From Actinotalea sp. Marseille-Q4924 (GTDB lineage Bacteria; Actinomycetota; Actinomycetes; Actinomycetales; Cellulomonadaceae): a stretch of 64,000 nt of DNA. The notes beneath the pieces were generated by a model. That model ran no database searches and was not told the origin of the DNA. It saw nothing but the letters and a program-made list of their open reading frames with translations. The stretch lies in contig NZ_CAKAKB010000002.1 of assembly GCF_916618755.1 (NCBI RefSeq), positions 310,001 through 374,000 of the forward strand, in the 5' to 3' direction. A program made the translations under genes and the position numbers. Below, in pieces: positions 1-64,000 of this stretch. The first letter of the stretch is position 1; each line of letters begins with the position of its first letter.

Positions 1-445
1 TCACGGTGTCGCCGACGCCCACCTGCAGGCGCTCGGCGAGCGGCGCGGGCAGCGCCACGCCCCCGGGCGCGTCGGGCAGGTCGCCCTCGACGAGCTCCTG
101 GACCTCCAGGCGCGGGTGCGACGCGCGGACGGTCGCCTCCGGGTACACGTCCGCCGCCGCGCTGCTGAGCTGCACCCACAGCGGTGCGCGGCCGTCGAGG
201 GCCTCGACGCCGGTGATCTCGGCCAGTCGCGCGACGTCGTCCTCCGACAGCTGCTCACCCTCGGCGCTGACGACGAGGTCGGCGTCGGCGTAGGAGGCGG
301 AGACGGCGTCGTAGGTGGTCCGGGTCATGACCGCACCCGCGACGAGCGTCGCGGCGACGAACGCGGTGCCGATGACGATGGCGATGCCGGCCGCGGTGAG
401 GCGGCCGAGGCTGAGGCGCATCTGCGCCAGGGTCAGGCGCAGCAT
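1..445 (-). CDS. ABC transporter permease, FtsX/MacB type (N-terminal part, runs off the window)
   Basis: Reading down the minus strand from an ATG at 445 gives an uninterrupted 148-codon frame that leaves the window. It starts with a short basic segment, then a transmembrane helix at about residues 18-40 (AIVIGTAFVAATLVAGAV). An extracellular-looking, Asp/Glu/Val-rich region follows, of the kind found between helix 1 and the other helices of FtsX-like (MacB_PCD) permeases. The start overlaps the stop of the ATPase gene in a TGATG arrangement, so the two are translationally coupled. Together they should form an exporter or an extracytoplasmic-hydrolase regulator of the FtsE/FtsX or MacB kind. 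The substrate cannot be told from this fragment. Family assignment rests on the helix-plus-ectodomain pattern and on the adjacent LolD/MacB-like ATPase. Confidence 0.8.
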   Translation of the reverse strand, partial: MLRLTLAQMRLSLGRLTAAGIAIVIGTAFVAATLVAGAVMTRTTYDAVSASYADADLVVSAEGEQLSEDDVARLAEITGVEALDGRAPLWVQLSSAAADVYPEATVRASHPRLEVQELVEGDLPDAPGGVALPAPLAERLQVGVGDTV

Positions 446-1260
446 CAGCGCACCGCCGCGTCGTCGAGCGGCCGCAGGGCGTCGAGGCTCGTCAGGACGG
501 CGTCGGGCGTCGGGTCGGAGATGTCCCCGGCGATCCGGCCGTCGGCCAGGAGCAGGACGCGGTCGGCGTACGCGGCCGCCGTCGGGTCGTGCGTGACCAT
601 GATCACGGTGCTGCCGAGCTCACGGACGGAGCGGCGCAGGAAGCTCAGCACCTGGGCCCCCGCACGGGAGTCCAGGTTGCCGGTCGGCTCGTCCGCGAAG
701 ACGACCTCCGGCCGGTGCACGAGGGCGCGGGCGATGGCGACGCGCTGCTGCTGGCCGCCGGACAGCTCGGCCGGACGGTGGCTCAGCCGGTCCCGCAGCC
801 CCAGGACGTCGACGAGGGTGTCGACCCAGGCGTGGTCCACGGGGGCGCCGGCCAGCTCCAGCGGGAGGAGGACGTTCTGCTCCGCCGTGAACATCGGCAG
901 CAGGTTGAAGGACTGGAAGACGAACCCCACCCGGTCCCGCCGCAGGTGCGTCAGGGAGCGGTCGTCGAGGCCGGTCAGCTCGGTGAGCCCGAGGTGCACC
1001 GTGCCGGACGCCGCCGTGTCCAGTCCGGCGAGCAGGTGCATGAGCGTGGACTTGCCGGACCCCGACGGTCCCATGATCGCCGTGAAGGCGCCGCGCTCCA
1101 CGTCGACGTCGACGGCATCGAGCGCGCGCACGGCGGCCTCGCCCTGGCCGTAGACCTTGGTCAGGGCGCGGGCCCGGACGGCGGTCCGGTCGGCGTCGGC
1201 GGGGGTGCCTGTCGGGCTGCCGGTCCGGCTGCTCGTGGCGGTGCTGGGCGGGTGGGTCAC
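445..1260 (-). CDS. ABC transporter ATP-binding protein, LolD/MacB/FtsE type
   Basis: This 271-residue nucleotide-binding subunit energises the permease encoded just downstream. Walker A (GPSGSGKST) lies near residue 63, the Q-loop is in FQSFNLLP, the signature is LSGGQQQRVAIARAL near 163, Walker B is VVFADEPTGNLDS near 187, and the switch histidine is in TVIMVTHD. The FNLLP and EPTGNLDS wording is typical of ATPases paired with FtsX-like permeases. I chose the GTG at 1260 because GAGGAG sits six bases upstream. A longer frame from 1287 has no such site. Its stop overlaps the permease start (TGATG). The kinase and regulator genes that normally sit next to such exporters are now about 2 kb away, beyond an inserted segment. 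The substrate is unknown. Confidence 0.93.
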   Translation of the reverse strand: MTHPPSTATSSRTGSPTGTPADADRTAVRARALTKVYGQGEAAVRALDAVDVDVERGAFTAIMGPSGSGKSTLMHLLAGLDTAASGTVHLGLTELTGLDDRSLTHLRRDRVGFVFQSFNLLPMFTAEQNVLLPLELAGAPVDHAWVDTLVDVLGLRDRLSHRPAELSGGQQQRVAIARALVHRPEVVFADEPTGNLDSRAGAQVLSFLRRSVRELGSTVIMVTHDPTAAAYADRVLLLADGRIAGDISDPTPDAVLTSLDALRPLDDAAVR

Positions 1261-1396
1261 GGTCGCTCCTCGGTCGTGGCGGTACACCCCGACGCTAGGG
1301 ACCGGCCGACCGCGGTCGCGTCCGGCAGGGGCATGGTCCGCGGGGCGCGGGCCTCCGCCCTGGGGTGGACCGGTCGGCGCCGTCCGCGACCCCGGG

Positions 1397-1555
1397 GGAC
1401 GAGCGAGGGACGTCGTCGGTCGGAGGGCCGGTCAGGCGCCGGGGCGTACCAGGCCGCCCTCGTGCGCGGCGACGACGGCCTGCACCCGGTCCCGCACGCC
1501 CAGCCTCGCGAGCACGCGCCCGAGGTGCGCCTTGACGGTCGCCTCGGCGACGAAG
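1397..1555. repeat. Direct repeat copy 1 (3' end of a LuxR-type regulator gene and flank)
   Basis: These 159 bases match 3412-3570 at a constant offset of 2015, with roughly a dozen differences. The repeat covers about 35 bp downstream of the response regulator gene and its last ~41 codons. The match stops abruptly at the sequence GACGAAG. It marks one edge of the duplicated or inserted segment between the exporter and its regulatory genes. Confidence 0.85.
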
Positions 1556-1557
1556 GT
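1432..1557 (-). pseudogene. Truncated LuxR-type response regulator (C-terminal HTH fragment only)
   Basis: The minus strand encodes the last ~41 residues of a NarL/LuxR-type DNA-binding domain: motif VAEATVKAHLGRVLARLG, then a tail ending GLVRPGA and a TGA at 1434-1432. It is nearly the same as the C-terminus of the intact regulator at 3447-4178 (VAEATVKTHVGRVLAKLG). Upstream of this point the similarity ends inside the HTH, and no receiver domain, phosphoacceptor or start is present. It is therefore a gene remnant. It lies where the end of a regulator gene belonging to the exporter operon would be expected, so it may mark the original position of that gene before rearrangement. An open frame can be extended upstream to an ATG at 1635, but those extra residues are unrelated to the family. 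Confidence 0.75.
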
Positions 1558-1614
1558 GCCGCGTCGGGCGGAGGTGCGAGGTCGCCCGCCGCACGTCCGG
1601 GGTCGTGAAATGCC

Positions 1615-1668
1615 CTGTGGCAGCATGTGCGCCATGACGCGCGTTCTCCTGGCCGAGGATGACCCGGC
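1615..1668 (+). repeat. 54-bp repeat of the OmpR-type regulator leader and first codons
   Basis: This matches 5564-5617 with only about two differences. It includes the untranslated leader (CTGTGGCAGCATGTGCGCC) and the first ~11 codons (MTRVLLAEDDP) of the intact regulator starting at 5583. It shows that the segment copied here came from the far end of the same regulatory cluster. Confidence 0.85.
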
Positions 1669-1774
1669 GGAGCGTGTGGACGATCACGGTCCGCTCGTCG
1701 GAGGCTCCCAGGATGACCTGTCGGAGGAGCTGCACCACCCGCGTCGCACCATCGAGCAGCTCACAGGCGTCTGA
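1634..1774 (+). pseudogene. OmpR-type response regulator start fragment
   Basis: The first 11 residues (MTRVLLAEDDP) copy the beginning of the regulator at 5583, including the two acidic residues of the receiver domain. The frame then diverges into unrelated residues and stops at 1774 after 46 codons. No phosphoacceptor aspartate, lysine switch or DNA-binding domain follows. I treat it as a broken gene start left by the rearrangement described for 1397-3570, not as a functional small protein. Confidence 0.7.
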
Positions 1775-1926
1775 GCCTCGTGAGAGAAGGCCGATCTCCC
1801 CGCAGCGAGACAGGACGGGGAACGGAGCCACCGGGTCGCACGCCGCGTCCACGAGGGGTCGGAGACGAGCCGGCCGCGCACGTCGTGGGAACCACGGACG
1901 ACGTCCTGCGGCCCCGCGAGGAAAGC
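1669..1926. other. Stretch between the regulator fragment and the DUF2142 gene
   Basis: These 258 bases follow the last recognisable copy of the regulator start. I see no conserved domain on either strand, no clear hairpin and no promoter I would defend. A frame continuous with the DUF2142 gene is open back to 1780, but its residues are basic and low in hydrophobicity and look non-coding. Confidence 0.4.
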
Positions 1927-3322
1927 GTGGCTGACGACAGGAACTCGATGCGCTGGGGAGCGGGCCCTCGTTCGGGCTCCGCCGTACTCCCAGCCAGGGG
2001 GCTGGAGTCGTTGACCCCTCTCTGGCGCAGGAGCTGGCCCCTCGTCCTCGTCGCAACGCTGTCCGTCCTCTTCGTCACCTACCACGTGGCACAGCACCGT
2101 CCGCTGTCGCCGGTGGACGAACACGTGTATCTCGACTACCTGGAGAAGCTGCCCGAGCAGATCGTGGTCCGGCGCGGCGAGCCGATCGGCGACTACACCA
2201 AGCGCCAGATCGACTGCCGCGGGTTCATCTTCAGCCGAGCTGCCGATCCTGAGCGCTGCGGCGCGGAAACGGTCGGCGAACCCGCCTCCTACCCGCGGAA
2301 CGGCCTCAGCGGCGTGGACATCTACAGCCCCGCCTACTTCGTCCTGACCTGGATGGCTGCACAGCCCTTCCGATGGATGGGCCTCGACCTGCTCACTGCG
2401 GCGCGGATGGCCGGCGCCCTGTGGCTTGCGACAGCGGGCGGCCTGACCTATCTCGCGGCCCGTCGCCTGACAGCGTCGCCCGTCGTCGCCCTCATACCGC
2501 CTGTCCTGATGATCTTCTCGCTCCCCGCCTGGTGGTCCACGACCTTCATCTCGACCGACGCCGCACTGCTCGTCAGCGGAGCGGCGCTTGCGCTCGGCGC
2601 CCTGAGGTTTCTCCAGGGTGTGGGCTCCGGACGGACGCTCGTGATCCTGAGTTCGCTGGGCGTCGCGCTGAAGTTCCAGAACGCGTTCGTGGTCCTCGCC
2701 GTAGCCGCCGGACTCCTGATCGCCCGACGCCTGCGAGCGCTGCCGGCCCCGCCGACCTCATCGCCAGCCGCGATCGCCCGCCGCGTGGCCAAGGATGGGG
2801 CACTCCCTTCGGCCATGCTTCTCGCCGCGCTGGCGACGCAGGTGATCTGGATGCTGGTCCGCTCGAGCATCGAACCTGTAGGTCCGTCGAACCCGTCTCC
2901 GAGTGATCCCTTGACACTCCGCGCCCTCAGCGACGAGGCCGTCCGGCCACTCACGCGACTCATGGACGGCTCGATCGGGCCGGAGCACATGAACGGCATC
3001 AGTGCGTTCCTTGCGGTGACCGGTGGCATCGTGGTCCTCGCCGGCGTGCTGGCCCACTCAGCGGACGCTTCGCGACGTCCTTCGCGCGCCCTCGCCCTAG
3101 GCGTCCTCGTCGCGGCCACCACGATGGGTCCAGCCGTCGCCATAGCGACCCATCTGGCTGAAGGCATCTACTTCCCCCTTCCGTCGCGATATTGGATGTC
3201 GCTCCTACCCCTGGCCCCTGACGATCGCGGTGCTCCACCTGGCCGAGAGCCGGCTGTGGCGGTGGGCACTGACGGCCTTCGCACTCCTGGCGGCTTTCTC
3301 CGCACCCCTCCTCGGGCAGTAG
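1927..3322 (+). pseudogene. DUF2142-like polytopic membrane protein, frameshifted near its C-terminus
   Basis: This gene encodes a GT-C-like integral membrane protein. After an N-terminal helix there is an extracytoplasmic stretch with SPVDEHVYLDYL, then many hydrophobic helices and the motif KFQNAFVVL. It is homologous in layout to the protein at 24250-25686 (ADEYVYIDAVD, KAQNALTGGL). I prefer the GTG at 1927, preceded by GAGGAAAGC; an ATG at 1948 is the alternative. Around 3207-3220 the frame changes. Removing one C from either CCCC run restores a hydrophobic C-terminus (LTIAVLHLAESRLWRW) ending in TAG at 3320-3322. As written, the frame instead runs on into antisense of the regulator gene. 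Either this is a real inactivating indel or a base-calling error in a homopolymer. The role is probably lipid-linked sugar transfer. Confidence 0.7.
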
Positions 3323-3411
3323 CCGCAGATCTACCGGAGCTCCCGCTGTCTTCGGTCCAGGACGAGTCACGGACGAGCACGCGGGAGCCACGAGGATGCC
3401 TCGTGGCGACA

Positions 3412-3570
3412 GGACGAGCGAGGGGCGTCGTCGGTCGGAGGGCCGGTCAGGCGCCGGGGCGTACCAGGCCGCTCTCGTACGCGGCCACGACGGCCTGCAC
3501 CCGGTCCCGCACGCCCAGCTTCGCCAGCACGCGCCCGACGTGCGTCTTCACGGTCGCCTCGGCGACGAAG
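3412..3570. repeat. Direct repeat copy 2 (within the intact LuxR-type regulator gene)
   Basis: This is the second copy of the 159-bp repeat at 1397-1555. It covers the end of the intact response regulator gene and its 3' flank. The two copies bracket the DUF2142 gene and the OmpR-regulator fragment, giving the inserted block clean repeat boundaries. Confidence 0.85.
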
Positions 3571-4178
3571 AGGTCACGACCGATCTCGGTGTTGGACCGA
3601 CCGCGCGCCATGAGCACGAGCACCTCGCGCTCGCGGTCGGTGAGGTCGTCGAGACCGGGGTGCGGCGGGGCGTCGTCGGCGGGCAACGCGGTGACGAGGT
3701 GCTCCAGCAGGCGGCGCGTCGACGACGGCGCGATGACGGCGTCCCCGGCGTGGACGGTCCGGATCGCCGCGAGCATCTCCTCCGGCGGGGCGTCCTTGAG
3801 GAGGAACCCGCTCGCGCCGGCGCGGATGGCGGACAGGACGTACTCGTCCAGGTCGAAGGTCGTCAGGACGATGACACGGACGGGGGCGGGCGTGACGTCG
3901 CCCGCGGTCAGGCGCGCCGTCGCCTCGAGGCCGTCGACGTGCGGCATGCGCACGTCCATGAGGACCACGTCCACGGGCACCACGGCCAGGCGCCGCAGCG
4001 CCTCCGCGCCGTCGCCCGCCTCGACGACGACCTCGAGGTCCGGCTGCGAGTCGATGACCATGCGGAAGCCCGCACGGACGAGCTGCTGGTCGTCGACGAG
4101 CGCCACGCGCACCGGACCGCTCGCGGGCGCCTCGGGTGTGGCGCCGACCTGGCCGCTGGGGGTGGGCGGGGTGGTCAC
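3447..4178 (-). CDS. Response regulator, NarL/LuxR family
   Basis: This is a 243-residue cytoplasmic transcription regulator. The N-terminal receiver domain has the acidic pair DD at about 29-30, the phosphoacceptor Asp in VVLMDVRMP (residue 75), a switch Thr in VIVLTTFD and the conserved Lys in FLLKDA (128). The C-terminal HTH carries LTDREREVLVLMARG and VAEATVKTHVGRVLAKLG. The GTG start at 4178 follows an AGGAGG site. It overlaps the stop of the kinase gene by four bases (GTGA), so the pair is co-translated. The original target was probably the ABC exporter at 1-1260, as is usual for such pairs. About 2 kb now separates them, so polycistronic expression with the exporter is likely lost. Confidence 0.95.
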   Translation of the reverse strand: MTTPPTPSGQVGATPEAPASGPVRVALVDDQQLVRAGFRMVIDSQPDLEVVVEAGDGAEALRRLAVVPVDVVLMDVRMPHVDGLEATARLTAGDVTPAPVRVIVLTTFDLDEYVLSAIRAGASGFLLKDAPPEEMLAAIRTVHAGDAVIAPSSTRRLLEHLVTALPADDAPPHPGLDDLTDREREVLVLMARGRSNTEIGRDLFVAEATVKTHVGRVLAKLGVRDRVQAVVAAYESGLVRPGA

Positions 4179-5425
4179 GTGATCGCCTCCTGGCGGGCCG
4201 GCACGGGGATCTCGGCGCGGACACGGTAGCCGCCACCGGGGCGCGGGCCGACGGCAAGGGTCCCGGACAGCATCACGGCGCGCTCCCGCATGCCGACGAC
4301 GCCCTGCCCGCCACCGTCGGGCACGACGGCGGCTCCGCGGCCGTCGTCGGTGACCTCCAGCACGAGCGACTCCTCGCGCCACTGGAGCAGGACGGTGACC
4401 GTGACGTCAGGCCCCGCGTGCTTGAGGACGTTGGTGAGGGACTCCTGCGCGATCCGGTACACGGTCAGGCCCGTCCCGGGCGGCAGCGGCCGGGGCGTGC
4501 CGAGCCGCGCCAGCGACACGTCGGTCCCGCTCCCGCGGACCTGCTGGACCAGGGCCGCGATGTCCTCGACGCCGGGCTGCGGTGCGAGCCCGGCACGGGC
4601 GCCCGCCACGACCGGGGCGCCTGTGGCCGGCGTGCCGGCGTCCGCGCCGGTGCGCAGAACGCCCAGGAGACGCCGCATGTCGCCGAGCGCTGCCCGGCCC
4701 GTCTCGGCGATGGTCGCGAGGGAGCGCTGCGCCGCGCCGGGGTCGTGCTCGGCCGCGTACCTGCCACCGTCGGCCTGCGCGATGATCACGGACAGCGAGT
4801 GCGCGACGATGTCGTGCATCTCCCGCGCGATGCGTGCGCGCTCCGCGGCCGTGGCGATCTGCGCCTGCTGGTCGCGCTCGACCTCCAGCCGGGCGGCGCG
4901 GTCGACCAGGGCGTCGATGCGCTCCCGGCGGGCGCGGCGGACGAGGCCGTACGCGAAGACCGTCGAGGAGGTGAGCAGCACGAGGAAGGAGACGATCGCC
5001 GCGGCGGTGATGTCCTGGACGAACGGGCCGAGGTCCGAGACGAGCAGGACCCCCACGAGCCCCGCGCCGACGAGCGTGCCGCCGAACGCCGTCCGGTACG
5101 CCCAGACGGGGCCGTGCACGGTGACCGAGTACAGGGCGAGCAGGACGAGCAGGTCCGCCGGGAAGACGACGACGACGCCCAGCAGCAGGTGCACGAGGGC
5201 CGCGGAGAACACCACGGCGGCTGAGAGCGCGGGGCGGACGCGCCGCCACACGACGGCGATGCTCATGACGACGGCGGCGGCGATGGCGACGGGGCGGTTG
5301 TCGAGGACGCCGAGGAGGCCCGCGGACGCGGGGACCACGACCAGCAGGAGCCCGACGGCGGTGAGGGCGTCGACCGCGAGGCGGTGCTCCTCGTCCCACG
5401 CGGAGACGCGTTCCCACCAGCGCAT
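4175..5425 (-). CDS. Sensor histidine kinase, HisKA_3 (NarX/DesK-like) family
   Basis: This membrane sensor phosphorylates the adjacent LuxR-type regulator. The N-terminal half contains about five or six hydrophobic helices (residues ~18-155) with little extracellular sequence, suggesting it senses membrane or envelope state. A short coiled linker follows, then the dimerisation box AREMHDIVAHSLSVI with the phosphoacceptor at about His204. The catalytic domain has an N-box-like YRIAQESLTNVLKHA and the G-box DDGRG near the end. The start could be the ATG at 5425 (MRWWERV, used here) or a GTG at 5446; neither has a strong ribosome site. The gene is divergent from the OmpR-type regulator, with ~157 bp between the starts that should hold both promoters. 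Confidence 0.94.
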   Translation of the reverse strand: MRWWERVSAWDEEHRLAVDALTAVGLLLVVVPASAGLLGVLDNRPVAIAAAVVMSIAVVWRRVRPALSAAVVFSAALVHLLLGVVVVFPADLLVLLALYSVTVHGPVWAYRTAFGGTLVGAGLVGVLLVSDLGPFVQDITAAAIVSFLVLLTSSTVFAYGLVRRARRERIDALVDRAARLEVERDQQAQIATAAERARIAREMHDIVAHSLSVIIAQADGGRYAAEHDPGAAQRSLATIAETGRAALGDMRRLLGVLRTGADAGTPATGAPVVAGARAGLAPQPGVEDIAALVQQVRGSGTDVSLARLGTPRPLPPGTGLTVYRIAQESLTNVLKHAGPDVTVTVLLQWREESLVLEVTDDGRGAAVVPDGGGQGVVGMRERAVMLSGTLAVGPRPGGGYRVRAEIPVPARQEAIT

Positions 5426-5582
5426 GGTCGCCAGAGTAGGCCGCACGCGTCACCGCGACGTCAGCCCGGGGGCGGAGTCGGGACCGTCGCGGGTGCGACG
5501 GTGGACGGAGCCGCTGCCCCGTCGTCGTATCCGCCCGGCCACGTCCTCCTCGCCGGCGGCGCGCTGTGGCAGCATGTGCGCC

Positions 5583-6266
5583 ATGACGCACGTTCTCTTG
5601 GCCGAGGATGACCCGGCCATTGCCGAGCCCTTGGCCCGGGCGCTGGGCCGCGAGGGCTACGACGTCGTCGTGCAAGGCACGGGTCAAGGGGCGATCGACG
5701 CGGCGCCGCAGGCGGACGTCGTCATCCTGGACCTCGGGCTGCCGGACATGGACGGTCTCGACGTCGCGCGGTGGATCCGCAGCCAGGGTCTGAGCACCCC
5801 CGTGCTCGTCCTCACCGCGCGGGCGGACGAGGTCGACCTCGTCGTCGGCCTCGACGCGGGCGCGGACGACTACGTGACCAAGCCGTTCCGCCTCGCGGAG
5901 CTGCTCGCCCGCGTCCGGGCGCTGCTGCGCCGGACCAACGCCGACGGCACCGAGGACGAGGAGCTCGTCGCGCAGGACGTCCGCATGGACCTGGCCGCGC
6001 ACCGCGCCTTCCAGGGCGACCGCGAGCTGCACCTGACGGCCAAGGAGTTCGACCTCCTGCGGGTCCTGGTCAAGGAGGCCGGGTCGGTCGTCGGGCGCGA
6101 CACCCTCATGCGCCAGGTCTGGGACTCGGACCCGACCGGCTCGACCAAGACCCTCGACATGCACGTGTCGTGGCTGCGCCGCAAGCTCGGCGACGACGCC
6201 AACGCGCCGCGGTACATCTCCACGGTGCGGGGCATGGGCTTCCGGTTCGAGACAGCCCGCGGCTGA
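5583..6266 (+). CDS. Response regulator, OmpR/PhoB family
   Basis: This 227-residue regulator has a receiver domain with acidic residues DD at about 9-10, phosphoacceptor Asp50 in VVILDLGLPD, Thr in VLVLTARAD and Lys in YVTKPF. The C-terminal winged helix includes LTAKEFDLLRVL, the recognition region TLDMHVSWLRRKL and a wing ending MGFRFE. The ATG at 5583 begins the conserved MTHVLLAEDDP; an in-frame ATG lies nine bases upstream. The kinase gene starts 12 bp after its stop, so the pair forms an operon. A 54-bp copy of its leader and first codons sits at 1615-1668, evidence of a past duplication. The regulon is unknown. Confidence 0.95.
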   Translation: MTHVLLAEDDPAIAEPLARALGREGYDVVVQGTGQGAIDAAPQADVVILDLGLPDMDGLDVARWIRSQGLSTPVLVLTARADEVDLVVGLDAGADDYVTKPFRLAELLARVRALLRRTNADGTEDEELVAQDVRMDLAAHRAFQGDRELHLTAKEFDLLRVLVKEAGSVVGRDTLMRQVWDSDPTGSTKTLDMHVSWLRRKLGDDANAPRYISTVRGMGFRFETARG

Positions 6267-6278
6267 CGGCGGCCTGAG

Positions 6279-7628
6279 GTGCGCCGTCGCGTCGTCCAGG
6301 CGACCGTCGCCGCCGTCACCGTGGCGGTCGTCCTCCTCGGCATCCCGCTCGCCTTCTTCAGCGCCCAGCTGGTGCGGGACGGCGAGCTGCGGGACCTCGA
6401 GCAGCGGGCCGTCAACCTCGCGCGCGGGGTGGAGAACCGCCTGACTGCGGACCGGGAGATCACCGACGACCTGCTGGAGTTCTACGTCGGCGGCGGGGAG
6501 CGGGGGAGTCTTCCCGCGTCGGTGTCCGTCGTGACGCCGTCGGGCGAGCGGTTCCGCGCCGGCGAGCCGATCGAGGGCCGCGCGTACCCGGAGGTCGAGT
6601 ACACCGAGTCCGGCGCCGTCGTGCTCCTCTCCCTGTCCTACTGGGACGTGTTCTGGCGCACCGCGCGCGCGGTGGCCCTCGTCGTCGTCGCGTCGGTGAT
6701 CGCCGTCGCGGCGGGGGTCTCGGTCGCGCTCTGGCAGGCGCGCCGGCTCGCGGCGCCGCTGGTCTACCTCGCGGCGAGCGCCGAGCAGCTGGGCGCCGGC
6801 CAGGTCCGCCCGCGGCTGGAGCCCTCTGGCGTGGAGGAGATCGACCTCGTCGCCGCCGAGCTCGCCCGCTCCGCGGACCGCATGGCCGGGCGCCTCGCGG
6901 CGGAGCGGCAGTTCGCGTCCGACGCCTCGCACCAGCTCCGCACCCCGCTCACCGCCCTGTCGATGCGCCTCGAGGAGATCTCGCTGGCGACCGAGAAGGA
7001 GGAGATCCGGGAGGAGGCGCGCATCTCGCTCGAGCAGGTCGAGCGGCTCGTCACGGTCGTCGACGACCTCCTCACGCGCTCCCGGCGGGCGCAGGGCGGC
7101 ACGACCGAGGCGGTGCACCTCCTCGACGTCGTGCGCCAGCAGGAGGAGGAGTGGGAGCGGCCGTTCCGCACCGCCCGGCGTCGCCTCGTCGTGGAGGTGC
7201 CCGACGACGTCGCGGTGCTCGCGACCCCCGGCGCGCTCGCGCAGGTGCTCGCGACGCTCCTGGAGAACTCCCTCGTGCACGGCGACGGGACGACGACCGT
7301 CCGGGCGCGGCCCGCGAACACGCAGGGCGCCGTCGTCATCGAGGTCGCCGACGAGGGCCCCGGGGTGCCGGACGAGATCGCCCCGCGCATCTTCGAGCGC
7401 GAGGTGACGTCCGGCCGCGGCACCGGGTTGGGGCTGGACGTCGCGCGGGACCTGGTCGCGGCCGACGGCGGCCGGCTCGAGCTCGCGCAGCGCCGTCCGC
7501 CGGTGTTCGCGATCTTCCTGTCCGCGGTGCCGCGGACGCTCGACCCGAACGTCGTGCTCCCGCGCGGTGCGCTGGTGCCGAGCGGCTCACGCGGCCGACG
7601 CCGTCGCCGCCGTGACCGCAACCGTTGA
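6279..7628 (+). CDS. Sensor histidine kinase, HisKA/HATPase_c type
   Basis: This is the partner kinase of the OmpR-type regulator just upstream, 449 residues. There is an N-terminal membrane helix (~8-28), an extracytoplasmic sensor of about 100 residues, a second helix (~130-150) and a HAMP-like linker. The dimerisation box SDASHQLRTPLTAL follows, with the phosphoacceptor at His218. The ATP-binding domain has the N-box LATLLENSLVHG and the G-boxes DEGPGVP and GRGTGLGLDVARDLV. The C-terminal tail is strongly Arg-rich ([12 protein letters not shown]) and probably disordered. It starts with GTG at 6279. The sensor region gives no clue to the signal. The layout resembles envelope-stress kinases of actinobacteria. 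Confidence 0.94.
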   Translation: MRRRVVQATVAAVTVAVVLLGIPLAFFSAQLVRDGELRDLEQRAVNLARGVENRLTADREITDDLLEFYVGGGERGSLPASVSVVTPSGERFRAGEPIEGRAYPEVEYTESGAVVLLSLSYWDVFWRTARAVALVVVASVIAVAAGVSVALWQARRLAAPLVYLAASAEQLGAGQVRPRLEPSGVEEIDLVAAELARSADRMAGRLAAERQFASDASHQLRTPLTALSMRLEEISLATEKEEIREEARISLEQVERLVTVVDDLLTRSRRAQGGTTEAVHLLDVVRQQEEEWERPFRTARRRLVVEVPDDVAVLATPGALAQVLATLLENSLVHGDGTTTVRARPANTQGAVVIEVADEGPGVPDEIAPRIFEREVTSGRGTGLGLDVARDLVAADGGRLELAQRRPPVFAIFLSAVPRTLDPNVVLPRGALVPSGSRGRRRRRRDRNR

Positions 7629-7638
7629 CAGTGGCCGA

Positions 7639-8118
7639 TCAGGCGCGCGCGGGGTCGCCGTCAGCCGCTGCCGCGGGTAGGTCGTGCGGCACCGGCGCCG
7701 CGGTGACGCCCGTGAAGACGAGGCGCCGGTACGCGACGTACCGGAACGCCGTGCCGAGGGCGAGCCCGACGACGTTCGCCGCGATGTTGTCCGCCAGGGG
7801 CGAGGTCAGACCGAGGACGTAGTGCGAGAACGCGAGGCAGCTCACCGCCACGAGCATCCCGCCGACGTTGACGACGGCGAACACCACGAGCTCGCGCCGC
7901 GGGGACTTCGTGCGGCGTGCTGAGAACGTCCAGTAGCGGTTGCCGAGCCAGGCCACCACGGTCGCGACCGCCACGGACAGCACCTTGGCGGTGATCGGCC
8001 GGTCCTCGAGGAGCTGGCCCGGGCCGTAGCGCAGGAGGTTGAAGAGGCCGACGTCGACGACGAACGCCACGGCACCCACCGAGCCGAAGCGTGCCAGCTC
8101 CAGGGCGCGGTTCCTCAT
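7639..8118 (-). CDS. GtrA family membrane protein
   Basis: This small integral membrane protein (159 residues) has four hydrophobic helices (about 11-33, 44-63, 75-99 and 108-128). The first helix motif ELARFGSVGAVAFVVDVG and the WLGNRYWTFS motif after helix 2 are characteristic of GtrA/DPMS-region proteins. GtrA proteins are thought to help move polyprenyl-phosphate-linked sugars across the membrane for O-antigen or teichoic acid glycosylation. It is convergent with the kinase gene (10 bp between stops). It could serve the lipid-phosphate sugar made by the GT2/DUF2304 pair at 22991-24086, but nothing in the sequence proves the link. Confidence 0.9.
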   Translation of the reverse strand: MRNRALELARFGSVGAVAFVVDVGLFNLLRYGPGQLLEDRPITAKVLSVAVATVVAWLGNRYWTFSARRTKSPRRELVVFAVVNVGGMLVAVSCLAFSHYVLGLTSPLADNIAANVVGLALGTAFRYVAYRRLVFTGVTAAPVPHDLPAAAADGDPARA

Positions 8119-8432
8119 GCCGACACCGTAGATGCCCGCCGCACCCCAGGCACCGCCACGCCCGCCCCCGCTGATCCTGAGACCGCCGCGCCCGCCTGCG
8201 TAGCCCCGCCACCCCCACTCCCGGCACCCCGCCCTCGCGTCCGCGCCCCAGCGGCCCTCGCTGCGGCACCGCCGTCGCCGTTATCGACCTCTCGGCGTTC
8301 CACGTCGCAGAAATGTCGAAGACGGCGATGCTCGGGACGGTGCGAGCGTGCGAGCGGACCGGGAGCGGGTGGTGAGAGCGGGCGGCGGACGCGGCCGGTG
8401 GGCGGGGGCGGGCGTTGTTACGCTCGGCGCTC
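8119..8432. other. Intergenic region between gtrA and purK starts
   Basis: This divergent gap of 314 bp precedes both purK and the GtrA gene and should hold both promoters. The purK-proximal end contains TTGTTACGCT, with a TACGCT element about 10 bp before the GTG at 8433, but no matching -35 hexamer is obvious. The rest is C-rich on the plus strand with no open frame of family resemblance, no convincing hairpin and no riboswitch pattern that I can recognise. Confidence 0.4.
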
Positions 8433-9596
8433 GTGACGGCACCCGTGGTGGCAGTGATCGGCGGTGGGCAGCTCGCCCGCATGATGAGCCCCGCGGCGAC
8501 GGCGCTCGGCGTCGGCCTCCGGGTGCTCGTGGAGGATGCCGGCACGGCGGCGGCGCAGGTCGTCGTCGACGCGCCCGTCGGTCACCCTGCGGAGGGATCG
8601 CCGGTCCTCGACCTCGTCACCGGTCCGCCGACCGCCGCGGTCCTCACCTTCGAGCACGAGCACGTCCCCGCCGACGTCCTCGCGCGGGTGGAGGCGCTGG
8701 GCGTGCCGGTGCGTCCCTCGGCCGAGGCGCTGCTCCACGCCCAGGACAAGATCGCCATGCGCCGTCGGCTGACCGCGCTCGGGGTGCCGTGCCCACGCTG
8801 GGCCGAGCTGCCCGACCGAGCCGCGCTCGAGGCGTTCCTCGCCGAGCTGGGGGGCGAGGCGGTCGTCAAGACGGCCCGCGGCGGCTACGACGGCAAGGGC
8901 GTCAGGGTGGTCCGCTCCGCCGACGACGTCGCGGACTGGTTCGAGGCCGCGGCCGACGGCGGCCCGGCGCTGCTCGCGGAGGAGAAGGTGCCGTTCGTGC
9001 GCGAGCTGGCCGTGCTCCTGGCGCGCCGCCCGTCGGGGGAGTGCCGGACGTGGCCGGTCGTGGAGACGGTGCAGCGGGACGGCGTGTGCGCCGAGGTCGT
9101 GGCCCCGGCGCCCGGGCTGGACCCGGCGGTGGAGGAGGCGGCCGTCGCCGCCGCGCTGCGTGTCGCCGAGGGCGTCGACGTCACGGGCGTGCTCGCCGTG
9201 GAGATGTTCGAGGTCGCGCCGACGGACGACGGCGAGCCGCGCGTCGTCGTCAACGAGCTCGCGATGCGCCCCCACAACTCCGGGCACTGGACGATCGACG
9301 GCTCGGTGACGAGCCAGTTCGAGCAGCACCTGCGCGCGGTCCTGGACCTGCCGCTGGGTGAGACCGCGGCGCGCGAGTCCTGGACGGTCATGGCGAACGT
9401 GCTGGGCAGCTCCCTGGAGCGGCTCACCGACGCCCTGCCGGAGGTGCTCGGGTCGGACCCGGCGGCCAAGGTGCACCTGTACGGCAAGGGCGTGCGGCCG
9501 GGACGCAAGCTCGGCCACGTCACGGTCAGCGGTGAGGACCTGGAGGACGTGCGCGCGCGGGCGACCGCCGCGGCCGCGCGGCTGCGCGGTGAGTGA
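8433..9596 (+). CDS. purK: N5-carboxyaminoimidazole ribonucleotide synthase
   Basis: PurK carboxylates aminoimidazole ribonucleotide with ATP and bicarbonate in de novo purine synthesis, giving N5-CAIR, the substrate of PurE. The 387-residue protein is an ATP-grasp enzyme. Its N-terminus (VVAVIGGGQLARMM) matches the family start, the ATP-binding segment includes VVKTARGGYDGKGV, and the metal- and substrate-binding part includes VNELAMRPHNSGHWTIDG followed by SQFEQHLRA. I start at the GTG at 8433, which places the GGGQ motif at the usual distance from the N-terminus; a TTG at 8415 is possible. purE follows 45 bp later, so the two form an operon. Confidence 0.96.
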   Translation: MTAPVVAVIGGGQLARMMSPAATALGVGLRVLVEDAGTAAAQVVVDAPVGHPAEGSPVLDLVTGPPTAAVLTFEHEHVPADVLARVEALGVPVRPSAEALLHAQDKIAMRRRLTALGVPCPRWAELPDRAALEAFLAELGGEAVVKTARGGYDGKGVRVVRSADDVADWFEAAADGGPALLAEEKVPFVRELAVLLARRPSGECRTWPVVETVQRDGVCAEVVAPAPGLDPAVEEAAVAAALRVAEGVDVTGVLAVEMFEVAPTDDGEPRVVVNELAMRPHNSGHWTIDGSVTSQFEQHLRAVLDLPLGETAARESWTVMANVLGSSLERLTDALPEVLGSDPAAKVHLYGKGVRPGRKLGHVTVSGEDLEDVRARATAAAARLRGE

Positions 9597-9641
9597 CCGA
9601 CGCCCCGGCGGCCTGCCGGAGCCCGTGGAGAGGACGCGACG

Positions 9642-10178
9642 ATGACGGAGCAGCCGCTGGTCGGGGTGGTGATGGGGTCGGACTCCGACTGGCCCGTCAT
9701 GGAGGCCGCGGCCCAGGCCCTGGAGGAGTTCGCCGTGCCGCACGAGGTGGACGTCGTCTCCGCGCACCGGATGCCGCAGGACATGGTCGACTACGGGCGC
9801 ACCGCCGTCTCCCGCGGCCTGCGGGTGCTCGTCGCCGGCGCCGGGGGTGCCGCGCACCTGCCGGGGATGCTCGCGGCCGTGACGCCGCTGCCCGTCATCG
9901 GCGTGCCCGTGCCGCTCGCGCACCTGGACGGCATGGACTCCCTGCTGTCCATCGTCCAGATGCCCGCCGGCGTGCCGGTCGCCACGGTGTCCGTCGGCGG
10001 GGCGCGCAACGCCGGCCTGCTCGCCGTGCGCATCCTCGCGGCCTCCGACGCCGCGCTCGGCGAGCGGCTGCGCGCCGACATGGTCCGGTTCCAGGAGGAC
10101 CTGCGCGCCCAGGCCCAGGCGAAGGGGGAGCGGCTGCGGGCGCGGCGTCGCGGGACGGGCACGGGCTTCAGCGTCTGA
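9642..10178 (+). CDS. purE: N5-carboxyaminoimidazole ribonucleotide mutase
   Basis: PurE moves the carboxyl group of N5-CAIR to carbon 4, giving CAIR for purine synthesis. The 178-residue protein has the class I PurE motifs: GSDSDWPVM near residues 12-20, the catalytic-loop SAHRMP near 41-46, and [12 protein letters not shown]. The C-terminus has a short basic extension ([11 protein letters not shown]) beyond the usual core. The ATG at 9642 follows a GGAGAGG site. It is co-transcribed with purK upstream. Confidence 0.97.
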
Positions 10179-10284
10179 GAGGTCCACCCCTGCTCGGGAG
10201 GACGCCTCTGCGGTGAGCCGTGGCCGGCCGCCGGGGCCGGGCGCTGGGCGGGCGTGATCATCGCTCCTCGCTTATGGTCACGGA

Positions 10285-11601
10285 ATGGTAACGACGCGCC
10301 CCTCTGCTCTCGGCGCGCCCGGGCGGACCGCCCAGGGCGCCGGGAAGGTCCGGCCCGCCGACACCCGCACACCCACGGACGGGCGGAGCACCGCGGCGCC
10401 GTCGTCGGCCGGCGGGACGAGCGGGGGCACGGGCGGGACGGGCGCGCGCGACCGGATGTACGCCCTGGACGGGCTCCGCTTCGCGGCCGCCGCCGGGGTC
10501 GTGCTGTACCACTTCACCGCACGGTGGCACCGGGGCTGGGGCGAGGCGCCCGGTGAGGTCTTCCCCGTGCTGGGGCACGTGGCGACCTACTTCGCGCTGG
10601 CGCCGGAGCTGTTCTTCGTGGTCTCGGGGTTCGTGATCCTCTGGACCGCGTGGGGCCGGTCCGTCCCCGCGGTCGCGGCGTCCCGCCTGGCCCGCATCTA
10701 CCCGGCGTACTGGGCGGCGCTCGCGCTGACGAGCGGGCTGCTCATGTTCCTGTGGCGGGACGGCAAGCAGATCTCGTGGGGCGAGGTCGCGGTCAACGCG
10801 ACGCTGCTGCAGGAGGTCCTCGGCGTGCGGCACGTCGACGGCGTGTACTGGACGCTGTGGGTCGAGCTCCGGTTCTACCTGCTCATCGTGCTGCTCGTCG
10901 CGATCGGCCTGACCCGCAACCGCGTGCTGGCGTTCGCCGGGCTGTGGCCGGCCGCCGCCGTGCTGGTGGGCTGGGCCGACGTCCCCGTGCTCGACACGCT
11001 GCTCATCAGCCAGTACGCGCCGCTCTTCGCCGGCGGGATGCTCCTGTACCTCCTGTACCGCGACGGGCACGCGCGGCTGCCGTGGGTGCTCCTGGCCGGC
11101 AACGTCGTCCTCGCGGTGCACACCGTCGTCCCGGCGCAGATGCGCTCGCTGAGCAAGAACACCGTGTTCGAGCCGAACCCGTGGATCCTCGCCGCCGTGA
11201 CCGTCGGGTGCTTCGTCGCGGTCGGGGCGGTCGCGCTGACGCGCCTCAAGCGGATCTCGTGGGCGCCGCTGGCGGCACTCGGCGCGCTGACGTACCCGCT
11301 GTACCTCGTGCACGAGTTCTGGGGCTGGTGGGCGATCGACCGGCTGTCCCCGGTGCTGCCGCCGTGGGTCGTGCTGGGCGTCGCGATCACGCTCGTCGTC
11401 GCGCTCGCGGCGGCGCTGCACCACGCGATCGAGAAGCCCACGACGCCGCGGGTCCGGCGGTGGCTCGAGCGGACGCTGACTGCGTGGGCCGCGGCCCGCG
11501 CGGCGGGTCAGGCGCCCGGCACCCCGCCGACGACGCCGGGCGGCAGCGACCCGTCCCGGATCCCGGCCCAGAGCTCCGCGTTGCGCGCGTCGTCGAGCTG
11601 A
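10285..11601 (+). CDS. Acyltransferase family 3 membrane protein
   Basis: This polytopic membrane acyltransferase (438 residues) probably transfers an acetyl or other acyl group to a surface glycan. After a Gly/Thr-rich N-terminal extension of about 55 residues, the family begins at MYALDGLRFAAAAGVVLYH, where R and the following His match the conserved catalytic signature. About ten hydrophobic helices follow, including the FFVVSGFV motif typical of Acyl_transf_3 proteins. The C-terminal tail is Pro/Thr-rich and cytoplasmic-looking. The last 94 bp overlap the end of the LCP gene on the opposite strand. The start is uncertain: the ATG at 10285 is used, and the core could start as late as 10456. 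Its closeness to LCP ligases suggests a wall-glycan substrate. Confidence 0.88.
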   Translation: MVTTRPSALGAPGRTAQGAGKVRPADTRTPTDGRSTAAPSSAGGTSGGTGGTGARDRMYALDGLRFAAAAGVVLYHFTARWHRGWGEAPGEVFPVLGHVATYFALAPELFFVVSGFVILWTAWGRSVPAVAASRLARIYPAYWAALALTSGLLMFLWRDGKQISWGEVAVNATLLQEVLGVRHVDGVYWTLWVELRFYLLIVLLVAIGLTRNRVLAFAGLWPAAAVLVGWADVPVLDTLLISQYAPLFAGGMLLYLLYRDGHARLPWVLLAGNVVLAVHTVVPAQMRSLSKNTVFEPNPWILAAVTVGCFVAVGAVALTRLKRISWAPLAALGALTYPLYLVHEFWGWWAIDRLSPVLPPWVVLGVAITLVVALAAALHHAIEKPTTPRVRRWLERTLTAWAAARAAGQAPGTPPTTPGGSDPSRIPAQSSALRASSS

Positions 11602-12548
11602 ACCGCCGAGCCCACGCCGCCGGGCCGGTAGTCCAGGCTCAGCAACCACGGCGTCCCGGTGATGCCCTCCGGCCCCGTGGCGCTGCGGAAGGCGAGCGCG
11701 AGGCGGCCGAGGTCGACGATCCCGGTGCCCTCGGACGTGGTCAGCGCGTCGGTGCCCGCGCGGACGAGGGAGACCTGCTTGCCCGGTGAGACGAGCACGC
11801 CGGGGTCGGTGACCGCGCCCGTGATCGCGCCGATGACCTGCTGCTGCCGCTGGGTCCGTCCGATGTCGCCGTTGGGGTCGGCGTAGCGCATGCGCGAGAA
11901 GGCCAGCGCGGTGCTGCCGTCCACGACCTGGCAACCCGGCTGCTCCCAGACCAGGCCGCTCAGCTCGTCGTAGACCGGGTAGTCCAGGCACAGCTCCACG
12001 CCGCCGACCGCGTCCACGACCCCCTCGACACCCGTGAACCCGACCTCGACGTAGTGGTCCACCGTCAGGCCGGTCATCTGCTCGACGGTGCGCACCAGCA
12101 GCGCGGGACCGCCCCACGAGAAGGCCGCGTTGAGCTTGTTCGCCCCGTTGTCCGGGATCTCGACGTAGGCGTCACGCGGCAGGCTGATGAGGGCCGCGGG
12201 ACCGGACGCCGGGTCGTGCAGCAGCATGATCGTGTCCGTGCGGGCACCCTCGGTGCCGTCCTCGATGCCCGCATCGGCCCGCGAGTCCGACCCGGCCAGC
12301 AGGTACGTGACCCCCGGCGTGTCCGGGGCGCCGGAGAGCGCCTCGACGTGGGCGATCCGTCCGTCGGCCCAGAGGGCCAGCCCGATCGGCCAGGCCAGGA
12401 GCAGGACGACGACGATCGCGACCACGGCGGCGAACGGACGACGACGTCGCCGTCGGCGCGGGGGTGGTCCCGCGGGCACGGCGGTACCGGCTGGACCGCG
12501 CGGCGTCGTCGGACCGGCGGGGCGGGCGCCGGCCGCACCTCCGGCCAC
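11508..12548 (-). CDS. LCP (LytR-CpsA-Psr) family wall-glycan ligase, N-terminal coding region probably frameshifted
   Basis: LCP enzymes transfer lipid-linked glycans to peptidoglycan on the outer face of the membrane. From the GTG at 12548 this frame gives 346 residues: a Pro/Arg-rich cytoplasmic part, one membrane helix (FAAVVAIVVVLLLAWPIGLAL, about 38-58) and the LCP domain. Typical motifs are LLAGSDSR, RTDTIMLLH, ISLPRDAYVEIP, KLNAAFSWGG, ALAFSRMRYAD and a DIGRTQRQQQV segment with basic residues that bind the lipid pyrophosphate. It is encoded just downstream of a second LCP gene. The true start is probably 12904, with a one-base frame change near 12620 (see the next entry). The gene end overlaps the convergent acyltransferase gene by 94 bp. 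Confidence 0.88.
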   Translation of the reverse strand: MAGGAAGARPAGPTTPRGPAGTAVPAGPPPRRRRRRRPFAAVVAIVVVLLLAWPIGLALWADGRIAHVEALSGAPDTPGVTYLLAGSDSRADAGIEDGTEGARTDTIMLLHDPASGPAALISLPRDAYVEIPDNGANKLNAAFSWGGPALLVRTVEQMTGLTVDHYVEVGFTGVEGVVDAVGGVELCLDYPVYDELSGLVWEQPGCQVVDGSTALAFSRMRYADPNGDIGRTQRQQQVIGAITGAVTDPGVLVSPGKQVSLVRAGTDALTTSEGTGIVDLGRLALAFRSATGPEGITGTPWLLSLDYRPGGVGSAVQLDDARNAELWAGIRDGSLPPGVVGGVPGA

Positions 12549-12904
12549 AGGCCGTGCACCGCTCGCCGCACGTGGCTGCGGTCGGGACCCGGGTGCGACG
12601 GTCGGCGGGAGGCCCTGCCGCCCGGGGCCTGCTGCGCAGCCCCGGCCGGTCGGGCGGTGGCGGCCGGGGGCGTGGACGGGCGGGGTGCTGCCGGTCGGGA
12701 GGCGGGCGATCGGCCTGCGCTCGTCGGAGCGCCGTCGCCGACGACGATCGGGTCGCCGGCGTCGCTGCGCGGGGACCGGGCAGCGCGCGGTGCGAACGAC
12801 GGCGGTGTGGCGCCGCTGCGGGGCCGGGGCGTCGCCTGGTCCTCGGGCCGGATGCTCCGGCGGGGCGGCGGCGTGCGGTCGCCGCCGTTCTTCTCCGGTG
12901 CCAC
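12549..12904 (-). other. Probable N-terminal coding part of the LCP gene, in a different frame
   Basis: Starting at a GTG at 12904, one base after the stop of the upstream LCP gene, the minus strand is open for about 95 codons with strong G/C third positions. The peptide is Pro/Ser/Arg-rich (VAPEKNGGDRTPPPRRS, then GATPPSFAPRAARSP), which is what the disordered cytoplasmic start of actinobacterial LCP proteins looks like. It is not in the frame of the membrane helix and LCP domain. Adding one base near GGGCGGCAGGGCC (about 12610-12625) would join the two into a protein of about 465 residues. Either the gene is frameshifted or a base is missing in the assembly. No other gene is visible here. 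Confidence 0.55.
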
Positions 12905-12905
12905 G

Positions 12906-14159
12906 TCAGCCGCAGACCGCGGGGTCGATGTCGGCGGGGCTGAAGGGGTCCACGCCGGGCGTCGGCTCCTCGGTGGGTGCGGGGGCCGGCTCGGCCGGCG
13001 CCGCGGGGTCGGCCGGTTCAGCCGGCTCCGCGGGCTCACCCTCGGCCGGGGGTGCGGGGGGCGGGGCGAGCGCCTCGACCACGGAGCGGTCCTCCGCGAT
13101 GGCGTCGAAGACGACGTCGGCCTCGTCGGTCCAGACGACCTGGTTCGGGTCGGCCTGGTAGGGCGCGATGGGCACCGTCATGAAGGTGATGTTGCCCGCC
13201 GGGATGCCGCGGAGGCTGAAGGCGAGGCCCGCGAGGTTCGGGATGTTGCCGAGGGTCGGGTCCGTGGTGATCGACTGCGTGGCCGCCGTGAGGAACCGGT
13301 ACAGGGCGGCGGAGTCCGTGAGGATGTTCTTCGACAGGACCTCGGAGGCCGTCGCGGCGAGCAGGCGCTGCTGCCGGCCGAGCCGCCCGATGTCGGAGCC
13401 GTCGCCGAGGCCCTCCCCGGTCCGCGCCCGGGCGTAGGCGAGCGCGGTCGGACCGTCCAGCGTCTGCTGGCCGGCACCGAGGTTCAGCCCGGCCTTCTCC
13501 GAGCGCAGCGGCTGCTCGATGCACATGGGGATGCCGCCGAGGGCGTCCACCATGTTGATGAAGCCCGCGAAGTCCACGACGAGCCAGCCGTGGACGTAGA
13601 CGCCTGTGAGCGCCTCGACGGTCCGGATGGTGCAGGCGGCCGCGTCGGAGACCTCGCCGCTCGCCGAGCCGATGGAGAACGCCTCGTTGAACCGCGTCTC
13701 GCCGGGGTCGGAGGACGTGCCGTCGGACCGGTCGCACGACGGGATCTCGACGTGGGAGTCGCGCGGGATGGAGATCATCTCCACGCGCTCCCGGTCGGCG
13801 GAGATGTGCAGGAGGATCGTCGTGTCGGACCGCATGCCCTCGACGGAGCCGCCGATCTCGGCGTTCTCGCCGTCGCGGACGTCCGAACCCATGATCAGGA
13901 TGTTGAGGGGCTGACCGGCGTTCGGGTCGTCCGGGTCGACCGGCTCCATCTGGACGGGCCGCTCACCGAGGAGCTCGGTGACGTCGGCCGTGGCGATGTT
14001 GCCCTCGATGCGCACATAGGCGGTGGCGGCGCCCGTCGCGCCGAACGAGACCGCAGCCGCGGCGACCAGCGCCGTGCCGCGCGCCAGCGGGTGGCCGCGG
14101 AGGGTCCGGGCGTGCCGGGCGCTGCGCGCACGCCGGGGCGCGACATGACGAGGACTCAC
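12906..14159 (-). CDS. LCP (LytR-CpsA-Psr) family wall-glycan ligase
   Basis: This is a second LCP ligase, 417 residues. A basic cytoplasmic start precedes a membrane helix at about 28-48. The LCP domain has LNILIMGSDVRDG, RSDTTILLH, EMISIPRDSHVEIP, TRFNEAFSIG, a GVYVHGWLVVDFAGF segment, LAYARART and DIGRLGRQQRLL. The Arg and Asp positions expected for lipid-pyrophosphate and metal binding are present. The C-terminus has a long Pro/Ala/Glu linker (repeats of EPAEPAEPAD type) ending in PADIDPAVCG, which may lie in the wall. It starts with GTG at 14159. The LCP gene downstream begins one base after its stop. Two LCP enzymes side by side suggest one for the rhamnose-containing wall polymer and another for a second glycan, or redundancy. 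Confidence 0.94.
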   Translation of the reverse strand: MSPRHVAPRRARSARHARTLRGHPLARGTALVAAAAVSFGATGAATAYVRIEGNIATADVTELLGERPVQMEPVDPDDPNAGQPLNILIMGSDVRDGENAEIGGSVEGMRSDTTILLHISADRERVEMISIPRDSHVEIPSCDRSDGTSSDPGETRFNEAFSIGSASGEVSDAAACTIRTVEALTGVYVHGWLVVDFAGFINMVDALGGIPMCIEQPLRSEKAGLNLGAGQQTLDGPTALAYARARTGEGLGDGSDIGRLGRQQRLLAATASEVLSKNILTDSAALYRFLTAATQSITTDPTLGNIPNLAGLAFSLRGIPAGNITFMTVPIAPYQADPNQVVWTDEADVVFDAIAEDRSVVEALAPPPAPPAEGEPAEPAEPADPAAPAEPAPAPTEEPTPGVDPFSPADIDPAVCG

Positions 14160-14261
14160 AGATGACCAGCATAGAGAAGCGCGAGCACCGTCCGGGGCGT
14201 GACGTGCGGCGACATGGTGGAGAAGTGATGGAGGAGGAGCTGCACGTCCGCGGCGGGCCGG

Positions 14262-16675
<2,414 letters not shown>

Positions 16676-16683
<8 letters not shown>

Positions 16684-17602
16684 CTGCCTGGTCATCGGAG
16701 GCAACGGGTTCCTGGGGTCCCACGTCGTCGACTCGCTGCGTCGCCGGGGCCACCACGTCGCCGCGTTCGACCGGTTCGGCGTGCAACCCGTGCAGTTCTC
16801 GGAGGAGGGCGTGGACGTCATCCCCGGTGACTTCCTCAACGCCGCCGACGTCCGCGGAGCGGTGGCCGGTCGCGACGTCGTGCTGCACTTCCTCTCCACC
16901 ACGGACCCCGCGTCCGCCGAGGACGACCCCACCCTCGACATCCGGACCAACGTGCTGGCCAGCGTGGAGCTGTTCGCCGCGTGCGTGGAGGCCGGGGTCG
17001 GCAAGGTCTACTTCGCCTCGACCGGTGGCGCGATCTACGGCGACCAGGAGCGGACGACCTTCCGTGAGGAGGACGTGACCGTCCCGGTCTCCCCGTACTC
17101 GATCGGCAAGCAGACCATCGAGGGGTACCTCCGCTACTTCCGCAGGAAGCACGGGCTCGACTCGACGAGCTTCAGGATCTCCAACCCCTACGGACCTCGG
17201 CAGAACCCCGCCAAGCGCCAGGGCGTCATCCCGATCTTCCTGCGCAACGTGGCCCTGGGCCGCCCGCTCCGCGTCTACGGCGACGGCTCCATGATCCGTG
17301 ACTACCTCTACGTGGAGGACATGGCGGAGATGGTGGCTCACGCCGTGAGCGACGGCACGCAGCACGAGCTGTACAACCTCGGCAGCGGGCTCGGCACCTC
17401 GCTGCGAGAGGTCGTCCGGCTGGTGACCTCCGTGACGGGCCGGCAGCCGCTGGTGGAGACGACCCCTGTCCCGTCGACGTTCGTGGACCACGTGGTGCTC
17501 GACACGAGCCGGTTCGCCGCCGAGTTCGGGACCCGGCCCCTGACATCCCTGGAGGACGGCATGCGCCGCACCTGGGCCGAGATCGCGGGTGACTCCGCGT
17601 GA
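16676..17602 (+). CDS. NAD-dependent nucleotide-sugar epimerase/dehydratase (extended SDR)
   Basis: This 308-residue extended short-chain dehydrogenase acts on a nucleotide sugar. The N-terminal IGGNGFLGSHVVDSL is a Rossmann glycine motif. STGGAIYGD supplies the catalytic Ser/Thr region, PYSIGKQTIEGY supplies the Tyr-xxx-Lys pair, and RISNPYGPRQNP and RDYLYVEDMAEM are substrate-domain motifs. The set resembles UDP-glucose 4-epimerases and related C4-epimerases. It is less canonical than the galE at 19811, so it may make a different sugar (for example UDP-galactose, UDP-GalNAc or a uronic acid). It starts with GTG at 16676, overlaps the previous gene by 8 bp and the next by 4 bp (GTGA). Confidence 0.88.
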
Positions 17603-18624
17603 GCGAGGCCACCGAGCTGTCCCCTGATGCCCGGCCGACGCAGGACGCGCCGGCCGCGACGGTGGTGATCCTCACGTACAACGGGGAGCGCTACATCGGC
17701 GACATCCTCGACGCCCTCTCCTGCCAACGTCTCGAGGAGCCCTTCGAGGTCCTGGTCGTCGACTCCGGCTCCACCGACGCCACCCTGGACATCGTCGCCC
17801 GGCATCCGTCCGTGCGGGTGCACAGCCTCCCGAACCACGAGTTCGGTCACGGCCGCACGCGGAACCTGGCGGCCCATCTCGCGCGGGGGCGGGTGGTGGT
17901 CTACCTGACGCACGACGCGGTGCCCGCGCACGACCGGTGGCTCTACGAGATGCTCAAGCCGTTCGAGCTCAACGAGCGCGTCGCGGCCGTCATGGGGAAG
18001 CAGGTCGCGCGCCCGGGGTGCTTCCCCTTGCTGAAGTACGAGATCCAGAGCGTCTTCGAGGGGTTCGGCCCCGACTTCGGCACGAGCCTCTTCTACCACG
18101 ACGACTTCGTGACGTCCGAGGCCGTCGCGAACGCCGTCGCGTTCTACTCCGACGTGTGCTCGGCGGCGCGACGCGACCTCCTGACCGGTGAGATCCCCTA
18201 CCGCGACGTCTCCTACGCCGAGGACCAGCTCCTCGGTCGGGACGTCGTCCGAGCCGGCTACCTGAAGGCCTACGCGCCGCGCGCCGTGGTCGTCCACTCG
18301 AACGACCTGACGCTGCGCGAGTACGACGACCGGATGTTCGAGGAGACGCAGGGGCTGCGGGAGGTCGGCATCGACGTCGCGGTGCCGTCGTACGGCGTGG
18401 TCGCTCGTATGATTCTGCGTGGCGTGGTGAGGGACACAGCACGGCTGGTGCGGGACCGGGGGTTCTCGCCGCGTCGCAAGGCCTACTACCTCGTCGTGAA
18501 CCCGCTCTTCCATCTGCAGAAGTGGCGCGGCGTCCGCAGGGGAGCTCTCGCCCCGGCGCCACCGCGATCCGTCGGCGCGGAGCAGGCACCCACGGCCACT
18601 GCGCAGAACGGTGAACGATCATGA
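17599..18624 (+). CDS. Glycosyltransferase family 2, rhamnosyltransferase-like
   Basis: This 341-residue GT-A enzyme has the N-terminal strand and nucleotide-binding motif TVVILTYNGERYI, then VLVVDSGSTDATLDI, ARGRVVVYLTHDAVPAHDRW (the DxD-like position is HDA) and a late acceptor-domain motif YAEDQLLGRDVVRAGY, the ED pair of many rhamnosyltransferases. The C-terminal part is amphipathic (ILRGVVRDTARLVRDRG) and may sit on the membrane. It overlaps both neighbours by 4 bp, so it belongs to the same operon as the WsaF-like enzyme and probably adds the next sugar of the same repeat. The donor is likely dTDP-L-rhamnose, judged from the Rml genes nearby; the sequence alone does not settle it. Confidence 0.88.
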   Translation: MSEATELSPDARPTQDAPAATVVILTYNGERYIGDILDALSCQRLEEPFEVLVVDSGSTDATLDIVARHPSVRVHSLPNHEFGHGRTRNLAAHLARGRVVVYLTHDAVPAHDRWLYEMLKPFELNERVAAVMGKQVARPGCFPLLKYEIQSVFEGFGPDFGTSLFYHDDFVTSEAVANAVAFYSDVCSAARRDLLTGEIPYRDVSYAEDQLLGRDVVRAGYLKAYAPRAVVVHSNDLTLREYDDRMFEETQGLREVGIDVAVPSYGVVARMILRGVVRDTARLVRDRGFSPRRKAYYLVVNPLFHLQKWRGVRRGALAPAPPRSVGAEQAPTATAQNGERS

Positions 18625-19814
18625 GCGAAGACGCCCCTGGCACGGCGGTCCCCCGGGTGGGGCTGCTCTACGACTCCGTCAGCGCGAACACCGGCGACAT
18701 CGCGATCGGGATCGCCGGCGCCCAGGAGCTCGCGCGCCACGGACTGGCGGACGTCACCGTCCTGGACCCCTTCGCGCCCGCCACCGACTCGGTCGATGCC
18801 GTCGTGGTGGGCGGCGGCGAGCTGATCCGACCGATCGGTGACGCGTTCTACGACGTCTTCCGCCTCGCCGGGGGCACGGTGCTGAACTCCGCCGGGGTCT
18901 GGCAGGCCGCCGAGGGCCTGGAGCTGTTCAAGGACTACGCGGTGGTGAGCGCGAGGTCGAGCGTCGAGGCGGAGGTCCTGTCCCGGTACGTCGACGACGT
19001 CCGGGTGGTGCCCGACACCACCACGACCATGGAGAGCGCTCCGTACCGGATCCCCGGCGTCGAGGACGGGGAGCCCGTGGTGGGCGTCCACGTGGTCCCG
19101 CACACGCTCGCGCTGTGCCCGGACCTCGTGGAGCTGATCGACGCCATCCCTCACAAGAAGGTCTTCATCCCCTTCACGCACTACAACTACGACGACAGCT
19201 TCATGCGCGCCGTCCCGTTCGACCGGACGAACGCGACCTTCCTGCCGAGGCTGTCGCCGCTCGAGCTGCACGGGGCGATCGGCGGCCTGACGTACGTGGT
19301 GACGTCGTCCCTGCACGCGTCGTTGTTCGCGTACTCCCAGAGCGTGCCGTTCGCCACCGTCCACCAGGAGAAGGTCTGGAACTACTTCTCGGACCGGGGT
19401 CTGCAGCGGCTGGTCTTCCGCTCCTGCGCCGAGCTGCGGGCCGCGCTGGAGGAGATCGAGGCGGGTGAGGTGGACCTGGCCGGGCTCGTCGCCGCGGACA
19501 AGGCCGCCGTCCGAGCCGCCTACGCGGACTACGCGGCGGCCATCCGCCATCGCGCAGGACACCGGTCGGTGCCGAGGTCGGCACCGGTGTCGTCGGAGCT
19601 CCAGTCGGAGAGGCTGACGTCGAGCCAGCGGGAGGGCGTCATCCACAACCGGGACTCCGTGCTGCACCAGCTGTACCTGCGGGTGCTCACCGCCGAGCGT
19701 GGCGAGCGCGTGTGGCACGACGAGGCGGACAGGTTGGCGGCGCGCGTGGCCGAGCTCGAAGCGGCAGCGGCCGTTCCCGCCGACCAGCCCGGATCGCCGG
19801 GAACCGTCGGATGA
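18621..19814 (+). CDS. Polysaccharide pyruvyl transferase family protein
   Basis: This enzyme of 397 residues probably transfers a pyruvate ketal from phosphoenolpyruvate to a sugar of the growing glycan, making it acidic. The N-terminus RVGLLYDSVSANTGDIAIG and the following VVVGGGELIRP fit the pyruvyltransferase (CsaB/WcaK) superfamily. The second domain includes VTSSLHASLFAYSQSVPF, which carries the conserved His, and EKVWNYFSDRGL. After about residue 320 comes a tail predicted to be helical and charged (ERVWHDEADRLAARVAELEA), possibly a coiled coil for oligomerisation. ATGA overlaps link it to both neighbours. In other bacteria pyruvylated wall polymers are the receptor for SLH-domain proteins. 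No SLH protein is seen in this window. Confidence 0.87.
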   Translation: MSEDAPGTAVPRVGLLYDSVSANTGDIAIGIAGAQELARHGLADVTVLDPFAPATDSVDAVVVGGGELIRPIGDAFYDVFRLAGGTVLNSAGVWQAAEGLELFKDYAVVSARSSVEAEVLSRYVDDVRVVPDTTTTMESAPYRIPGVEDGEPVVGVHVVPHTLALCPDLVELIDAIPHKKVFIPFTHYNYDDSFMRAVPFDRTNATFLPRLSPLELHGAIGGLTYVVTSSLHASLFAYSQSVPFATVHQEKVWNYFSDRGLQRLVFRSCAELRAALEEIEAGEVDLAGLVAADKAAVRAAYADYAAAIRHRAGHRSVPRSAPVSSELQSERLTSSQREGVIHNRDSVLHQLYLRVLTAERGERVWHDEADRLAARVAELEAAAAVPADQPGSPGTVG

Positions 19815-20803
19815 CGGTCCTGGTCACCGGGGGCGCGGGCTACATCGGGTCGCACGTCGTCCGACTGCTCGCCGAGCGCGGCACGCCCTGCGTCGTCGTC
19901 GACGACCTGTCGACCGGTGACGCCGCGCGGGTCGACGGGGCCGCGCTGCTCCGGCTCGACGTCGCGCAGAGCGATGCGGTCCCTGAGCTCGCCGAGACGA
20001 TGTCGTCGCACGGCATCCGTGCCGTCATCCACTTCGCAGCGAAGAAGCGCGTCGACGAGTCCGTGATGCGCCCGGCCTGGTACTACCAGCAGAACGTCAG
20101 CGGCCTGGCGAACGTGGTGATGGCGATGGAGCGCTCCGGCGCGGATCGCCTCGTGTTCTCCTCCTCGGCCGCCGTGTACGGCGAGCCCGCGGACGGACTG
20201 GTCCCGGAGTCCGCCCCCGCACTGCCCGTCAACCCCTACGGGACGACGAAGCTCGTCGGTGAGTGGCTCGTCCGGGACGCCGTCGTCGCCGGCGTGCTCC
20301 GCGGTGCGCTGGCGCTCCGGTACTTCAACGTCGCCGGCGCCGGGTGGGACGACCTCGGCGACCCGGCGGTCCTCAACCTCGTCACCATGGTGCTCGAGCG
20401 ACTGGAGGAGGGCCGACCACCGCTCGTCTTCGGGACCGACTACCCCACGGCCGACGGCTCGTGCGTGCGTGACTTCGTGCACGTCCTCGACCTGGCCCGC
20501 GCTCACGTCGCCGCTCTCGACCACCTGGCGGACGAGACCGTCTCCGGGTTCGACGTCCTCAACGTGGGGACCGGACGGGGTGCCAGCGTCCTCGAGGTCG
20601 TGACGACGCTGACGCGACTCGCCGGCAGCGACCAGGCGCCGGTCGTCCGGCCGCGGCGTCCGGGCGACCCGGCGGCGGTCGTGGCCGCGGCCGGGCGCAT
20701 CGGTGACGTCCTCGGATGGCGGTCCGAGGCCGAGCTCGACCGGACGCTCGAGAGCGCCGTGACGGCATGGCGGCACGCCCGTGGCGGCGGTGCGCCGGGC
20801 TGA
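19811..20803 (+). CDS. galE: UDP-glucose 4-epimerase
   Basis: This protein of 330 residues interconverts UDP-glucose and UDP-galactose (or the N-acetyl forms). Family motifs are TVLVTGGAGYIGSHVV at the start, HFAAKKRVDESV, SSSAAVYGEP, the catalytic Tyr/Lys in NPYGTTKLVGEW, RYFNVAGA and CVRDFVHVLDLARAH. The ATG at 19811 overlaps the pyruvyltransferase stop (ATGA), so I chose it over longer open frames. As the last gene of the five-gene chain it may supply galactose for the same repeat unit, and pyruvyl ketals are often found on galactose. It converges with the wzt gene, with 40 bp between the stops. Confidence 0.93.
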   Translation: MTVLVTGGAGYIGSHVVRLLAERGTPCVVVDDLSTGDAARVDGAALLRLDVAQSDAVPELAETMSSHGIRAVIHFAAKKRVDESVMRPAWYYQQNVSGLANVVMAMERSGADRLVFSSSAAVYGEPADGLVPESAPALPVNPYGTTKLVGEWLVRDAVVAGVLRGALALRYFNVAGAGWDDLGDPAVLNLVTMVLERLEEGRPPLVFGTDYPTADGSCVRDFVHVLDLARAHVAALDHLADETVSGFDVLNVGTGRGASVLEVVTTLTRLAGSDQAPVVRPRRPGDPAAVVAAAGRIGDVLGWRSEAELDRTLESAVTAWRHARGGGAPG

Positions 20804-20843
20804 GACGTCCGTCGGTCCGTCGGGGCGGCCGGCAGCCGCAGGA

Positions 20844-22049
20844 TCAGGCTGAGGCGGTGACGACGGCCGGCTCGACCCCGAGGACGCCGGTCCCGACGTG
20901 CGGGCCGTCGACGCTGAGGGTGATCGCGTGCGGGATGCGGTGGAGCGTCGCCCCGGACGGCTCGCCGATGCCGACGTTGACGACGTACTGGCCCTCGCCC
21001 AGCGGGAGGCTGGGGAAGGTGAAGTCGACGGTCCGCGCCTCACGGAGCTCACCCAGCTCGACGTCCGCCGTCCTGGAGTTGAACCGGAAGATGGAGTGGC
21101 CCAGCGTCGTCTCGATCGAGACCGCGGCCAGCCAGTCGACCACGGGCACGCGCGGCTCGACATGGAGCCGGATCGTGACCGCGTCCCCCGTGCGGATCCG
21201 GTCGGTCGCCCGGCCGGCGGCATCCAGGAGGACCGCCGAGGTGATGTGCGCCGTGGCCTCCGGGACGTGGTGCTCGACCTCCTCCTCGACGCGCGCCTCC
21301 TCGAAGCCGTCCCGGAGGGCGCGGAGGGCCTGGGCGGGTGCGCCGTCGAAGGCGACCCGACCGTGCTGCAGCAGCACGGCCCGATCGCAGAGGTCGCCGA
21401 CCTGGTCGGCGGAGTGGGACACGAGCACGATCGTCCGCCCCTCCGCCTGGAAGCTGCGGATCTTGTCCATGCACTTGCGCTGGAACGGCTCGTCGCCGAC
21501 GGCCAGCACCTCGTCCACGAGAAGCAGGTCGGGGTCGACGTGGATGGCGACGGCGAACGCGAGGCGCACGTACATGCCGGACGAGTAGAACTTCACCTGG
21601 GTGTCGATGAACTTCTCGATGCCGGAGAAGTCGATGATCGCGTCGATGTGCCGGGCGGTCTCCGCGCGCGTCATGCCGAGGATGGCCGCGTTGAGGTAGA
21701 CGTTCTCGCGCCCGGTGAGGTCGGGGTGGAAACCGGCGCCGAGCTCGAGCAGGGCCGCGAGGCGGCCCCGGCGCTGCACGGTGCCGGTCGTCGGCTGCAG
21801 GATCGCCCCCATGACCTTGAGCAGCGTGCTCTTGCCCGAGCCGTTGGCCCCGATCAGGCCCACCGTGGTCCCTGCGTCGATGGTGACGTCGACGTCCTGC
21901 AGCGCCCAGAAGTCGTCCGTGACGCGGGTGCGCCGGACGCTGCTCACCATCCGCTCCTTGAGCGACTTGTCCTTGTGCAGCGTGAACCGCTTGCTCACCG
22001 AGTCGACCACCACGATCGGGGGCGAGCCGGCGTCAGAGCTCCTGGGCAA
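20844..22049 (-). CDS. wzt: Polysaccharide ABC transporter ATP-binding protein with C-terminal Wzt domain
   Basis: Wzt drives export of a finished lipid-linked glycan through Wzm. The nucleotide-binding domain has Walker A (GANGSGKST, about residue 67), the signature variant YSSGMYVRLAFA, Walker B (LLLVDEVLAVGD) and the switch His in VLVSHS. From about residue 270 there is a ~130-residue beta-rich extension (ITSAVLLDAAGRATD to the end) like the Wzt C-terminal domain that recognises the modified end of the polymer in O9a-type systems. I use a TTG at 22049, which has GGAGGG five bases upstream and overlaps the wzm stop. A GTG at 22013 is the alternative start. It forms an operon with wzm, DUF2304 and the GT2 gene. 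Confidence 0.93.
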   Translation of the reverse strand: MPRSSDAGSPPIVVVDSVSKRFTLHKDKSLKERMVSSVRRTRVTDDFWALQDVDVTIDAGTTVGLIGANGSGKSTLLKVMGAILQPTTGTVQRRGRLAALLELGAGFHPDLTGRENVYLNAAILGMTRAETARHIDAIIDFSGIEKFIDTQVKFYSSGMYVRLAFAVAIHVDPDLLLVDEVLAVGDEPFQRKCMDKIRSFQAEGRTIVLVSHSADQVGDLCDRAVLLQHGRVAFDGAPAQALRALRDGFEEARVEEEVEHHVPEATAHITSAVLLDAAGRATDRIRTGDAVTIRLHVEPRVPVVDWLAAVSIETTLGHSIFRFNSRTADVELGELREARTVDFTFPSLPLGEGQYVVNVGIGEPSGATLHRIPHAITLSVDGPHVGTGVLGVEPAVVTASA

Positions 22050-22998
22050 AGTTGCCCTCCAGTCGGGCGAAGAGGCGCTGAGCGACCCACAGGAGCACGA
22101 GCGACGCGAGGAGGGCGATACCGAGCCGCAGGGGCAGGTCGGCGGGGAACGGCTGGTCCGCGCCCGCCAGCCAGACGCCCTTCTGGAACGCCATGATGGC
22201 GATGGTGACGGGGTTGGAGAGGTAGACCTGCTCGATCCAGCCACCGCCGAGGTACTCGTTCACGTAGCTGTACGAGTACACGATCGGTGAGGCCCAGAAG
22301 AGCAGCAGGATGACGATCTCGACCAGGTGCTGGATGTCCCGGAGATAGACGTTGAGCGCCCCCAGGAGGGTGGCCAGCGCGAGCCCGAGGACCACGACGA
22401 GGAGAACGGCCGGGACGACGTAGAGCACCGTCGGCGTGAACGGGACCGCCCCGACGAGGACCGTGCCGATGAACAGGACCACGACCTGGATGCCGAAGTT
22501 CACCAGCGCCGAGCCGACCGTGCTGAGCGGGAAGATCTCGCGCGGGAAGTAGACCTTCTTGACCAGCCCCGAGTTCGCGACCACCGACCCGGTGCCACCG
22601 CTGACGATCTCGTTGAACAACCCCCAGAGGACCAGGCCGCTGAAGACGAAGATCCCGAAGTCGGGGATCCCGCGGGCGACGCCCAGCACCTCGCCGACGA
22701 TGAGGAAGTAGACCGCCAGCTGGGCGATGGGCTTGAGCAGGCTCCACGCGAAGCCCAGCGTGCTGTTCTTGTACCTCGCCCGGACCTCTCGACGGACGAG
22801 GAGCTGAAGGAGCTCGCGGTACTGCCAGACCGACCGGACCGAGGCGACGGCACCGGCGAGGGCACCGCGCGGGGGACCGACGGGCTTCAGCGGCTGGTCC
22901 GCCAGAGCGGCCAGGCGCGCCTGCCGCTGCCGCTCCGGGTCGCGAGCGGGGGAGAGCCCCGGCGCCATGGCGTCGGCCGGCGCCACTGCGTCACTCAT
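22033..22998 (-). CDS. wzm: Polysaccharide ABC transporter permease
   Basis: Wzm is the membrane channel of the glycan exporter (321 residues). A cytoplasmic start of about 60 residues with an amphipathic segment (VWQYRELLQLLVRREVRARYKNS) leads into the ABC-2 family core. This contains FAWSLLKPIAQLAVYF, about six hydrophobic helices, the loop GLVKKVYFPREIFPLST and the final LYLSNPV-like motif (VYLSNPVTIAIMAFQ). These loops are hallmarks of TagG/Wzm permeases. The ATG at 22998 overlaps the DUF2304 stop by 8 bp. In actinobacteria this exporter type moves galactan or rhamnan-like wall polymers across the membrane for LCP-mediated attachment. Confidence 0.94.
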   Translation of the reverse strand: MSDAVAPADAMAPGLSPARDPERQRQARLAALADQPLKPVGPPRGALAGAVASVRSVWQYRELLQLLVRREVRARYKNSTLGFAWSLLKPIAQLAVYFLIVGEVLGVARGIPDFGIFVFSGLVLWGLFNEIVSGGTGSVVANSGLVKKVYFPREIFPLSTVGSALVNFGIQVVVLFIGTVLVGAVPFTPTVLYVVPAVLLVVVLGLALATLLGALNVYLRDIQHLVEIVILLLFWASPIVYSYSYVNEYLGGGWIEQVYLSNPVTIAIMAFQKGVWLAGADQPFPADLPLRLGIALLASLVLLWVAQRLFARLEGNFAQEL

Positions 22999-23371
22999 CG
23001 CGCGCTGCCGCATCGCCGGGCGACACGGCGGGGCGGACGCCCTCGACCTTCCACCCTGCCTCGTCCAGGGCGATGCGACGAGCGAGCTGCGTGACCTGGC
23101 TCTCCATCTCCCGGAACCGCAGGTAGGACGTCGCCATGTACCCGAGGAACGCGATGATGAGGACGTAGAGGAGCAGGTCGGTCCCGCGACCCACCCCGAC
23201 GATCCTCGCCAGCGCGTTCCAGACGTCGGGGAAGAGCACGGATGCCGCTGCGAAGGCGATGAAGCCGAGGAGAGCGACCCGCCGCAGGGCCTGGTGGCGA
23301 GACCCGCGAGGGATCCGCAGGCTCAGCAGGCCGACCAGGCCGATACCGATGAGCAGAACAATTTTGATCAT
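22991..23371 (-). CDS. DUF2304 family membrane protein
   Basis: This small integral membrane protein (126 residues) has three hydrophobic helices (about 3-18, 31-48 and 65-85) followed by a cytoplasmic, charged tail (REMESQVTQLARRIALDE). The family is regularly encoded next to dolichyl-phosphate-mannose-synthase-like GT2 enzymes and is believed to support them at the membrane, though its biochemical role is not established. Here it lies 7 bp downstream of exactly such a GT2 gene and overlaps wzm by 8 bp, so all four genes should be on one transcript. The ATG at 23371 is the natural start. Confidence 0.9.
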   Translation of the reverse strand: MIKIVLLIGIGLVGLLSLRIPRGSRHQALRRVALLGFIAFAAASVLFPDVWNALARIVGVGRGTDLLLYVLIIAFLGYMATSYLRFREMESQVTQLARRIALDEAGWKVEGVRPAVSPGDAAARDE

Positions 23372-23378
23372 GACTGTG

Positions 23379-24086
23379 TCACCGGTACATCATCTCGGTC
23401 AGGATGTTGACCGAGTTGAGGACCGACTGGCCCTTCGAGCGCGAGTAGTCGGTGTAGAGGATGTGCACGGGGTGCTCTGCGTACGACAGCCGGGCACGGC
23501 CGACCTGCTCGACGATCTCCGAGGCGTGCGCCATGCGGTTCTGCCGGATGCGCAGGGAGGCCGCCGCCGTCCGGTTGAAGGCACGCAGGCCGTTGTGGGC
23601 GTCGGTGAGGCGGACGCCGGAGGTGAGGTTCGAGAAGAGGACGGCGAGCCGCAGCACGACCCGCTTGATCGCCCCGGGCCGTGTCCGTGCGTCGAGGAAG
23701 CGGGAGCCGAAGATCACGTCGGCCTCGCCCGCACGCAGCCGCTCGACCATCGCGAGGGCGTCCTCGACCTGGTGCTGCCCGTCGGAGTCGAAGGTCACGA
23801 AGTACTCGGCGCCGGGCTGCGCGAGGGCGTACGTGAGGCCGGTCTGGATCGCCGCACCCTGACCGAGGTTGATCGGGTGGCTGACGACGACCGCACCGGC
23901 CGCGGCGGCCTCGGCAGCCGAGCGATCACCGGAGCCGTCGTCCACGCACACCACGTTGGGGAAGGTCGCCCGCGCCTGACTGACGACGTCCCGGATGACC
24001 GTCGCCTCGTTGTAGAGGGGGACGACGAGCCACGCGTCGCGGTTCGCCTCGGGGGCTCGCGCGGGCCCCACGGTCTCGTCGTTCAT
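23379..24086 (-). CDS. Glycosyltransferase family 2, polyprenyl-phosphate sugar synthase-like
   Basis: This 235-residue GT-A enzyme resembles dolichyl-phosphate mannose and undecaprenyl-phosphate glucose synthases. Motifs are WLVVPLYNEATVI, VVCVDDGSGDRS, HPINLGQGAAIQTGL, the metal-binding DSDGQHQVED (a DxD) and DVIFGSRFLD. Such enzymes load a single sugar on undecaprenyl phosphate for use outside the membrane. The protein lacks its own membrane helices, so the adjoining DUF2304 protein and GtrA (7639) may provide membrane functions. The start may be the ATG at 24086 or one at 24095. It heads the GT2-DUF2304-wzm-wzt operon and is divergent from the membrane protein gene at 24250. Confidence 0.93.
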   Translation of the reverse strand: MNDETVGPARAPEANRDAWLVVPLYNEATVIRDVVSQARATFPNVVCVDDGSGDRSAAEAAAAGAVVVSHPINLGQGAAIQTGLTYALAQPGAEYFVTFDSDGQHQVEDALAMVERLRAGEADVIFGSRFLDARTRPGAIKRVVLRLAVLFSNLTSGVRLTDAHNGLRAFNRTAAASLRIRQNRMAHASEIVEQVGRARLSYAEHPVHILYTDYSRSKGQSVLNSVNILTEMMYR

Positions 24087-24249
24087 CGCTGGCATACTAC
24101 AGGCGCCGTCGGGCGCTCAGTCGTGCGCCCGGGGCGTTCCGGCGCGGCGCCGTCACGGTCGCCGCCGGCAGGGGACGGCAGGTCGGGCGGTCGCGCCGCT
24201 CGCCTCGGACCTGGCGTCCGCCGGTCAGCGCGCTGAGAGGGACGAGGAC

Positions 24250-25686
24250 ATGCACACAGATCCGGCTGTGGCCCCGGGCATCACCGAGAGACCGCACCGC
24301 GGCGCCGAGGGTGCCAAGGGTCGGGGCGCCAGGCGCCGACCCGCAACCGGGCCGCTGGGGCACGTCGTCGAGCGCTGGCCCGCCTGGGTGCGGTGGCTCG
24401 TGACGGCCGTGCTCCTCGTCGGCGCCTCCGCCGGGCTCGCCGCGCCGTACATCGCGGACACCACGACGATGTCGAGGGCGGACGAGTACGTCTACATCGA
24501 CGCGGTCGACAAGGCGACGCGCGGGAACGTCGCGCAGCGAGGCGAGCTGGTCGACCAGTACGCCCTCGAGGTGCTCAGCTGCCGGGGCGTCGAAGGGGCG
24601 CTCATGGGATCGCCCTGCGGTGGTCCCTACTCGCGGGAGAACGTCCCCTGGGAAGGGGGCCGGACGAGTGCGGACATCCACCCGCCGACCTACTACTTCG
24701 TCACGGCCAGCCTCACCCGCGCCGTGCAGGTCCTGACGCCGGTCGACGACCTCCTGTCCGCCGCGCGGGTCACCAGCGCGGCGTGGGTCGGCCTCGGCCT
24801 GACCGCCGTGGTCGCGCTCTGCCGCACGCTCGGGGCCTCGCGGGTCGCCGCGGCCGCGGTCGCGGTCCTCGGACTGGTGGCGCCGCACACGCGATGGGTG
24901 GCGACCTTCGTCACGCCCGACGCGCTCAACATCCTGGCGGGAGCAGTGGTCATGCTCGTCGCTGTCCAGGTGGTGCGTGAGCGACTGCATCCTGCGTGGA
25001 TGGTGGCGGCTGCGCTCGTCGTCGGGAGCGTGAAGGCGCAGAACGCCCTGACCGGTGGTCTCGTCGTCCTGCTGCTGCTCATCGTGGCGCTGAGGCGTCG
25101 GCGCGACGGGGACCGTTCCCGCAAGCCCGTGCAGGCGGTGGCCTGGGCCGTCGGTGCCCTGTTCGCGGGGATCGTGCCCCAGGTGGTCTGGATGGCGCTC
25201 AGGGCCGCGACCGCACTGGGTCCGGCACCCGGTCAGGGCCTCGAGGCACCCCCGCTCGGTGTCTACGCCGTGCTGTACGACAGCACGGCGTTCATCCGCG
25301 GCGTCGTGGTGGGTCCGAACGCGACGTACCCGCCCGCCTGGAGCGCAGGGAGCCCGCTGACGATCCACGGTGAGACCGTCTCCTGGATCCTCGTCGGCGG
25401 GCTGGTCGCCCTCGCCCTGTTCGCCTCCGGGGTCCCGGCGCTGCAGTCCTCGTTCGCCCGGGCGGGCCTGCTGTCCTTCCTCCTGGCCGGCCCGGCGCTG
25501 CGGGTGGCGCTGTACGCCGTGGACGGGGCGAACTTCGGGATGCCGGTGCGGTACGGGCTCGTGCTCTTCCCGGCGATGCTCGCGGCGACGGCCGTGGCGG
25601 CGAGACGTGCCTGGGTCGGCTGGCTGCTCCTGGGCGTCGCCGTCGTCTTCTACGTCGTGACGGTCACCGGCTACGAGACGTGGTGA
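24250..25686 (+). CDS. DUF2142-like polytopic membrane protein (GT-C-like)
   Basis: This 478-residue membrane protein has about nine or ten hydrophobic helices. After the first helix an extracytoplasmic segment carries ADEYVYIDAVDKATRG, in the position of the acidic motif of GT-C glycosyltransferases that use polyprenyl-phosphate sugars. A later motif is VGSVKAQNALTGGLVVL. The whole layout matches the frameshifted gene at 1927-3322, so the genome has at least two members. The ATG at 24250 has GAGGAC just upstream. It is divergent from the polyprenyl-phosphate sugar synthase operon, which would make its donor, so it may decorate the exported glycan. The reaction is unproven. Confidence 0.82.
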   Translation: MHTDPAVAPGITERPHRGAEGAKGRGARRRPATGPLGHVVERWPAWVRWLVTAVLLVGASAGLAAPYIADTTTMSRADEYVYIDAVDKATRGNVAQRGELVDQYALEVLSCRGVEGALMGSPCGGPYSRENVPWEGGRTSADIHPPTYYFVTASLTRAVQVLTPVDDLLSAARVTSAAWVGLGLTAVVALCRTLGASRVAAAAVAVLGLVAPHTRWVATFVTPDALNILAGAVVMLVAVQVVRERLHPAWMVAAALVVGSVKAQNALTGGLVVLLLLIVALRRRRDGDRSRKPVQAVAWAVGALFAGIVPQVVWMALRAATALGPAPGQGLEAPPLGVYAVLYDSTAFIRGVVVGPNATYPPAWSAGSPLTIHGETVSWILVGGLVALALFASGVPALQSSFARAGLLSFLLAGPALRVALYAVDGANFGMPVRYGLVLFPAMLAATAVAARRAWVGWLLLGVAVVFYVVTVTGYETW

Positions 25687-25708
25687 CGTCGTGGCTTGTG
25701 CGGTGGCC

Positions 25709-27214
25709 CTAGTCGGTGTGGGCCCGCCACGCCATCCGGGCGACCGAGAGGTCGTCGCGAGGGAGGTAGCGGTCGGCGGTCGCTGACCCGAGGAACCCCG
25801 AGAGCAGCGCCGTCACGACGACGCCGACGGCGACGTACCGCGCGAGTGCGCTGCTGTCGGAGTGGCCCCGCGTGCGCGCCCACCGGAGCACGGCGCGCAG
25901 GAGATGGAGGGCGACCAGCGTCGACATGACGATCGAGGCGTGCAGGAGGACCGTGCTCGTCCGCGGGTAGAGCTGCACCAGGCCGGTCTCGACCATCTGC
26001 CCCGCGTACCACAGGCGCAGCACCCAGGCGCCTGCGAGGCACCACATCAGGGTCCTGACCACCCAGCTCGTCCAGCAGCACGCGACCGCGAGCCCCGCGC
26101 CGACCAGGACGAGGACCGTGGCCACGTCCACGCCCGCGAGCACGCCGAAGGTCTGCACCGTCTGCGGCGGCTCGACCGGGGAGTCACCGAACCACGTCGC
26201 GAACACCGCGGGGTCGCTCCGGGTGTCCTGGTACTGGTAGTCGTCGGCGACGGGCCCGGCAGCGAGGGCGCCGGAGAGATAGCTCCACGTCACGCCGAGG
26301 AACCCGACGGCGACCCCGGCGAGGACGAGCACCGGACGGTGCCCCCGCGGGCCGCTCCACCACGCGTGGGCGGCGGTTACGGCGAGCCCGGGTGCGTACC
26401 AGAGGAACCAGCCGGAGTAGACCAGGAACACGAGCCCCAGCAGGGCGCCGAGCGCCAGGGCGCAGAGCGCCTGTCGCCACCACGACCCCCCGGGCCCGTC
26501 CCGGACCATGCGGACGACGCGGACGAAGAGAGGCACCGCGACGACCAGGCTCACAGACGTGAAGGGCTTGTAGGGGTCGAGGAACGGTGCGGTCGCGGTG
26601 AGGCTGATCGCGGCCGCGGCGGGCGAGGAGACGACCGTCCGCCAGGCGAGGTACGCCAGCGGGCCGACCACCGCTGTGACCAGGACCTGGAGGTCGCCCA
26701 GGCTCTCGGCCGGCGCGAGGTCGAGCAGCCGGGACAGCGCCGTGATCGCCCACACGGGGCCAGGCGCGTAGGACGGCGGCACCGTCGACCCGCCGTCGAG
26801 GGCGGCCTGTGCCCAGCCGACCAGCTGCCCGCTGTCGCCGCGGAGACCGTTCAGCGGCAGGGTCGCGCCGTGCAGACCCGCGGCCAGGCCGCCTGCCACG
26901 ACGCCCGAGACCACTCCGGAGGTCCCGGCCCACGCCGTCCGTGTGAGCACGCCGCTCGCGAGAGGCCATCGACGTGCGGCGAGGAGGAGGACCATCAGCA
27001 CACCGACGACGACGAGGGTCGAGAGCTGGAGGCGAGCGAGGATGCTCACCTGGGCGATCCGGGTCAGCGGGTCCAGCCGGAGTGCGGCACCAGCCGCAAG
27101 GAGGAACGCCGCGACACCCAGCGCGGCGAGAGCCTCAGCCGTGAGGACCGGCCATCCCTGCGCGCCGGAGGTCGATCGCCGCAGCAGCGGCCGGAGCTGT
27201 GCACGCGGCAGCAT
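25709..27214 (-). CDS. Polytopic membrane protein, GT-C-like (possibly arabinofuranosyltransferase-related)
   Basis: This protein of about 501 residues has roughly 12 hydrophobic helices. The first extracytoplasmic loop after several helices carries LNGLRGDSGQLVGWAQ followed by PSYAPGPVW. The position and feel recall the NGL.GD..F loop in AftA-type galactan arabinofuranosyltransferases and other GT-C enzymes. The large central loop contains VADDYQYQDTRSDP. I use the ATG at 27214, about 11 bp after GGGAGGGG; a GTG at 27256 would add 14 residues. It is convergent with the DUF2142 gene (22 bp apart). I cannot name the substrate. A sugar transfer onto the exported wall glycan is a reasonable guess from the neighbourhood. 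Confidence 0.78.
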   Translation of the reverse strand: MLPRAQLRPLLRRSTSGAQGWPVLTAEALAALGVAAFLLAAGAALRLDPLTRIAQVSILARLQLSTLVVVGVLMVLLLAARRWPLASGVLTRTAWAGTSGVVSGVVAGGLAAGLHGATLPLNGLRGDSGQLVGWAQAALDGGSTVPPSYAPGPVWAITALSRLLDLAPAESLGDLQVLVTAVVGPLAYLAWRTVVSSPAAAAISLTATAPFLDPYKPFTSVSLVVAVPLFVRVVRMVRDGPGGSWWRQALCALALGALLGLVFLVYSGWFLWYAPGLAVTAAHAWWSGPRGHRPVLVLAGVAVGFLGVTWSYLSGALAAGPVADDYQYQDTRSDPAVFATWFGDSPVEPPQTVQTFGVLAGVDVATVLVLVGAGLAVACCWTSWVVRTLMWCLAGAWVLRLWYAGQMVETGLVQLYPRTSTVLLHASIVMSTLVALHLLRAVLRWARTRGHSDSSALARYVAVGVVVTALLSGFLGSATADRYLPRDDLSVARMAWRAHTD

Positions 27215-27331
27215 CGTCGGTCGCACCCCTCCCTTGATCCGCCCTCCATCCTCCACGGTGCCGGCGGTCCGAGAGGACCGACACGGCCGGCGGCCGGGGC
27301 AGCGGTGGGACCGGGTGCTGCACGGACGCGA

Positions 27332-27838
27332 CTAGATCTCCGGTCCGACGGGGATGGTGGCGATCGCGTCGGTGTTGACGGCGACCCAGTCGCGGTCGTT
27401 GCCTCCGAGCGCGCGGTAGGTGGCGTAGCTGGTGATGTTGCGGCGGGTGCCGTTCTCCACGTACCAGATGGCGCCGGTGGGCATCCGCAGGAAGCGGCCG
27501 ACGGCGACCCCGGACCTCACCAGGTTCGCGCAGGTGGTCGCGTCGAGCGTGGTGCGTGGCACGGTCGCCCAGTGGGATGCGACGGACGCCGCCACGGGGT
27601 GGAGGCGACCGCCGGTCGCGAGGTAGCTGGTCCCGGAGCACACGACGAGGTTCTGCGGGGTCCCCGGTGCGGTGGTGTAGGCGGCGAGGTCCGCCTCGCG
27701 CCGCAGGACGAGCGGGCCCGTACCGAGGTTGGCCATCCGGTCCCAGCTCCCGATGTGGTGCTTCGTGCCGAAGCCGTCGATGAGGTACACCGAGGCTGAC
27801 GCCGTCGAGTACGCCAGCGTGCCCGGGCCCAGCTGGTC
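27332..27838. repeat. 507-bp near-identical repeat, copy A
   Basis: This matches 33283-33789 at a constant offset of 5951 with about 15 differences, so it is roughly 97% identical. It covers the last three repeat units and stop region of the amidase gene. Identity falls sharply at the AGCTGGTC boundary near 27838, which points to recent gene conversion or unequal crossing-over. Confidence 0.9.
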
Positions 27839-30064
27839 GGCACCCTGGGGCAGGCTCCGGACGACGCGGCTGTCGACCGTGGCGATCCGTGGACCCCCGC
27901 TCCCGGCAGTGATCCGCAGCGCGTCGTCCCACGACGGGATGGAGCGGCGCACGTTGCGCTCCATGCGGTAGACGGCCGGCGAGTCCGGCGTCTTGACGAG
28001 GACGGGAGCGGACGTCGAGGACGACGTCGTGAAGAGGTCGAGGACTGCCGTGGACAGCCGCGGCGGGCTCCCGGTCGCCGCGGCGTCGGCGATCTGGGAC
28101 TTCGTCGCCCCGTTGAGCAGCCATGTCGCGGTCCCCGTGGCGGAGCCCGCGAACAGCGCGAGCGGCTCGTCCGACCACGGCATCGCCAGCAGGCTGGCCG
28201 AGTCGAGGTGCCCGGACGGGAGGCGCCCGATCGGTGTGGACGGGAGCACCCCGTCCGCCATAGGGACCAGCTGACCCGCTCCGACGAGGAACGGCCGACC
28301 GGAGGTCCGCGACACCACGACCGTGTCAGGACGGACGGCGGGCTGCCCGACCGCGAGGTGCGACACGGCGTCGTCCGTCACCGTGATGGGCGCGCCGTCG
28401 AAGCCCGCCCACGCGAGCGACTGGAGATCGGGGGCCTCCCGGCGCTTCCCGGCGTCGATCCCCCAGTGGCGCCCGCTCGGTACACGGACCCCCGTGGTCA
28501 TCATGGGCCCGGTGGTGAACTCCGCGATCTGCGCGTCGTCCAGAAGCCTGGCCTGCGAGCACGAGAAGCCCCATCGCCAGACCATGTCGCAGCTGCCGAA
28601 CGGGTACTTGTTGACCCCGTCCACGAGGTACACCATCGTGTCCCGGGCCAGGATGAGCCGACTGAGGACGTCCCCCGTGGTCTTCGAGTCCAGGAACGCC
28701 TTGGACACGTAGCCCACGGGTCCGAGCGCACCGAACATGCGCAGGGTGTCCGCGTCCTTGACGGGGTACTTGTGCGTCGACGTGACCAGGTAGGTCGGTC
28801 CCGCCGCGGTCTCCCTCACGAGGTCCGGCGGGTCCACCGTGGCGGCGGTCCAATGAGCGATGTCACGGATCGCCGGCAGGGCGGAGTAGCCCCCGTTCCC
28901 GGGGCACGCGGTGTACGCCACGTCCCGGTGCCCGAACACGCGCGGCAGGGTCACCGTCTGGTCGGAGAACTTCGAGTTCTCCCCGCCGGCGGTGTAGAAC
29001 TGCGCGCTCTGGCGGGGGTCGACCCCGTAGTACCCGAGGCGCAGTCCGATGATGTAGCCCACCGAGTCCAGGACGGCCCGGGGGGGAGCGGCGTCGTAGG
29101 TGCCCAGCATGGAGACGCCGAGGAACCCGGTGTTGAAGCCTCCGGCGTGGACGCCGATCACCGGGAGGTCGAGGCTCCGCGCACGGCCCTCGTAGATGTT
29201 CCCCCACTTGTCGACGACGAAGTTGTACCCGATGTCGCACCAGCCGCGGGTGCGGATGTGGTACAGCGCGTCGTTGCGCAGCTGCTGCATGGCCTCGGCG
29301 ACCGTGGAGTAGGCGTTCGACCCGGCGGTGTGGTGCACGACGGCACCCTTGAGGGCGGCCGCGGTGTCAGGGGTGCAGGTCTGCGCGGGCGCGCCCCACT
29401 CGGACCGGGGGATCACCCGGCGGGACCCGGCGGCCAGGGCGGCTTCGACAGGCTGCGAGGAGGTCTCCTCGGGCGTGCCGACGAGCGCGAGCTCGAGGTC
29501 GTCGGGCGCGGTTCCCGCCGCGGAGGCGAAGGAGAGCTGGACCTCGGTGGCCTCGCCGATCCACAGGGGTTCCGTGCCACCGCGCAGCCCGGTCGTGGCG
29601 TCCGGGGTACCGGCGTCGGGAGCGGTGCCCGCGTCCAGGGGGTGCCACGGCGACCAGTCCCCGCCCGTGCGGTACCGGGCCTGCGGGAGGAGACGAGCGC
29701 CGTCCGACGCGGCCGACCACGTGAGACCGATCGTCTGCACGTCGCCCGTGTCGATCACCGGCGTCATGACGCGGTCGCGCACCGTCGTCTCGGCGACCAC
29801 CGTCCCGGCCTCGACCTGGGGCAGCAGGGTCCGGCCCGTCAGCGGCTCCACCTGGGACACCGCGATCGGCAGCTCCCGGATCGTCACGCCGTCCTCGGGT
29901 CCGGCGGCGGAGGCGGCACCGAGCGTCGACGGGACGGCACTACCGGTGGACGACGCGGGCAGGCTCGTCGCTGCCGGCTGCGCCGGCGTCGCGGCCGCCG
30001 GCGCAGCCGGTGCGGCGGGTCCCGCCAGGAGGAGGGCGCCGAGAAGAACGGCCTGGAGACGCAT
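27332..30064 (-). CDS. Secreted PGRP-type N-acetylmuramoyl-L-alanine amidase with C-terminal nine-repeat module
   Basis: This exported protein of 910 residues probably cuts the amide bond between muramic acid and the stem peptide. It has a signal peptide with an Ala/Pro-rich tail (residues 1-35) and a beta-rich spacer. The PGRP/amidase domain at about 235-395 has VVHHTAGSN (first zinc His near 241), YNFVVDKWGNIYEGR and GHRDVAYTACPG (second His, Cys). From about residue 421 to the end is the ~490-residue repeat module shared with the next two genes, with units such as TMVYLVDGVNKYPF and SVYLIDGFGTKHHIGSWD. GAGGT lies seven bases before the ATG at 30064. Its last 507 bp are almost identical to those of the gene at 33283. 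It lies 62 bp downstream of the metalloprotease gene, so co-transcription is likely. Confidence 0.92.
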   Translation of the reverse strand: MRLQAVLLGALLLAGPAAPAAPAAATPAQPAATSLPASSTGSAVPSTLGAASAAGPEDGVTIRELPIAVSQVEPLTGRTLLPQVEAGTVVAETTVRDRVMTPVIDTGDVQTIGLTWSAASDGARLLPQARYRTGGDWSPWHPLDAGTAPDAGTPDATTGLRGGTEPLWIGEATEVQLSFASAAGTAPDDLELALVGTPEETSSQPVEAALAAGSRRVIPRSEWGAPAQTCTPDTAAALKGAVVHHTAGSNAYSTVAEAMQQLRNDALYHIRTRGWCDIGYNFVVDKWGNIYEGRARSLDLPVIGVHAGGFNTGFLGVSMLGTYDAAPPRAVLDSVGYIIGLRLGYYGVDPRQSAQFYTAGGENSKFSDQTVTLPRVFGHRDVAYTACPGNGGYSALPAIRDIAHWTAATVDPPDLVRETAAGPTYLVTSTHKYPVKDADTLRMFGALGPVGYVSKAFLDSKTTGDVLSRLILARDTMVYLVDGVNKYPFGSCDMVWRWGFSCSQARLLDDAQIAEFTTGPMMTTGVRVPSGRHWGIDAGKRREAPDLQSLAWAGFDGAPITVTDDAVSHLAVGQPAVRPDTVVVSRTSGRPFLVGAGQLVPMADGVLPSTPIGRLPSGHLDSASLLAMPWSDEPLALFAGSATGTATWLLNGATKSQIADAAATGSPPRLSTAVLDLFTTSSSTSAPVLVKTPDSPAVYRMERNVRRSIPSWDDALRITAGSGGPRIATVDSRVVRSLPQGADQLGPGTLAYSTASASVYLIDGFGTKHHIGSWDRMANLGTGPLVLRREADLAAYTTAPGTPQNLVVCSGTSYLATGGRLHPVAASVASHWATVPRTTLDATTCANLVRSGVAVGRFLRMPTGAIWYVENGTRRNITSYATYRALGGNDRDWVAVNTDAIATIPVGPEI

Positions 30065-30126
30065 GGGTGTGACCTCTGTCGACAGGGACGCCGCGTGACC
30101 GCCGGCTGTCCGTGAGGTGTCCGTGA

Positions 30127-33045
30127 TCAGACGGACGGACCGATCGGGATGGTGGCTAGGGCGTCGTTGTCCACGGGTACCCAGTCCCGGTTGTTGCCAC
30201 CGAGCTGAAGGTAGCGGCTGTAGCTGCTCACCTGACGCCGGACACCCTGGTCGACGTACCAGATGTTCCCGTCGGGGAGCCGCAGGAAGCGCCCGACGGT
30301 CTTCGCGGCCGTGCGGAGGTTGGCGCACGTCTCGTCCTGCAGCGGGGTCGACGGCACCGCTGCCCAGTGCACGGAGGCGTCCGCGGCCACGGGGTACAGG
30401 ACGCCACCGGAGGCCAGGTGCGGGCGGCCCTCGCAGACGACGACGTTCTTCGGGGCGCCCGCCGCCGTCGGGTAGGCGGCGAGGTCGACGTCACGACGTA
30501 GGTTGAGCGGTCCGGTCCCCAGGTTGGCCATCCGGCCCCACGTCCCGATCCGGTGCTTGATGCCGTAGCCGTCGACGAGGAACACCGCCGGTGACGAGGG
30601 GGAGTACACGAGGGACGCGGGACCGAGCTGGTCCGCGCCCTGCGGGATGCTCCCGACGACACGGGCGTCCACCGTCGAGATCCTGGGTCCGCCGCTGATC
30701 GCCGCCAGGCGGACGGCGTCGTCCCACGAGGGGATCGAGCGTCGGGTTCCCTCGTCCATCCGGTAGACGGCCGGGGAGTCCGGGCTCTTGACGAGGACCG
30801 GCGCCGGCGTCGACGGCAGCGTGGTGAAGCGGCTCAGGACGGCCGCCGACAGGACCGGCGCCTCGCCCACGGCCTCCGGTGCCGTGACCTGGGACTTCGT
30901 CGACCCGTTGACGAGCCACGTGGTCACGCCGTCGGAGGACCGGGCGAAGACGTTCAGGGTCGGCTTCCACGAGGCGGCGAGGAGGCCGGCGGAGTCGAGC
31001 CAGCCGCTGGGCAGCGCCTTCATCGGCGTCGTCTCGTGCACCCCGCGGGCGAGCGGCACGAGCGAGTCGGCGGTGGTCAGGAAGGCGGATCCCGTCGACC
31101 GGGAGCGCACCACCATGTCCGGCCGCAGGGCGGGCGCGCCGGTGCGCAGGTGGTCCAGGGCCTCGTCCGTCACCTCGATCGGGGCGGCGGCGAAGCCGTT
31201 CGCGGTCAGCGAGGCGGTGTCGGGGGCCTCCCGCAGGAGACCGGCCTCGATGCCGTAGAGCCGGCCGCTTCGCGTCCGGACCCCGTTGGTCAGGGTCGGG
31301 CCGGGGTAGAACGCGGCGATCTGGGCGTCGTCCAGCACCTGCGCCTGCGTGCAGGAGAGGCCGAAGGTGGCCACCATGTCGCAGCTGGGGAAGGGGTAGC
31401 GGTGGGGCCCGTCGACCAGGTACACGGTGCCGTCCTGCCCCTTGACGATGGGCGCCAGCGGGGCGCCGGTGGGCACCGGGTCGAGCACCGTCGGCACCGT
31501 GGTGCCCACCGTGCCCAGGGCGCTCAGACGCCTCAGCGTGGACGCGTTCGGCACCGGGTGCTTGGCCTTGGACGTGACGAGGTACACCGTGGGGTCCTGA
31601 GTGGTGCGGGCCAGCGCGGGCGGCGCGCCCGTGGGCGTGACCGTGACGCGGGCGACCGTCCCCTGGCTCACGACCGTCATCCTCATGCCCACCGCGGGGA
31701 TGTCCCACGACCGGCCGACGGCCATCGACGGCGAGCTCAGCGGCGTGGTGGTCTCAGGCTTCATGTCGAGCAGGTAGGTCACCGGGTAGCCGGAGGCCTC
31801 CGTCGTCCGGAGGCGGACCTGGACACCTGCCCACGCCGGCACGCGGGTGTCCCGGCCCGTGGCTGGGCGGAACTCCGCGAAGAGCACTCCCTGCGCCACC
31901 GGGACCGCTACCGACCGCATCTCGCCGATCGAGCTCATCGGGTGCAGGTCGACGGTCGTGGAGGTCCCGGGCCGGACCCACGACACCTTGGCGAACTGCA
32001 GGTGGTCGGCCATCGCTGCGTTGAGGCTCCCTGACGGTCGCTGGGTCGCGATGCCCATGACGTCCGCCTGGTCGCCGTAGGCACGCACGTCGCAGGAGGA
32101 CAGGTCGGCGAGCGACACCTCGACCCCGTCGCTGCGGCAGCTCTGCGCGGCGTTGGCGTGCCCGAGGCCGAGGTTGTGCCCGAGCTCGTGCGCGAAGACG
32201 TCCATGAGCGGGTAGCCGTTCACCCAGATCATGCCGCCACCGATCGTGGCCATCCCCGCCCAGCCGCCGCACGGCGCGTACGTGGGGAAGTACACGAGCA
32301 CGTGCGTGGTGCCCGACGGTGCGGCCACGCCGTGGGCCTGCAGGGCCGCCTGGAAGATCTTGTTGCGGTCGCAGCTGCCGGGGTCGGGGATCGACCTCCA
32401 GTCCCGGGCCGATGCGGTGACCGCGAGGCGGCCACCGCTCTGCTCGCTCCAGTAGGACGCCGTCTCCCTGGCGCGGGTGAGCAGGTTCGCCGCGGTCGTG
32501 TCCGGGGCGGTCCAGTGGACGGGCAGGACCAGGAGCGTGCGCGTCGTCGCGGCCGCGAGCGTCGGCGCAGCGTCTTCGGCAGCCGCCACCTGATCCGCGG
32601 ACGGCGTGGCATCGGTCGTGACCTCGGCGATGCGGGTGTCGGTCGCCTGGGCCTCGGGTGCCTGCTCGAGCGCCTCGACGGCCTCGGCGACCGTGGCGGC
32701 CTCGCCGGGCACGATGGTGACCTCGACCGGCGTGCCGGTGGGGCCGGAGGGGAGCTCGACGTCGTCCGCCACCTCGAGGAGGGCACCGTCCACCTCGACC
32801 AGCGTGTCCACCACCATCCCCGCGTCGGCAGGAGCGTCGTGGTCGTCGGTGACGACCTGCACGAGCGTCCCGTCCGCGACCAGCACGTCCTCCGGTGCGG
32901 TCGACGCCGGGGTGGTGGGCGGCTGAGGCGTGCCGGCGGCAGGCGCGGTGCCCGCCACGAGAGCCACGAGGAGAAGACCGGTCGACGGCGCGACGAGCCG
33001 CCGAGCGCGACGGCCAGAGAGCCACTGCGTACGCATGATCACCAT
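30127..33045 (-). CDS. Secreted zinc metalloprotease (metzincin type) with C-terminal nine-repeat module
   Basis: This exported protein (972 residues) starts with a basic n-region, a hydrophobic signal segment (about 20-38) and a Thr/Pro-rich stretch. A propeptide-like part follows. The catalytic domain has the extended zinc motif HELGHNLGLGH at about 286-296 and a downstream Met-turn-like DVMGIAT, the metzincin pattern, close to peptidase M11/gametolysin-like proteins. From about residue 483 it carries the same ~490-residue module as its two neighbours (DGTVYLVDGPHRYPF, SPAVFLVDGYGIKHRIGTW), but more diverged. The start may be 33045 or the ATG at 33036 (MRTQWLSG). The protein may mature or shed wall proteins. 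Substrates are unknown. Confidence 0.92.
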   Translation of the reverse strand: MVIMRTQWLSGRRARRLVAPSTGLLLVALVAGTAPAAGTPQPPTTPASTAPEDVLVADGTLVQVVTDDHDAPADAGMVVDTLVEVDGALLEVADDVELPSGPTGTPVEVTIVPGEAATVAEAVEALEQAPEAQATDTRIAEVTTDATPSADQVAAAEDAAPTLAAATTRTLLVLPVHWTAPDTTAANLLTRARETASYWSEQSGGRLAVTASARDWRSIPDPGSCDRNKIFQAALQAHGVAAPSGTTHVLVYFPTYAPCGGWAGMATIGGGMIWVNGYPLMDVFAHELGHNLGLGHANAAQSCRSDGVEVSLADLSSCDVRAYGDQADVMGIATQRPSGSLNAAMADHLQFAKVSWVRPGTSTTVDLHPMSSIGEMRSVAVPVAQGVLFAEFRPATGRDTRVPAWAGVQVRLRTTEASGYPVTYLLDMKPETTTPLSSPSMAVGRSWDIPAVGMRMTVVSQGTVARVTVTPTGAPPALARTTQDPTVYLVTSKAKHPVPNASTLRRLSALGTVGTTVPTVLDPVPTGAPLAPIVKGQDGTVYLVDGPHRYPFPSCDMVATFGLSCTQAQVLDDAQIAAFYPGPTLTNGVRTRSGRLYGIEAGLLREAPDTASLTANGFAAAPIEVTDEALDHLRTGAPALRPDMVVRSRSTGSAFLTTADSLVPLARGVHETTPMKALPSGWLDSAGLLAASWKPTLNVFARSSDGVTTWLVNGSTKSQVTAPEAVGEAPVLSAAVLSRFTTLPSTPAPVLVKSPDSPAVYRMDEGTRRSIPSWDDAVRLAAISGGPRISTVDARVVGSIPQGADQLGPASLVYSPSSPAVFLVDGYGIKHRIGTWGRMANLGTGPLNLRRDVDLAAYPTAAGAPKNVVVCEGRPHLASGGVLYPVAADASVHWAAVPSTPLQDETCANLRTAAKTVGRFLRLPDGNIWYVDQGVRRQVSSYSRYLQLGGNNRDWVPVDNDALATIPIGPSV

Positions 33046-33217
33046 CCGGGATGGACCCAGCGCGGGTCGGGTCTGACCTCCTCTGGTCGGCCCTGATGGC
33101 GTGATGCTGAGGATTTCACCCGCGATATCGCCCGCTCCTCGGTCCGGGCACGCGAGCGCTGTCCTGTTCTGTGCGCGTTCGCGGTGATTCGCGCGCGGTC
33201 ATGTGCGCAGGGTCACG

Positions 33218-33240
33218 TCCCGGGCGTCACGACCCCGGGA
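33218..33240. terminator. Hairpin downstream of the lysozyme-like protein gene (weak terminator candidate)
   Basis: TCCCGGG at 33218-33224 pairs with CCCGGGA at 33234-33240 around a 9-nt loop, 43 bp past the stop of the gene at 33283. There is no T-tract. It could end or attenuate that transcript before the metalloprotease gene. The rest of the 237-bp gap (33046-33282) shows no gene. Confidence 0.3.
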
Positions 33241-33282
33241 GGGTGCACGTCCGACCTGGCTCGACGACCCGCCGAGCGCGGC

Positions 33283-33789
33283 TCAGATGTCGGGTCCGAC
33301 GGGGATGGTGGCGATCGCGTCGGTGTTGACGGCGACCCAGTCGAGGTCGTTGCCTCCGAGCGCGCGGTAGGTGGCGTAGCTGGTGATGTTGCGGCGGGTG
33401 CCGTTCTCGACGTACCAGATGGCGCCGGTGGGCATCCGCAGGAAGCGGCCGACGGCGACCCCGGACCTCACCAGGTTCGCGCAGGTGGTCGCGTCGAGCG
33501 TGGTGCGTGGCACGGTCGCCCAGTGGGATGCGACGGTCGGTGCCACGGGGTGGAGGCGACCGCCGGTCGCGAGGTAGCTGGTCCCGGAGCACACGACGAC
33601 GTTCTGCGGGGTCCCCGGTGCGGTGGTGTAGGCGGCGAGGTCCGCCTCGCGCCGCAGGACGAGCGGGCCCGTCCCGAGGTTGGCCATCCGGTCCCAGCTG
33701 CCGATGTGGTGCTTCGTGCCGAAGCCGTCGATGAGGTACACCGAGGCTGAGGCCGTCGAGTACGCCAGCGTGCCCGGGCCCAGCTGGTC
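33283..33789. repeat. 507-bp near-identical repeat, copy B
   Basis: This is the partner of 27332-27838 in the same orientation, 5951 bp apart. The two copies flank the whole metalloprotease gene and parts of the two outer genes. Recombination between them would delete that stretch and leave one chimeric gene. Confidence 0.9.
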
Positions 33790-35661
33790 CGGACCGGCGG
33801 GGAGCGCTCCGAGGACCCGGCGGTCGACGGTCGTGATGCGTGGGCCACCGGACGCGGCACTCACCCGCAGGGCGTCGTCCCACGAGGGCAACGACCGCCG
33901 GCGTCCCTCCTCGATGCGGTAGACCGCCGGGCTGTCGGCGCTCTTGAGGAGCACCGGGGCGCCGACGGAGCCGGCATCGGCGAAGAGGTTCAGCACGGTG
34001 GGGGAGACGGGCGTGGCCGCGGCGGTGCCGGCGGCCGCCGCGTCGAGCACCTGCGTCCTCGAGGAGCCGTTGAGCAGGTAGGTCGAGCCGGACTCCGTGG
34101 ACCGGGCGAAGAGGCCGAGGCTCGGGCTCGCCCAGGGCATCGCGAGGAGGCTCGCGGAGTCGAGCGGGCCGATCGGGAGGGTCCGCAGCGGCGTCGTCTC
34201 GTAGGCGCCGGGGGCCAGCGGCAGCAGCTGGCCGCTCCCGACCAGGAACCGCGCGCCCGAGGACCTCGACTGGACGACGGTGTCCGGACGGACCAGCGGC
34301 GCGCCGAGTCTCAGGTGGTTGAGCGCCTGGTCGGTGACCGAGATCGGAGCGGGTGCGTACCCGGCCGCGCCGAGTGTCGCTGCGTCGGGCGCCTCGAGCA
34401 CGGAGCCCCACTCCACGGCGTAGAACCGCCCGGAGTTCGTCCTCACCCCGTTCGTCAGGGTCGGTCCCGTGTAGAAGGCCGCGATCTGCGCGTCGTCGAG
34501 GAGCTGGGACTGGGTGCAGTCGTACCCGTAACGCGCCACCATCGTGCAGCTGTCGAACGGGTACTTGTGAGGGCCGTCGACCAGATAGACCATCGTGTCC
34601 CGGCCGCGGATGAGCTTGTGCATCACGCCGCCGGTGGGCCTCATGTCGAGGTACACCTGGGAGACGACGCCCACCGGCCCGAGGGCGCTGAGCATGGCGA
34701 GCGTCGCAGCGTCCTTCACGGGGTACTTGTTCTGCGTCGTGACGACGTAGACGGTCGGGTCCGTGGCGGTGCGCAGCAGGTACCCGCCGAGCGTCTGCGT
34801 CGACCCGAACCAGTCGGTGAAGATGCGCCAGAAGTTCCGGTTGCCGTAGGCGCTGCAGGCGTCACCGGTCCCGTAGAGGTTGGCGAGCGCGGCGGCGTTC
34901 GGCTGGTAGGGCGTGTAGTTGTACAGGCCGGCGGTCGCCTGGTTCTGGATGTAGACGGGTCCGCTGCCGCAGGCGATGTCCGGGTGGTAGCGGATCGAGT
35001 TGAGCTGCCGCGCCCGGTGCGCGTACCGCGTGGGGTTGAGCGCGTACCAGTTGAACTGCCGGGCGGCCGAGTACACCTGGTTGAAGAAGCCGTAGTACTG
35101 GGCGTCGCACGGGGCACCGTCGGGGCAGCCGAAGCCGGTGGCCGACCGGTACTGGGTGTCCGTCGGAGAGCTGGCCGTGACGAGGCTCTGCTCCTTCTCG
35201 AGCAGGACGAGGAGGACCCGCGGGTTGATCCCGCAGCTCGCGCTCACGCCGGCGATGATCTGGGCGGCCGTCTCGACGCGACCGCCGGTGTAGCCGGCGC
35301 AGAGACCCGGCTCGGCGGGCTTCGCCGTGGTCGTCGTGCTGTACCGGGCCAGGCACGGGTTGCCCCGGGCCGAGGCGCAGGTGCGCTGCTGGGCGTCGAG
35401 GAACCGCTGGACCGCGGGGGCGTCCATCGTGCTCGAGTTCCAGAAGACGGCGTCGCTGATGAGGTTGCCCGCGTCGAACAGCGCACCGGTGAGCGCGGCC
35501 GCCACCGGTGCCGCGGGAGCCGCGGTGAGCGCAGCCTCGCGTGGGCTCGCCGTCGCGGCGGCCGCGGTCGGCGTCGCAGCGGTACCGGCGCCGACCGTCG
35601 CGACGGCGACGACCGCGGCGAGCAACCCCGTGGCCAGCCGTCGCAGGCGACGGAGCCTCAT
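33283..35661 (-). CDS. Secreted lysozyme-like ("hemagglutinin"-type) protein with C-terminal nine-repeat module
   Basis: This is an exported protein of 792 residues: a basic start, a signal segment (about 10-32), a domain at about 55-295 and the ~490-residue repeat module. The N-terminal domain has GINPRVLLVLLEKEQSLVT near 145-160, then GFGCPDGAPCDAQYYGFFN and RYHPDIACGSG. Similar proteins in related bacteria are often labelled hemagglutinin without evidence. The helix-plus-Glu (EKEQS) pattern and several Cys pairs look to me like a lysozyme/transglycosylase-type fold, so a peptidoglycan or glycan hydrolase is my tentative reading. The ATG at 35661 overlaps the lipoprotein stop (ATGA). The last 507 bp are almost the same as those of the amidase gene. 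Confidence 0.85.
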   Translation of the reverse strand: MRLRRLRRLATGLLAAVVAVATVGAGTAATPTAAAATASPREAALTAAPAAPVAAALTGALFDAGNLISDAVFWNSSTMDAPAVQRFLDAQQRTCASARGNPCLARYSTTTTAKPAEPGLCAGYTGGRVETAAQIIAGVSASCGINPRVLLVLLEKEQSLVTASSPTDTQYRSATGFGCPDGAPCDAQYYGFFNQVYSAARQFNWYALNPTRYAHRARQLNSIRYHPDIACGSGPVYIQNQATAGLYNYTPYQPNAAALANLYGTGDACSAYGNRNFWRIFTDWFGSTQTLGGYLLRTATDPTVYVVTTQNKYPVKDAATLAMLSALGPVGVVSQVYLDMRPTGGVMHKLIRGRDTMVYLVDGPHKYPFDSCTMVARYGYDCTQSQLLDDAQIAAFYTGPTLTNGVRTNSGRFYAVEWGSVLEAPDAATLGAAGYAPAPISVTDQALNHLRLGAPLVRPDTVVQSRSSGARFLVGSGQLLPLAPGAYETTPLRTLPIGPLDSASLLAMPWASPSLGLFARSTESGSTYLLNGSSRTQVLDAAAAGTAAATPVSPTVLNLFADAGSVGAPVLLKSADSPAVYRIEEGRRRSLPSWDDALRVSAASGGPRITTVDRRVLGALPAGPDQLGPGTLAYSTASASVYLIDGFGTKHHIGSWDRMANLGTGPLVLRREADLAAYTTAPGTPQNVVVCSGTSYLATGGRLHPVAPTVASHWATVPRTTLDATTCANLVRSGVAVGRFLRMPTGAIWYVENGTRRNITSYATYRALGGNDLDWVAVNTDAIATIPVGPDI

Positions 35662-36212
35662 GACGTGACCTCCATCGGCTCGGAGACGGCGACGCCACCC
35701 TCCGGGTCGGCGTACTCCAGGCGTGCGGTCGCCTCCCCCGGCGGCACCGGGAGGCGCAGCCCCGAGCACACGGTCGTCGTCACGTCCGGGAACGCCGGTG
35801 CGGACGCACGATGGTCCGTGCCGGCCACGGTCACGACAGCCGTGCAGGTGCCGCCCTCCTCGACGACGCCGGTGACGACACCCGTCACCTCGACCGTCCC
35901 GTCGTCGAGACGGGCCGCCTGGACGATCGACGGCGGCGACGCGGAGGCGGGTGCGCTCGACGGCGGGGCGGGCTCCGTCGGGTCGCCGTCCGCCGGGGGT
36001 TCTGCCGTCGGCGGTGTGGCCGGGTCGTCCGAGGGCGCCGGGGCCGGCGTGGCAGGGGGCGTCGTCCGCTCCGTCGCCGTCGCCGTCGCCGTCGGCGTGG
36101 CCGTCGGCGGGTCGGCGGCGGTCGGCCCGTCGCCCAGGGCGCAGCCGGTCAGCGTCGCGAGCGCGACGGTGAACCCTGTCGCGGCCGCGTACCAGTGCCC
36201 CCGTGCAGCCAT
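35658..36212 (-). CDS. Putative lipoprotein with Pro/Thr-rich linker
   Basis: This 184-residue protein has a typical lipoprotein signal. The basic MAARGHWYAAATG is followed by a hydrophobic run and the lipobox LTGC, with the lipidated Cys at about residue 24. Next comes a long Pro/Thr/Ala/Ser linker (repeats like PTATPTATATAT) that would cross the wall. A ~75-residue beta-rich C-terminal domain (SIVQAARLDDGTVEVTGVV onward) contains one Cys pair. I do not recognise the domain. Its stop overlaps the start of the lysozyme-like protein gene (ATGA), so the two products are made together. A role in anchoring, folding or regulating that protein is an inference from the coupling only. Confidence 0.82.
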   Translation of the reverse strand: MAARGHWYAAATGFTVALATLTGCALGDGPTAADPPTATPTATATATERTTPPATPAPAPSDDPATPPTAEPPADGDPTEPAPPSSAPASASPPSIVQAARLDDGTVEVTGVVTGVVEEGGTCTAVVTVAGTDHRASAPAFPDVTTTVCSGLRLPVPPGEATARLEYADPEGGVAVSEPMEVTS

Positions 36213-36315
36213 GTCCCGTCCGCCCTCTCTCAGCCCCCTCCTCGCATGGTGCCACGTCGCGGGCCGAGGCCGAAGGACCTCCGTCCACAACACGACAGGT
36301 CGTCGACCGCGCGGG

Positions 36316-37404
36316 TCAGCGGGACACCGACCGGTAGGCGTCGACCGTCCGTGAGGCCGCCTCGGACCAGGTGAAGAGGGCGGCACGATCGAGGCCGCGC
36401 TGCGCGAGGTCCCGACCCCGAGCGCCGAGCGCGGCCTTGAGCGCTGCCGCGATCGCGTCGGTGTCGTCCGGGTCGACGGCGAGGACGGCGTCGCCGCCCA
36501 CCTCGGCGGTCGACGTCCCCGACGACGTCACGACGGGCACCCCGTGGGCCATGGCCTCGAGGACCGGCATGCCGAACCCCTCCCAGATCGAGGGGTAGCA
36601 GAAGGCCGCAGCACCCGCGTAGGCGTGCTGGAGGTCCTCCCAGGAGAGGCGGCCGAGGAAACGGACCCGCGCGCTCGCGGTGGGCACCGGGACGGCGCCC
36701 CAGCCGTCCGGCCCGACGAGGACGAGGTCGACGTCCGGCAGCCGCGGGGACAGCGCGTCGAACGCCGTGACGAGCGCGCCCAGGTTCTTCCGGGGCTCAC
36801 GCGTGCCCGTCCACAGCACGTACGGGCGGTCCAGGTGCGTCCGCCGGCGGAAGGCCTCGACGTCGGCGGGCGACGAGCGCGCCACCCGGACGCCGTGCGG
36901 GATGGTCACGACCCGCTCCGCCTCGATGCCGGCGGCCACGCAGTCCTGGGCCGTCGCCTCGGACGGGACCAGGACGAGCGCCGCCTCGTCCCGCACGCGC
37001 TGGAGCGATCGTCGGAAGTACCGGACGCCCCGCTCCGTGAAGTGCGACGGGTCGCGGAGGAAGGCGAGGTCGTGGACGGTGACCACCACGGGCCGCGAGG
37101 AGCGCGGCACGGCCCAGGTCGGTGCGTGCACCACGTCGGGGGCCGGTCGTACGAGGTGCTCGACGCGGAGCAGGCCGGTGCGGTTCCACGCGTCGTACAG
37201 GGCGCGTCGTGGCAGCGGCGCGTGGACGACGGCCAGCTCCGGCCGGACGTCGGAGGGCGGCTCGCCGCGGTGCCAGGCGGCGAGCCCCCGTACCTCGACG
37301 TCGTCGCGGGCAGCGAGCGCGCGGGTCAGCTCGACCACGTACGTGCCCGAGCCCCCGGGTACGGGCTGCCAGCACTGCTCGACCACCATGGTCACGTCAA
37401 GCAC
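36316..37404 (-). CDS. Glycosyltransferase family 4 (GT-B, mannosyltransferase-like)
   Basis: This 362-residue GT-B enzyme has the N-terminal glycine loop QPVPGGSGTYVVELTRAL, the middle region VVVTVHDLAFLRDPSHFT, the C-terminal start TREPRKNLGALVTAF and the nucleotide-sugar site YPSIWEGFGMPVLEAMAHG (EX7E motif). This combination is usual for family 4 mannosyl- and rhamnosyltransferases. It starts with GTG at 37404, overlapping the stop of the upstream GT2 gene by 8 bp; a GTG at 37413 is possible. Together with that GT2 it forms a two-gene operon facing away from the GT4 gene at 38597. The sugar is probably rhamnose, mannose or fucose, given the nucleotide sugars made at this locus. Confidence 0.92.
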   Translation of the reverse strand: MLDVTMVVEQCWQPVPGGSGTYVVELTRALAARDDVEVRGLAAWHRGEPPSDVRPELAVVHAPLPRRALYDAWNRTGLLRVEHLVRPAPDVVHAPTWAVPRSSRPVVVTVHDLAFLRDPSHFTERGVRYFRRSLQRVRDEAALVLVPSEATAQDCVAAGIEAERVVTIPHGVRVARSSPADVEAFRRRTHLDRPYVLWTGTREPRKNLGALVTAFDALSPRLPDVDLVLVGPDGWGAVPVPTASARVRFLGRLSWEDLQHAYAGAAAFCYPSIWEGFGMPVLEAMAHGVPVVTSSGTSTAEVGGDAVLAVDPDDTDAIAAALKAALGARGRDLAQRGLDRAALFTWSEAASRTVDAYRSVSR

Positions 37405-38503
37405 GGGGACCACCGCCCGCCCGCCCGCTCCGCCCCGGACCGTCGTCCACGAGCAGTGCGGCGACGGACCGCCGCGGCACCACGGCCGTGCGGTCCAGGG
37501 CACGCCGTCGCGCGAGGGTCCGGGGGGTCCTGACCACCACCTGGGTGAGGGCGCTCACCCAGCGACGACGGCGGGGTCCCCTGACCGTCCGCACGAGCGT
37601 CCTCGCGCACGCTCGGACGACGACGGCCCACGGCGCGTGGAGCAGGGCGACGAGGAGGCGGTTCCGCGCGTTGCTCACCTCGAAGAGCTCGGACGTCGTC
37701 CCCGACGACGCGGCGTGGACATGGACCGTCACGGCGTCCGGGACGTGGACGACGCGCCAGCCCCCACGCCGCAGTCGCCAGGAGAGCTCGGTGTCCTCGT
37801 AGTACAGGAAGAGCGACTCGTCGAAGCTCCCGACGTGGTCCAGCGCCCGACGCCGCAGTGCCGCACACCCACCGTTGAACCCGAACACCTCCGGGAGGGC
37901 CGTGGTCGAGGCGGACGCCAACCAGTCGCGGTCACGGCCGTTCCCGGACCGGGTGACCTCGTTCCCCGTGGAGTTGAGGAGCGTCGTCCCGGTCTCGCCC
38001 GGGAGCGACCTCCGCCATCCTCGGCCGTCGTGCCCGACGAGCTCGGGGACAGCGCCCGGTCGGGAGGGGACGAACTCGCCGGCGAGCAGGACGCGCCCCG
38101 TGGTCGCACCGACCCGGGGGTCCGCCTCGATCGGTCCGACGACGGACCGGAGGAAGCCGGGCGTGACGACGGCGTCGTTGTTGACGAGGACGACGACGTC
38201 CCCCGAGGAGGCCCGGATCCCGGCGGCGGCACCGCCCGCGAAGCCCGTGTTGCGGTCCAGACGGATCACCGTCATGTCACCGAACCGCTCCTGGGCACGG
38301 TCGGCGGACCCGTCCGTCGACGCGTTGTCCACGAGCCACACGTGGCACCTGGCGGTCGGCAGGCCGTCCATGTCGGCCCGGAGGGACTCGAGGCACTGCG
38401 CCAGCAGATCCCCGCCGTTCCAGTTGACCACGACGACGTCGATCGCCGGGACCGGACCCTCGACAGCGGGCGTCCGCACCGGCGACGTCTCGGGATCGGG
38501 CAT
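37397..38503 (-). CDS. Glycosyltransferase family 2, rhamnosyltransferase-like
   Basis: This GT-A enzyme (368 residues) has IDVVVVNWNGGDLLAQCLESL at the start, VWLVDNASTDGSAD, the metal site LVNNDAVVTPGFL (DxD-like NND) and the acceptor motif FDESLFLYYEDTELSWRLRRGGW. The YYEDTELSWRLR phrase is found in WbbL-like rhamnosyltransferases. The C-terminal part from about 280 is basic with amphipathic helices, suggesting a peripheral membrane position. It shares the promoter region 38504-38596 with the divergent GT4 gene at 38597 and overlaps the following GT4 gene. Its likely job is addition of a rhamnose to the lipid-linked repeat. Confidence 0.92.
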   Translation of the reverse strand: MPDPETSPVRTPAVEGPVPAIDVVVVNWNGGDLLAQCLESLRADMDGLPTARCHVWLVDNASTDGSADRAQERFGDMTVIRLDRNTGFAGGAAAGIRASSGDVVVLVNNDAVVTPGFLRSVVGPIEADPRVGATTGRVLLAGEFVPSRPGAVPELVGHDGRGWRRSLPGETGTTLLNSTGNEVTRSGNGRDRDWLASASTTALPEVFGFNGGCAALRRRALDHVGSFDESLFLYYEDTELSWRLRRGGWRVVHVPDAVTVHVHAASSGTTSELFEVSNARNRLLVALLHAPWAVVVRACARTLVRTVRGPRRRRWVSALTQVVVRTPRTLARRRALDRTAVVPRRSVAALLVDDGPGRSGRAGGGPRA

Positions 38504-38596
38504 CGGCAGAGCGTATCGCCGTCGCCCCCGGTGACGTCCGGACGCGGTGTGGTCTCATGGGCCCCGTCCCGTCGTCGATCAGGCAAGGAGGCGGCC

Positions 38597-39715
38597 ATGC
38601 GGGTCCTCGTCGACGCCACGGCGATCCCGGCGGACCGCGGCGGCGTCGGTCGCTACGTCGACGCGCTCCTCCCGGAGGTCGCACGAGCCGGGGTGGACGT
38701 CGTGGTGGCGTGCCAGGAGCGCGACGCGGCCGGGTTCGCGGAGACCGTGCCGACGGCGGAGATCGTGGCGGTGCGTCACAGGGGGCGCGCGGCTCGGCTC
38801 GCCTGGGAGCAGGTCGCCCTGCCGGCGCTGCAGCGCTCGACCCGTCCTGACGTCCTGCACAGCCCGCACTACACGCTGCCGGCGGCGGGGCGGACACCGG
38901 TCGCCGTCACCCTGCACGACGCGACGTTCTTCAGCCACCCCGACCACCACTCGGCCGTGAAGCGCCAGTTCTTCCGTCGGGCGATCCGGGTCGCCGCCCG
39001 TCGGGCGGACGCCGTCGTGGTCCCGTCGCGCGCGACCGCCGAGGAGGTCGAGCGGTACGTCGGGAGACCCGCGGGTTCGGTGCACGTCGCTCCGCACGGT
39101 GTCGACCTGGAACGCTTCCGCCCGCAGGACCCGGCCGTGCTGGCGCGCTGCGCCGCGCGACTCGGGCTCGAGGGCCGTCCCTACGTGGCGTTCCTCGGCA
39201 CCCTCGAGCCCCGCAAGAACGTGCCTGCACTGGTCCGGGGGTGGGTCGACGCCGTCCACGACCTGCCCGAGCCGCCGGCACTCGTCCTCGCGGGTGGTCG
39301 CGGGTGGGACCAGGGCGTCGACCCCGCGGTGGCGGAGGTGCCCGGCCATCTCACCGTCCTCCGGCCCGGCTACCTGCCCCTCGACGACCTGGCGCCCTTC
39401 CTGGGCGGCGCCGTCGTCGTCGCCTACCCGAGCGTGGCCGAGGGCTTCGGGCTGCCCGTCCTCGAGGCGATGGCGTGCGGCGCGACGGTGCTGACCACGC
39501 GGGAGACGTCACTGCCGGAGGTGGGAGGGGACGCGGTCGCCTACTGCGGGACGTCGGCGCGCGAGATCGCCGACGCGCTCCGCGCCCTGCTGGGCGACGA
39601 GGCGCGTCGCGCCGCCCTCTCGGCGGACGCCGTCGCCAGGGCCGCGACCTTCACGTGGGAGCGGTCCGCTCGTGTCCACGTCGCGGCCTACGAGGCGGCC
39701 GCTGCGAGGCGATGA
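38597..39715 (+). CDS. Glycosyltransferase family 4 (GT-B)
   Basis: This 372-residue GT-B enzyme is similar in layout to the one at 36316. It has MRVLVDATAIPADRGGVGRY at the start, TLHDATFFSHPDHHSAVKR, SVHVAPHGVDLERF, FLGTLEPRKNVPALVRGW and the donor-site YPSVAEGFGLPVLEAMACG (EX7E). The ATG at 38597 has a near-perfect AAGGAGG site seven bases upstream, implying strong translation. It is divergent from the GT2/GT4 pair and converges with rmlC (17 bp between stops). It is likely one of the enzymes that extends the rhamnose-containing glycan. The donor is not identifiable from sequence alone. Confidence 0.93.
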   Translation: MRVLVDATAIPADRGGVGRYVDALLPEVARAGVDVVVACQERDAAGFAETVPTAEIVAVRHRGRAARLAWEQVALPALQRSTRPDVLHSPHYTLPAAGRTPVAVTLHDATFFSHPDHHSAVKRQFFRRAIRVAARRADAVVVPSRATAEEVERYVGRPAGSVHVAPHGVDLERFRPQDPAVLARCAARLGLEGRPYVAFLGTLEPRKNVPALVRGWVDAVHDLPEPPALVLAGGRGWDQGVDPAVAEVPGHLTVLRPGYLPLDDLAPFLGGAVVVAYPSVAEGFGLPVLEAMACGATVLTTRETSLPEVGGDAVAYCGTSAREIADALRALLGDEARRAALSADAVARAATFTWERSARVHVAAYEAAAARR

Positions 39716-39732
39716 CGTCGGGCTGCCCGGCC

Positions 39733-40362
39733 TCAGCCGTCCGTGGCCCGGCCGAGGGACGACAGGTACGCCACGACGTCGTCGTACCGGGGGAGGAGTC
39801 CCTCGCGGAGGGCCGAGTCGAGCGTCGGCGCGTCCGCGTCCTTGTCCGACAGCGCGGGGGTCACGGGGCGACCGGCCCTGTCGACCTCCGGCCACCGGAT
39901 GCCGAGAGCCGGATCGAGGGGGTGGATGCCGTGCTCCCGCTCGGGGGCGTACCCCGACGAGCACAGGTAGGCCACCGTGGACCCGTCCTCGAGCGACATG
40001 AAGGCGTGACCGAGACCCTCGGGGACGTAGATCGCGCGGCGGTCCACGTCGTCGAGCAGCACGGAGTCCCACCGGCCGAAGGTGGGGGAGCCGACGCGGA
40101 TGTCGACCACGACGTCGAGCACCGCACCTCGCACGCAGGTGACGTACTTCGCCTGGCCCGGAGGCACGTCGGCGAAGTGCACGCCCCGGACCACGCCCGA
40201 CGCGGAGACCGACATGTTGGCCTGCTGCAGGTCCAGCGGGTGCCCGACGGCACCCTCGAAGGTCGTCGACCGGAACCACTCCAGGAACGTGCCGCGGGGA
40301 TCGGTGAACTGGCGGGGGGTGAGCTCGAGGGCTCCGGCGACTGCGAGCTCGCGATGCTCCAC
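39733..40362 (-). CDS. rmlC: dTDP-4-dehydrorhamnose 3,5-epimerase
   Basis: RmlC inverts carbons 3 and 5 of dTDP-4-keto-6-deoxyglucose, step three of dTDP-L-rhamnose synthesis. The 209-residue cupin protein has TPRQFTDPRGTFLEWF, the substrate-binding QQANMSVSASGVVRGVHFAD (catalytic His in VRGVHF), KYVTCVRGAVLDVVVDIRVG, and VPEGLGHAFMSLED with the second conserved segment, then the Tyr of AYLCSSGYAPEREHGI. The GTG at 40362 has AGGAGG seven bases upstream. It is divergent from rmlD. The ~106-bp gap holds a TAGTCT element facing rmlD with a TCGACG about 16 bp before it. Confidence 0.95.
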   Translation of the reverse strand: MEHRELAVAGALELTPRQFTDPRGTFLEWFRSTTFEGAVGHPLDLQQANMSVSASGVVRGVHFADVPPGQAKYVTCVRGAVLDVVVDIRVGSPTFGRWDSVLLDDVDRRAIYVPEGLGHAFMSLEDGSTVAYLCSSGYAPEREHGIHPLDPALGIRWPEVDRAGRPVTPALSDKDADAPTLDSALREGLLPRYDDVVAYLSSLGRATDG

Positions 40363-40468
40363 GAACCGACCTCCTGGGTGCTGGGGGATGCCAGCCTAAC
40401 GAGTCGACGACGTCCGCCGGCTCGGTAGTCTCGCGGCGTACGTGGCGGTCGAGACGAGGGAGCACGCG

Positions 40469-41323
40469 GTGCGCTGGATGGTCACGGGGGCCGGGGGCAT
40501 GCTCGGGCAGGACCTGGTCGCCCTCCTGCGCGACGGCGGGCAGGAGGTGACGGCGCACGGCCGGGACACCCTCGACGTGACGGACCTGGACGCGGTGCGT
40601 GGCGCGGTGGGCGGCCACGACGTCGTCGTGAACTGCGCCGCATGGACCGCGGTCGACGAGGCGGAGACCGCCGAGGCGGAGGCGTTCCGGGTCAACGCGG
40701 TGGGTGCGGCTGCGGTGGCCCGCGCGGCGCGCGACGCCGGGGCGCGGCTCGTCCACATCTCCACGGACTACGTCTTCGACGGTGAGGCCACGAGCCCGTA
40801 CGCGGAGGACGCCCCGCTCAACCCTCGCTCGGCGTACGGACGGACGAAGGGTGCGGGGGAGTGGGCGGTGCGGGCCGAGGCCCCGGACCACCTGCTCGTC
40901 CGCACGTCCTGGCTCTACGGGGCGCACGGCAGCTGCTTCCCCCGCACGATCGCCCGGCTCGCACGGGAACGACCGTCGCTCGAGGTGGTCCGCGACCAGC
41001 GCGGGCAGCCGACGTGGACGCGGGACCTGGCCGACCTCGTCGTCAGGCTCGTGGACGCCGGAGCGCCGGCGGGCACCTATCACGGGTCGGCGTCGGGCAG
41101 CACCACGTGGTTCGACTTCGCGCGGCTCGTCGTCGCGGCGGACGGCAACGACCCGGACCGTGTGCTCCCCACCACCAGCGACCGGTTCCCCCGGCCGGCA
41201 CCTCGACCGGGGTACTCGGTGCTCGGTCACGAGGCGCTGCGGCGCGCGGGAGTGGCCCCTGTGAGCGGGTGGGACGAGCGCTGGGCGCAGGCCGCGCCGA
41301 CGGTGCTGGCCGCCGTCCGCTGA
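40469..41323 (+). CDS. rmlD: dTDP-4-dehydrorhamnose reductase
   Basis: RmlD reduces the keto-sugar to dTDP-L-rhamnose with NADPH, the last step of the pathway. The 284-residue extended SDR has [16 protein letters not shown] at the start, [13 protein letters not shown], the catalytic [11 protein letters not shown], the Tyr/Lys pair in [12 protein letters not shown] and [11 protein letters not shown] start at the GTG at 40469 because AGGGAG lies six bases upstream and the Rossmann motif follows directly. A GTG at 40442 is in frame but would add an unusual leader. A -10-like TATCAT lies 15 bp past its stop, before gmd. Confidence 0.95.
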
Positions 41324-41408
41324 CCGTGCCCGCGAGGTATCATCGGCGGCTGACCGGCTGACGGCCGGCGGCATCGATCCAGAACCCGAGTACGAGAGTT
41401 GGCTATCT

Positions 41409-42437
41409 GTGGCCGAGACGACGGCAAGGCGTGCGTTCATCACCGGGATCACCGGTCAGGACGGGAGCTACCTGGCAGAGCTGCTGCTCTCGAAGGGGTA
41501 CGAGGTCCACGGGGTCATCCGGCGGGCGTCGACCTTCAACACGAGCCGGATCGAGCACCTCTTCACGGATCTCCACGAGCAGGGCGTCCGCCTCTTCCTC
41601 CACTACGGCGACCTCTCGGACGGCTCGCGCCTCGCCATGCTGCTGGACCAGATCCAGCCGCACGAGGTGTACAACCTCGCCGCGCAGTCGCACGTCCGGG
41701 TGAGCTTCGACGAGCCGGAGTACACGGGCGACTCGACCGGGCTGGGCACGACACGGCTGCTCGAGTCCATCCGCATGGTGGGTCTCGACTGCCGCTTCTA
41801 CCAGGCGTCGAGCTCCGAGATGTTCGGCGCGACGCCGCCGCCGCAGCACGAGGAGACGCCGTTCTACCCGCGGTCGCCGTACGGTGCGGCCAAGGTCTAC
41901 TCGTACTGGGTCACGCGGAACTACCGCGAGGGCTACGGCATGTTCGCGGTCAACGGCATCCTCTTCAACCACGAGTCACCGCGGCGCGGAGCGACGTTCG
42001 TGACACGGAAGATCACCCGTGCCGTCGCGCGGATCGCGGCAGGCGAGCAGGACCTGCTGTACATGGGCAACCTGGACGCGGTGCGGGACTGGGGCTACGC
42101 CCCGGAGTACGTCGAGGCGATGTGGCGGATGCTGCAGCACGACGAGCCGAACGACTACGTGGTCGCCACGGGTACCGCCTACACGGTGCGTGACTTCCTG
42201 CAGATCTCCTTCGAGCACGCCGGTCTGGACTGGGAGAAGTACGTCCGGTTCGACGAGCGCTACCTGCGCCCCACGGAGGTCGACGCCCTGATCGGCGACG
42301 CGAGCCGGGCGCGCGAGGTGCTCGGCTGGGAGGCCAGGACGCTGACGCCCGACCTCGCCCGGCTCATGGTCGACGCGGACCGCGCTGCCCTCGAGGTCGA
42401 GGGCAAGCCGTGGATCGACAGCGTCGTCGCACGGTGA
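41409..42437 (+). CDS. gmd: GDP-mannose 4,6-dehydratase
   Basis: Gmd converts GDP-D-mannose to GDP-4-keto-6-deoxymannose, the precursor of GDP-L-fucose and GDP-rhamnose. The 342-residue protein has [17 protein letters not shown] at the start, [25 protein letters not shown], the catalytic [12 protein letters not shown] (Ser/Glu), the Tyr/Lys in [12 protein letters not shown], and [17 protein letters not shown]. These are unmistakable for the family. The GTG at 41409 starts the conserved region. Its stop overlaps the next glycosyltransferase start (GTGA), and fcl lies one gene further on, so GDP-L-fucose is the expected product. GDP-mannose must come from elsewhere: no mannose-1-phosphate guanylyltransferase is in the window. 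Confidence 0.97.
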
Positions 42438-43216
42438 CCGCCGGAAAGGTCCTCGTCGTCCTGCCGACGCTGGGCGACCGTCTGGAGGAGCTCGCCCAGA
42501 CCCTCGCGACGGTCGACGAGCAGCGCGAGGACGTCGAGCTCACCCTGGTCGTGGTGCTCCCCGCCACGGCGGAGGCGGCTCGGGCACTCGCGTCACGCCA
42601 CGGCGCCGTGCTGGTGGAGGACCCCAAGCAGGGGATCTCCGAGGCCATGAACCGCGGCATCGCGGCGGCCACGGACGAGGAGTTCTACGCCTGGATCGGG
42701 GACGACGACCTCTTCCGCCCCGGTGCGCTGAAGCTGCTGCGGTCGATGCTGCTGGGTCACCCCGACGCCGTGCTCGCCTACGGTGCGTGCGACTACATCG
42801 GGCCGGACGGCCGCGTGCTCGGGACATCCGCTGCCGGCAGGGCCGCGCAGTGGATCCTGCCCTGGGGCCCGAACCTCATCCCCCATCCCGGTTCCATGTT
42901 CCGGCTCGAGCACCTCCGGGCCGTCGGCATGATCGACACGAGCCTGCGCTACGCCATGGACCTGGACCTGCTGCTCGCGCTGCGGCGCCGTGGCCCGTTC
43001 CTGGCGACTCGTCAGCGCGTCTCGGCGTTCCGCTGGCACCCCGGCTCGACGACCGTGTCCGACCGCCGTGCGTCCGGTGCCGAGGCGCGGCGGGTCAAGT
43101 ACAAGTACCTGCCCGCGTGGGCCCGTCCCGTGAGCGCCCTCTGGGAGGTGCCGGTGCAGGCCGCTGCGACCGTGGCGAGCAGACGGCTCAGCCAGCGGGT
43201 CGCCCGCGCGTCCTGA
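42434..43216 (+). CDS. Glycosyltransferase family 2
   Basis: This 260-residue GT-A enzyme has [19 protein letters not shown] at the start, a [19 protein letters not shown] segment, the metal site [16 protein letters not shown] (DDD) and [28 protein letters not shown], the last carrying an acceptor-side Asp. The [10 protein letters not shown] and WIGDDD phrases are typical of small GT2 enzymes acting in O-antigen clusters. It overlaps gmd by four bases and precedes fcl, so a fucosyl- or deoxyhexosyl-transferase role is suggested by position. The sequence gives no direct evidence for the donor. The 199 bp after it contain TAATGT at 43299, a possible -10 for fcl. Confidence 0.9.
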
Positions 43217-43415
43217 GAGGTGCGCCGTCCTCCGTCGTGGCGGACGTCGCACGACCGGGGTCCGCTGCACCGGGGATGAGGTGCTGCTCCCCAGAGGGTA
43301 ATGTTCCGAGGTCCGCCGGAGGTCACCTCCGCGGGGCGTAGGTTCCGGGGCTCTGCTGCGAGCGCCGGACTGGGTTGGGACGACCGGCGTGGCCGGTCGG
43401 AGAGGCGGCGACTGC

Positions 43416-44378
43416 ATGGTTCACACACCCGGGCCCCTGGACCGCGACGCGGGTCTGTTCGTCGCGGGGCACCGTGGCCTCGTCGGCTCAGCCGTGTGGC
43501 GACACCTCGAGCGTGAGGGATTCACGCGGCTCGTCGGACGGTCACGGGCGGAGCTCGACCTGACGGATCGCGCCGCGGTCCAGCGCTTCTTCCAGGAGGA
43601 GCGTCCCCGGTACGTCGTGCTCGCGGCGGCCAAGGTGGGCGGGATCATGGCGAACAGCACGTATCCCGTGGACTTCCTCTCCGCGAACCTCCAGATCCAG
43701 CTGAACGTCATGGACGCTGCGGTGGAGGCGGGCGTGGAGCGCCTCCTCTTCCTCGGCTCGTCGTGCATCTACCCGAAGTTGGCCCCGCAGCCGATCAAGG
43801 AGGAGTACCTCCTCACCGGCCACCTCGAGCCGACCAACGACGCGTACGCGATCGCGAAGATCGCCGGCATCCTCCACGTGCAGGCGGTCCGTCGCCAGTA
43901 CGGGCTGCCGTGGATCTCCGCGATGCCCACCAACCTCTACGGTCCGGGTGACAACTTCTCCCCGACGGGCTCCCACGTCATGCCCGCCCTGATCCGGCGG
44001 TACGAGGAGGCCCGGCTCGGTGGCGCCGCGTCGGTGACGAACTGGGGGTCGGGCTCCCCGCGGCGGGAGTTCCTGCACGTCGACGACATGGCGGCCGCCT
44101 GCCTGCACCTGCTGGAGAGCTACGACGGGGACTCCCACGTCAACGTGGGCACGGGGGAGGACGTCACGATCCGGGAGCTGGCGGAGACCGTCGCCGAGGC
44201 GGTCGGGTACGACGGCCGGATCGAGTGGGACACCACGAAGCCGGACGGGACCCCGCGGAAGCTCCTGGACGTCAGCCTGCTGCGGGGGTCGGGATGGAGC
44301 CCTCGCGTCACCCTCGAGGAGGGCATCCGTTCCACCGTCGAGTGGTACCGGGCGCACCTGGCGGACGTACGGGTCTGA
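43416..44378 (+). CDS. fcl: GDP-L-fucose synthase
   Basis: Fcl epimerises and reduces GDP-4-keto-6-deoxymannose to GDP-L-fucose. The 320-residue protein has [17 protein letters not shown] at the start, [20 protein letters not shown], the catalytic [16 protein letters not shown] (Ser/Cys), the Tyr/Lys in [12 protein letters not shown], and [12 protein letters not shown]. These are the classic GMER/WcaG motifs. I use the ATG at 43416, with GGAGAGG upstream; a GTG at 43389 would add nine residues. With gmd it completes the route from GDP-mannose to GDP-L-fucose. It is convergent with the flippase-like gene, separated by a hairpin. Confidence 0.96.
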
Positions 44379-44418
44379 CGGAAGGGCACCGAGGCCCGCG
44401 ACGACCGACCCGGCGAGG

Positions 44419-44443
44419 TGAGGAGCGGCTCGCGCTCTCCTCA
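44419..44443. terminator. Bidirectional hairpin between fcl and the flippase-like gene
   Basis: TGAGGAG at 44419-44425 pairs perfectly with CTCCTCA at 44437-44443, and inner CG pairs extend the stem. It lies between two convergent genes and includes the stop codon of the minus-strand gene. There is no U-tract, as is common in high-GC actinobacteria, so function as a terminator is likely but unproven. Confidence 0.45.
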
Positions 44444-45688
44444 GGAGGCTCGTTCTCGTGCCGGTCGCAGGGCCCACAGGTGCAGGGCGATCCCGGGCAC
44501 CGGACCGATCGCGAGGCTCAGTGCGGTGCGCACCGCGAGCGGCAGGTCGAGGAGCAGGAGCGCCCCGGCCCCGACGGCGGCGAGCACCCATCCCGCGGCG
44601 TACCAGCTGTGCCGCCCGACGGCGATCACCGCGGACCCGCTGATCGTGAGGAGTGCCAGCGAGCCGCCGGCCAGCGTCAGCACCGCCAGCAGCGCCGACG
44701 AGACCTCGTACGCCGGACCGAAGATCGCGGTCATGAGCCACGGGCCGACGAGAGCCGCCGCGAGCGCCCCCACGGAGGCGACGGCGGCGATCCCGCCCAG
44801 GACGGGCAGGAGCGCGGCCATGCCGCGGTGCCGCTGCTCGAGGAAGTGCGAGATGGCGAAACCCTGGAACGCGGTGAGCGGCATGAGGAGCGGTGCGCGC
44901 GTCATGCTGATCGCGAGCACCAACGGTGCCGCGGTCGCCCAGACCTCGGGTGACGTGGACGCCCGGAGGATCGTCGGGTAGCCCACGACGAGGGCGGCGC
45001 TGGCTGACGAGGCGATCATGGCCGTGAGCATGCGGCGTGCCTGGAGGGGTGCCGTCCCCTCACCCCGCGCGCCGGCGGCCCGCCTGGCCAGCGGCAGCAC
45101 GGCGACGACGACGAGCCACGTCACCGCGGCGGCGGCGCTGGCGACCTGGAGCCCGAGGGCGACTCCCACGACGGCCGCTGCGACGGCGACCCCGAGGAGT
45201 CGCACCAGGGACTCCGACGCCAGCAACCACGCGGTGGTCGGCCACGAACGGAGCCCGGCGAGAGCACCGAGCACCCCCGAGTGGCCGGCGTACGCGACGA
45301 CGGCGACGGCGAGGCTCGCGGTCAGCGCGACGGCATGGGTGTCGAGCAGGGCCGTGGCCCACAGGGGTGCGCTCGCCGCCACGAGGGCCGCGAGGCCGAC
45401 GCCGATACCCAGGCTGACCGGCAGCACCCGGGCGCCGGGCGGGGAGCCGACCGCGACGGCCGTGCTGCCGACCGCCCGCGTCGACTCCTGCTGGACGCCG
45501 CCGAGGACGCCGAAGAGACCGAAGAGCGTCGACCAGAACACGAGGAACTGGGCGTTCTCCGCCGGACTGAGGGTGCGGGCGGCCACGACGAGGACGAGAT
45601 AGCCCGCTGCCGCGGCGACCACCGTCGCCGCTCCGACGGCCCTGGCGCCGGCTCCGCTGCTCCCGTGGCCGCGCGCCGGACGGCTCAC
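44441..45688 (-). CDS. Polysaccharide flippase-like membrane protein
   Basis: This 415-residue integral membrane protein has about 12 hydrophobic helices and short loops. The N-terminal region [31 protein letters not shown] resembles the start of Wzx/RfbX and other MOP-superfamily flippases, where a charged or polar residue follows helix 1 and an A.FG/Y.V motif occurs. It is shorter and more Ala/Val-rich than typical 450-500-residue flippases. It starts with GTG at 45688, overlapping the rmlA stop (GTGA). It would flip lipid-linked oligosaccharides. Because a Wzm/Wzt exporter is also present, it may serve a second glycan or glycolipid. The alternative is an unrelated transporter. Confidence 0.78.
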
Positions 45689-46557
45689 CGGCGCTCGTGC
45701 TCGAGCAGCCCCTGGAGGTACCGCCCGTAGCCGGACTTCAGCAGGGCGTGCGCCCGGTCGGCGAGCTCGTCGTCGCTGAGGAAGCCGCGGCGCCAGGCGA
45801 CCTCCTCGGGGCAACCGATCTTCATCCCCTGACGGTGCTCGATCGTGCGGACGTAGTCCGACGCCTCGAGGAGCGAGTCGAACGTCCCCGTGTCCAGCCA
45901 GGCGGTGCCGCGGGGGAGGACCTCGACCTGCAGGCGGCCCGCTTCCAGGTAGGTGCGGTTCACGTCGGTGATCTCGTACTCGCCGCGCGCGGACGGCTCG
46001 AGGTCGCGGGCGATCTCCACGACGTCGTTGTCGTAGAAGTAGAGCCCTGGGACGGCGTAGCTGCTCTTCGGCCGGGCCGGCTTCTCCTCGAGGGAGAGAG
46101 CCCGCCCCTCGTCGTCGAACTCGACGACCCCGTAGGCCGTCGGGTCCGCGACCCGGTACGCGAACACGGCCCCGCCGTCGATGTCCGAGAAGCGGGAGAG
46201 CTGCGAGCCCAGACCGGCGCCGTAGAAGATGTTGTCGCCGAGGACGAGGGCCGACGACTCGCCGCCGATGAAGTCAGCACCGAGGACGAAGGCCTGAGCG
46301 AGACCGTTGGGCTCCGCCTGGACGGTGTAGGTGATGGAGATCCCGAACTGCGACCCGTCACCGAGCAGCCTGTGGAACTGCTCCGCGTCGTGCGGGGTCG
46401 TGATGACGAGGACGTCCCTGATGCCGGCGAGGATCAAGGTCGACAGCGGGTAGTAGATCATCGGCTTGTCGTAGACCGGGACGAGCTGCTTGCTCACGCC
46501 CAGGGTGATCGGGTGCAGACGCGTGCCGGACCCACCGGCCAGGATGATTCCTCGCAT
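45685..46557 (-). CDS. rmlA: Glucose-1-phosphate thymidylyltransferase
   Basis: RmlA makes dTDP-D-glucose from glucose-1-phosphate and dTTP, the first and feedback-controlled step of dTDP-L-rhamnose synthesis. The 290-residue protein has the nucleotide-binding start [18 protein letters not shown], then [19 protein letters not shown], the [14 protein letters not shown] stretch, [12 protein letters not shown] with the metal Asp, [17 protein letters not shown] and the [13 protein letters not shown] signature. The start is the ATG at 46557. The flippase-like gene overlaps it downstream. It is divergent from manA across 124 bp that should hold both promoters. A TAGCAT element faces manA near 46645. 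Confidence 0.97.
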
Positions 46558-46681
46558 GAGGCATCAGTGTGCCGTACACGACCGGTCGCGCGCAGACGCC
46601 GGCACGCGGCGCGGTCCCGGGAGCTGCCGGCGGCGTCCCCGATAGCATGACGGCTGCTCCTGCCCCCAACCCGAGGTCGAC

Positions 46682-47878
46682 GTGCTCCGACTCACCAACC
46701 CCGTGCGTGACTACGCCTGGGGCTCGCCCACCGCCATCCCCGACCTGCTCGGCGTCGCCGCCGAGGGCACGCCCGTCGCCGAGCTGTGGCTCGGCTCGCA
46801 CCCCAGCGCACCGTCCGTGGTCGACGGCGACGTGGACGGCCGCACCCTCGACGACCTGGTGGCCACCGACCCCGCGGCAGCGCTGGGCGACGACGTGGTG
46901 GCGCGCTTCGGGGCGGCTCTCCCGTACCTGCTGAAGGTCATCGCCGCCGAGCGACCGCTCTCGCTCCAGGTGCACCCGTCCAAGGAGCGCGCGGGTGCCG
47001 GGTTCGACGCCGAGGACCGGGCGGGGGTCCCCCTGGCGGACTCGCGCCGCAACTACAAGGACGCCAACCACAAGCCCGAGCTCGTCTTCGCGCTCACCAC
47101 GTTCCGCGCGATGTCCGGCTTCCGGGCGCCGCGACGCGCCGCAGAGCTCCTGGTGGGCCTCGACGCACCGCTGGCCAGGGCGCTCGCGGACGACCTCCGG
47201 TCCGATCCGTCGGCCGGCGGGATCAGGGTCGCGTTCCGCCGCCTGCTCGACCCGGGCACCCGACCCTCGGCGGAGGAGGTGGCCCAGGTCGCGGACGCCT
47301 GCCGCCGGCGCCTGGAGGCCGGGTCCCCGTCTCCCCGGGCGGACCGCACCGTGACGCTCCTGCAGGAGCAGTACCCCTGCGACCCCGGGGTCGTCACCTC
47401 CCTCCTGCTCAACCCGGTGACGCTCCAGCCGGGCGACGCGATGTTCGTGCCCGCCGGCGGCGTCCACGCGTACCTCTCCGGGGTGGCGATCGAGGTGATG
47501 GCCAGCTCCGACAACGTCCTCCGCGCCGGCCTGACGGCCAAGCACGTCGACATCCCCGAGCTCCTCGCGAACGTCGACTACGTCGCGGCCCCGCCGATCC
47601 GCATCGCCCCCGAGGTGTTCCACGGCTCCACGAAGGTCTTCTACGCGCCCGTCGACGACTTCGAGCTCTCCGTCACGACGCTGGACGACGACCTCGTCCA
47701 CCCGCTCCCGGGCCGCGGGCCGCGCATCCTGCTGTGCCTGGACGGCGAGGTGACGGTCGCCTCGGCGGGCGACGGCGAGCTCACGCTGCACCGCGGGCAG
47801 TCGGCGTTCGTGCCGGCGAGCGACGGCGCCCTCGTCGCGCGGGGCCACGGCACGGTCGTCCAGGCGGACGTGCCCTGA
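46682..47878 (+). CDS. manA: Mannose-6-phosphate isomerase, class I
   Basis: ManA converts fructose-6-phosphate to mannose-6-phosphate, the entry to GDP-mannose. The 398-residue cupin enzyme has LRLTNPVRDYAWGSPTAIPDLLG at the start, AELWLGSHPSAPS, KVIAAERPLSLQVHPSKERA with the zinc-binding His, NHKPELVFALTTFRAMSGF with a second metal site, and PAGGVHAYLSGVAIEVMASSDN with the catalytic loop. The C-terminal cupin part has VLRAGLTAKHVDIPEL. It starts with GTG at 46682. With ManB (56780) it supplies mannose-1-phosphate for gmd/fcl. It converges with the TIGR03089 gene. Confidence 0.96.
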   Translation: MLRLTNPVRDYAWGSPTAIPDLLGVAAEGTPVAELWLGSHPSAPSVVDGDVDGRTLDDLVATDPAAALGDDVVARFGAALPYLLKVIAAERPLSLQVHPSKERAGAGFDAEDRAGVPLADSRRNYKDANHKPELVFALTTFRAMSGFRAPRRAAELLVGLDAPLARALADDLRSDPSAGGIRVAFRRLLDPGTRPSAEEVAQVADACRRRLEAGSPSPRADRTVTLLQEQYPCDPGVVTSLLLNPVTLQPGDAMFVPAGGVHAYLSGVAIEVMASSDNVLRAGLTAKHVDIPELLANVDYVAAPPIRIAPEVFHGSTKVFYAPVDDFELSVTTLDDDLVHPLPGRGPRILLCLDGEVTVASAGDGELTLHRGQSAFVPASDGALVARGHGTVVQADVP

Positions 47879-47917
47879 GCGCAGGCGCGCAGACGGACTC
47901 GTGAGGGCGGGCGGTCC

Positions 47918-48745
47918 TCAGCTGGCGCCGGACACCCTCTCCGTCGCGACCAGCCGCTCGCGCCGCTCCTGGTCCGCGGCCAGCTCCCGCGACACCTGCG
48001 GGTCGCACAGCACCACGGAGCCGGCTGCCGCGAGGACGGTGACGGCGGCGGCCAGCACGGCGACGGCGTCGCCGTCGGCCGGTTCGAGGAGGACGCGGCC
48101 GGGGGCGGACACCGCCCCGGGCACCAGGTGCCCGGCCCACTCGGCGGCCCACGTGCCGAGCTCGCCGTGCGGTACGACCGCCCCCTCCACCTCGACGGCG
48201 TCCGCACCCGGGTCGTGCTCCTGGACGAACGTCAGCACGTCCCCGTAGGTCATGACCGCCGACGCGGCGTCCATCGCCCCGGCGGGCAGCGTCCCCTCGA
48301 AACGGCGGGCCGGGGCGCCCAGGGACACCGCGACGACGTCGTGCGACGACGACCACGCGTCCGGTCGGTCCGTCACCACCACCGCCCGATCGGCCGCGAG
48401 CCCACCGCCCGCACCCGCCGACGCGCCGTCGCCGGAGCGCACGACGGGCAGGACGCAGGCGCCGGCGCGCCACACGGCGAACGCCCACACGACGGCTCGC
48501 CAGTGCGGCGGCAGGTCGAGGACGACCGCCGAGCCGGGCCCGACCTCGAACTCCTCGACGAGCAGGTTCGTGCTCTTCGTCACCCAGTTGTCGAGCACGT
48601 GACCGGACAGCTCGACGCGCTCGCCGCCCGGCCCGTACCAGGTGACCCGCGGCCGTCCCGGGTCGCGTGTGAGCCCCTCGAGCAGCGTCGGGAGGAGCGG
48701 CCCGGCAGGGCGTGGGGCGAAGGCGGAACCCGTGCGATCGGTCAC
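47918..48745 (-). CDS. TIGR03089 family protein
   Basis: This 275-residue protein belongs to an actinobacteria-restricted family that looks like the N-terminal half of AMP-binding acyl-CoA synthetases (LPPHWRAVVWAFAVWRAGACVLPV is like the adenylate-forming N-domain). It lacks the C-terminal subdomain and the clear P-loop T/S-GTTG-PKG motif, so catalysis is doubtful. Family members are found beside WhiB and LCP genes in many actinobacteria, and the function is unknown. It is divergent from the whiB gene at 48952. I see no signal peptide or membrane helix. The protein is rich in Ala/Val and acidic residues and probably cytoplasmic. Confidence 0.85.
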   Translation of the reverse strand: MTDRTGSAFAPRPAGPLLPTLLEGLTRDPGRPRVTWYGPGGERVELSGHVLDNWVTKSTNLLVEEFEVGPGSAVVLDLPPHWRAVVWAFAVWRAGACVLPVVRSGDGASAGAGGGLAADRAVVVTDRPDAWSSSHDVVAVSLGAPARRFEGTLPAGAMDAASAVMTYGDVLTFVQEHDPGADAVEVEGAVVPHGELGTWAAEWAGHLVPGAVSAPGRVLLEPADGDAVAVLAAAVTVLAAAGSVVLCDPQVSRELAADQERRERLVATERVSGAS

Positions 48746-48815
48746 GCAGCACAGCGTAGGGTCTGCGTTTCGCGCCTCGTCGGGCGCCGACCGGGTGATC
48801 TAGCACAGGTTCCGC

Positions 48816-48844
48816 TTGACCCCAGCGCATGACACGCGTGTAAT
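48816..48844 (+). promoter_or_regulatory. Sigma-70-type promoter for whiB
   Basis: TTGACC at 48816-48821 and TGTAAT at 48839-48844 are separated by 17 bp, close to the ideal TTGACA-17-TATAAT and the best promoter match I found in the window. Transcription would start near 48851 and leave a leader of about 100 nt before the ATG at 48952, which has GGAAGG about seven bases upstream. Confidence 0.6.
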
Positions 48845-48951
48845 TCTCCTCATGCGGTTCGATTCGCCGTCGACGTAGGGACGACAGCGGGCGGCAGCCG
48901 GACAGCAGGACGCACGCCCTGCGGGGACCAGGCGGCACGGAAGGCTCTGAC

Positions 48952-49278
48952 ATGTGGAACTTGCTCGACGACGACGCATCGTTCCTCGACCGACCGGAGA
49001 CCCAGCAGGACGGCGCGACCGTCCTGCCGCTCTTCGGGACGGCCTCCGACGACGAGGGCGCCATGGGGTGGCAGGAGCGCGCGCTGTGCGCCCAGACCGA
49101 CCCCGAGGCGTTCTTCCCCGAGAAGGGCGGCTCCACGCGTGAGGCGAAGCGCGTCTGCACGGGGTGCGAGGTGCGCGCGGAGTGCCTCGAGTACGCCCTC
49201 GCCAACGACGAGCGGTTCGGCATCTGGGGTGGGCTGTCGGAGCGCGAGCGTCGCAAGCTGAAGAAGCGCGTCGTCTGA
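48952..49278 (+). CDS. whiB: WhiB family transcriptional regulator (WhiB2/WhmD-like)
   Basis: This 108-residue iron-sulphur regulator controls cell division or envelope genes in actinobacteria. Four cysteines coordinate a [4Fe-4S] cluster: one in ERALCAQTDPEAFF near residue 46 and three in RVCTGCEVRAECLEYAL near 69, 72 and 78. The FeS region is followed by the GIWGGLSERER turn and the basic tail RRKLKKRVV, which contacts DNA or sigma. The acidic N-terminal extension of about 40 residues is like WhiB2. Its neighbourhood (zincin-like protein, DUF3499, manB) matches the order around mycobacterial whiB2. A strong promoter precedes it. The large GT2 gene starts 26 bp after its stop, so the two may be co-transcribed. 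Confidence 0.96.
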   Translation: MWNLLDDDASFLDRPETQQDGATVLPLFGTASDDEGAMGWQERALCAQTDPEAFFPEKGGSTREAKRVCTGCEVRAECLEYALANDERFGIWGGLSERERRKLKKRVV

Positions 49279-49303
49279 CCGCCCCGCGCGGCCGACGGGA
49301 CAC

Positions 49304-52300
49304 ATGACCGACGCAGGTCCTCCCCCCAGCACGCCTGCTCGGCGACCCCTGGTGTCGCGACGCCACGTCACAGCGGTCGTCGTGACCCGCGGTGACACCG
49401 AGTACGTCGAGCGGACCCTCGAGGCGGTCCACGCCCAGGCGCGCCGACCGGACCGGCTCCTCGTCGTCGACGTCGGCCACGAGCCGGCACCCACGCTCCG
49501 GGCGCTGGTCGGAGCGTCGCAGGGGGTCTCCGCTCCTGCGCCCGCACCTGTGTCCCCGCCCGGACCGGAGGGCACCCCCGCCGGACGACTGCCCGTCGTC
49601 CACCTCCACGTGCCCCGCGCACGCACCTTCGGTGACGCGGTCCGTGGCGCGCTCGCCGCCGGCGCCCACGTCGTCGACGACGACGACGCGCGCGCGCGGA
49701 CCGACGGCCACGCCCCGCAGCCGCCGCGGGCCCCGACCGACCCCGACACGCTCGCCGACCGGCAGTGGCTCTGGCTCCTGCACGACGACAGCGCCCCCGA
49801 CGCCGGCGCCCTCGCCGCCCTCCTGCACGCCGTCGAGCTCGCGCCCTCGGTCGCCGTCGCCGGGTGCAAGCAGCGCACGTGGTCCGACCCGCCCCGCGTC
49901 CTGGAGGTCGGGGTCTGGACCTCGCGGTTCGGGCGGCGCATGACCGGCCTCGACGAGCCCGAGATGGACCAGGGCCAGCACGACGCCCGGGAGGACGTCC
50001 TCGCCGTCGGCCTGGCGGGCGCGCTCGTGCGTCGCGACGTGTGGGACCAGCTCGGCGGACCGGACCCCGCGCTCGGGCCCTACGGCGACGGCCTGGACCT
50101 GTGCCGGCGCGCCCGGCTGGCGGGGCACCGCGTCGTCGCCGTCCCCGAGGCGGTCGTGCACCACGCCCGGGCGTCGCTGTCCGAGCCGCACTCCGGTGCC
50201 GTGCTGCACCGCCCCGGCTGGGACCTGCGGCGCTCCGTCCGCGCCCGGCGCGAGGCGTACCTGCACGCCCAGCTGACCGGCGTCCCGCTCCTGCTGGTCC
50301 CGGTCGTCGCCGTGCTCGCGGTCGTCAGCGGCGTCGTGCGCGCCCTCGGCCGGCTCCTCGTCAAGGAGCCGCACCTGGTCACCGCCGAGCTCACGGCCCC
50401 GGGCCGCGTCCTGCTGCGACCGGGCCGCATCGCCCGCGCGCGCCGCGCCGCCGCCCGCACCCGGCGTCTGCCGCGCCGCTCCCTGCGCCCGCTGCAGGTG
50501 GGCTGGCGCGAGGTCTTCCGCCAGGCCCGGGACCGGCGCCTCACCGCCGCGGAGGCCCGCCGCCGCCAGGAGGCCCCGAGCGAGCTGGAGCTGCGCGAGC
50601 TGGCTGCGCTGCGGCGCCGTCGGCGCGTCGGGCTGGCCGTCGTCGTCCTGCTCGCCGTCGCGATCACGACGGCCACCGTCGGACGTCTGGTCACGCGCGT
50701 CGTGGCGGGGGAGCGGCTGACCGGCGGCGCGCTCCTCCCCGGGGACGCGGGCGCCGCCAAGGTGTGGGACCTCGTCCTGTCCGGTCGCCTGCCCGCGGGC
50801 CTGGGCCACGCCGCGCCGACGGACCCGGCGCTCATCGCGCTCCTGCCCCTCACCGCCCTCACCGGCTCGGTGGGCGGCGCGGCGGCCGTGGTGCTGCTGG
50901 CCGCCCCGGTGCTGGCCGCCGTCGGCGCCTGGTACGCGGCCGGCGTGGCGACGCGCTCGGTCGGCCTGCGGGCCTGGGCCGCCGTCGTCTGGGCCGTCAC
51001 ACCGGCCCTCACCCTCGGCCTCGGCTCCGGACGGTGGGGCGCGGTGCTCGCGCACGTGCTGCTGCCGTGGGTGGTGCTGGGCGTCGCCCGCGGCACGGGC
51101 GTGGCCCGCGTCGACGGGGTGAGCCCCGGCCTGCCGCGGGGCGACGCGGCGACCGTGCCCGCCGTCCGGCGCGCGCCGGCGTCCCTCGCCGCCACGGCGG
51201 CCGCCTCGCTCGCGCTCGCCGCGGCGACCGCCGGCGCACCCGTCCTGCTCCTCGTCGCCGTCGTCGCGGTGCCGGCCCTGCTGCCCGCCGTGCCCGTGCG
51301 CGGCCGCCTCCTGTGGCTGCCGGTGCCCGCGCTGGCGCTGCACGGTCCCACGGTCGTCGCCGCCGCCGAGCGGTGGGCCGACGGCGGCTGGCGCGCCCTG
51401 CTGACCGACCCCGGCGAGCCGCTGTCCTCCACCACGGCGCCCGCGTGGCAGGTGCTCCTCGGCTGGCCCGTCCCGCCCGGTGCCGCACCCGAGGCGGCCG
51501 GGGCGGCCGCGGCGCCCCAGACCCTGGTGGACCTCCTCGGTGCCTGGCTGCCCGTCGCGCTCCTCGTGGCGTCCGGGGTCCTGGCCCTCGTCGCGCTCGC
51601 CGGTCTCGCCGTGGCGCGCGCCGCGGCGCCGGCTCGCGTCGGCTGGGTCCTCGCCGCGCTCGGCGTGCTCGCGGCGACCCTGCTCGCCCGCGTGGAGGTG
51701 GCAGGCGCCGACGACGTGCTCGTCACCGCCTGGGCGGGCCCGGCCGCCACGCTCGTCGTGGCGGGGCTGCTCGTCGCCGCCGTGCCCGCGGCGGACGGCC
51801 TGCGGGAGGCCCTCGCGAGCCACGCGTTCGGCTGGCGCCAGACGACCGCCGGCGTGCTGGCGGTCCTCGCCGTCGCCGGTCCCGTCGCGCTCGGCACGGC
51901 GTGGGTCTGGGCGGCGCTGGACGCCGTCGGCCCCGACGGACGGTCCGTGCTGGCGCTGCGGACCACGGACGTCCCCGTGGTCCCGGCCGCCGGCACGCAG
52001 CTGCAGCGCTCGCCCGAGGACGTCCGCGTCCTCCTCCTCGAACCGGTCGACGACGACGCCGTCGACGCCACCCTGCTGCGCCACGACGGGCGCCAGCTCA
52101 CCGGCATCTCGCGCGCCGTGACCGCCCGCGACGTCGTCGGCGGCTGGGGCGAGGCGGCACCCGCCGCGCCCGACGCGGCGGACGAGCAGCTGGCGCAGGA
52201 CGTCGCCCGCCTCGTCGCGGGCGCCGACGACGACGTCGCCGCGGACCTCGCCGGGCTGGCCGTCGGGGCGGTCCTGCTCCCGCCCGCCGCCGACGACGCC

Positions 52301-52783
52301 CCGCCGTCCGCCGTCCGGGCGCGCTCGGCCCTCGTCGCCCAGCTCGACGGGACCGTAGGGCTGGAGCGCGTGACGGAGACCGCCTCCGGGGTCATCTGGC
52401 GCGTCGCGGTGGACGACCGGGGGACCACCACGGCGTGGGCCCGGCTCCTCGACACGCAGGGTGGCGCGGCGGTACCGGTCCCGGCGGACGACGCCACCGT
52501 CCGCACCCGGGTCGACGCCGCCGCCGACGGCGTCACGGGCCGGGTGCTCGTGCTCGCCGAGCGCGCCGACCCGGGGTGGCGCGCGAGCCTCGACGGCCGC
52601 CCGCTGCGGTCGGTGCAGAGCGGGTGGCAGCAGGCCTTCGAGCTGGGCCCCGAGGGAGGACGTCTCGTCGTCGACCACGACGCCCCGGCACGCGGTGTCT
52701 GGGCAGCGGTCCAGGGCTTCGTGCTCGTGGTGACCCTGCTCCTCGCGGTGCCCGTCCGACGACGCCGAGGAGGTGCGCGATGA
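49304..52783 (+). CDS. Large GT2 glycosyltransferase fused to a polytopic membrane domain
   Basis: This protein of 1159 residues combines a cytoplasmic GT2 domain with a membrane half. Residues ~20-300 hold HVTAVVVTRGDTEYVERTLEAV, LWLLHDDSAPDAGAL (DxD-like) and GDGLDLCRRARLAGHRVV (acceptor motif). A basic linker of about 100 residues follows, then ~12 hydrophobic helices between about 445 and 870. The last ~250 residues are probably extracellular and beta-rich. Homologues in related bacteria sit in the same whiB-DUF5719 neighbourhood and are assumed to act in wall glycan synthesis. Its ATGA overlap with the DUF5719 gene shows tight coupling. Donor and acceptor are unknown. The start is the ATG at 49304. 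Confidence 0.88.
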   Translation: MTDAGPPPSTPARRPLVSRRHVTAVVVTRGDTEYVERTLEAVHAQARRPDRLLVVDVGHEPAPTLRALVGASQGVSAPAPAPVSPPGPEGTPAGRLPVVHLHVPRARTFGDAVRGALAAGAHVVDDDDARARTDGHAPQPPRAPTDPDTLADRQWLWLLHDDSAPDAGALAALLHAVELAPSVAVAGCKQRTWSDPPRVLEVGVWTSRFGRRMTGLDEPEMDQGQHDAREDVLAVGLAGALVRRDVWDQLGGPDPALGPYGDGLDLCRRARLAGHRVVAVPEAVVHHARASLSEPHSGAVLHRPGWDLRRSVRARREAYLHAQLTGVPLLLVPVVAVLAVVSGVVRALGRLLVKEPHLVTAELTAPGRVLLRPGRIARARRAAARTRRLPRRSLRPLQVGWREVFRQARDRRLTAAEARRRQEAPSELELRELAALRRRRRVGLAVVVLLAVAITTATVGRLVTRVVAGERLTGGALLPGDAGAAKVWDLVLSGRLPAGLGHAAPTDPALIALLPLTALTGSVGGAAAVVLLAAPVLAAVGAWYAAGVATRSVGLRAWAAVVWAVTPALTLGLGSGRWGAVLAHVLLPWVVLGVARGTGVARVDGVSPGLPRGDAATVPAVRRAPASLAATAAASLALAAATAGAPVLLLVAVVAVPALLPAVPVRGRLLWLPVPALALHGPTVVAAAERWADGGWRALLTDPGEPLSSTTAPAWQVLLGWPVPPGAAPEAAGAAAAPQTLVDLLGAWLPVALLVASGVLALVALAGLAVARAAAPARVGWVLAALGVLAATLLARVEVAGADDVLVTAWAGPAATLVVAGLLVAAVPAADGLREALASHAFGWRQTTAGVLAVLAVAGPVALGTAWVWAALDAVGPDGRSVLALRTTDVPVVPAAGTQLQRSPEDVRVLLLEPVDDDAVDATLLRHDGRQLTGISRAVTARDVVGGWGEAAPAAPDAADEQLAQDVARLVAGADDDVAADLAGLAVGAVLLPPAADDAPPSAVRARSALVAQLDGTVGLERVTETASGVIWRVAVDDRGTTTAWARLLDTQGGAAVPVPADDATVRTRVDAAADGVTGRVLVLAERADPGWRASLDGRPLRSVQSGWQQAFELGPEGGRLVVDHDAPARGVWAAVQGFVLVVTLLLAVPVRRRRGGAR

Positions 52784-54489
52784 CCGAGGACCCCACGGAC
52801 GAGCCGACGCAGCCCGCAGCCGGTCCCAGCGCCGTGGCCGACGTCCCGGCCGACGACCCGGCCGCCGTCCCCACCGCTGTCCCGGCCGAGGGACTGCGCC
52901 GGGCCGGGTCGGTGCGCCGCGTCCTGACCCGGGTCGCCACGGCCGTCGCGGCGCTCGCCCTCGTCGCCGCCGCCGTCCTCGCCGACGACGTCCTGCCCCG
53001 GCCGGCACCCGTCCCGGCGGCGGCCGCAGACCTCGCCGTGCCCCCGGCGCCGGCGACGGTCGTCTGCCCGGGCCCGCTGCGCCTGCCCACCGAGCCGGAA
53101 CCGGGGGGCGACCTGACCTACGACCCCCAGTTCGACCCGTCCCCCGAGGACTCCGCGACGAGGCTCTCCGCCGTGGCCGAGGAGACCGCCGGCGTCGAGC
53201 TGCGCACCCTGGGGGAGGGCGCGACGACGTCGGGCGGCGGGCTCGCCGTCGCGGCCGCCGACCTGGCGGCGGGCGCCGTGGTGACGGCGATCCCCGGGAC
53301 GGCCACCGACGACGACGCCGTCGCCGCGCCCCAGGTGGCGGCCGGCGTCGTCACGCTCACGTCGTCCGGCGACCTGCGCGGGCTCGCGGCCGCCGGGTGC
53401 ACCCGCCCGGCTGCGGAGCTCTGGCTCGCCGGTGGGAGCACGACGCTGGGGTCCAGCGCGCGCCTGGTCCTGCAGAACCCCGGGGCGACCGCCGTGACAG
53501 TGGGCCTGGACCTGTGGGGGCCCGGCGGCCCGGTGGAGCTGGCCGGCGCGCCGCAGTTCCTCGTGCCGCCCGGGCAGGAGCGTGTCGTGCTGCTCGAGGG
53601 CCTCGCGGCGGAGGAGCGGCGCGTCGTCGTCCGCGTCACCGCGGCCGGCGGCCTGGTCACCGCACATCTGCAGGACAGCGCCCTGCGGGGCGTCGTCCCC
53701 GCGGGCGTCGACCAGGTCGTCCCCGGGGCCGCGCCCGCGACGCGGCAGGTGCTCACGGGAGTCGTCGTGCCCGCCACGGACGCCGGCACCGCGGACACCG
53801 CCCAGCTGCGGCTGCTGGCACCCGAGGAGTCCACGACGGCGTCGGTCGCGCTGCTCGGGCCCGAGGGCCCCGTCGACCTGCCGGGGCTCGCCGAGGTCGA
53901 CCTCGACGCCGGCGCCGTGCTCGACGTCCCCCTCGCGGCCCTGCCCGCCGGGGCGTGGACGGTGGTCGTGGACGCGGCGGCCCCGGTCGTCGCGGGCGCC
54001 ATGGTGACGAGCGGGACGGGCGTCGGCGCGGCGGCCGAGAGCCGCACCGCGCCGCTGGACCGCGCCTGGGTGCCTGCCGCGACCACGGCGCCGTCCGCGA
54101 CCGTCGTCCTGCCCGGAGGGGGCGGCGCGCTCGAGGGCCTGTCCCGCACGGTCGTGCTGGCGCTCGTCGACCCGCCGGCGGGGCAGGACGTCCGCGCGAC
54201 CGCCGCCGCGACGCTGGAGCTGGTGGACGACACCGGCACGGTGCTGGGCACGGCCGACGTGACCCTCGACCGGGGCACCACCCTGCGGCTCGACCTGGCC
54301 GAGCTCGCCGAGCGGGCGGGTCTGCCGGAGGATGCCGCCGTCACGGCGGTGCGGTCGCGGACCGAGAGCGCGTCCGTGGTGCTCGGCGGCGTCCTCGTGG
54401 CCTCTGCGCCCGACGGCGACCTCGTCAGCGTCGTCGCCGCGACTCCCGACGTCCGGGCACGGGCGGCGTTGCGGGTGGACCTGCGCTGA
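52780..54489 (+). CDS. DUF5719 family protein, membrane-anchored extracellular
   Basis: This protein of 569 residues has a Pro/Ala-rich, acidic cytoplasmic start (~40 residues), a membrane helix at about 50-70 (VLTRVATAVAALALVAAAVL), and then an extracellular part made almost wholly of beta-strand-like Val/Thr/Gly sequence. A Cys near VVCPGPLRLP and another in AAAGCTRPA could pair. The family (DUF5719) has no assigned function. It always follows a large GT2/membrane protein in actinobacterial genomes of this type, so a joint role in outer-face glycan processing is inferred. The ATG at 52780 overlaps the preceding stop (ATGA). Just past its own stop there is a short tandem duplication. Confidence 0.85.
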   Translation: MTEDPTDEPTQPAAGPSAVADVPADDPAAVPTAVPAEGLRRAGSVRRVLTRVATAVAALALVAAAVLADDVLPRPAPVPAAAADLAVPPAPATVVCPGPLRLPTEPEPGGDLTYDPQFDPSPEDSATRLSAVAEETAGVELRTLGEGATTSGGGLAVAAADLAAGAVVTAIPGTATDDDAVAAPQVAAGVVTLTSSGDLRGLAAAGCTRPAAELWLAGGSTTLGSSARLVLQNPGATAVTVGLDLWGPGGPVELAGAPQFLVPPGQERVVLLEGLAAEERRVVVRVTAAGGLVTAHLQDSALRGVVPAGVDQVVPGAAPATRQVLTGVVVPATDAGTADTAQLRLLAPEESTTASVALLGPEGPVDLPGLAEVDLDAGAVLDVPLAALPAGAWTVVVDAAAPVVAGAMVTSGTGVGAAAESRTAPLDRAWVPAATTAPSATVVLPGGGGALEGLSRTVVLALVDPPAGQDVRATAAATLELVDDTGTVLGTADVTLDRGTTLRLDLAELAERAGLPEDAAVTAVRSRTESASVVLGGVLVASAPDGDLVSVVAATPDVRARAALRVDLR

Positions 54490-54513
54490 GCGGCTGGACC
54501 TGCGCTGAGCGGC
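54476..54513. repeat. 19-bp tandem duplication spanning the DUF5719 stop codon
   Basis: TGGACCTGCGCTGAGCGGC occurs at 54476-54494 and again, without a break, at 54495-54513. The first copy contains the last codons and the TGA of the DUF5719 gene. The second adds a duplicate stop region in the 3' flank. It looks like a recent replication-slippage event with no coding effect. Confidence 0.9.
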
Positions 54514-54577
54514 GGTCGGTCGTCTCGGCACCGGCCGCGGTGACGTCGGGGCGGCACGCGCTGCGCGAGACAGCTCC

Positions 54578-55465
54578 TCACCTGCGGTGCGAGGACCTCA
54601 GCTCGACGGCCTGCCGGGCCGCCAGCCCGAGCCTGATGGCGACGCGCAGAGGTGCGTGGTACCACCGATGGTACCGCGCCGACAGGTAGAGGTCCGCACT
54701 GCGGTGGTGGGCCTTGATCATGGCGGCCGGCCGCTCCCGCCACGAGGCGCCCCCCACGTGGGTGACCGCCGCGGACGGCACGTGGACGTTGCTCCATCCC
54801 GCGCGGCCCAGCCGTTCGCCCAGGTCCAGGTCCTCGAAGAACATGAAGTAGCGCTCGTCGAAGCCGCCCACGGCCCGGAAGGCCTCGCGCCGCAGCAGCA
54901 GGCAGGAGCCCGAGAGCCACCCCGCCGTGCGCTCACCGCTGCCGGTGCGCTCCTGGCGCGCCTGGTACTCCCGCGTCCACGGGTTGCCCGCCCAGACCCG
55001 GGCCAGGAGCGCATGACCGGCGCCCTGCTTCAGCGACGGCAGCTCGCGTGCGGAGGGGTAGACCGTGCCGTCGACGTTGAGGACGGCCGGGCCGAGCGCA
55101 CCGGACCGCGGGTGCCGCTCCGCGGCCGCGAGGAGCTCGTCCAGGCTGCCGGCATGCCACACGACGTCGGGGTTGGCGACGACGAGCCACGGCTCGTCCC
55201 CATCGGCGGCGGCCAGGTTGGCCGCGCGGCCGTACCCGAGGTTCTCGCCGGTGCGGAGCACCTGCGCTCCGTGGTCGCGGGCCACCTCGTCGACGACGGT
55301 CGGGTCCGTGCCGTTGTCGACGACGACGAGGCGGACGGGCTGCGTCGTCGCGTCGGCGAGGCTCGCCGCGAAGGCCGCCAGCTCGGGACCCGGGTGGTAG
55401 GCGACGCAGACGACCAGGACGCGGGGAGGCGCCGGGGTCGCCGGGTGGAGGGAGGGGATGCTCAT
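54578..55465 (-). CDS. wbbL: GT2 rhamnosyltransferase, WbbL-like
   Basis: This 295-residue GT-A enzyme is similar to mycobacterial WbbL, which adds rhamnose to GlcNAc-PP-polyprenol to form the linkage unit of wall galactan. Motifs are RVLVVCVAYHPGPELAAF, LVVVDNGTDPT, GENLGYGRAANLAA, VVANPDVVWHAGSL, TAGWLSGSCLLLRREAF and FDERYFMFFEDLDLGERLGRAGW, the last containing the catalytic ED. Its place near whiB, DUF3499 and manB fits the mycobacterial wbbL region. The linkage-unit role is an inference. It could instead be a rhamnosyltransferase for another glycan. It is convergent with the DUF5719 gene and is the last visible gene in its direction. Confidence 0.87.
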   Translation of the reverse strand: MSIPSLHPATPAPPRVLVVCVAYHPGPELAAFAASLADATTQPVRLVVVDNGTDPTVVDEVARDHGAQVLRTGENLGYGRAANLAAADGDEPWLVVANPDVVWHAGSLDELLAAAERHPRSGALGPAVLNVDGTVYPSARELPSLKQGAGHALLARVWAGNPWTREYQARQERTGSGERTAGWLSGSCLLLRREAFRAVGGFDERYFMFFEDLDLGERLGRAGWSNVHVPSAAVTHVGGASWRERPAAMIKAHHRSADLYLSARYHRWYHAPLRVAIRLGLAARQAVELRSSHRR

Positions 55466-55517
55466 CGGCGATCACCCTAACGGGGCGACCGGGAGGCGCC
55501 GCACGCGATCGACGGTG

Positions 55518-55985
55518 TCAGTCCCGGTACCCGGGGTCGACGTCCTCCGGCGGGAGCGACAGCAGCGCCGCGACCTGCTCGACCAGGACGTCCCGGACGA
55601 GCTCCGCCAGGTCGGCGTCGCCGTCGGCGCGCGTCTCGACCGGACGTCGGTAGACCACCACCCGCGCCGGCGCGCCGACGTCGGCCGGGAAGTACCGGCC
55701 GAGCGGGACGCCGCCGTGCTCCCACGGCGCCGGCTGCGACGGCGGCACCTCCTCGACCGCGAACTCGGTGCCGGCCAGGCGGCTGCCCCAGCGGCGCTCG
55801 AGCCGCTCGACGGACTCCAGGACGACGTCGTCGAAGCGCTCGGACCGGGTGCGGTAGGCAGGCAGGTCCGGGGGGACGAGGAGCCCGCGAGGACCCCGGC
55901 CCCGCCGGTCCCGACGCCGCGGTGCCCCGACCGACGGGGCGGGTGCGTCGACCCCACGGCTGCGGCGGACGGGCAGGCGGCTCAC
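55518..55985 (-). CDS. Zincin-like metallopeptidase family protein lacking the HExxH histidines
   Basis: This 155-residue cytoplasmic-looking protein resembles the small zincin-1 family found next to DUF3499 in actinobacteria. The body has FDDVVLESVERLERRW, LAGTEFAVEEVPPSQ and VPLGRYFPADVG, followed by the helix ELVRDVLVEQVAALL. In active members the corresponding helix carries HExxH. Here only the Glu-like position survives (VEQVA) and both His are absent, so it is probably not a metalloprotease. It may have been recruited as a binding protein. The Arg-rich start (RRDRRGRGPRG) suggests nucleic-acid or membrane contact. I use the GTG at 55985. It lies divergent to DUF3499, with about 120 bp between the starts. 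Confidence 0.82.
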   Translation of the reverse strand: MSRLPVRRSRGVDAPAPSVGAPRRRDRRGRGPRGLLVPPDLPAYRTRSERFDDVVLESVERLERRWGSRLAGTEFAVEEVPPSQPAPWEHGGVPLGRYFPADVGAPARVVVYRRPVETRADGDADLAELVRDVLVEQVAALLSLPPEDVDPGYRD

Positions 55986-56108
55986 CCGTCCACTGTAGGA
56001 GGTCACCGGCCCACGGCGCGCTGCGCCGGGCGGGGTGGCGGCGCTGCGCCGGGCGGGGTGGCGGCGTGGTGCCCAGGTCGTGTCGGAGACCCCGAGTACG
56101 CTCACGGG

Positions 56109-56471
56109 GTGAGGTCCGGACGGCAGTGCTCCCGGAGCGCCTGCGGGCGCCCGGCCGTGGCGACGTTGACGTACGTCTACTCCGACTCGACGGCGGTCCT
56201 GGGTCCCCTCGCCACGCTCGCGGAGCCCCACTCGTACGACCTGTGCAGCGAGCACGCGGGCCGGCTCACCGCGCCCCGCGGCTGGGAGGTCGTGCGGCTC
56301 ACGCCCGAGTTCGTCCCGGTGGGCCCGAGCCCCGACGACCTCGTAGCCTTGGCGGACGCGGTGCGCGAGGCCGGCCGTCCGCGGCCGCCCGTGGCACCGC
56401 TGCCCGAGCCGGCCCAGCCCGAGGTGGCTCGACGGGGGCATCTGCGGGTGCTGCGCGGTGAGGGGAGCTGA
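56109..56471 (+). CDS. DUF3499 family protein
   Basis: This small actinobacterial protein (120 residues) starts QCSRSACGRPAVATLTYVYSDSTAVLGPL, with a Cys pair (Cys-x4-Cys), and includes EPHSYDLCSEHAGRLTAPRGW, with a Cys and His. These could bind zinc in a ribbon. The function is unknown. The family is nearly always found between a zincin-like gene and phosphomannomutase, as here. It starts with GTG at 56109. The following zinc-ribbon gene begins two bases after its stop, so they are co-transcribed. The C-terminal part is Pro/Arg-rich and likely disordered. Confidence 0.93.
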   Translation: MRSGRQCSRSACGRPAVATLTYVYSDSTAVLGPLATLAEPHSYDLCSEHAGRLTAPRGWEVVRLTPEFVPVGPSPDDLVALADAVREAGRPRPPVAPLPEPAQPEVARRGHLRVLRGEGS

Positions 56472-56473
56472 GG

Positions 56474-56722
56474 ATGGTTTCAGCAGGGGGACGCAACGGC
56501 GGCGACGTCGACGGAGCTGCGATGCCGGACGGTCCGGTGAGCTGCACCGGCTGCCGCGGCGGCGCCCTGACCCGCCTTCCCATGGTGCTCACGGACGGCA
56601 CCGAGGTCGTCTTCGTCTCGTGCCACTCCTGCGAGCGGCGCGAGTGGTTCCAGCCCGCCGTGCACGGCTGGGAGCAGATCCCGATCGACTCGGTGCTGCG
56701 GCGGTCGACGAAGTACCGCTGA
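56474..56722 (+). CDS. Small zinc-ribbon protein
   Basis: This 82-residue protein has two CxxC pairs, SCTGCRGG and SCHSCERREW, about 25 residues apart, which should bind one zinc ion. The sequence between them is beta-like (LPMVLTDGTEVVFV), giving a classic zinc-ribbon hairpin. I do not recognise a named family. The start is either the ATG at 56474 or the ATG at 56522 (MPDGPVSCTGC); the longer form is Gly-rich and less typical. It lies between DUF3499 and manB on one strand and seems part of the same operon. Regulation or RNA/protein binding are possible roles, but none is shown. Confidence 0.75.
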   Translation: MVSAGGRNGGDVDGAAMPDGPVSCTGCRGGALTRLPMVLTDGTEVVFVSCHSCERREWFQPAVHGWEQIPIDSVLRRSTKYR

Positions 56723-56779
56723 GGCGCCTTCTCACGGCTGGTTCCGCGCGCACGGCGTGGGCTCCCTAGACTGCCCGAC

Positions 56780-58285
56780 GTGACGTCACCCGATGCTGCC
56801 GCCCCTGCCACGCCCTCCTCGCCGCTGCCGGACCTGTCGGGCCTGATCAAGGCCTACGACGTGCGAGGCGTGGTGCCCGAGCCGTTCAGCCCGCAGGTCG
56901 CCGAGGCGATCGGGGCTGCGTTCGCCGACGTCGTGGTCGCGGGCTCGGAGCGGCGGTCGGTCGTCATCGGTCAGGACATGCGGCCGTCGGGGGACGAGCT
57001 CGTCGGGGCCTTCGCCGCCGGCCTGACGGCCCGAGGCGTCGACGTCATCCGGATCGGGCTGTGCTCCACCGACGGTCTCTACCACGCCTCCGGCGTGCTC
57101 GACCTGCCGGGGGCGATGTTCACGGCGAGCCACAACCCCGCGGAGTACAACGGCATCAAGATGTGCCACCCGGGCGCCCGGCCCGTGGGGGAGTCGTCCG
57201 GCCTGGCGGACGTCCGCGATCTCGCGGCCCGGTACCTCGGCGAGGGGTTGCCCGAGCCTGTCGCGACGCCCGGGGCGGTCACCGAGCGCGAGATGCTGGC
57301 CGAGTACGCCGCGTTCCTGCGGGGCCTGGTGGACCTGTCGGGCGTCCGACCGCTGAAGGTCGTCGTCGACGCCGGGAACGGCATGGCGGGGCTCACCGCG
57401 CCGGCCGTCCTCGGCACGGAGGCCGGGCTGCCGGCGCTGCCGCTGGAGATCGTTCCGCTGTACTTCGAGCTCGACGGCTCGTTCCCGAACCACGAGGCCA
57501 ACCCGCTGGAGCCGGAGAACCTCCGGGACCTGCAGGCGGCGGTCCTCGCGCACGGGGCGGACGTCGGTCTGGCGTTCGACGGCGACGCCGACCGCTGCTT
57601 CGTCGTCGACGAGAACGGTGCGCCGGTCTCGCCGTCGGCGGTGACCGCGCTCGTCGGGCTGCGGGAGGTCGCGCGCGAGCTCGAGGCGGGCCGCACCCCC
57701 ACGGTGATCCACAACCTCATCACCTCGGCCGTGGTGCCGGACCTGCTGCGCTCCGCCGGTGCCCGGACGGTGCGGACACGGGTGGGCCACTCCTTCATCA
57801 AGGCGGAGATGGCGCAGCACGACGCGGTGTTCGGCGGCGAGCACAGCGCCCACTACTACTTCCGCGACTTCTTCTTCGCGGACACGGGCATGCTCGCGGC
57901 GATGCACGTCCTCGCGGCGCTCGGCGAGACCCGCGGGGCCCACGCCGCACCGGCCACGATGTCCGGGCTCGCGGAGGCCTTCCAGCCGTACGTCGCCAGC
58001 GGTGAGATCAACTCCCGCGTGGCGGACGTCGCGGCGGCCCGGGCGCGGGTGGTCGAGGCCTACGTCACGCAGCAGGGTGCCGGACCGGTCGACGTGGACG
58101 AGCTGGACGGCCTCACCGTCTCCCACTGGGACTCCCACCCCCGGTGGTGGTTCAACCTGCGCGCCTCCAACACCGAGCCGCTCCTGCGTCTCAACGTCGA
58201 GGCGGCCGACGAGGACGTCATGGTCAAGGTCCGAGACGACGTGCTCGGACTCGTCCGCGCGGCGGCGGGCGGGGGTGCGTCGTGA
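56780..58285 (+). CDS. manB: Phosphomannomutase/phosphoglucomutase
   Basis: ManB interconverts mannose-6-phosphate and mannose-1-phosphate (and possibly the glucose forms). The 501-residue protein has LIKAYDVRGVVPEPF at the start, the phosphoserine loop FTASHNPAEYNGIK, the metal-binding DGDADRCF, the sugar-binding GGEHSAHYYFRDFFFADTG and the phosphate-binding RASNTEPLLRLNVEA. All functional loops are intact. It starts with GTG at 56780. Its stop overlaps the start of the Trm112-like gene (GTGA). With ManA it supplies mannose-1-phosphate for GDP-mannose, used by gmd/fcl and by mannosyltransferases. Acting on glucose-6-phosphate it could also feed RmlA. Confidence 0.96.
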   Translation: MTSPDAAAPATPSSPLPDLSGLIKAYDVRGVVPEPFSPQVAEAIGAAFADVVVAGSERRSVVIGQDMRPSGDELVGAFAAGLTARGVDVIRIGLCSTDGLYHASGVLDLPGAMFTASHNPAEYNGIKMCHPGARPVGESSGLADVRDLAARYLGEGLPEPVATPGAVTEREMLAEYAAFLRGLVDLSGVRPLKVVVDAGNGMAGLTAPAVLGTEAGLPALPLEIVPLYFELDGSFPNHEANPLEPENLRDLQAAVLAHGADVGLAFDGDADRCFVVDENGAPVSPSAVTALVGLREVARELEAGRTPTVIHNLITSAVVPDLLRSAGARTVRTRVGHSFIKAEMAQHDAVFGGEHSAHYYFRDFFFADTGMLAAMHVLAALGETRGAHAAPATMSGLAEAFQPYVASGEINSRVADVAAARARVVEAYVTQQGAGPVDVDELDGLTVSHWDSHPRWWFNLRASNTEPLLRLNVEAADEDVMVKVRDDVLGLVRAAAGGGAS

Positions 58286-58494
58286 GCGGCGCCGAGGAGC
58301 AGCCGATGGAGGGCTGGGTGCGCGAGATCCTGCGGTGCCCCGGCTGCGGCTCGCCGCTGCGGGACGGTCGCCGACCCGACGGGGAGCCCGAGCTCGTGTG
58401 CACCGGCGAGACGTGCGCGCTGGCGTACCCGGTCCGGGACGGCATCCCCGTGCTGCTGGTGGACGAGGCCTACCCCTCCGGCGGGACGGTCTGA
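58282..58494 (+). CDS. Trm112 family protein
   Basis: This 70-residue protein has VREILRCPGCGSPLRDG at the start and TCALAYPVRDGIPVLL near the end, with Cys residues in the zinc-ribbon pattern and the conserved YPVRDGIPVLL of the Trm112/YcaR family. Trm112 proteins activate methyltransferases in eukaryotes. Bacterial members are small and of uncertain role. It starts with GTG at 58282, overlapping manB by four bases, so both are translated together. It converges with the RDD gene, leaving about 49 bp between the stops. Confidence 0.9.
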   Translation: MSGAEEQPMEGWVREILRCPGCGSPLRDGRRPDGEPELVCTGETCALAYPVRDGIPVLLVDEAYPSGGTV

Positions 58495-58543
58495 CCACCA
58501 CGCCGCCCGGACCGTCCGACGGCGGTCACGCTCGGTCTGCTGC

Positions 58544-59362
58544 CTAGTCGCGCGGGTCCGGAACGGCGTGCGGCAACCGGTGCAGCAACGCCGCCTCGGT
58601 CCGCGCCGCCTCGGCCGCCTGCACGGCGCGGGCGTACTCCCGGTCACGACGCTCGGCGAGCACCGCGGCGATGAAGCGCTCCGGGTGGGTGCCGGGAGGC
58701 GGGCCGGGCGCGACGTAGCCCTCCACCTCGGCGGCCAGGCGGAGCCCGAGGGCGGACCGTGAGCCGGGGTTGAGCGTCATCGCGCGGCCCAGGAACTGGC
58801 GCGTCGACAGCGCCAGACCGTCCGGCAGGCGGCGGATGTCCGTGCCCGCCGCCCACGCCGCCAGCTCGGGCGGCATCTGCACCGGCGGGAGCGCCCGCTG
58901 ACCACCGCGCACCCGGACGGCGTACGTCCCGGCCAGCAGGTCTCCCACGCGCTTGCCCTGCGGGTGGACCAGCGAGGTGAGGAGCGCCACCGACCCGGCG
59001 GTCAGCCAGATCTCCCCGACGCCGACGAGCGCCCGGAGGACGGCGTGGCGGAACCTGACGGGTCCGCCGTCGTCGCGCACGATCCGGATGCCGACCACCA
59101 GCTTGCCGACGGAGCGCCCGCGCGTCAGGGTCTCCACCGCCGTCGGCAGCGCCACGAGCACGACGACGACGAGCGCGATCCCCAGTGCCGCCAGCATCGC
59201 GGGGTCGAGGTCGCCGGCGACGGCCGGCACCACGAGCGCCAGCACCAGGGCGACGAGAGCCTGCACCGCCACGTCGATGAGAGCACCGAGAGCGCGCGTG
59301 GCGAACGACGCCGGCCGGGCGTCGAGCACGACGCCCTCGCCGATGAGGATCTCCTCCGACAC
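58544..59362 (-). CDS. RDD family membrane protein
   Basis: This 272-residue membrane protein has three or four hydrophobic helices between about residues 22 and 135. The first carries the Arg and Asp of the family (FATRALGALIDVAVQALVALV) and the second the VSVGK-like turn GRSVGKLVVGIRIVRDDG. The C-terminal half is soluble, with a WAAGTDIRRLPDGLALSTRQFL stretch. RDD proteins are often transport-related, but the function is unknown. It is divergent from the spoIIM gene, with about 74 bp between the starts. In actinobacteria this pair commonly accompanies the DUF58/MoxR operon found just after. Confidence 0.92.
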   Translation of the reverse strand: MSEEILIGEGVVLDARPASFATRALGALIDVAVQALVALVLALVVPAVAGDLDPAMLAALGIALVVVVLVALPTAVETLTRGRSVGKLVVGIRIVRDDGGPVRFRHAVLRALVGVGEIWLTAGSVALLTSLVHPQGKRVGDLLAGTYAVRVRGGQRALPPVQMPPELAAWAAGTDIRRLPDGLALSTRQFLGRAMTLNPGSRSALGLRLAAEVEGYVAPGPPPGTHPERFIAAVLAERRDREYARAVQAAEAARTEAALLHRLPHAVPDPRD

Positions 59363-59436
59363 CCCGCACCCCTCCGCTCTCCGGCGGACCTGTGCGCCCG
59401 GCCGGGCCGCCGCGCGACTGTGGCAGGCTACCGGGC

Positions 59437-60435
59437 GTGGACCTGGACGCCTTCTCCGCCGTGCATGCGGCGTCCTGGCAGCGCCTGGACCGGCTCAGCA
59501 AGCAGCGGCGGCTCAGCGGGGCGGAGAGCGACGAGCTCGTCGCGCTCTACCAGCAGGTCGCGACGCACCTGTCCGCGGTGCGGTCGGCCGCACCGGACCC
59601 GGCCGTGGTCTCCCACCTGTCGGACCTGCTCGCCCGGTCCCGGGCCGCGATCGCCGGTGCGCACGACCCGTCCTGGAGCGACGTCGCCCGGTTCTTCGTC
59701 GTGACCCTCCCCGCCGCCCTGTACCGGGTGCGCTGGTGGACCCTCGCCGTGACGGCGGCCTGCTGCGTCGTGGCGACCGTGGCGGGGTTCACGATGTACA
59801 ACGACCCCGGGGCGCAGGCGGCCTTCGGGACACCGGCCGAGCTGCGTCTGTACGCCGAGCAGCAGTTCGCCTCGTACTACACCCAGTACGACGGCAGCAG
59901 CTTCGCGGCACAGGTCTGGACGAACAACGCGTGGATCGCCGCGCAGTGCGTCGCCTTCGGCATCTCGGGGATCTGGCCGGCCTACGTCCTCCTCGCGAAC
60001 GCGGCGAACGTCGGGGCGGCGGGCGGGGTCATGGCGCTGCACGGCGGCCTCGACGTCTTCTTCCAGCTCATCCTCCCGCACGGCCTCATGGAGCTCACCG
60101 CGATCTTCGTCGCCGGCGGGGCGGGGCTGAAGCTCTTCTGGACGCTCGTCGACCCCGGCGGTCGGCCGCGGACCCGGGCGATCGCCGAGGAGGGGCGCTC
60201 GCTCATCACGGTCGCCCTCGGTCTCGTCGTCGTCCTGGGGGTCTCAGGCCTCGTCGAGGGCTTCGTGACGCCGTCGACCGTCCTGCCGTGGTGGTTGAAG
60301 ATCGTCATCGGTGCCCTCGTGCTGGCAGCGTTCTGGGTCTACGTCCTCACGCTCGGCCGACGAGCGGCCCGCGCCGGCGAGACCGGGGACCTGGGGCTGG
60401 GGGATCGCGGCGACGTGCTGCCGACGGCGGCCTGA
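59437..60435 (+). CDS. SpoIIM family membrane protein
   Basis: This 332-residue protein has a soluble helical start (to about residue 90, ESDELVALYQQVATHLSAV) and five or six hydrophobic helices, with a conserved YYTQYDGSSFAAQVWTNNAWIAAQCVAFG segment between helices and LILPHGLMELTAIFVAGGAG near the middle. These HGxxELxA motifs are typical of the SpoIIM/DUF95 family, whose non-sporulating members are of unknown role and usually pair with RDD proteins. It starts with GTG at 59437, which gives the shortest leader before the conserved region. It is convergent with the gene at 60446. Confidence 0.92.
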   Translation: MDLDAFSAVHAASWQRLDRLSKQRRLSGAESDELVALYQQVATHLSAVRSAAPDPAVVSHLSDLLARSRAAIAGAHDPSWSDVARFFVVTLPAALYRVRWWTLAVTAACCVVATVAGFTMYNDPGAQAAFGTPAELRLYAEQQFASYYTQYDGSSFAAQVWTNNAWIAAQCVAFGISGIWPAYVLLANAANVGAAGGVMALHGGLDVFFQLILPHGLMELTAIFVAGGAGLKLFWTLVDPGGRPRTRAIAEEGRSLITVALGLVVVLGVSGLVEGFVTPSTVLPWWLKIVIGALVLAAFWVYVLTLGRRAARAGETGDLGLGDRGDVLPTAA

Positions 60436-60445
60436 CCCGGGCCCG

Positions 60446-61273
60446 TCAGCGGCGCACGGTCCGCGGGGCGGCGCCGACCGGGGGCTCCCGGTGCTCACGG
60501 CGCGCCCGCACCGCCAGGGCCGTCCCGGTGAGCAGGAGTGCTGCACCCACGGCCCACGGCACGACCGATCGCAGGGTGCCGGGCCGGCCGTCCTCGTCCG
60601 CGGACGCGCCCGCACCGCCGCCGGCCATGCCCTCCCCGTCGCCGTCCTGCGCGTCAGCCAGCACGGCCTCCCAGCGGGCGCTCCGTTCAGACTGGAACTC
60701 CTCGAGGGTCACGGGTCCCGTGGGCGCGTCGCCCACGCGCTCCGGGAGGACCGCGCTGACGGTCCCGTCGGGACGCAGGACGAGCCACTCGCCCTCGTCG
60801 GTGACGAGGCGGTCCTCCGGTGCCAGCTCGCGGAGGGCCTGCCCGAGCTCGGCGTCGTCGTCCCAGCCGGCGAGCACGACCCGGCCCTCGTCGGGGTCGC
60901 GCCAGGCGGTGCGCGTGCCGCCCTCGGTGGCGGCGACCCACTGGTCCGCGCTCTCCAGGGGGTCGTCCAGCGCGGACGCCTCACCGCGCAGGAACGCGGT
61001 GGTCCACATCCACACCTCGTGGGCGTCCGTGGTCCCGAGGGCGTCGCGCACCTCCTCCGCCTCCGGTGCGGTCCGGGGTGCGGACCCAGCAGGGGCCTGC
61101 GACGCCGGCCCCTGCGACGGCGTGCTCTGGGACGCCGTCTGCCCGGGCGCGGCGAGCGCCGCGAGCGGGACGGCGAGCGTCGCGACCAGCGCGATGGCGA
61201 CGACGAGCGCGAGGGTCCGGGTGCGCCGACGTCGGCGCTCGGCGGGGGATAGACGACGGGGCGGTGCTGCCAT
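60446..61273 (-). CDS. Membrane-anchored extracellular protein of unknown function
   Basis: This protein of about 275 residues is basic at the N-terminus (RRLSPAERRRRRTRT), then has a signal/anchor helix (LALVVAIALVATLAVPLAALAAPG) and a Ser/Gln/Pro-rich linker. A ~120-residue domain with VRDALGTTDAHEVWMWTTAFLRGE and many acidic residues follows, then a Gly/Ala/Asp-rich linker and a second C-terminal membrane helix (VVPWAVGAALLLTGTALAV). I do not recognise the central domain. It is the last gene of the block with DUF58 and MoxR, which suggests that it cooperates with them. I use the ATG at 61273. An extra GTG at 61303 is possible. Confidence 0.75.
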   Translation of the reverse strand: MAAPPRRLSPAERRRRRTRTLALVVAIALVATLAVPLAALAAPGQTASQSTPSQGPASQAPAGSAPRTAPEAEEVRDALGTTDAHEVWMWTTAFLRGEASALDDPLESADQWVAATEGGTRTAWRDPDEGRVVLAGWDDDAELGQALRELAPEDRLVTDEGEWLVLRPDGTVSAVLPERVGDAPTGPVTLEEFQSERSARWEAVLADAQDGDGEGMAGGGAGASADEDGRPGTLRSVVPWAVGAALLLTGTALAVRARREHREPPVGAAPRTVRR

Positions 61274-61308
61274 GGCGTCGAGGGTGCCACAGCCGAGCGG
61301 CACGTCGG

Positions 61309-62601
61309 TCAGAGCCGTCCCGCGGCCTTGAGCGCCAGGTACGTGTCCGCCAGGCGCGGGGCGAGGTCGTCGGGCAGGGCGTCGACGACCTCCACACCGC
61401 GCTGGCGCAGCCGCACGCTGACGGCGGCGCGCTCCAGCTCCGTCCGTTCCGCGGCCGCCGCGTCGTAGACCTCGTCCGACCGCCCGCGGCGGGAGCGCAG
61501 CGCGGCGACCTCCGGGTCCGCGACGGATGCCAGCACGACGGTGTGGTCCTGGGCGAGGGGCCCGACGACGGGCAGGACACCGCTCTCCACCGCGGCCGGC
61601 TCCAGCGACGTCAGCAGGACCACGAGGGCCCGCTGCGACAGGCGCTGCCGCACGGTGCCGACGACCCCGGGCCAGTCAGCCTCCACCAGGGACGGGTCGA
61701 GCGGCGCGAGCGCCTCCGCCAGCGCCGGCAGCAGGCGCGGGCCGTGGGCCCCGGCGACCTGCGCCCGGACCCGCCGGTCGTACGCGACGAGGTCGACGCG
61801 GTCCCCGGCGCGCGAGGCCAGCGCGGACAGCAGCAGCGCCGCCTCCATCGAGGCGTCGATGCGGGGGAGGTCCCCGATGCGCGCGGCCGACGTCCGGGAG
61901 GTGTCCAGGACGATGAGCACCCGGCGGTCCCGCTCGGGGCGCCACGTCCGCACCACGACCTCGGAGCGGCGTGCCGTGGCGCGCCAGTCGATGGAGCGCA
62001 CGTCGTCGCCGATGACGTACTCGCGCAGCGAGTCGAACTCGGTCCCGCCCCCGCGCACCTGGACCGCCGTGCGCCCGTCCATCTCGCGCAGGCGCGCCAG
62101 GCGGCTCGGCAGGTGACGGCGGGACGCGAACTCGGGCAGGACGCGGAGCCGGCCCGGTACGGGGATCGAGGCCTGACGGGCGGCCACGCGCAGCGGCCCG
62201 AAGGACCGCACCGTGACCCGGTCCGCCAGCCGGTCACCGCGCCGGGTCGGTCGCAGCGGCGTGACGACCCGACGCGACTCGCCGGGCGGCACGGCCACGT
62301 CGTGGCGGTTCGCCTCGGCCCCTGCCGACGGCTGCCACGCGTCACGGACCGTCGCACGCAGGCGGCGGCGCGACCGGTTGGTCAGCACCAGGGTCGACCG
62401 GGTGGCCTCGGTGAGGCGCACGGACCGCGGGACGGAGCGGGAGAGCGCCACCTCGCGCGGCGAGGCGGCCAGCGCCAGGTCCACGACGCACACGACCACG
62501 ACCAGCAGCGCCCACAGCAGCGCCGTCGCCGTCGCCGGGACGAGGGCGACCGGGACGAGGCCGAGGGCGGCCAGGGCGACCGCGCGCCAGGTGAGGGCCA
62601 T
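61309..62601 (-). CDS. DUF58 domain protein (vWA-like)
   Basis: This 430-residue membrane-linked protein has two hydrophobic segments near the start (AVALAALGLVPVALVPATATALLW and LLVVVVCVVDLALA) and a beta-rich middle. The DUF58 core contains EFDSLREYVIGDDVRSIDWRATAR, with the DxRxIDW signature, followed by a von Willebrand-A-like part (RRVLIVLDTSRTSAARIG, a DxS-type metal site). DUF58 proteins are usually partners of MoxR ATPases and are thought to act in assembly of membrane or wall complexes. It lies 3 bp downstream of the MoxR stop, a clear operon. Confidence 0.94.
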   Translation of the reverse strand: MALTWRAVALAALGLVPVALVPATATALLWALLVVVVCVVDLALAASPREVALSRSVPRSVRLTEATRSTLVLTNRSRRRLRATVRDAWQPSAGAEANRHDVAVPPGESRRVVTPLRPTRRGDRLADRVTVRSFGPLRVAARQASIPVPGRLRVLPEFASRRHLPSRLARLREMDGRTAVQVRGGGTEFDSLREYVIGDDVRSIDWRATARRSEVVVRTWRPERDRRVLIVLDTSRTSAARIGDLPRIDASMEAALLLSALASRAGDRVDLVAYDRRVRAQVAGAHGPRLLPALAEALAPLDPSLVEADWPGVVGTVRQRLSQRALVVLLTSLEPAAVESGVLPVVGPLAQDHTVVLASVADPEVAALRSRRGRSDEVYDAAAAERTELERAAVSVRLRQRGVEVVDALPDDLAPRLADTYLALKAAGRL

Positions 62602-62604
62602 GCG

Positions 62605-63758
<1,154 letters not shown>

Positions 63759-63762
<4 letters not shown>

Positions 63763-64000
63763 GTGCGGTGAACCTCGCTCTCGAGCTCGTCCAGCTGACG
63801 CGCGAGCCGCAGGAGCCCGTCGTCGTCGGTCGGTGGCGGTCCGTACAACAGGTCGGCGACGTGCTGGGCGGGGCGTCCGGTGGCGCGCGCGACGGCGTCC
63901 ACGAGGGGCGGCGCCCCGGCGGACCGGGGCAGGCCGAGCCGCGCGGCGCAGCGGCGTGCCGCACCCGCGCGCAGGGCCGCGGCGGCGTGCCCGCGCGAGC
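63759..64000 (-). CDS. DUF4350-like protein, C-terminal part (runs off the window)
   Basis: The minus strand is open from the window edge to a TGA at 63761-63759, giving about 79 residues. The end reads ARATGRPAQHVADLLYGPPP, then TDDDGLLRLARQLDELESEVH. The upstream residues are Ala/Arg-rich (AAALRAGAARRCAARLGLP). This is how the C-terminal soluble part of DUF4350 proteins, encoded directly before MoxR in actinobacteria, usually looks. Its start lies outside the window. The stop overlaps the MoxR start (GTGA), fitting the operon DUF4350-moxR-DUF58. I cannot verify the N-terminal domain. Confidence 0.7.

Follow-up and report, generated by a model that had tools for sequence, protein, structure and literature searches.

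Three neighbouring exported proteins of Actinotalea sp. Marseille-Q4924 end in the same module of nine units. By profile comparison these units are relatives of the R repeats of EccB, a type VII secretion protein, a kinship that the preliminary description of this DNA had missed. The genes lie in a stretch of 64,000 nucleotides, here called the window, to which all coordinates refer. We consider it fairly probable that the module is a covalent chain of nine EccB-R-type units acting as a multivalent wall-glycan anchor, and it probably ties the three proteins to a rhamnose-containing polymer of the cell's own wall. The basis for this reading is the common module, its nine units, their profile homology to EccB R repeats, the predicted fold, the linkage to glycan loci and the exchange of tails among relatives. 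The fold of the unit itself is already known.

Genes A, B and C are adjacent on the minus strand and encode exported proteins with a common C-terminal module, as had been claimed from the sequence alone (there as ~490 residues); it aligns end to end over about 499 residues. Their open reading frames span 27332-30328 (A), 30127-33045 (B) and 33283-36288 (C). The probable starts, at 30064, 33036 and 35661, were picked by eye with a signal-peptide-like N-terminus as the criterion. Protein A (27332..30064) carries a PGRP-type amidase (Pfam Amidase_2, E 1.4e-13). Protein B (30127..33036) carries a metzincin-type protease matched by Pfam M11, M66 and other metzincin models, the best being M11 (E 3.2e-5) around HELGHNLGLGH at residue 286 of the reading frame. 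Protein C (33283..35661) begins with an N-domain that matched no Pfam family at E <= 1, so the label "lysozyme-like" previously given to it is unproven; sequence searches found no convincing PDB relative of this domain either. The C N-domain (34774-35634) is common to the loci of C's relatives, widespread in Actinomycetota and strongly conserved, with YTPYQPN, YGNRNF and KE motifs.

The modules, all on the minus strand, occupy 27332..28831 in A, 30127..31623 in B (498 residues) and 33283..34782 in C (499 residues). Over the last ~499 residues A and B are 59% identical, A and C 71-72%, and B and C 59%; a search of the genome at E <= 10 found no copies besides these three. Each module has nine units of 51-61 residues, with borders placed by hand on module C (minus strand: unit 1, 34612..34782; unit 2, 34447..34611; unit 3, 34282..34446; unit 6, 33769..33951; unit 7, 33598..33768; unit 9, 33286..33444). 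The count of nine proposed earlier is supported by comparing the unit profiles with each other (rows of at most 25 matched residues per unit left out), which gave an alignment for all 36 pairs, from E 1.7e-17 for units 6 and 9 to E 0.0021 for units 3 and 5. Pairs without unit 8 mostly align over at least 40 columns in the same register, while five of the eight pairs involving unit 8 align over 16-29 columns only, often in its first part. In the consensus of 251 units, position 3 is R or K in 68%, position 11 an aromatic (Y, F or W) in 80% and position 18 K or R in 68%. The Cys pairs noticed in two units are indeed there, in units 2 and 8; they are invariant in all three window copies and absent from three Saccharibacteria rows.

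No model in Pfam or NCBIfam covers the module, in agreement with the preliminary description, which knew of no named family, and the window proteins matched neither LGFP (PF08310) nor SLH (PF00395) at E <= 1. In the open-licence literature we found no mention of the unit motif strings, and no account of nine covalently linked units in exported wall enzymes, of their link to a glycan cassette or of their kinship to EccB. At their 3' ends (about 27332-27811 and 33283-33762) genes A and C agree at 95-100% over ~480 bases, and in the remainder of the module at only 50-78%, which suggests recent gene conversion between these paralogues. A phage or plasmid origin of the module was considered and rejected, as module C, run by tblastn against 50,697 phage and 72,556 plasmid records, had no match at E <= 0.01.

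The preliminary description had suggested a propeller-like fold, and this did not hold up. An AlphaFold2 model of module C (pLDDT 91.3, pTM 0.69) is composed of alpha+beta units. By its DSSP string, read by eye, most units begin with three strands, followed by a helix and, after one more short strand, a second helix; some of these elements are short. A beta-propeller, with its helix-free blades of four antiparallel strands, was rejected because every unit of the model contains a helix. The EccB R repeat is described as a four-stranded sheet with two helices (PMC4769845), and by the same reading of DSSP most units of the model have this secondary structure. The VIA-align listing for the model has ten rows, nine EccB entries, with large rmsd, and one phage endolysin wall-binding domain, that of LysIME-EF1, aligned with unit 9. 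Propeller entries and PlyCB are not among these ten rows, an absence that excludes nothing. At E <= 0.001 the BFVD fold search gave a single match, to a Rhodococcus phage protein of 115 residues (E 7.1e-6, rmsd 10.3). Several phage lysins matched with high probability and weak E; we take these BFVD matches as suggestive only.

Comparison of profiles led to the same relative. We aligned 28 modules, three of them from the window, and compared them by hhalign with a profile of 13 aligned EccB proteins; the E-values are those of single pairwise comparisons, not of a database search, and rows of fewer than 40 residues were left out. The whole module matched EccB at E 4.2e-6 (probability 86.9%) with a score of 55.0, against at most 21.3 for 39 shuffles and one reversal. 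A single-unit profile matched EccB at 190-241 (E 2.9e-6, 88%), 414-462 (E 2e-5, 77%) and 72-125 (E 6e-5, 65%); a fourth match, at 271-321, was weak (E 0.048). The published repeats of EccB1, numbered on a different EccB, are R1 74-124, R2 185-241, R3 267-320 and R4 391-445 (PMC4769845). Over the single-unit comparisons R1, R2 and R4 were matched at E 6e-5 to 1.3e-7, with scores of 28.6-34.7 where the best control reached 13.8, and R3 weakly (E 0.048 and 0.13). Taken one by one, all nine units also matched EccB best at one of its R repeats (E 1.5e-5 to 0.02), while the same comparison gave no match to EccB for C's N-domain or for an alignment of 34 other tails.

Among all PDB sequences the best match of the unit profile was EccB3 (whole-chain E 3.5e-5, best single stretch 0.013-0.017), with EccB5 next at E 0.02 and other rows that look like chance; whole-module profiles matched nothing there at E <= 10. 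The Pfam model of EccB, PF05108 (T7SS_ESX1_EccB), was matched at E <= 1 by 6 of the 28 aligned modules (best 1e-6), but not by module C or any of the three window proteins at that threshold. What the two systems have in common is the alpha+beta unit of 50-60 residues that matches at R1, R2 and R4. EccB, however, is a membrane part with four repeats around a core domain, whereas the module has nine units in a row on secreted enzymes, in a genome where PF05108 found no EccB at E <= 10. We rejected the identification of the proteins as whole EccB, with membrane anchor, core and four R repeats, since they carry nine contiguous units behind unrelated domains.

The genes had also been placed within a rhamnose/fucose glycan locus, and Pfam matches to Wzm/Wzt, RmlC, RmlD, GMD and LCP in the window bear this out. 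An ABC exporter of glycans, Wzt (with its Wzt_C domain) and Wzm, is encoded by overlapping reading frames on the minus strand (20844..23013; Pfam ABC_tran, Wzt_C, ABC2_membrane). By Pfam, the plus strand carries an epimerase (Epim), a GT2 glycosyltransferase (GT2a) and a pyruvyl transferase (16676..19814), cassette partners that often stand beside the module in other genomes. Pfam also identifies RmlC, RmlD, GMD, a GT2, a GDP-fucose-synthase-like epimerase and an RmlA-type nucleotidyltransferase at 39733..46557, the names RmlA and Fcl being inferred from family and position; judged by these families, the set would supply dTDP-rhamnose and probably GDP-fucose. A LytR-CpsA-Psr (LCP) protein, of a family that ligates wall glycans, is encoded at 12906..14159 on the minus strand (Pfam LytR_cpsA_psr, E 8.4e-39).

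This association recurs elsewhere. The module occurs in 26 of 396 genomes of the order, own included (E <= 0.001), in 2 of 19 of the genus (own and G013, single-protein query) and in 10 of 396 in a sample of the phylum, own included (E <= 1e-5). From each of the order's 25 genomes with the module, our own not counted, we took ~20 kb surrounding the module (only 10.6 kb for L185), a sample without our three own loci, L158, which has no module, and L159 and L160, whose genomes are outside the order match list. For comparison we took 17 control regions from elsewhere; eleven of the 25 genomes supplied 16 of them and G409 the last. With tblastn at E <= 1e-15, rml or wzm/wzt homologues lay within ~10 kb of the module in 15 of the 25 genomes and in none of the 17 controls. 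The module is thus not confined to loci with rml or wzm/wzt, ten of the 25 having neither nearby. Six of these ten have an LCP gene near the module (0/17 controls), a category added after the result was seen; with it 21 of 25 have rml, wzm/wzt or LCP, which is not the picture of homologues occurring widely without a wall-glycan locus. L168, L169, L174 and L185 have none of the three in the DNA read. A repeat array of no named family, in a glycan locus and linked to rml, wzm/wzt or LCP genes in other genomes, is therefore best read as docking on a wall polymer.

Individual genomes add detail. Outside this sample, an amidase with the module stands beside RmlA, RmlC and RmlD homologues in G035. 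The cassette glycosyltransferase (17599-18624, E <= 1e-60) occurs in five of 396 genomes of the order, four of which hold the module; three of them, not counting our own, have it within 7 kb of the module, and the fifth, G409, has no module within the 19.9 kb read. The G013 module gene is found among homologues of Wzt (62%), Wzm (65%), GT2a (71%) and Epim (68%). This same-genus protein (L159, 8253-11309) is of C type and keeps about six units, after which come three SLH domains; its gene stands in the same glycan cassette.

The main alternative, which we think unlikely, is that peptidoglycan, or some other general component of the wall, is what the units bind, rather than the glycan of the locus, and that the linkage is mere clustering of wall genes. 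Of the six LCP-linked module proteins, those of L161 (judged by its smaller copy, L015), L173, L176 and L179 are amidases with no rml or wzm/wzt nearby, as this explanation would have it; a fifth, that of L175, matched no Pfam family. A scan of named genomes, led by conserved stretches of C's N-domain, bears on the question from both sides, through the best 80 of its 454 confirmed loci, a biased sample. By a loose criterion glycan genes are near 45 of the 46 module loci among these 80 and also near 30 of the 34 module-less relatives of C; at one locus, L100, a C-type protein with another tail, LGFP-like by eye, has homologues of rml, Epim and Wzm/Wzt next to it. Against peptidoglycan, specific genes are commoner at the module loci of these best 80, kinship ignored: RmlA 26/46 against 8/34, RmlC 21/46 against 3/34, GT2a 16/46 against 0/34 and Wzt 32/46 against 15/34. 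Within the genus, moreover, the cassette GT2 occurs in 2 of 19 genomes, the same two that have the module.

Published views on related domains speak for peptidoglycan. EccB R1 is reported to be similar to PlyCB, and EccB1 was proposed from PlyCB to bind peptidoglycan, the authors adding that no experimental data yet support this (PMC4769845). PlyCB itself is described by the authors as peptidoglycan-binding, and for the binding domain of LysIME-EF1 the authors speculate on peptidoglycan binding (PMC7098653). PlyCB is also reported to bind polyrhamnose; the word "rhamnose" is absent from the main text of PMC4848087. Any likeness of our units to PlyCB would run through the reported resemblance of EccB R1. 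Phage domains of the LysIME-EF1/PlyCB type form rings of separate chains, whereas in the module a single chain joins the units.

The exchange of tails suggests targeting. In front of the module stands a C-type N-domain, Amidase_2 or GH25, and in one window protein a metzincin. The 46 module loci among the best 80 of 454 come from several families of Actinomycetota and three Saccharibacteria. A unit model counted 2-10 units per protein in 76 proteins, lower bounds because it mostly misses units 4, 5 and 8; our unit alignment likewise covers units 1-3, 6, 7 and 9 only, from half of the 28 aligned modules. LGFP, CBM_4_9 and SLH, none of which the window module matches, follow the same C-type N-domain in relatives: 7 of the 34 module-less relatives among the best 80 have LGFP and 4 have CBM_4_9, and many of the remainder have no wall-binding Pfam domain. 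A tail repeat of the pattern GWALDPDT...HVYVDG follows the same N-domain in the module-less L099, L115, L117, L120 and others. In a tree of 80 N-domains, from the window and 79 of the best 80 of 454 loci (in L080 our script found no N-domain motif), module presence needs 13 changes, at least 8 of them forced by well supported branches. Because it is swapped with LGFP, CBM or SLH and changes repeatedly on the tree, the tail behaves, as judged from sequence, as an exchangeable targeting part.

The same observations weigh on a second alternative, that the units are an assembly scaffold, packing on each other or on a partner protein as in EccB and building a surface complex that is S-layer-like or associated with secretion. 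In EccB the helices of the R repeats mediate their pairing (PMC4769845), and the binding domains of LysIME-EF1 assemble as a tetramer ring (PMC7098653), as a scaffold would. We nevertheless think it improbable, given a genome without EccB at E <= 10, and a module that is carried by unrelated N-domains and replaced or followed by LGFP, CBM or SLH, as a targeting tail would be.

Saccharibacteria are epibionts of actinobacteria. The same module protein, with homologues of the same Epim-GT2 genes, is found in three of their loci (L081, L083 and L085); in L081 and L085 (41% GC) the module gene, GT2a (53-60%), Epim (49-52%) and Wzm/Wzt (30-34%) stand together. Five Saccharibacteria N-domains form one group (97/93) in the tree from the best 80 of 454 loci, so an old transfer of the module or cassette across phyla is possible. 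That the exported set is aimed at the wall glycan of neighbours, competitors or, in Saccharibacteria, the host, would suit an amidase, a protease and a third presumed enzyme and the same architecture in Saccharibacteria, but is very improbable for genes that stand where the cell makes and exports its own glycan, a setting that favours maintenance of its own wall.

Our preferred picture, anchoring on the glycan of the cell's own wall, would work as follows. Signal peptides would export A, B and C. The locus would make nucleotide sugars, including dTDP-rhamnose and probably GDP-fucose, and the finished glycan would leave the cell through Wzm/Wzt and probably be tied to peptidoglycan by LCP. We infer that the units bind glycan, and the C-terminal chain would hold each protein by many weak contacts on the rhamnose-containing polymer made by this locus, presumably by recognising rhamnose. 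The amidase, the metzincin and the third presumed wall enzyme would thereby be kept where the polymer joins peptidoglycan, the site at which we suppose them to act.

A broader idea, which we put forward tentatively and with some doubt, is that a single ancient domain for recognising rhamnose glycans is common to the R repeats of EccB, the phage binding domains of PlyCB type and this array. Chains of it would anchor wall enzymes on exported rhamnans in Actinobacteria and Saccharibacteria, and the type VII machine would grip a rhamnose-containing part of the wall with it. The role of the outer domain of EccB in type VII secretion is unsettled, and the related unit described here sits outside any secretion machine. 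As it is found in secreted enzymes beside genes for synthesis and export of a rhamnose-containing glycan, its ligand could be tested in a simple and harmless system. A module without annotation, present in Micrococcales, other Actinomycetota and Saccharibacteria, now has a model, and its chain of units is a candidate tail for targeting wall enzymes to the wall.
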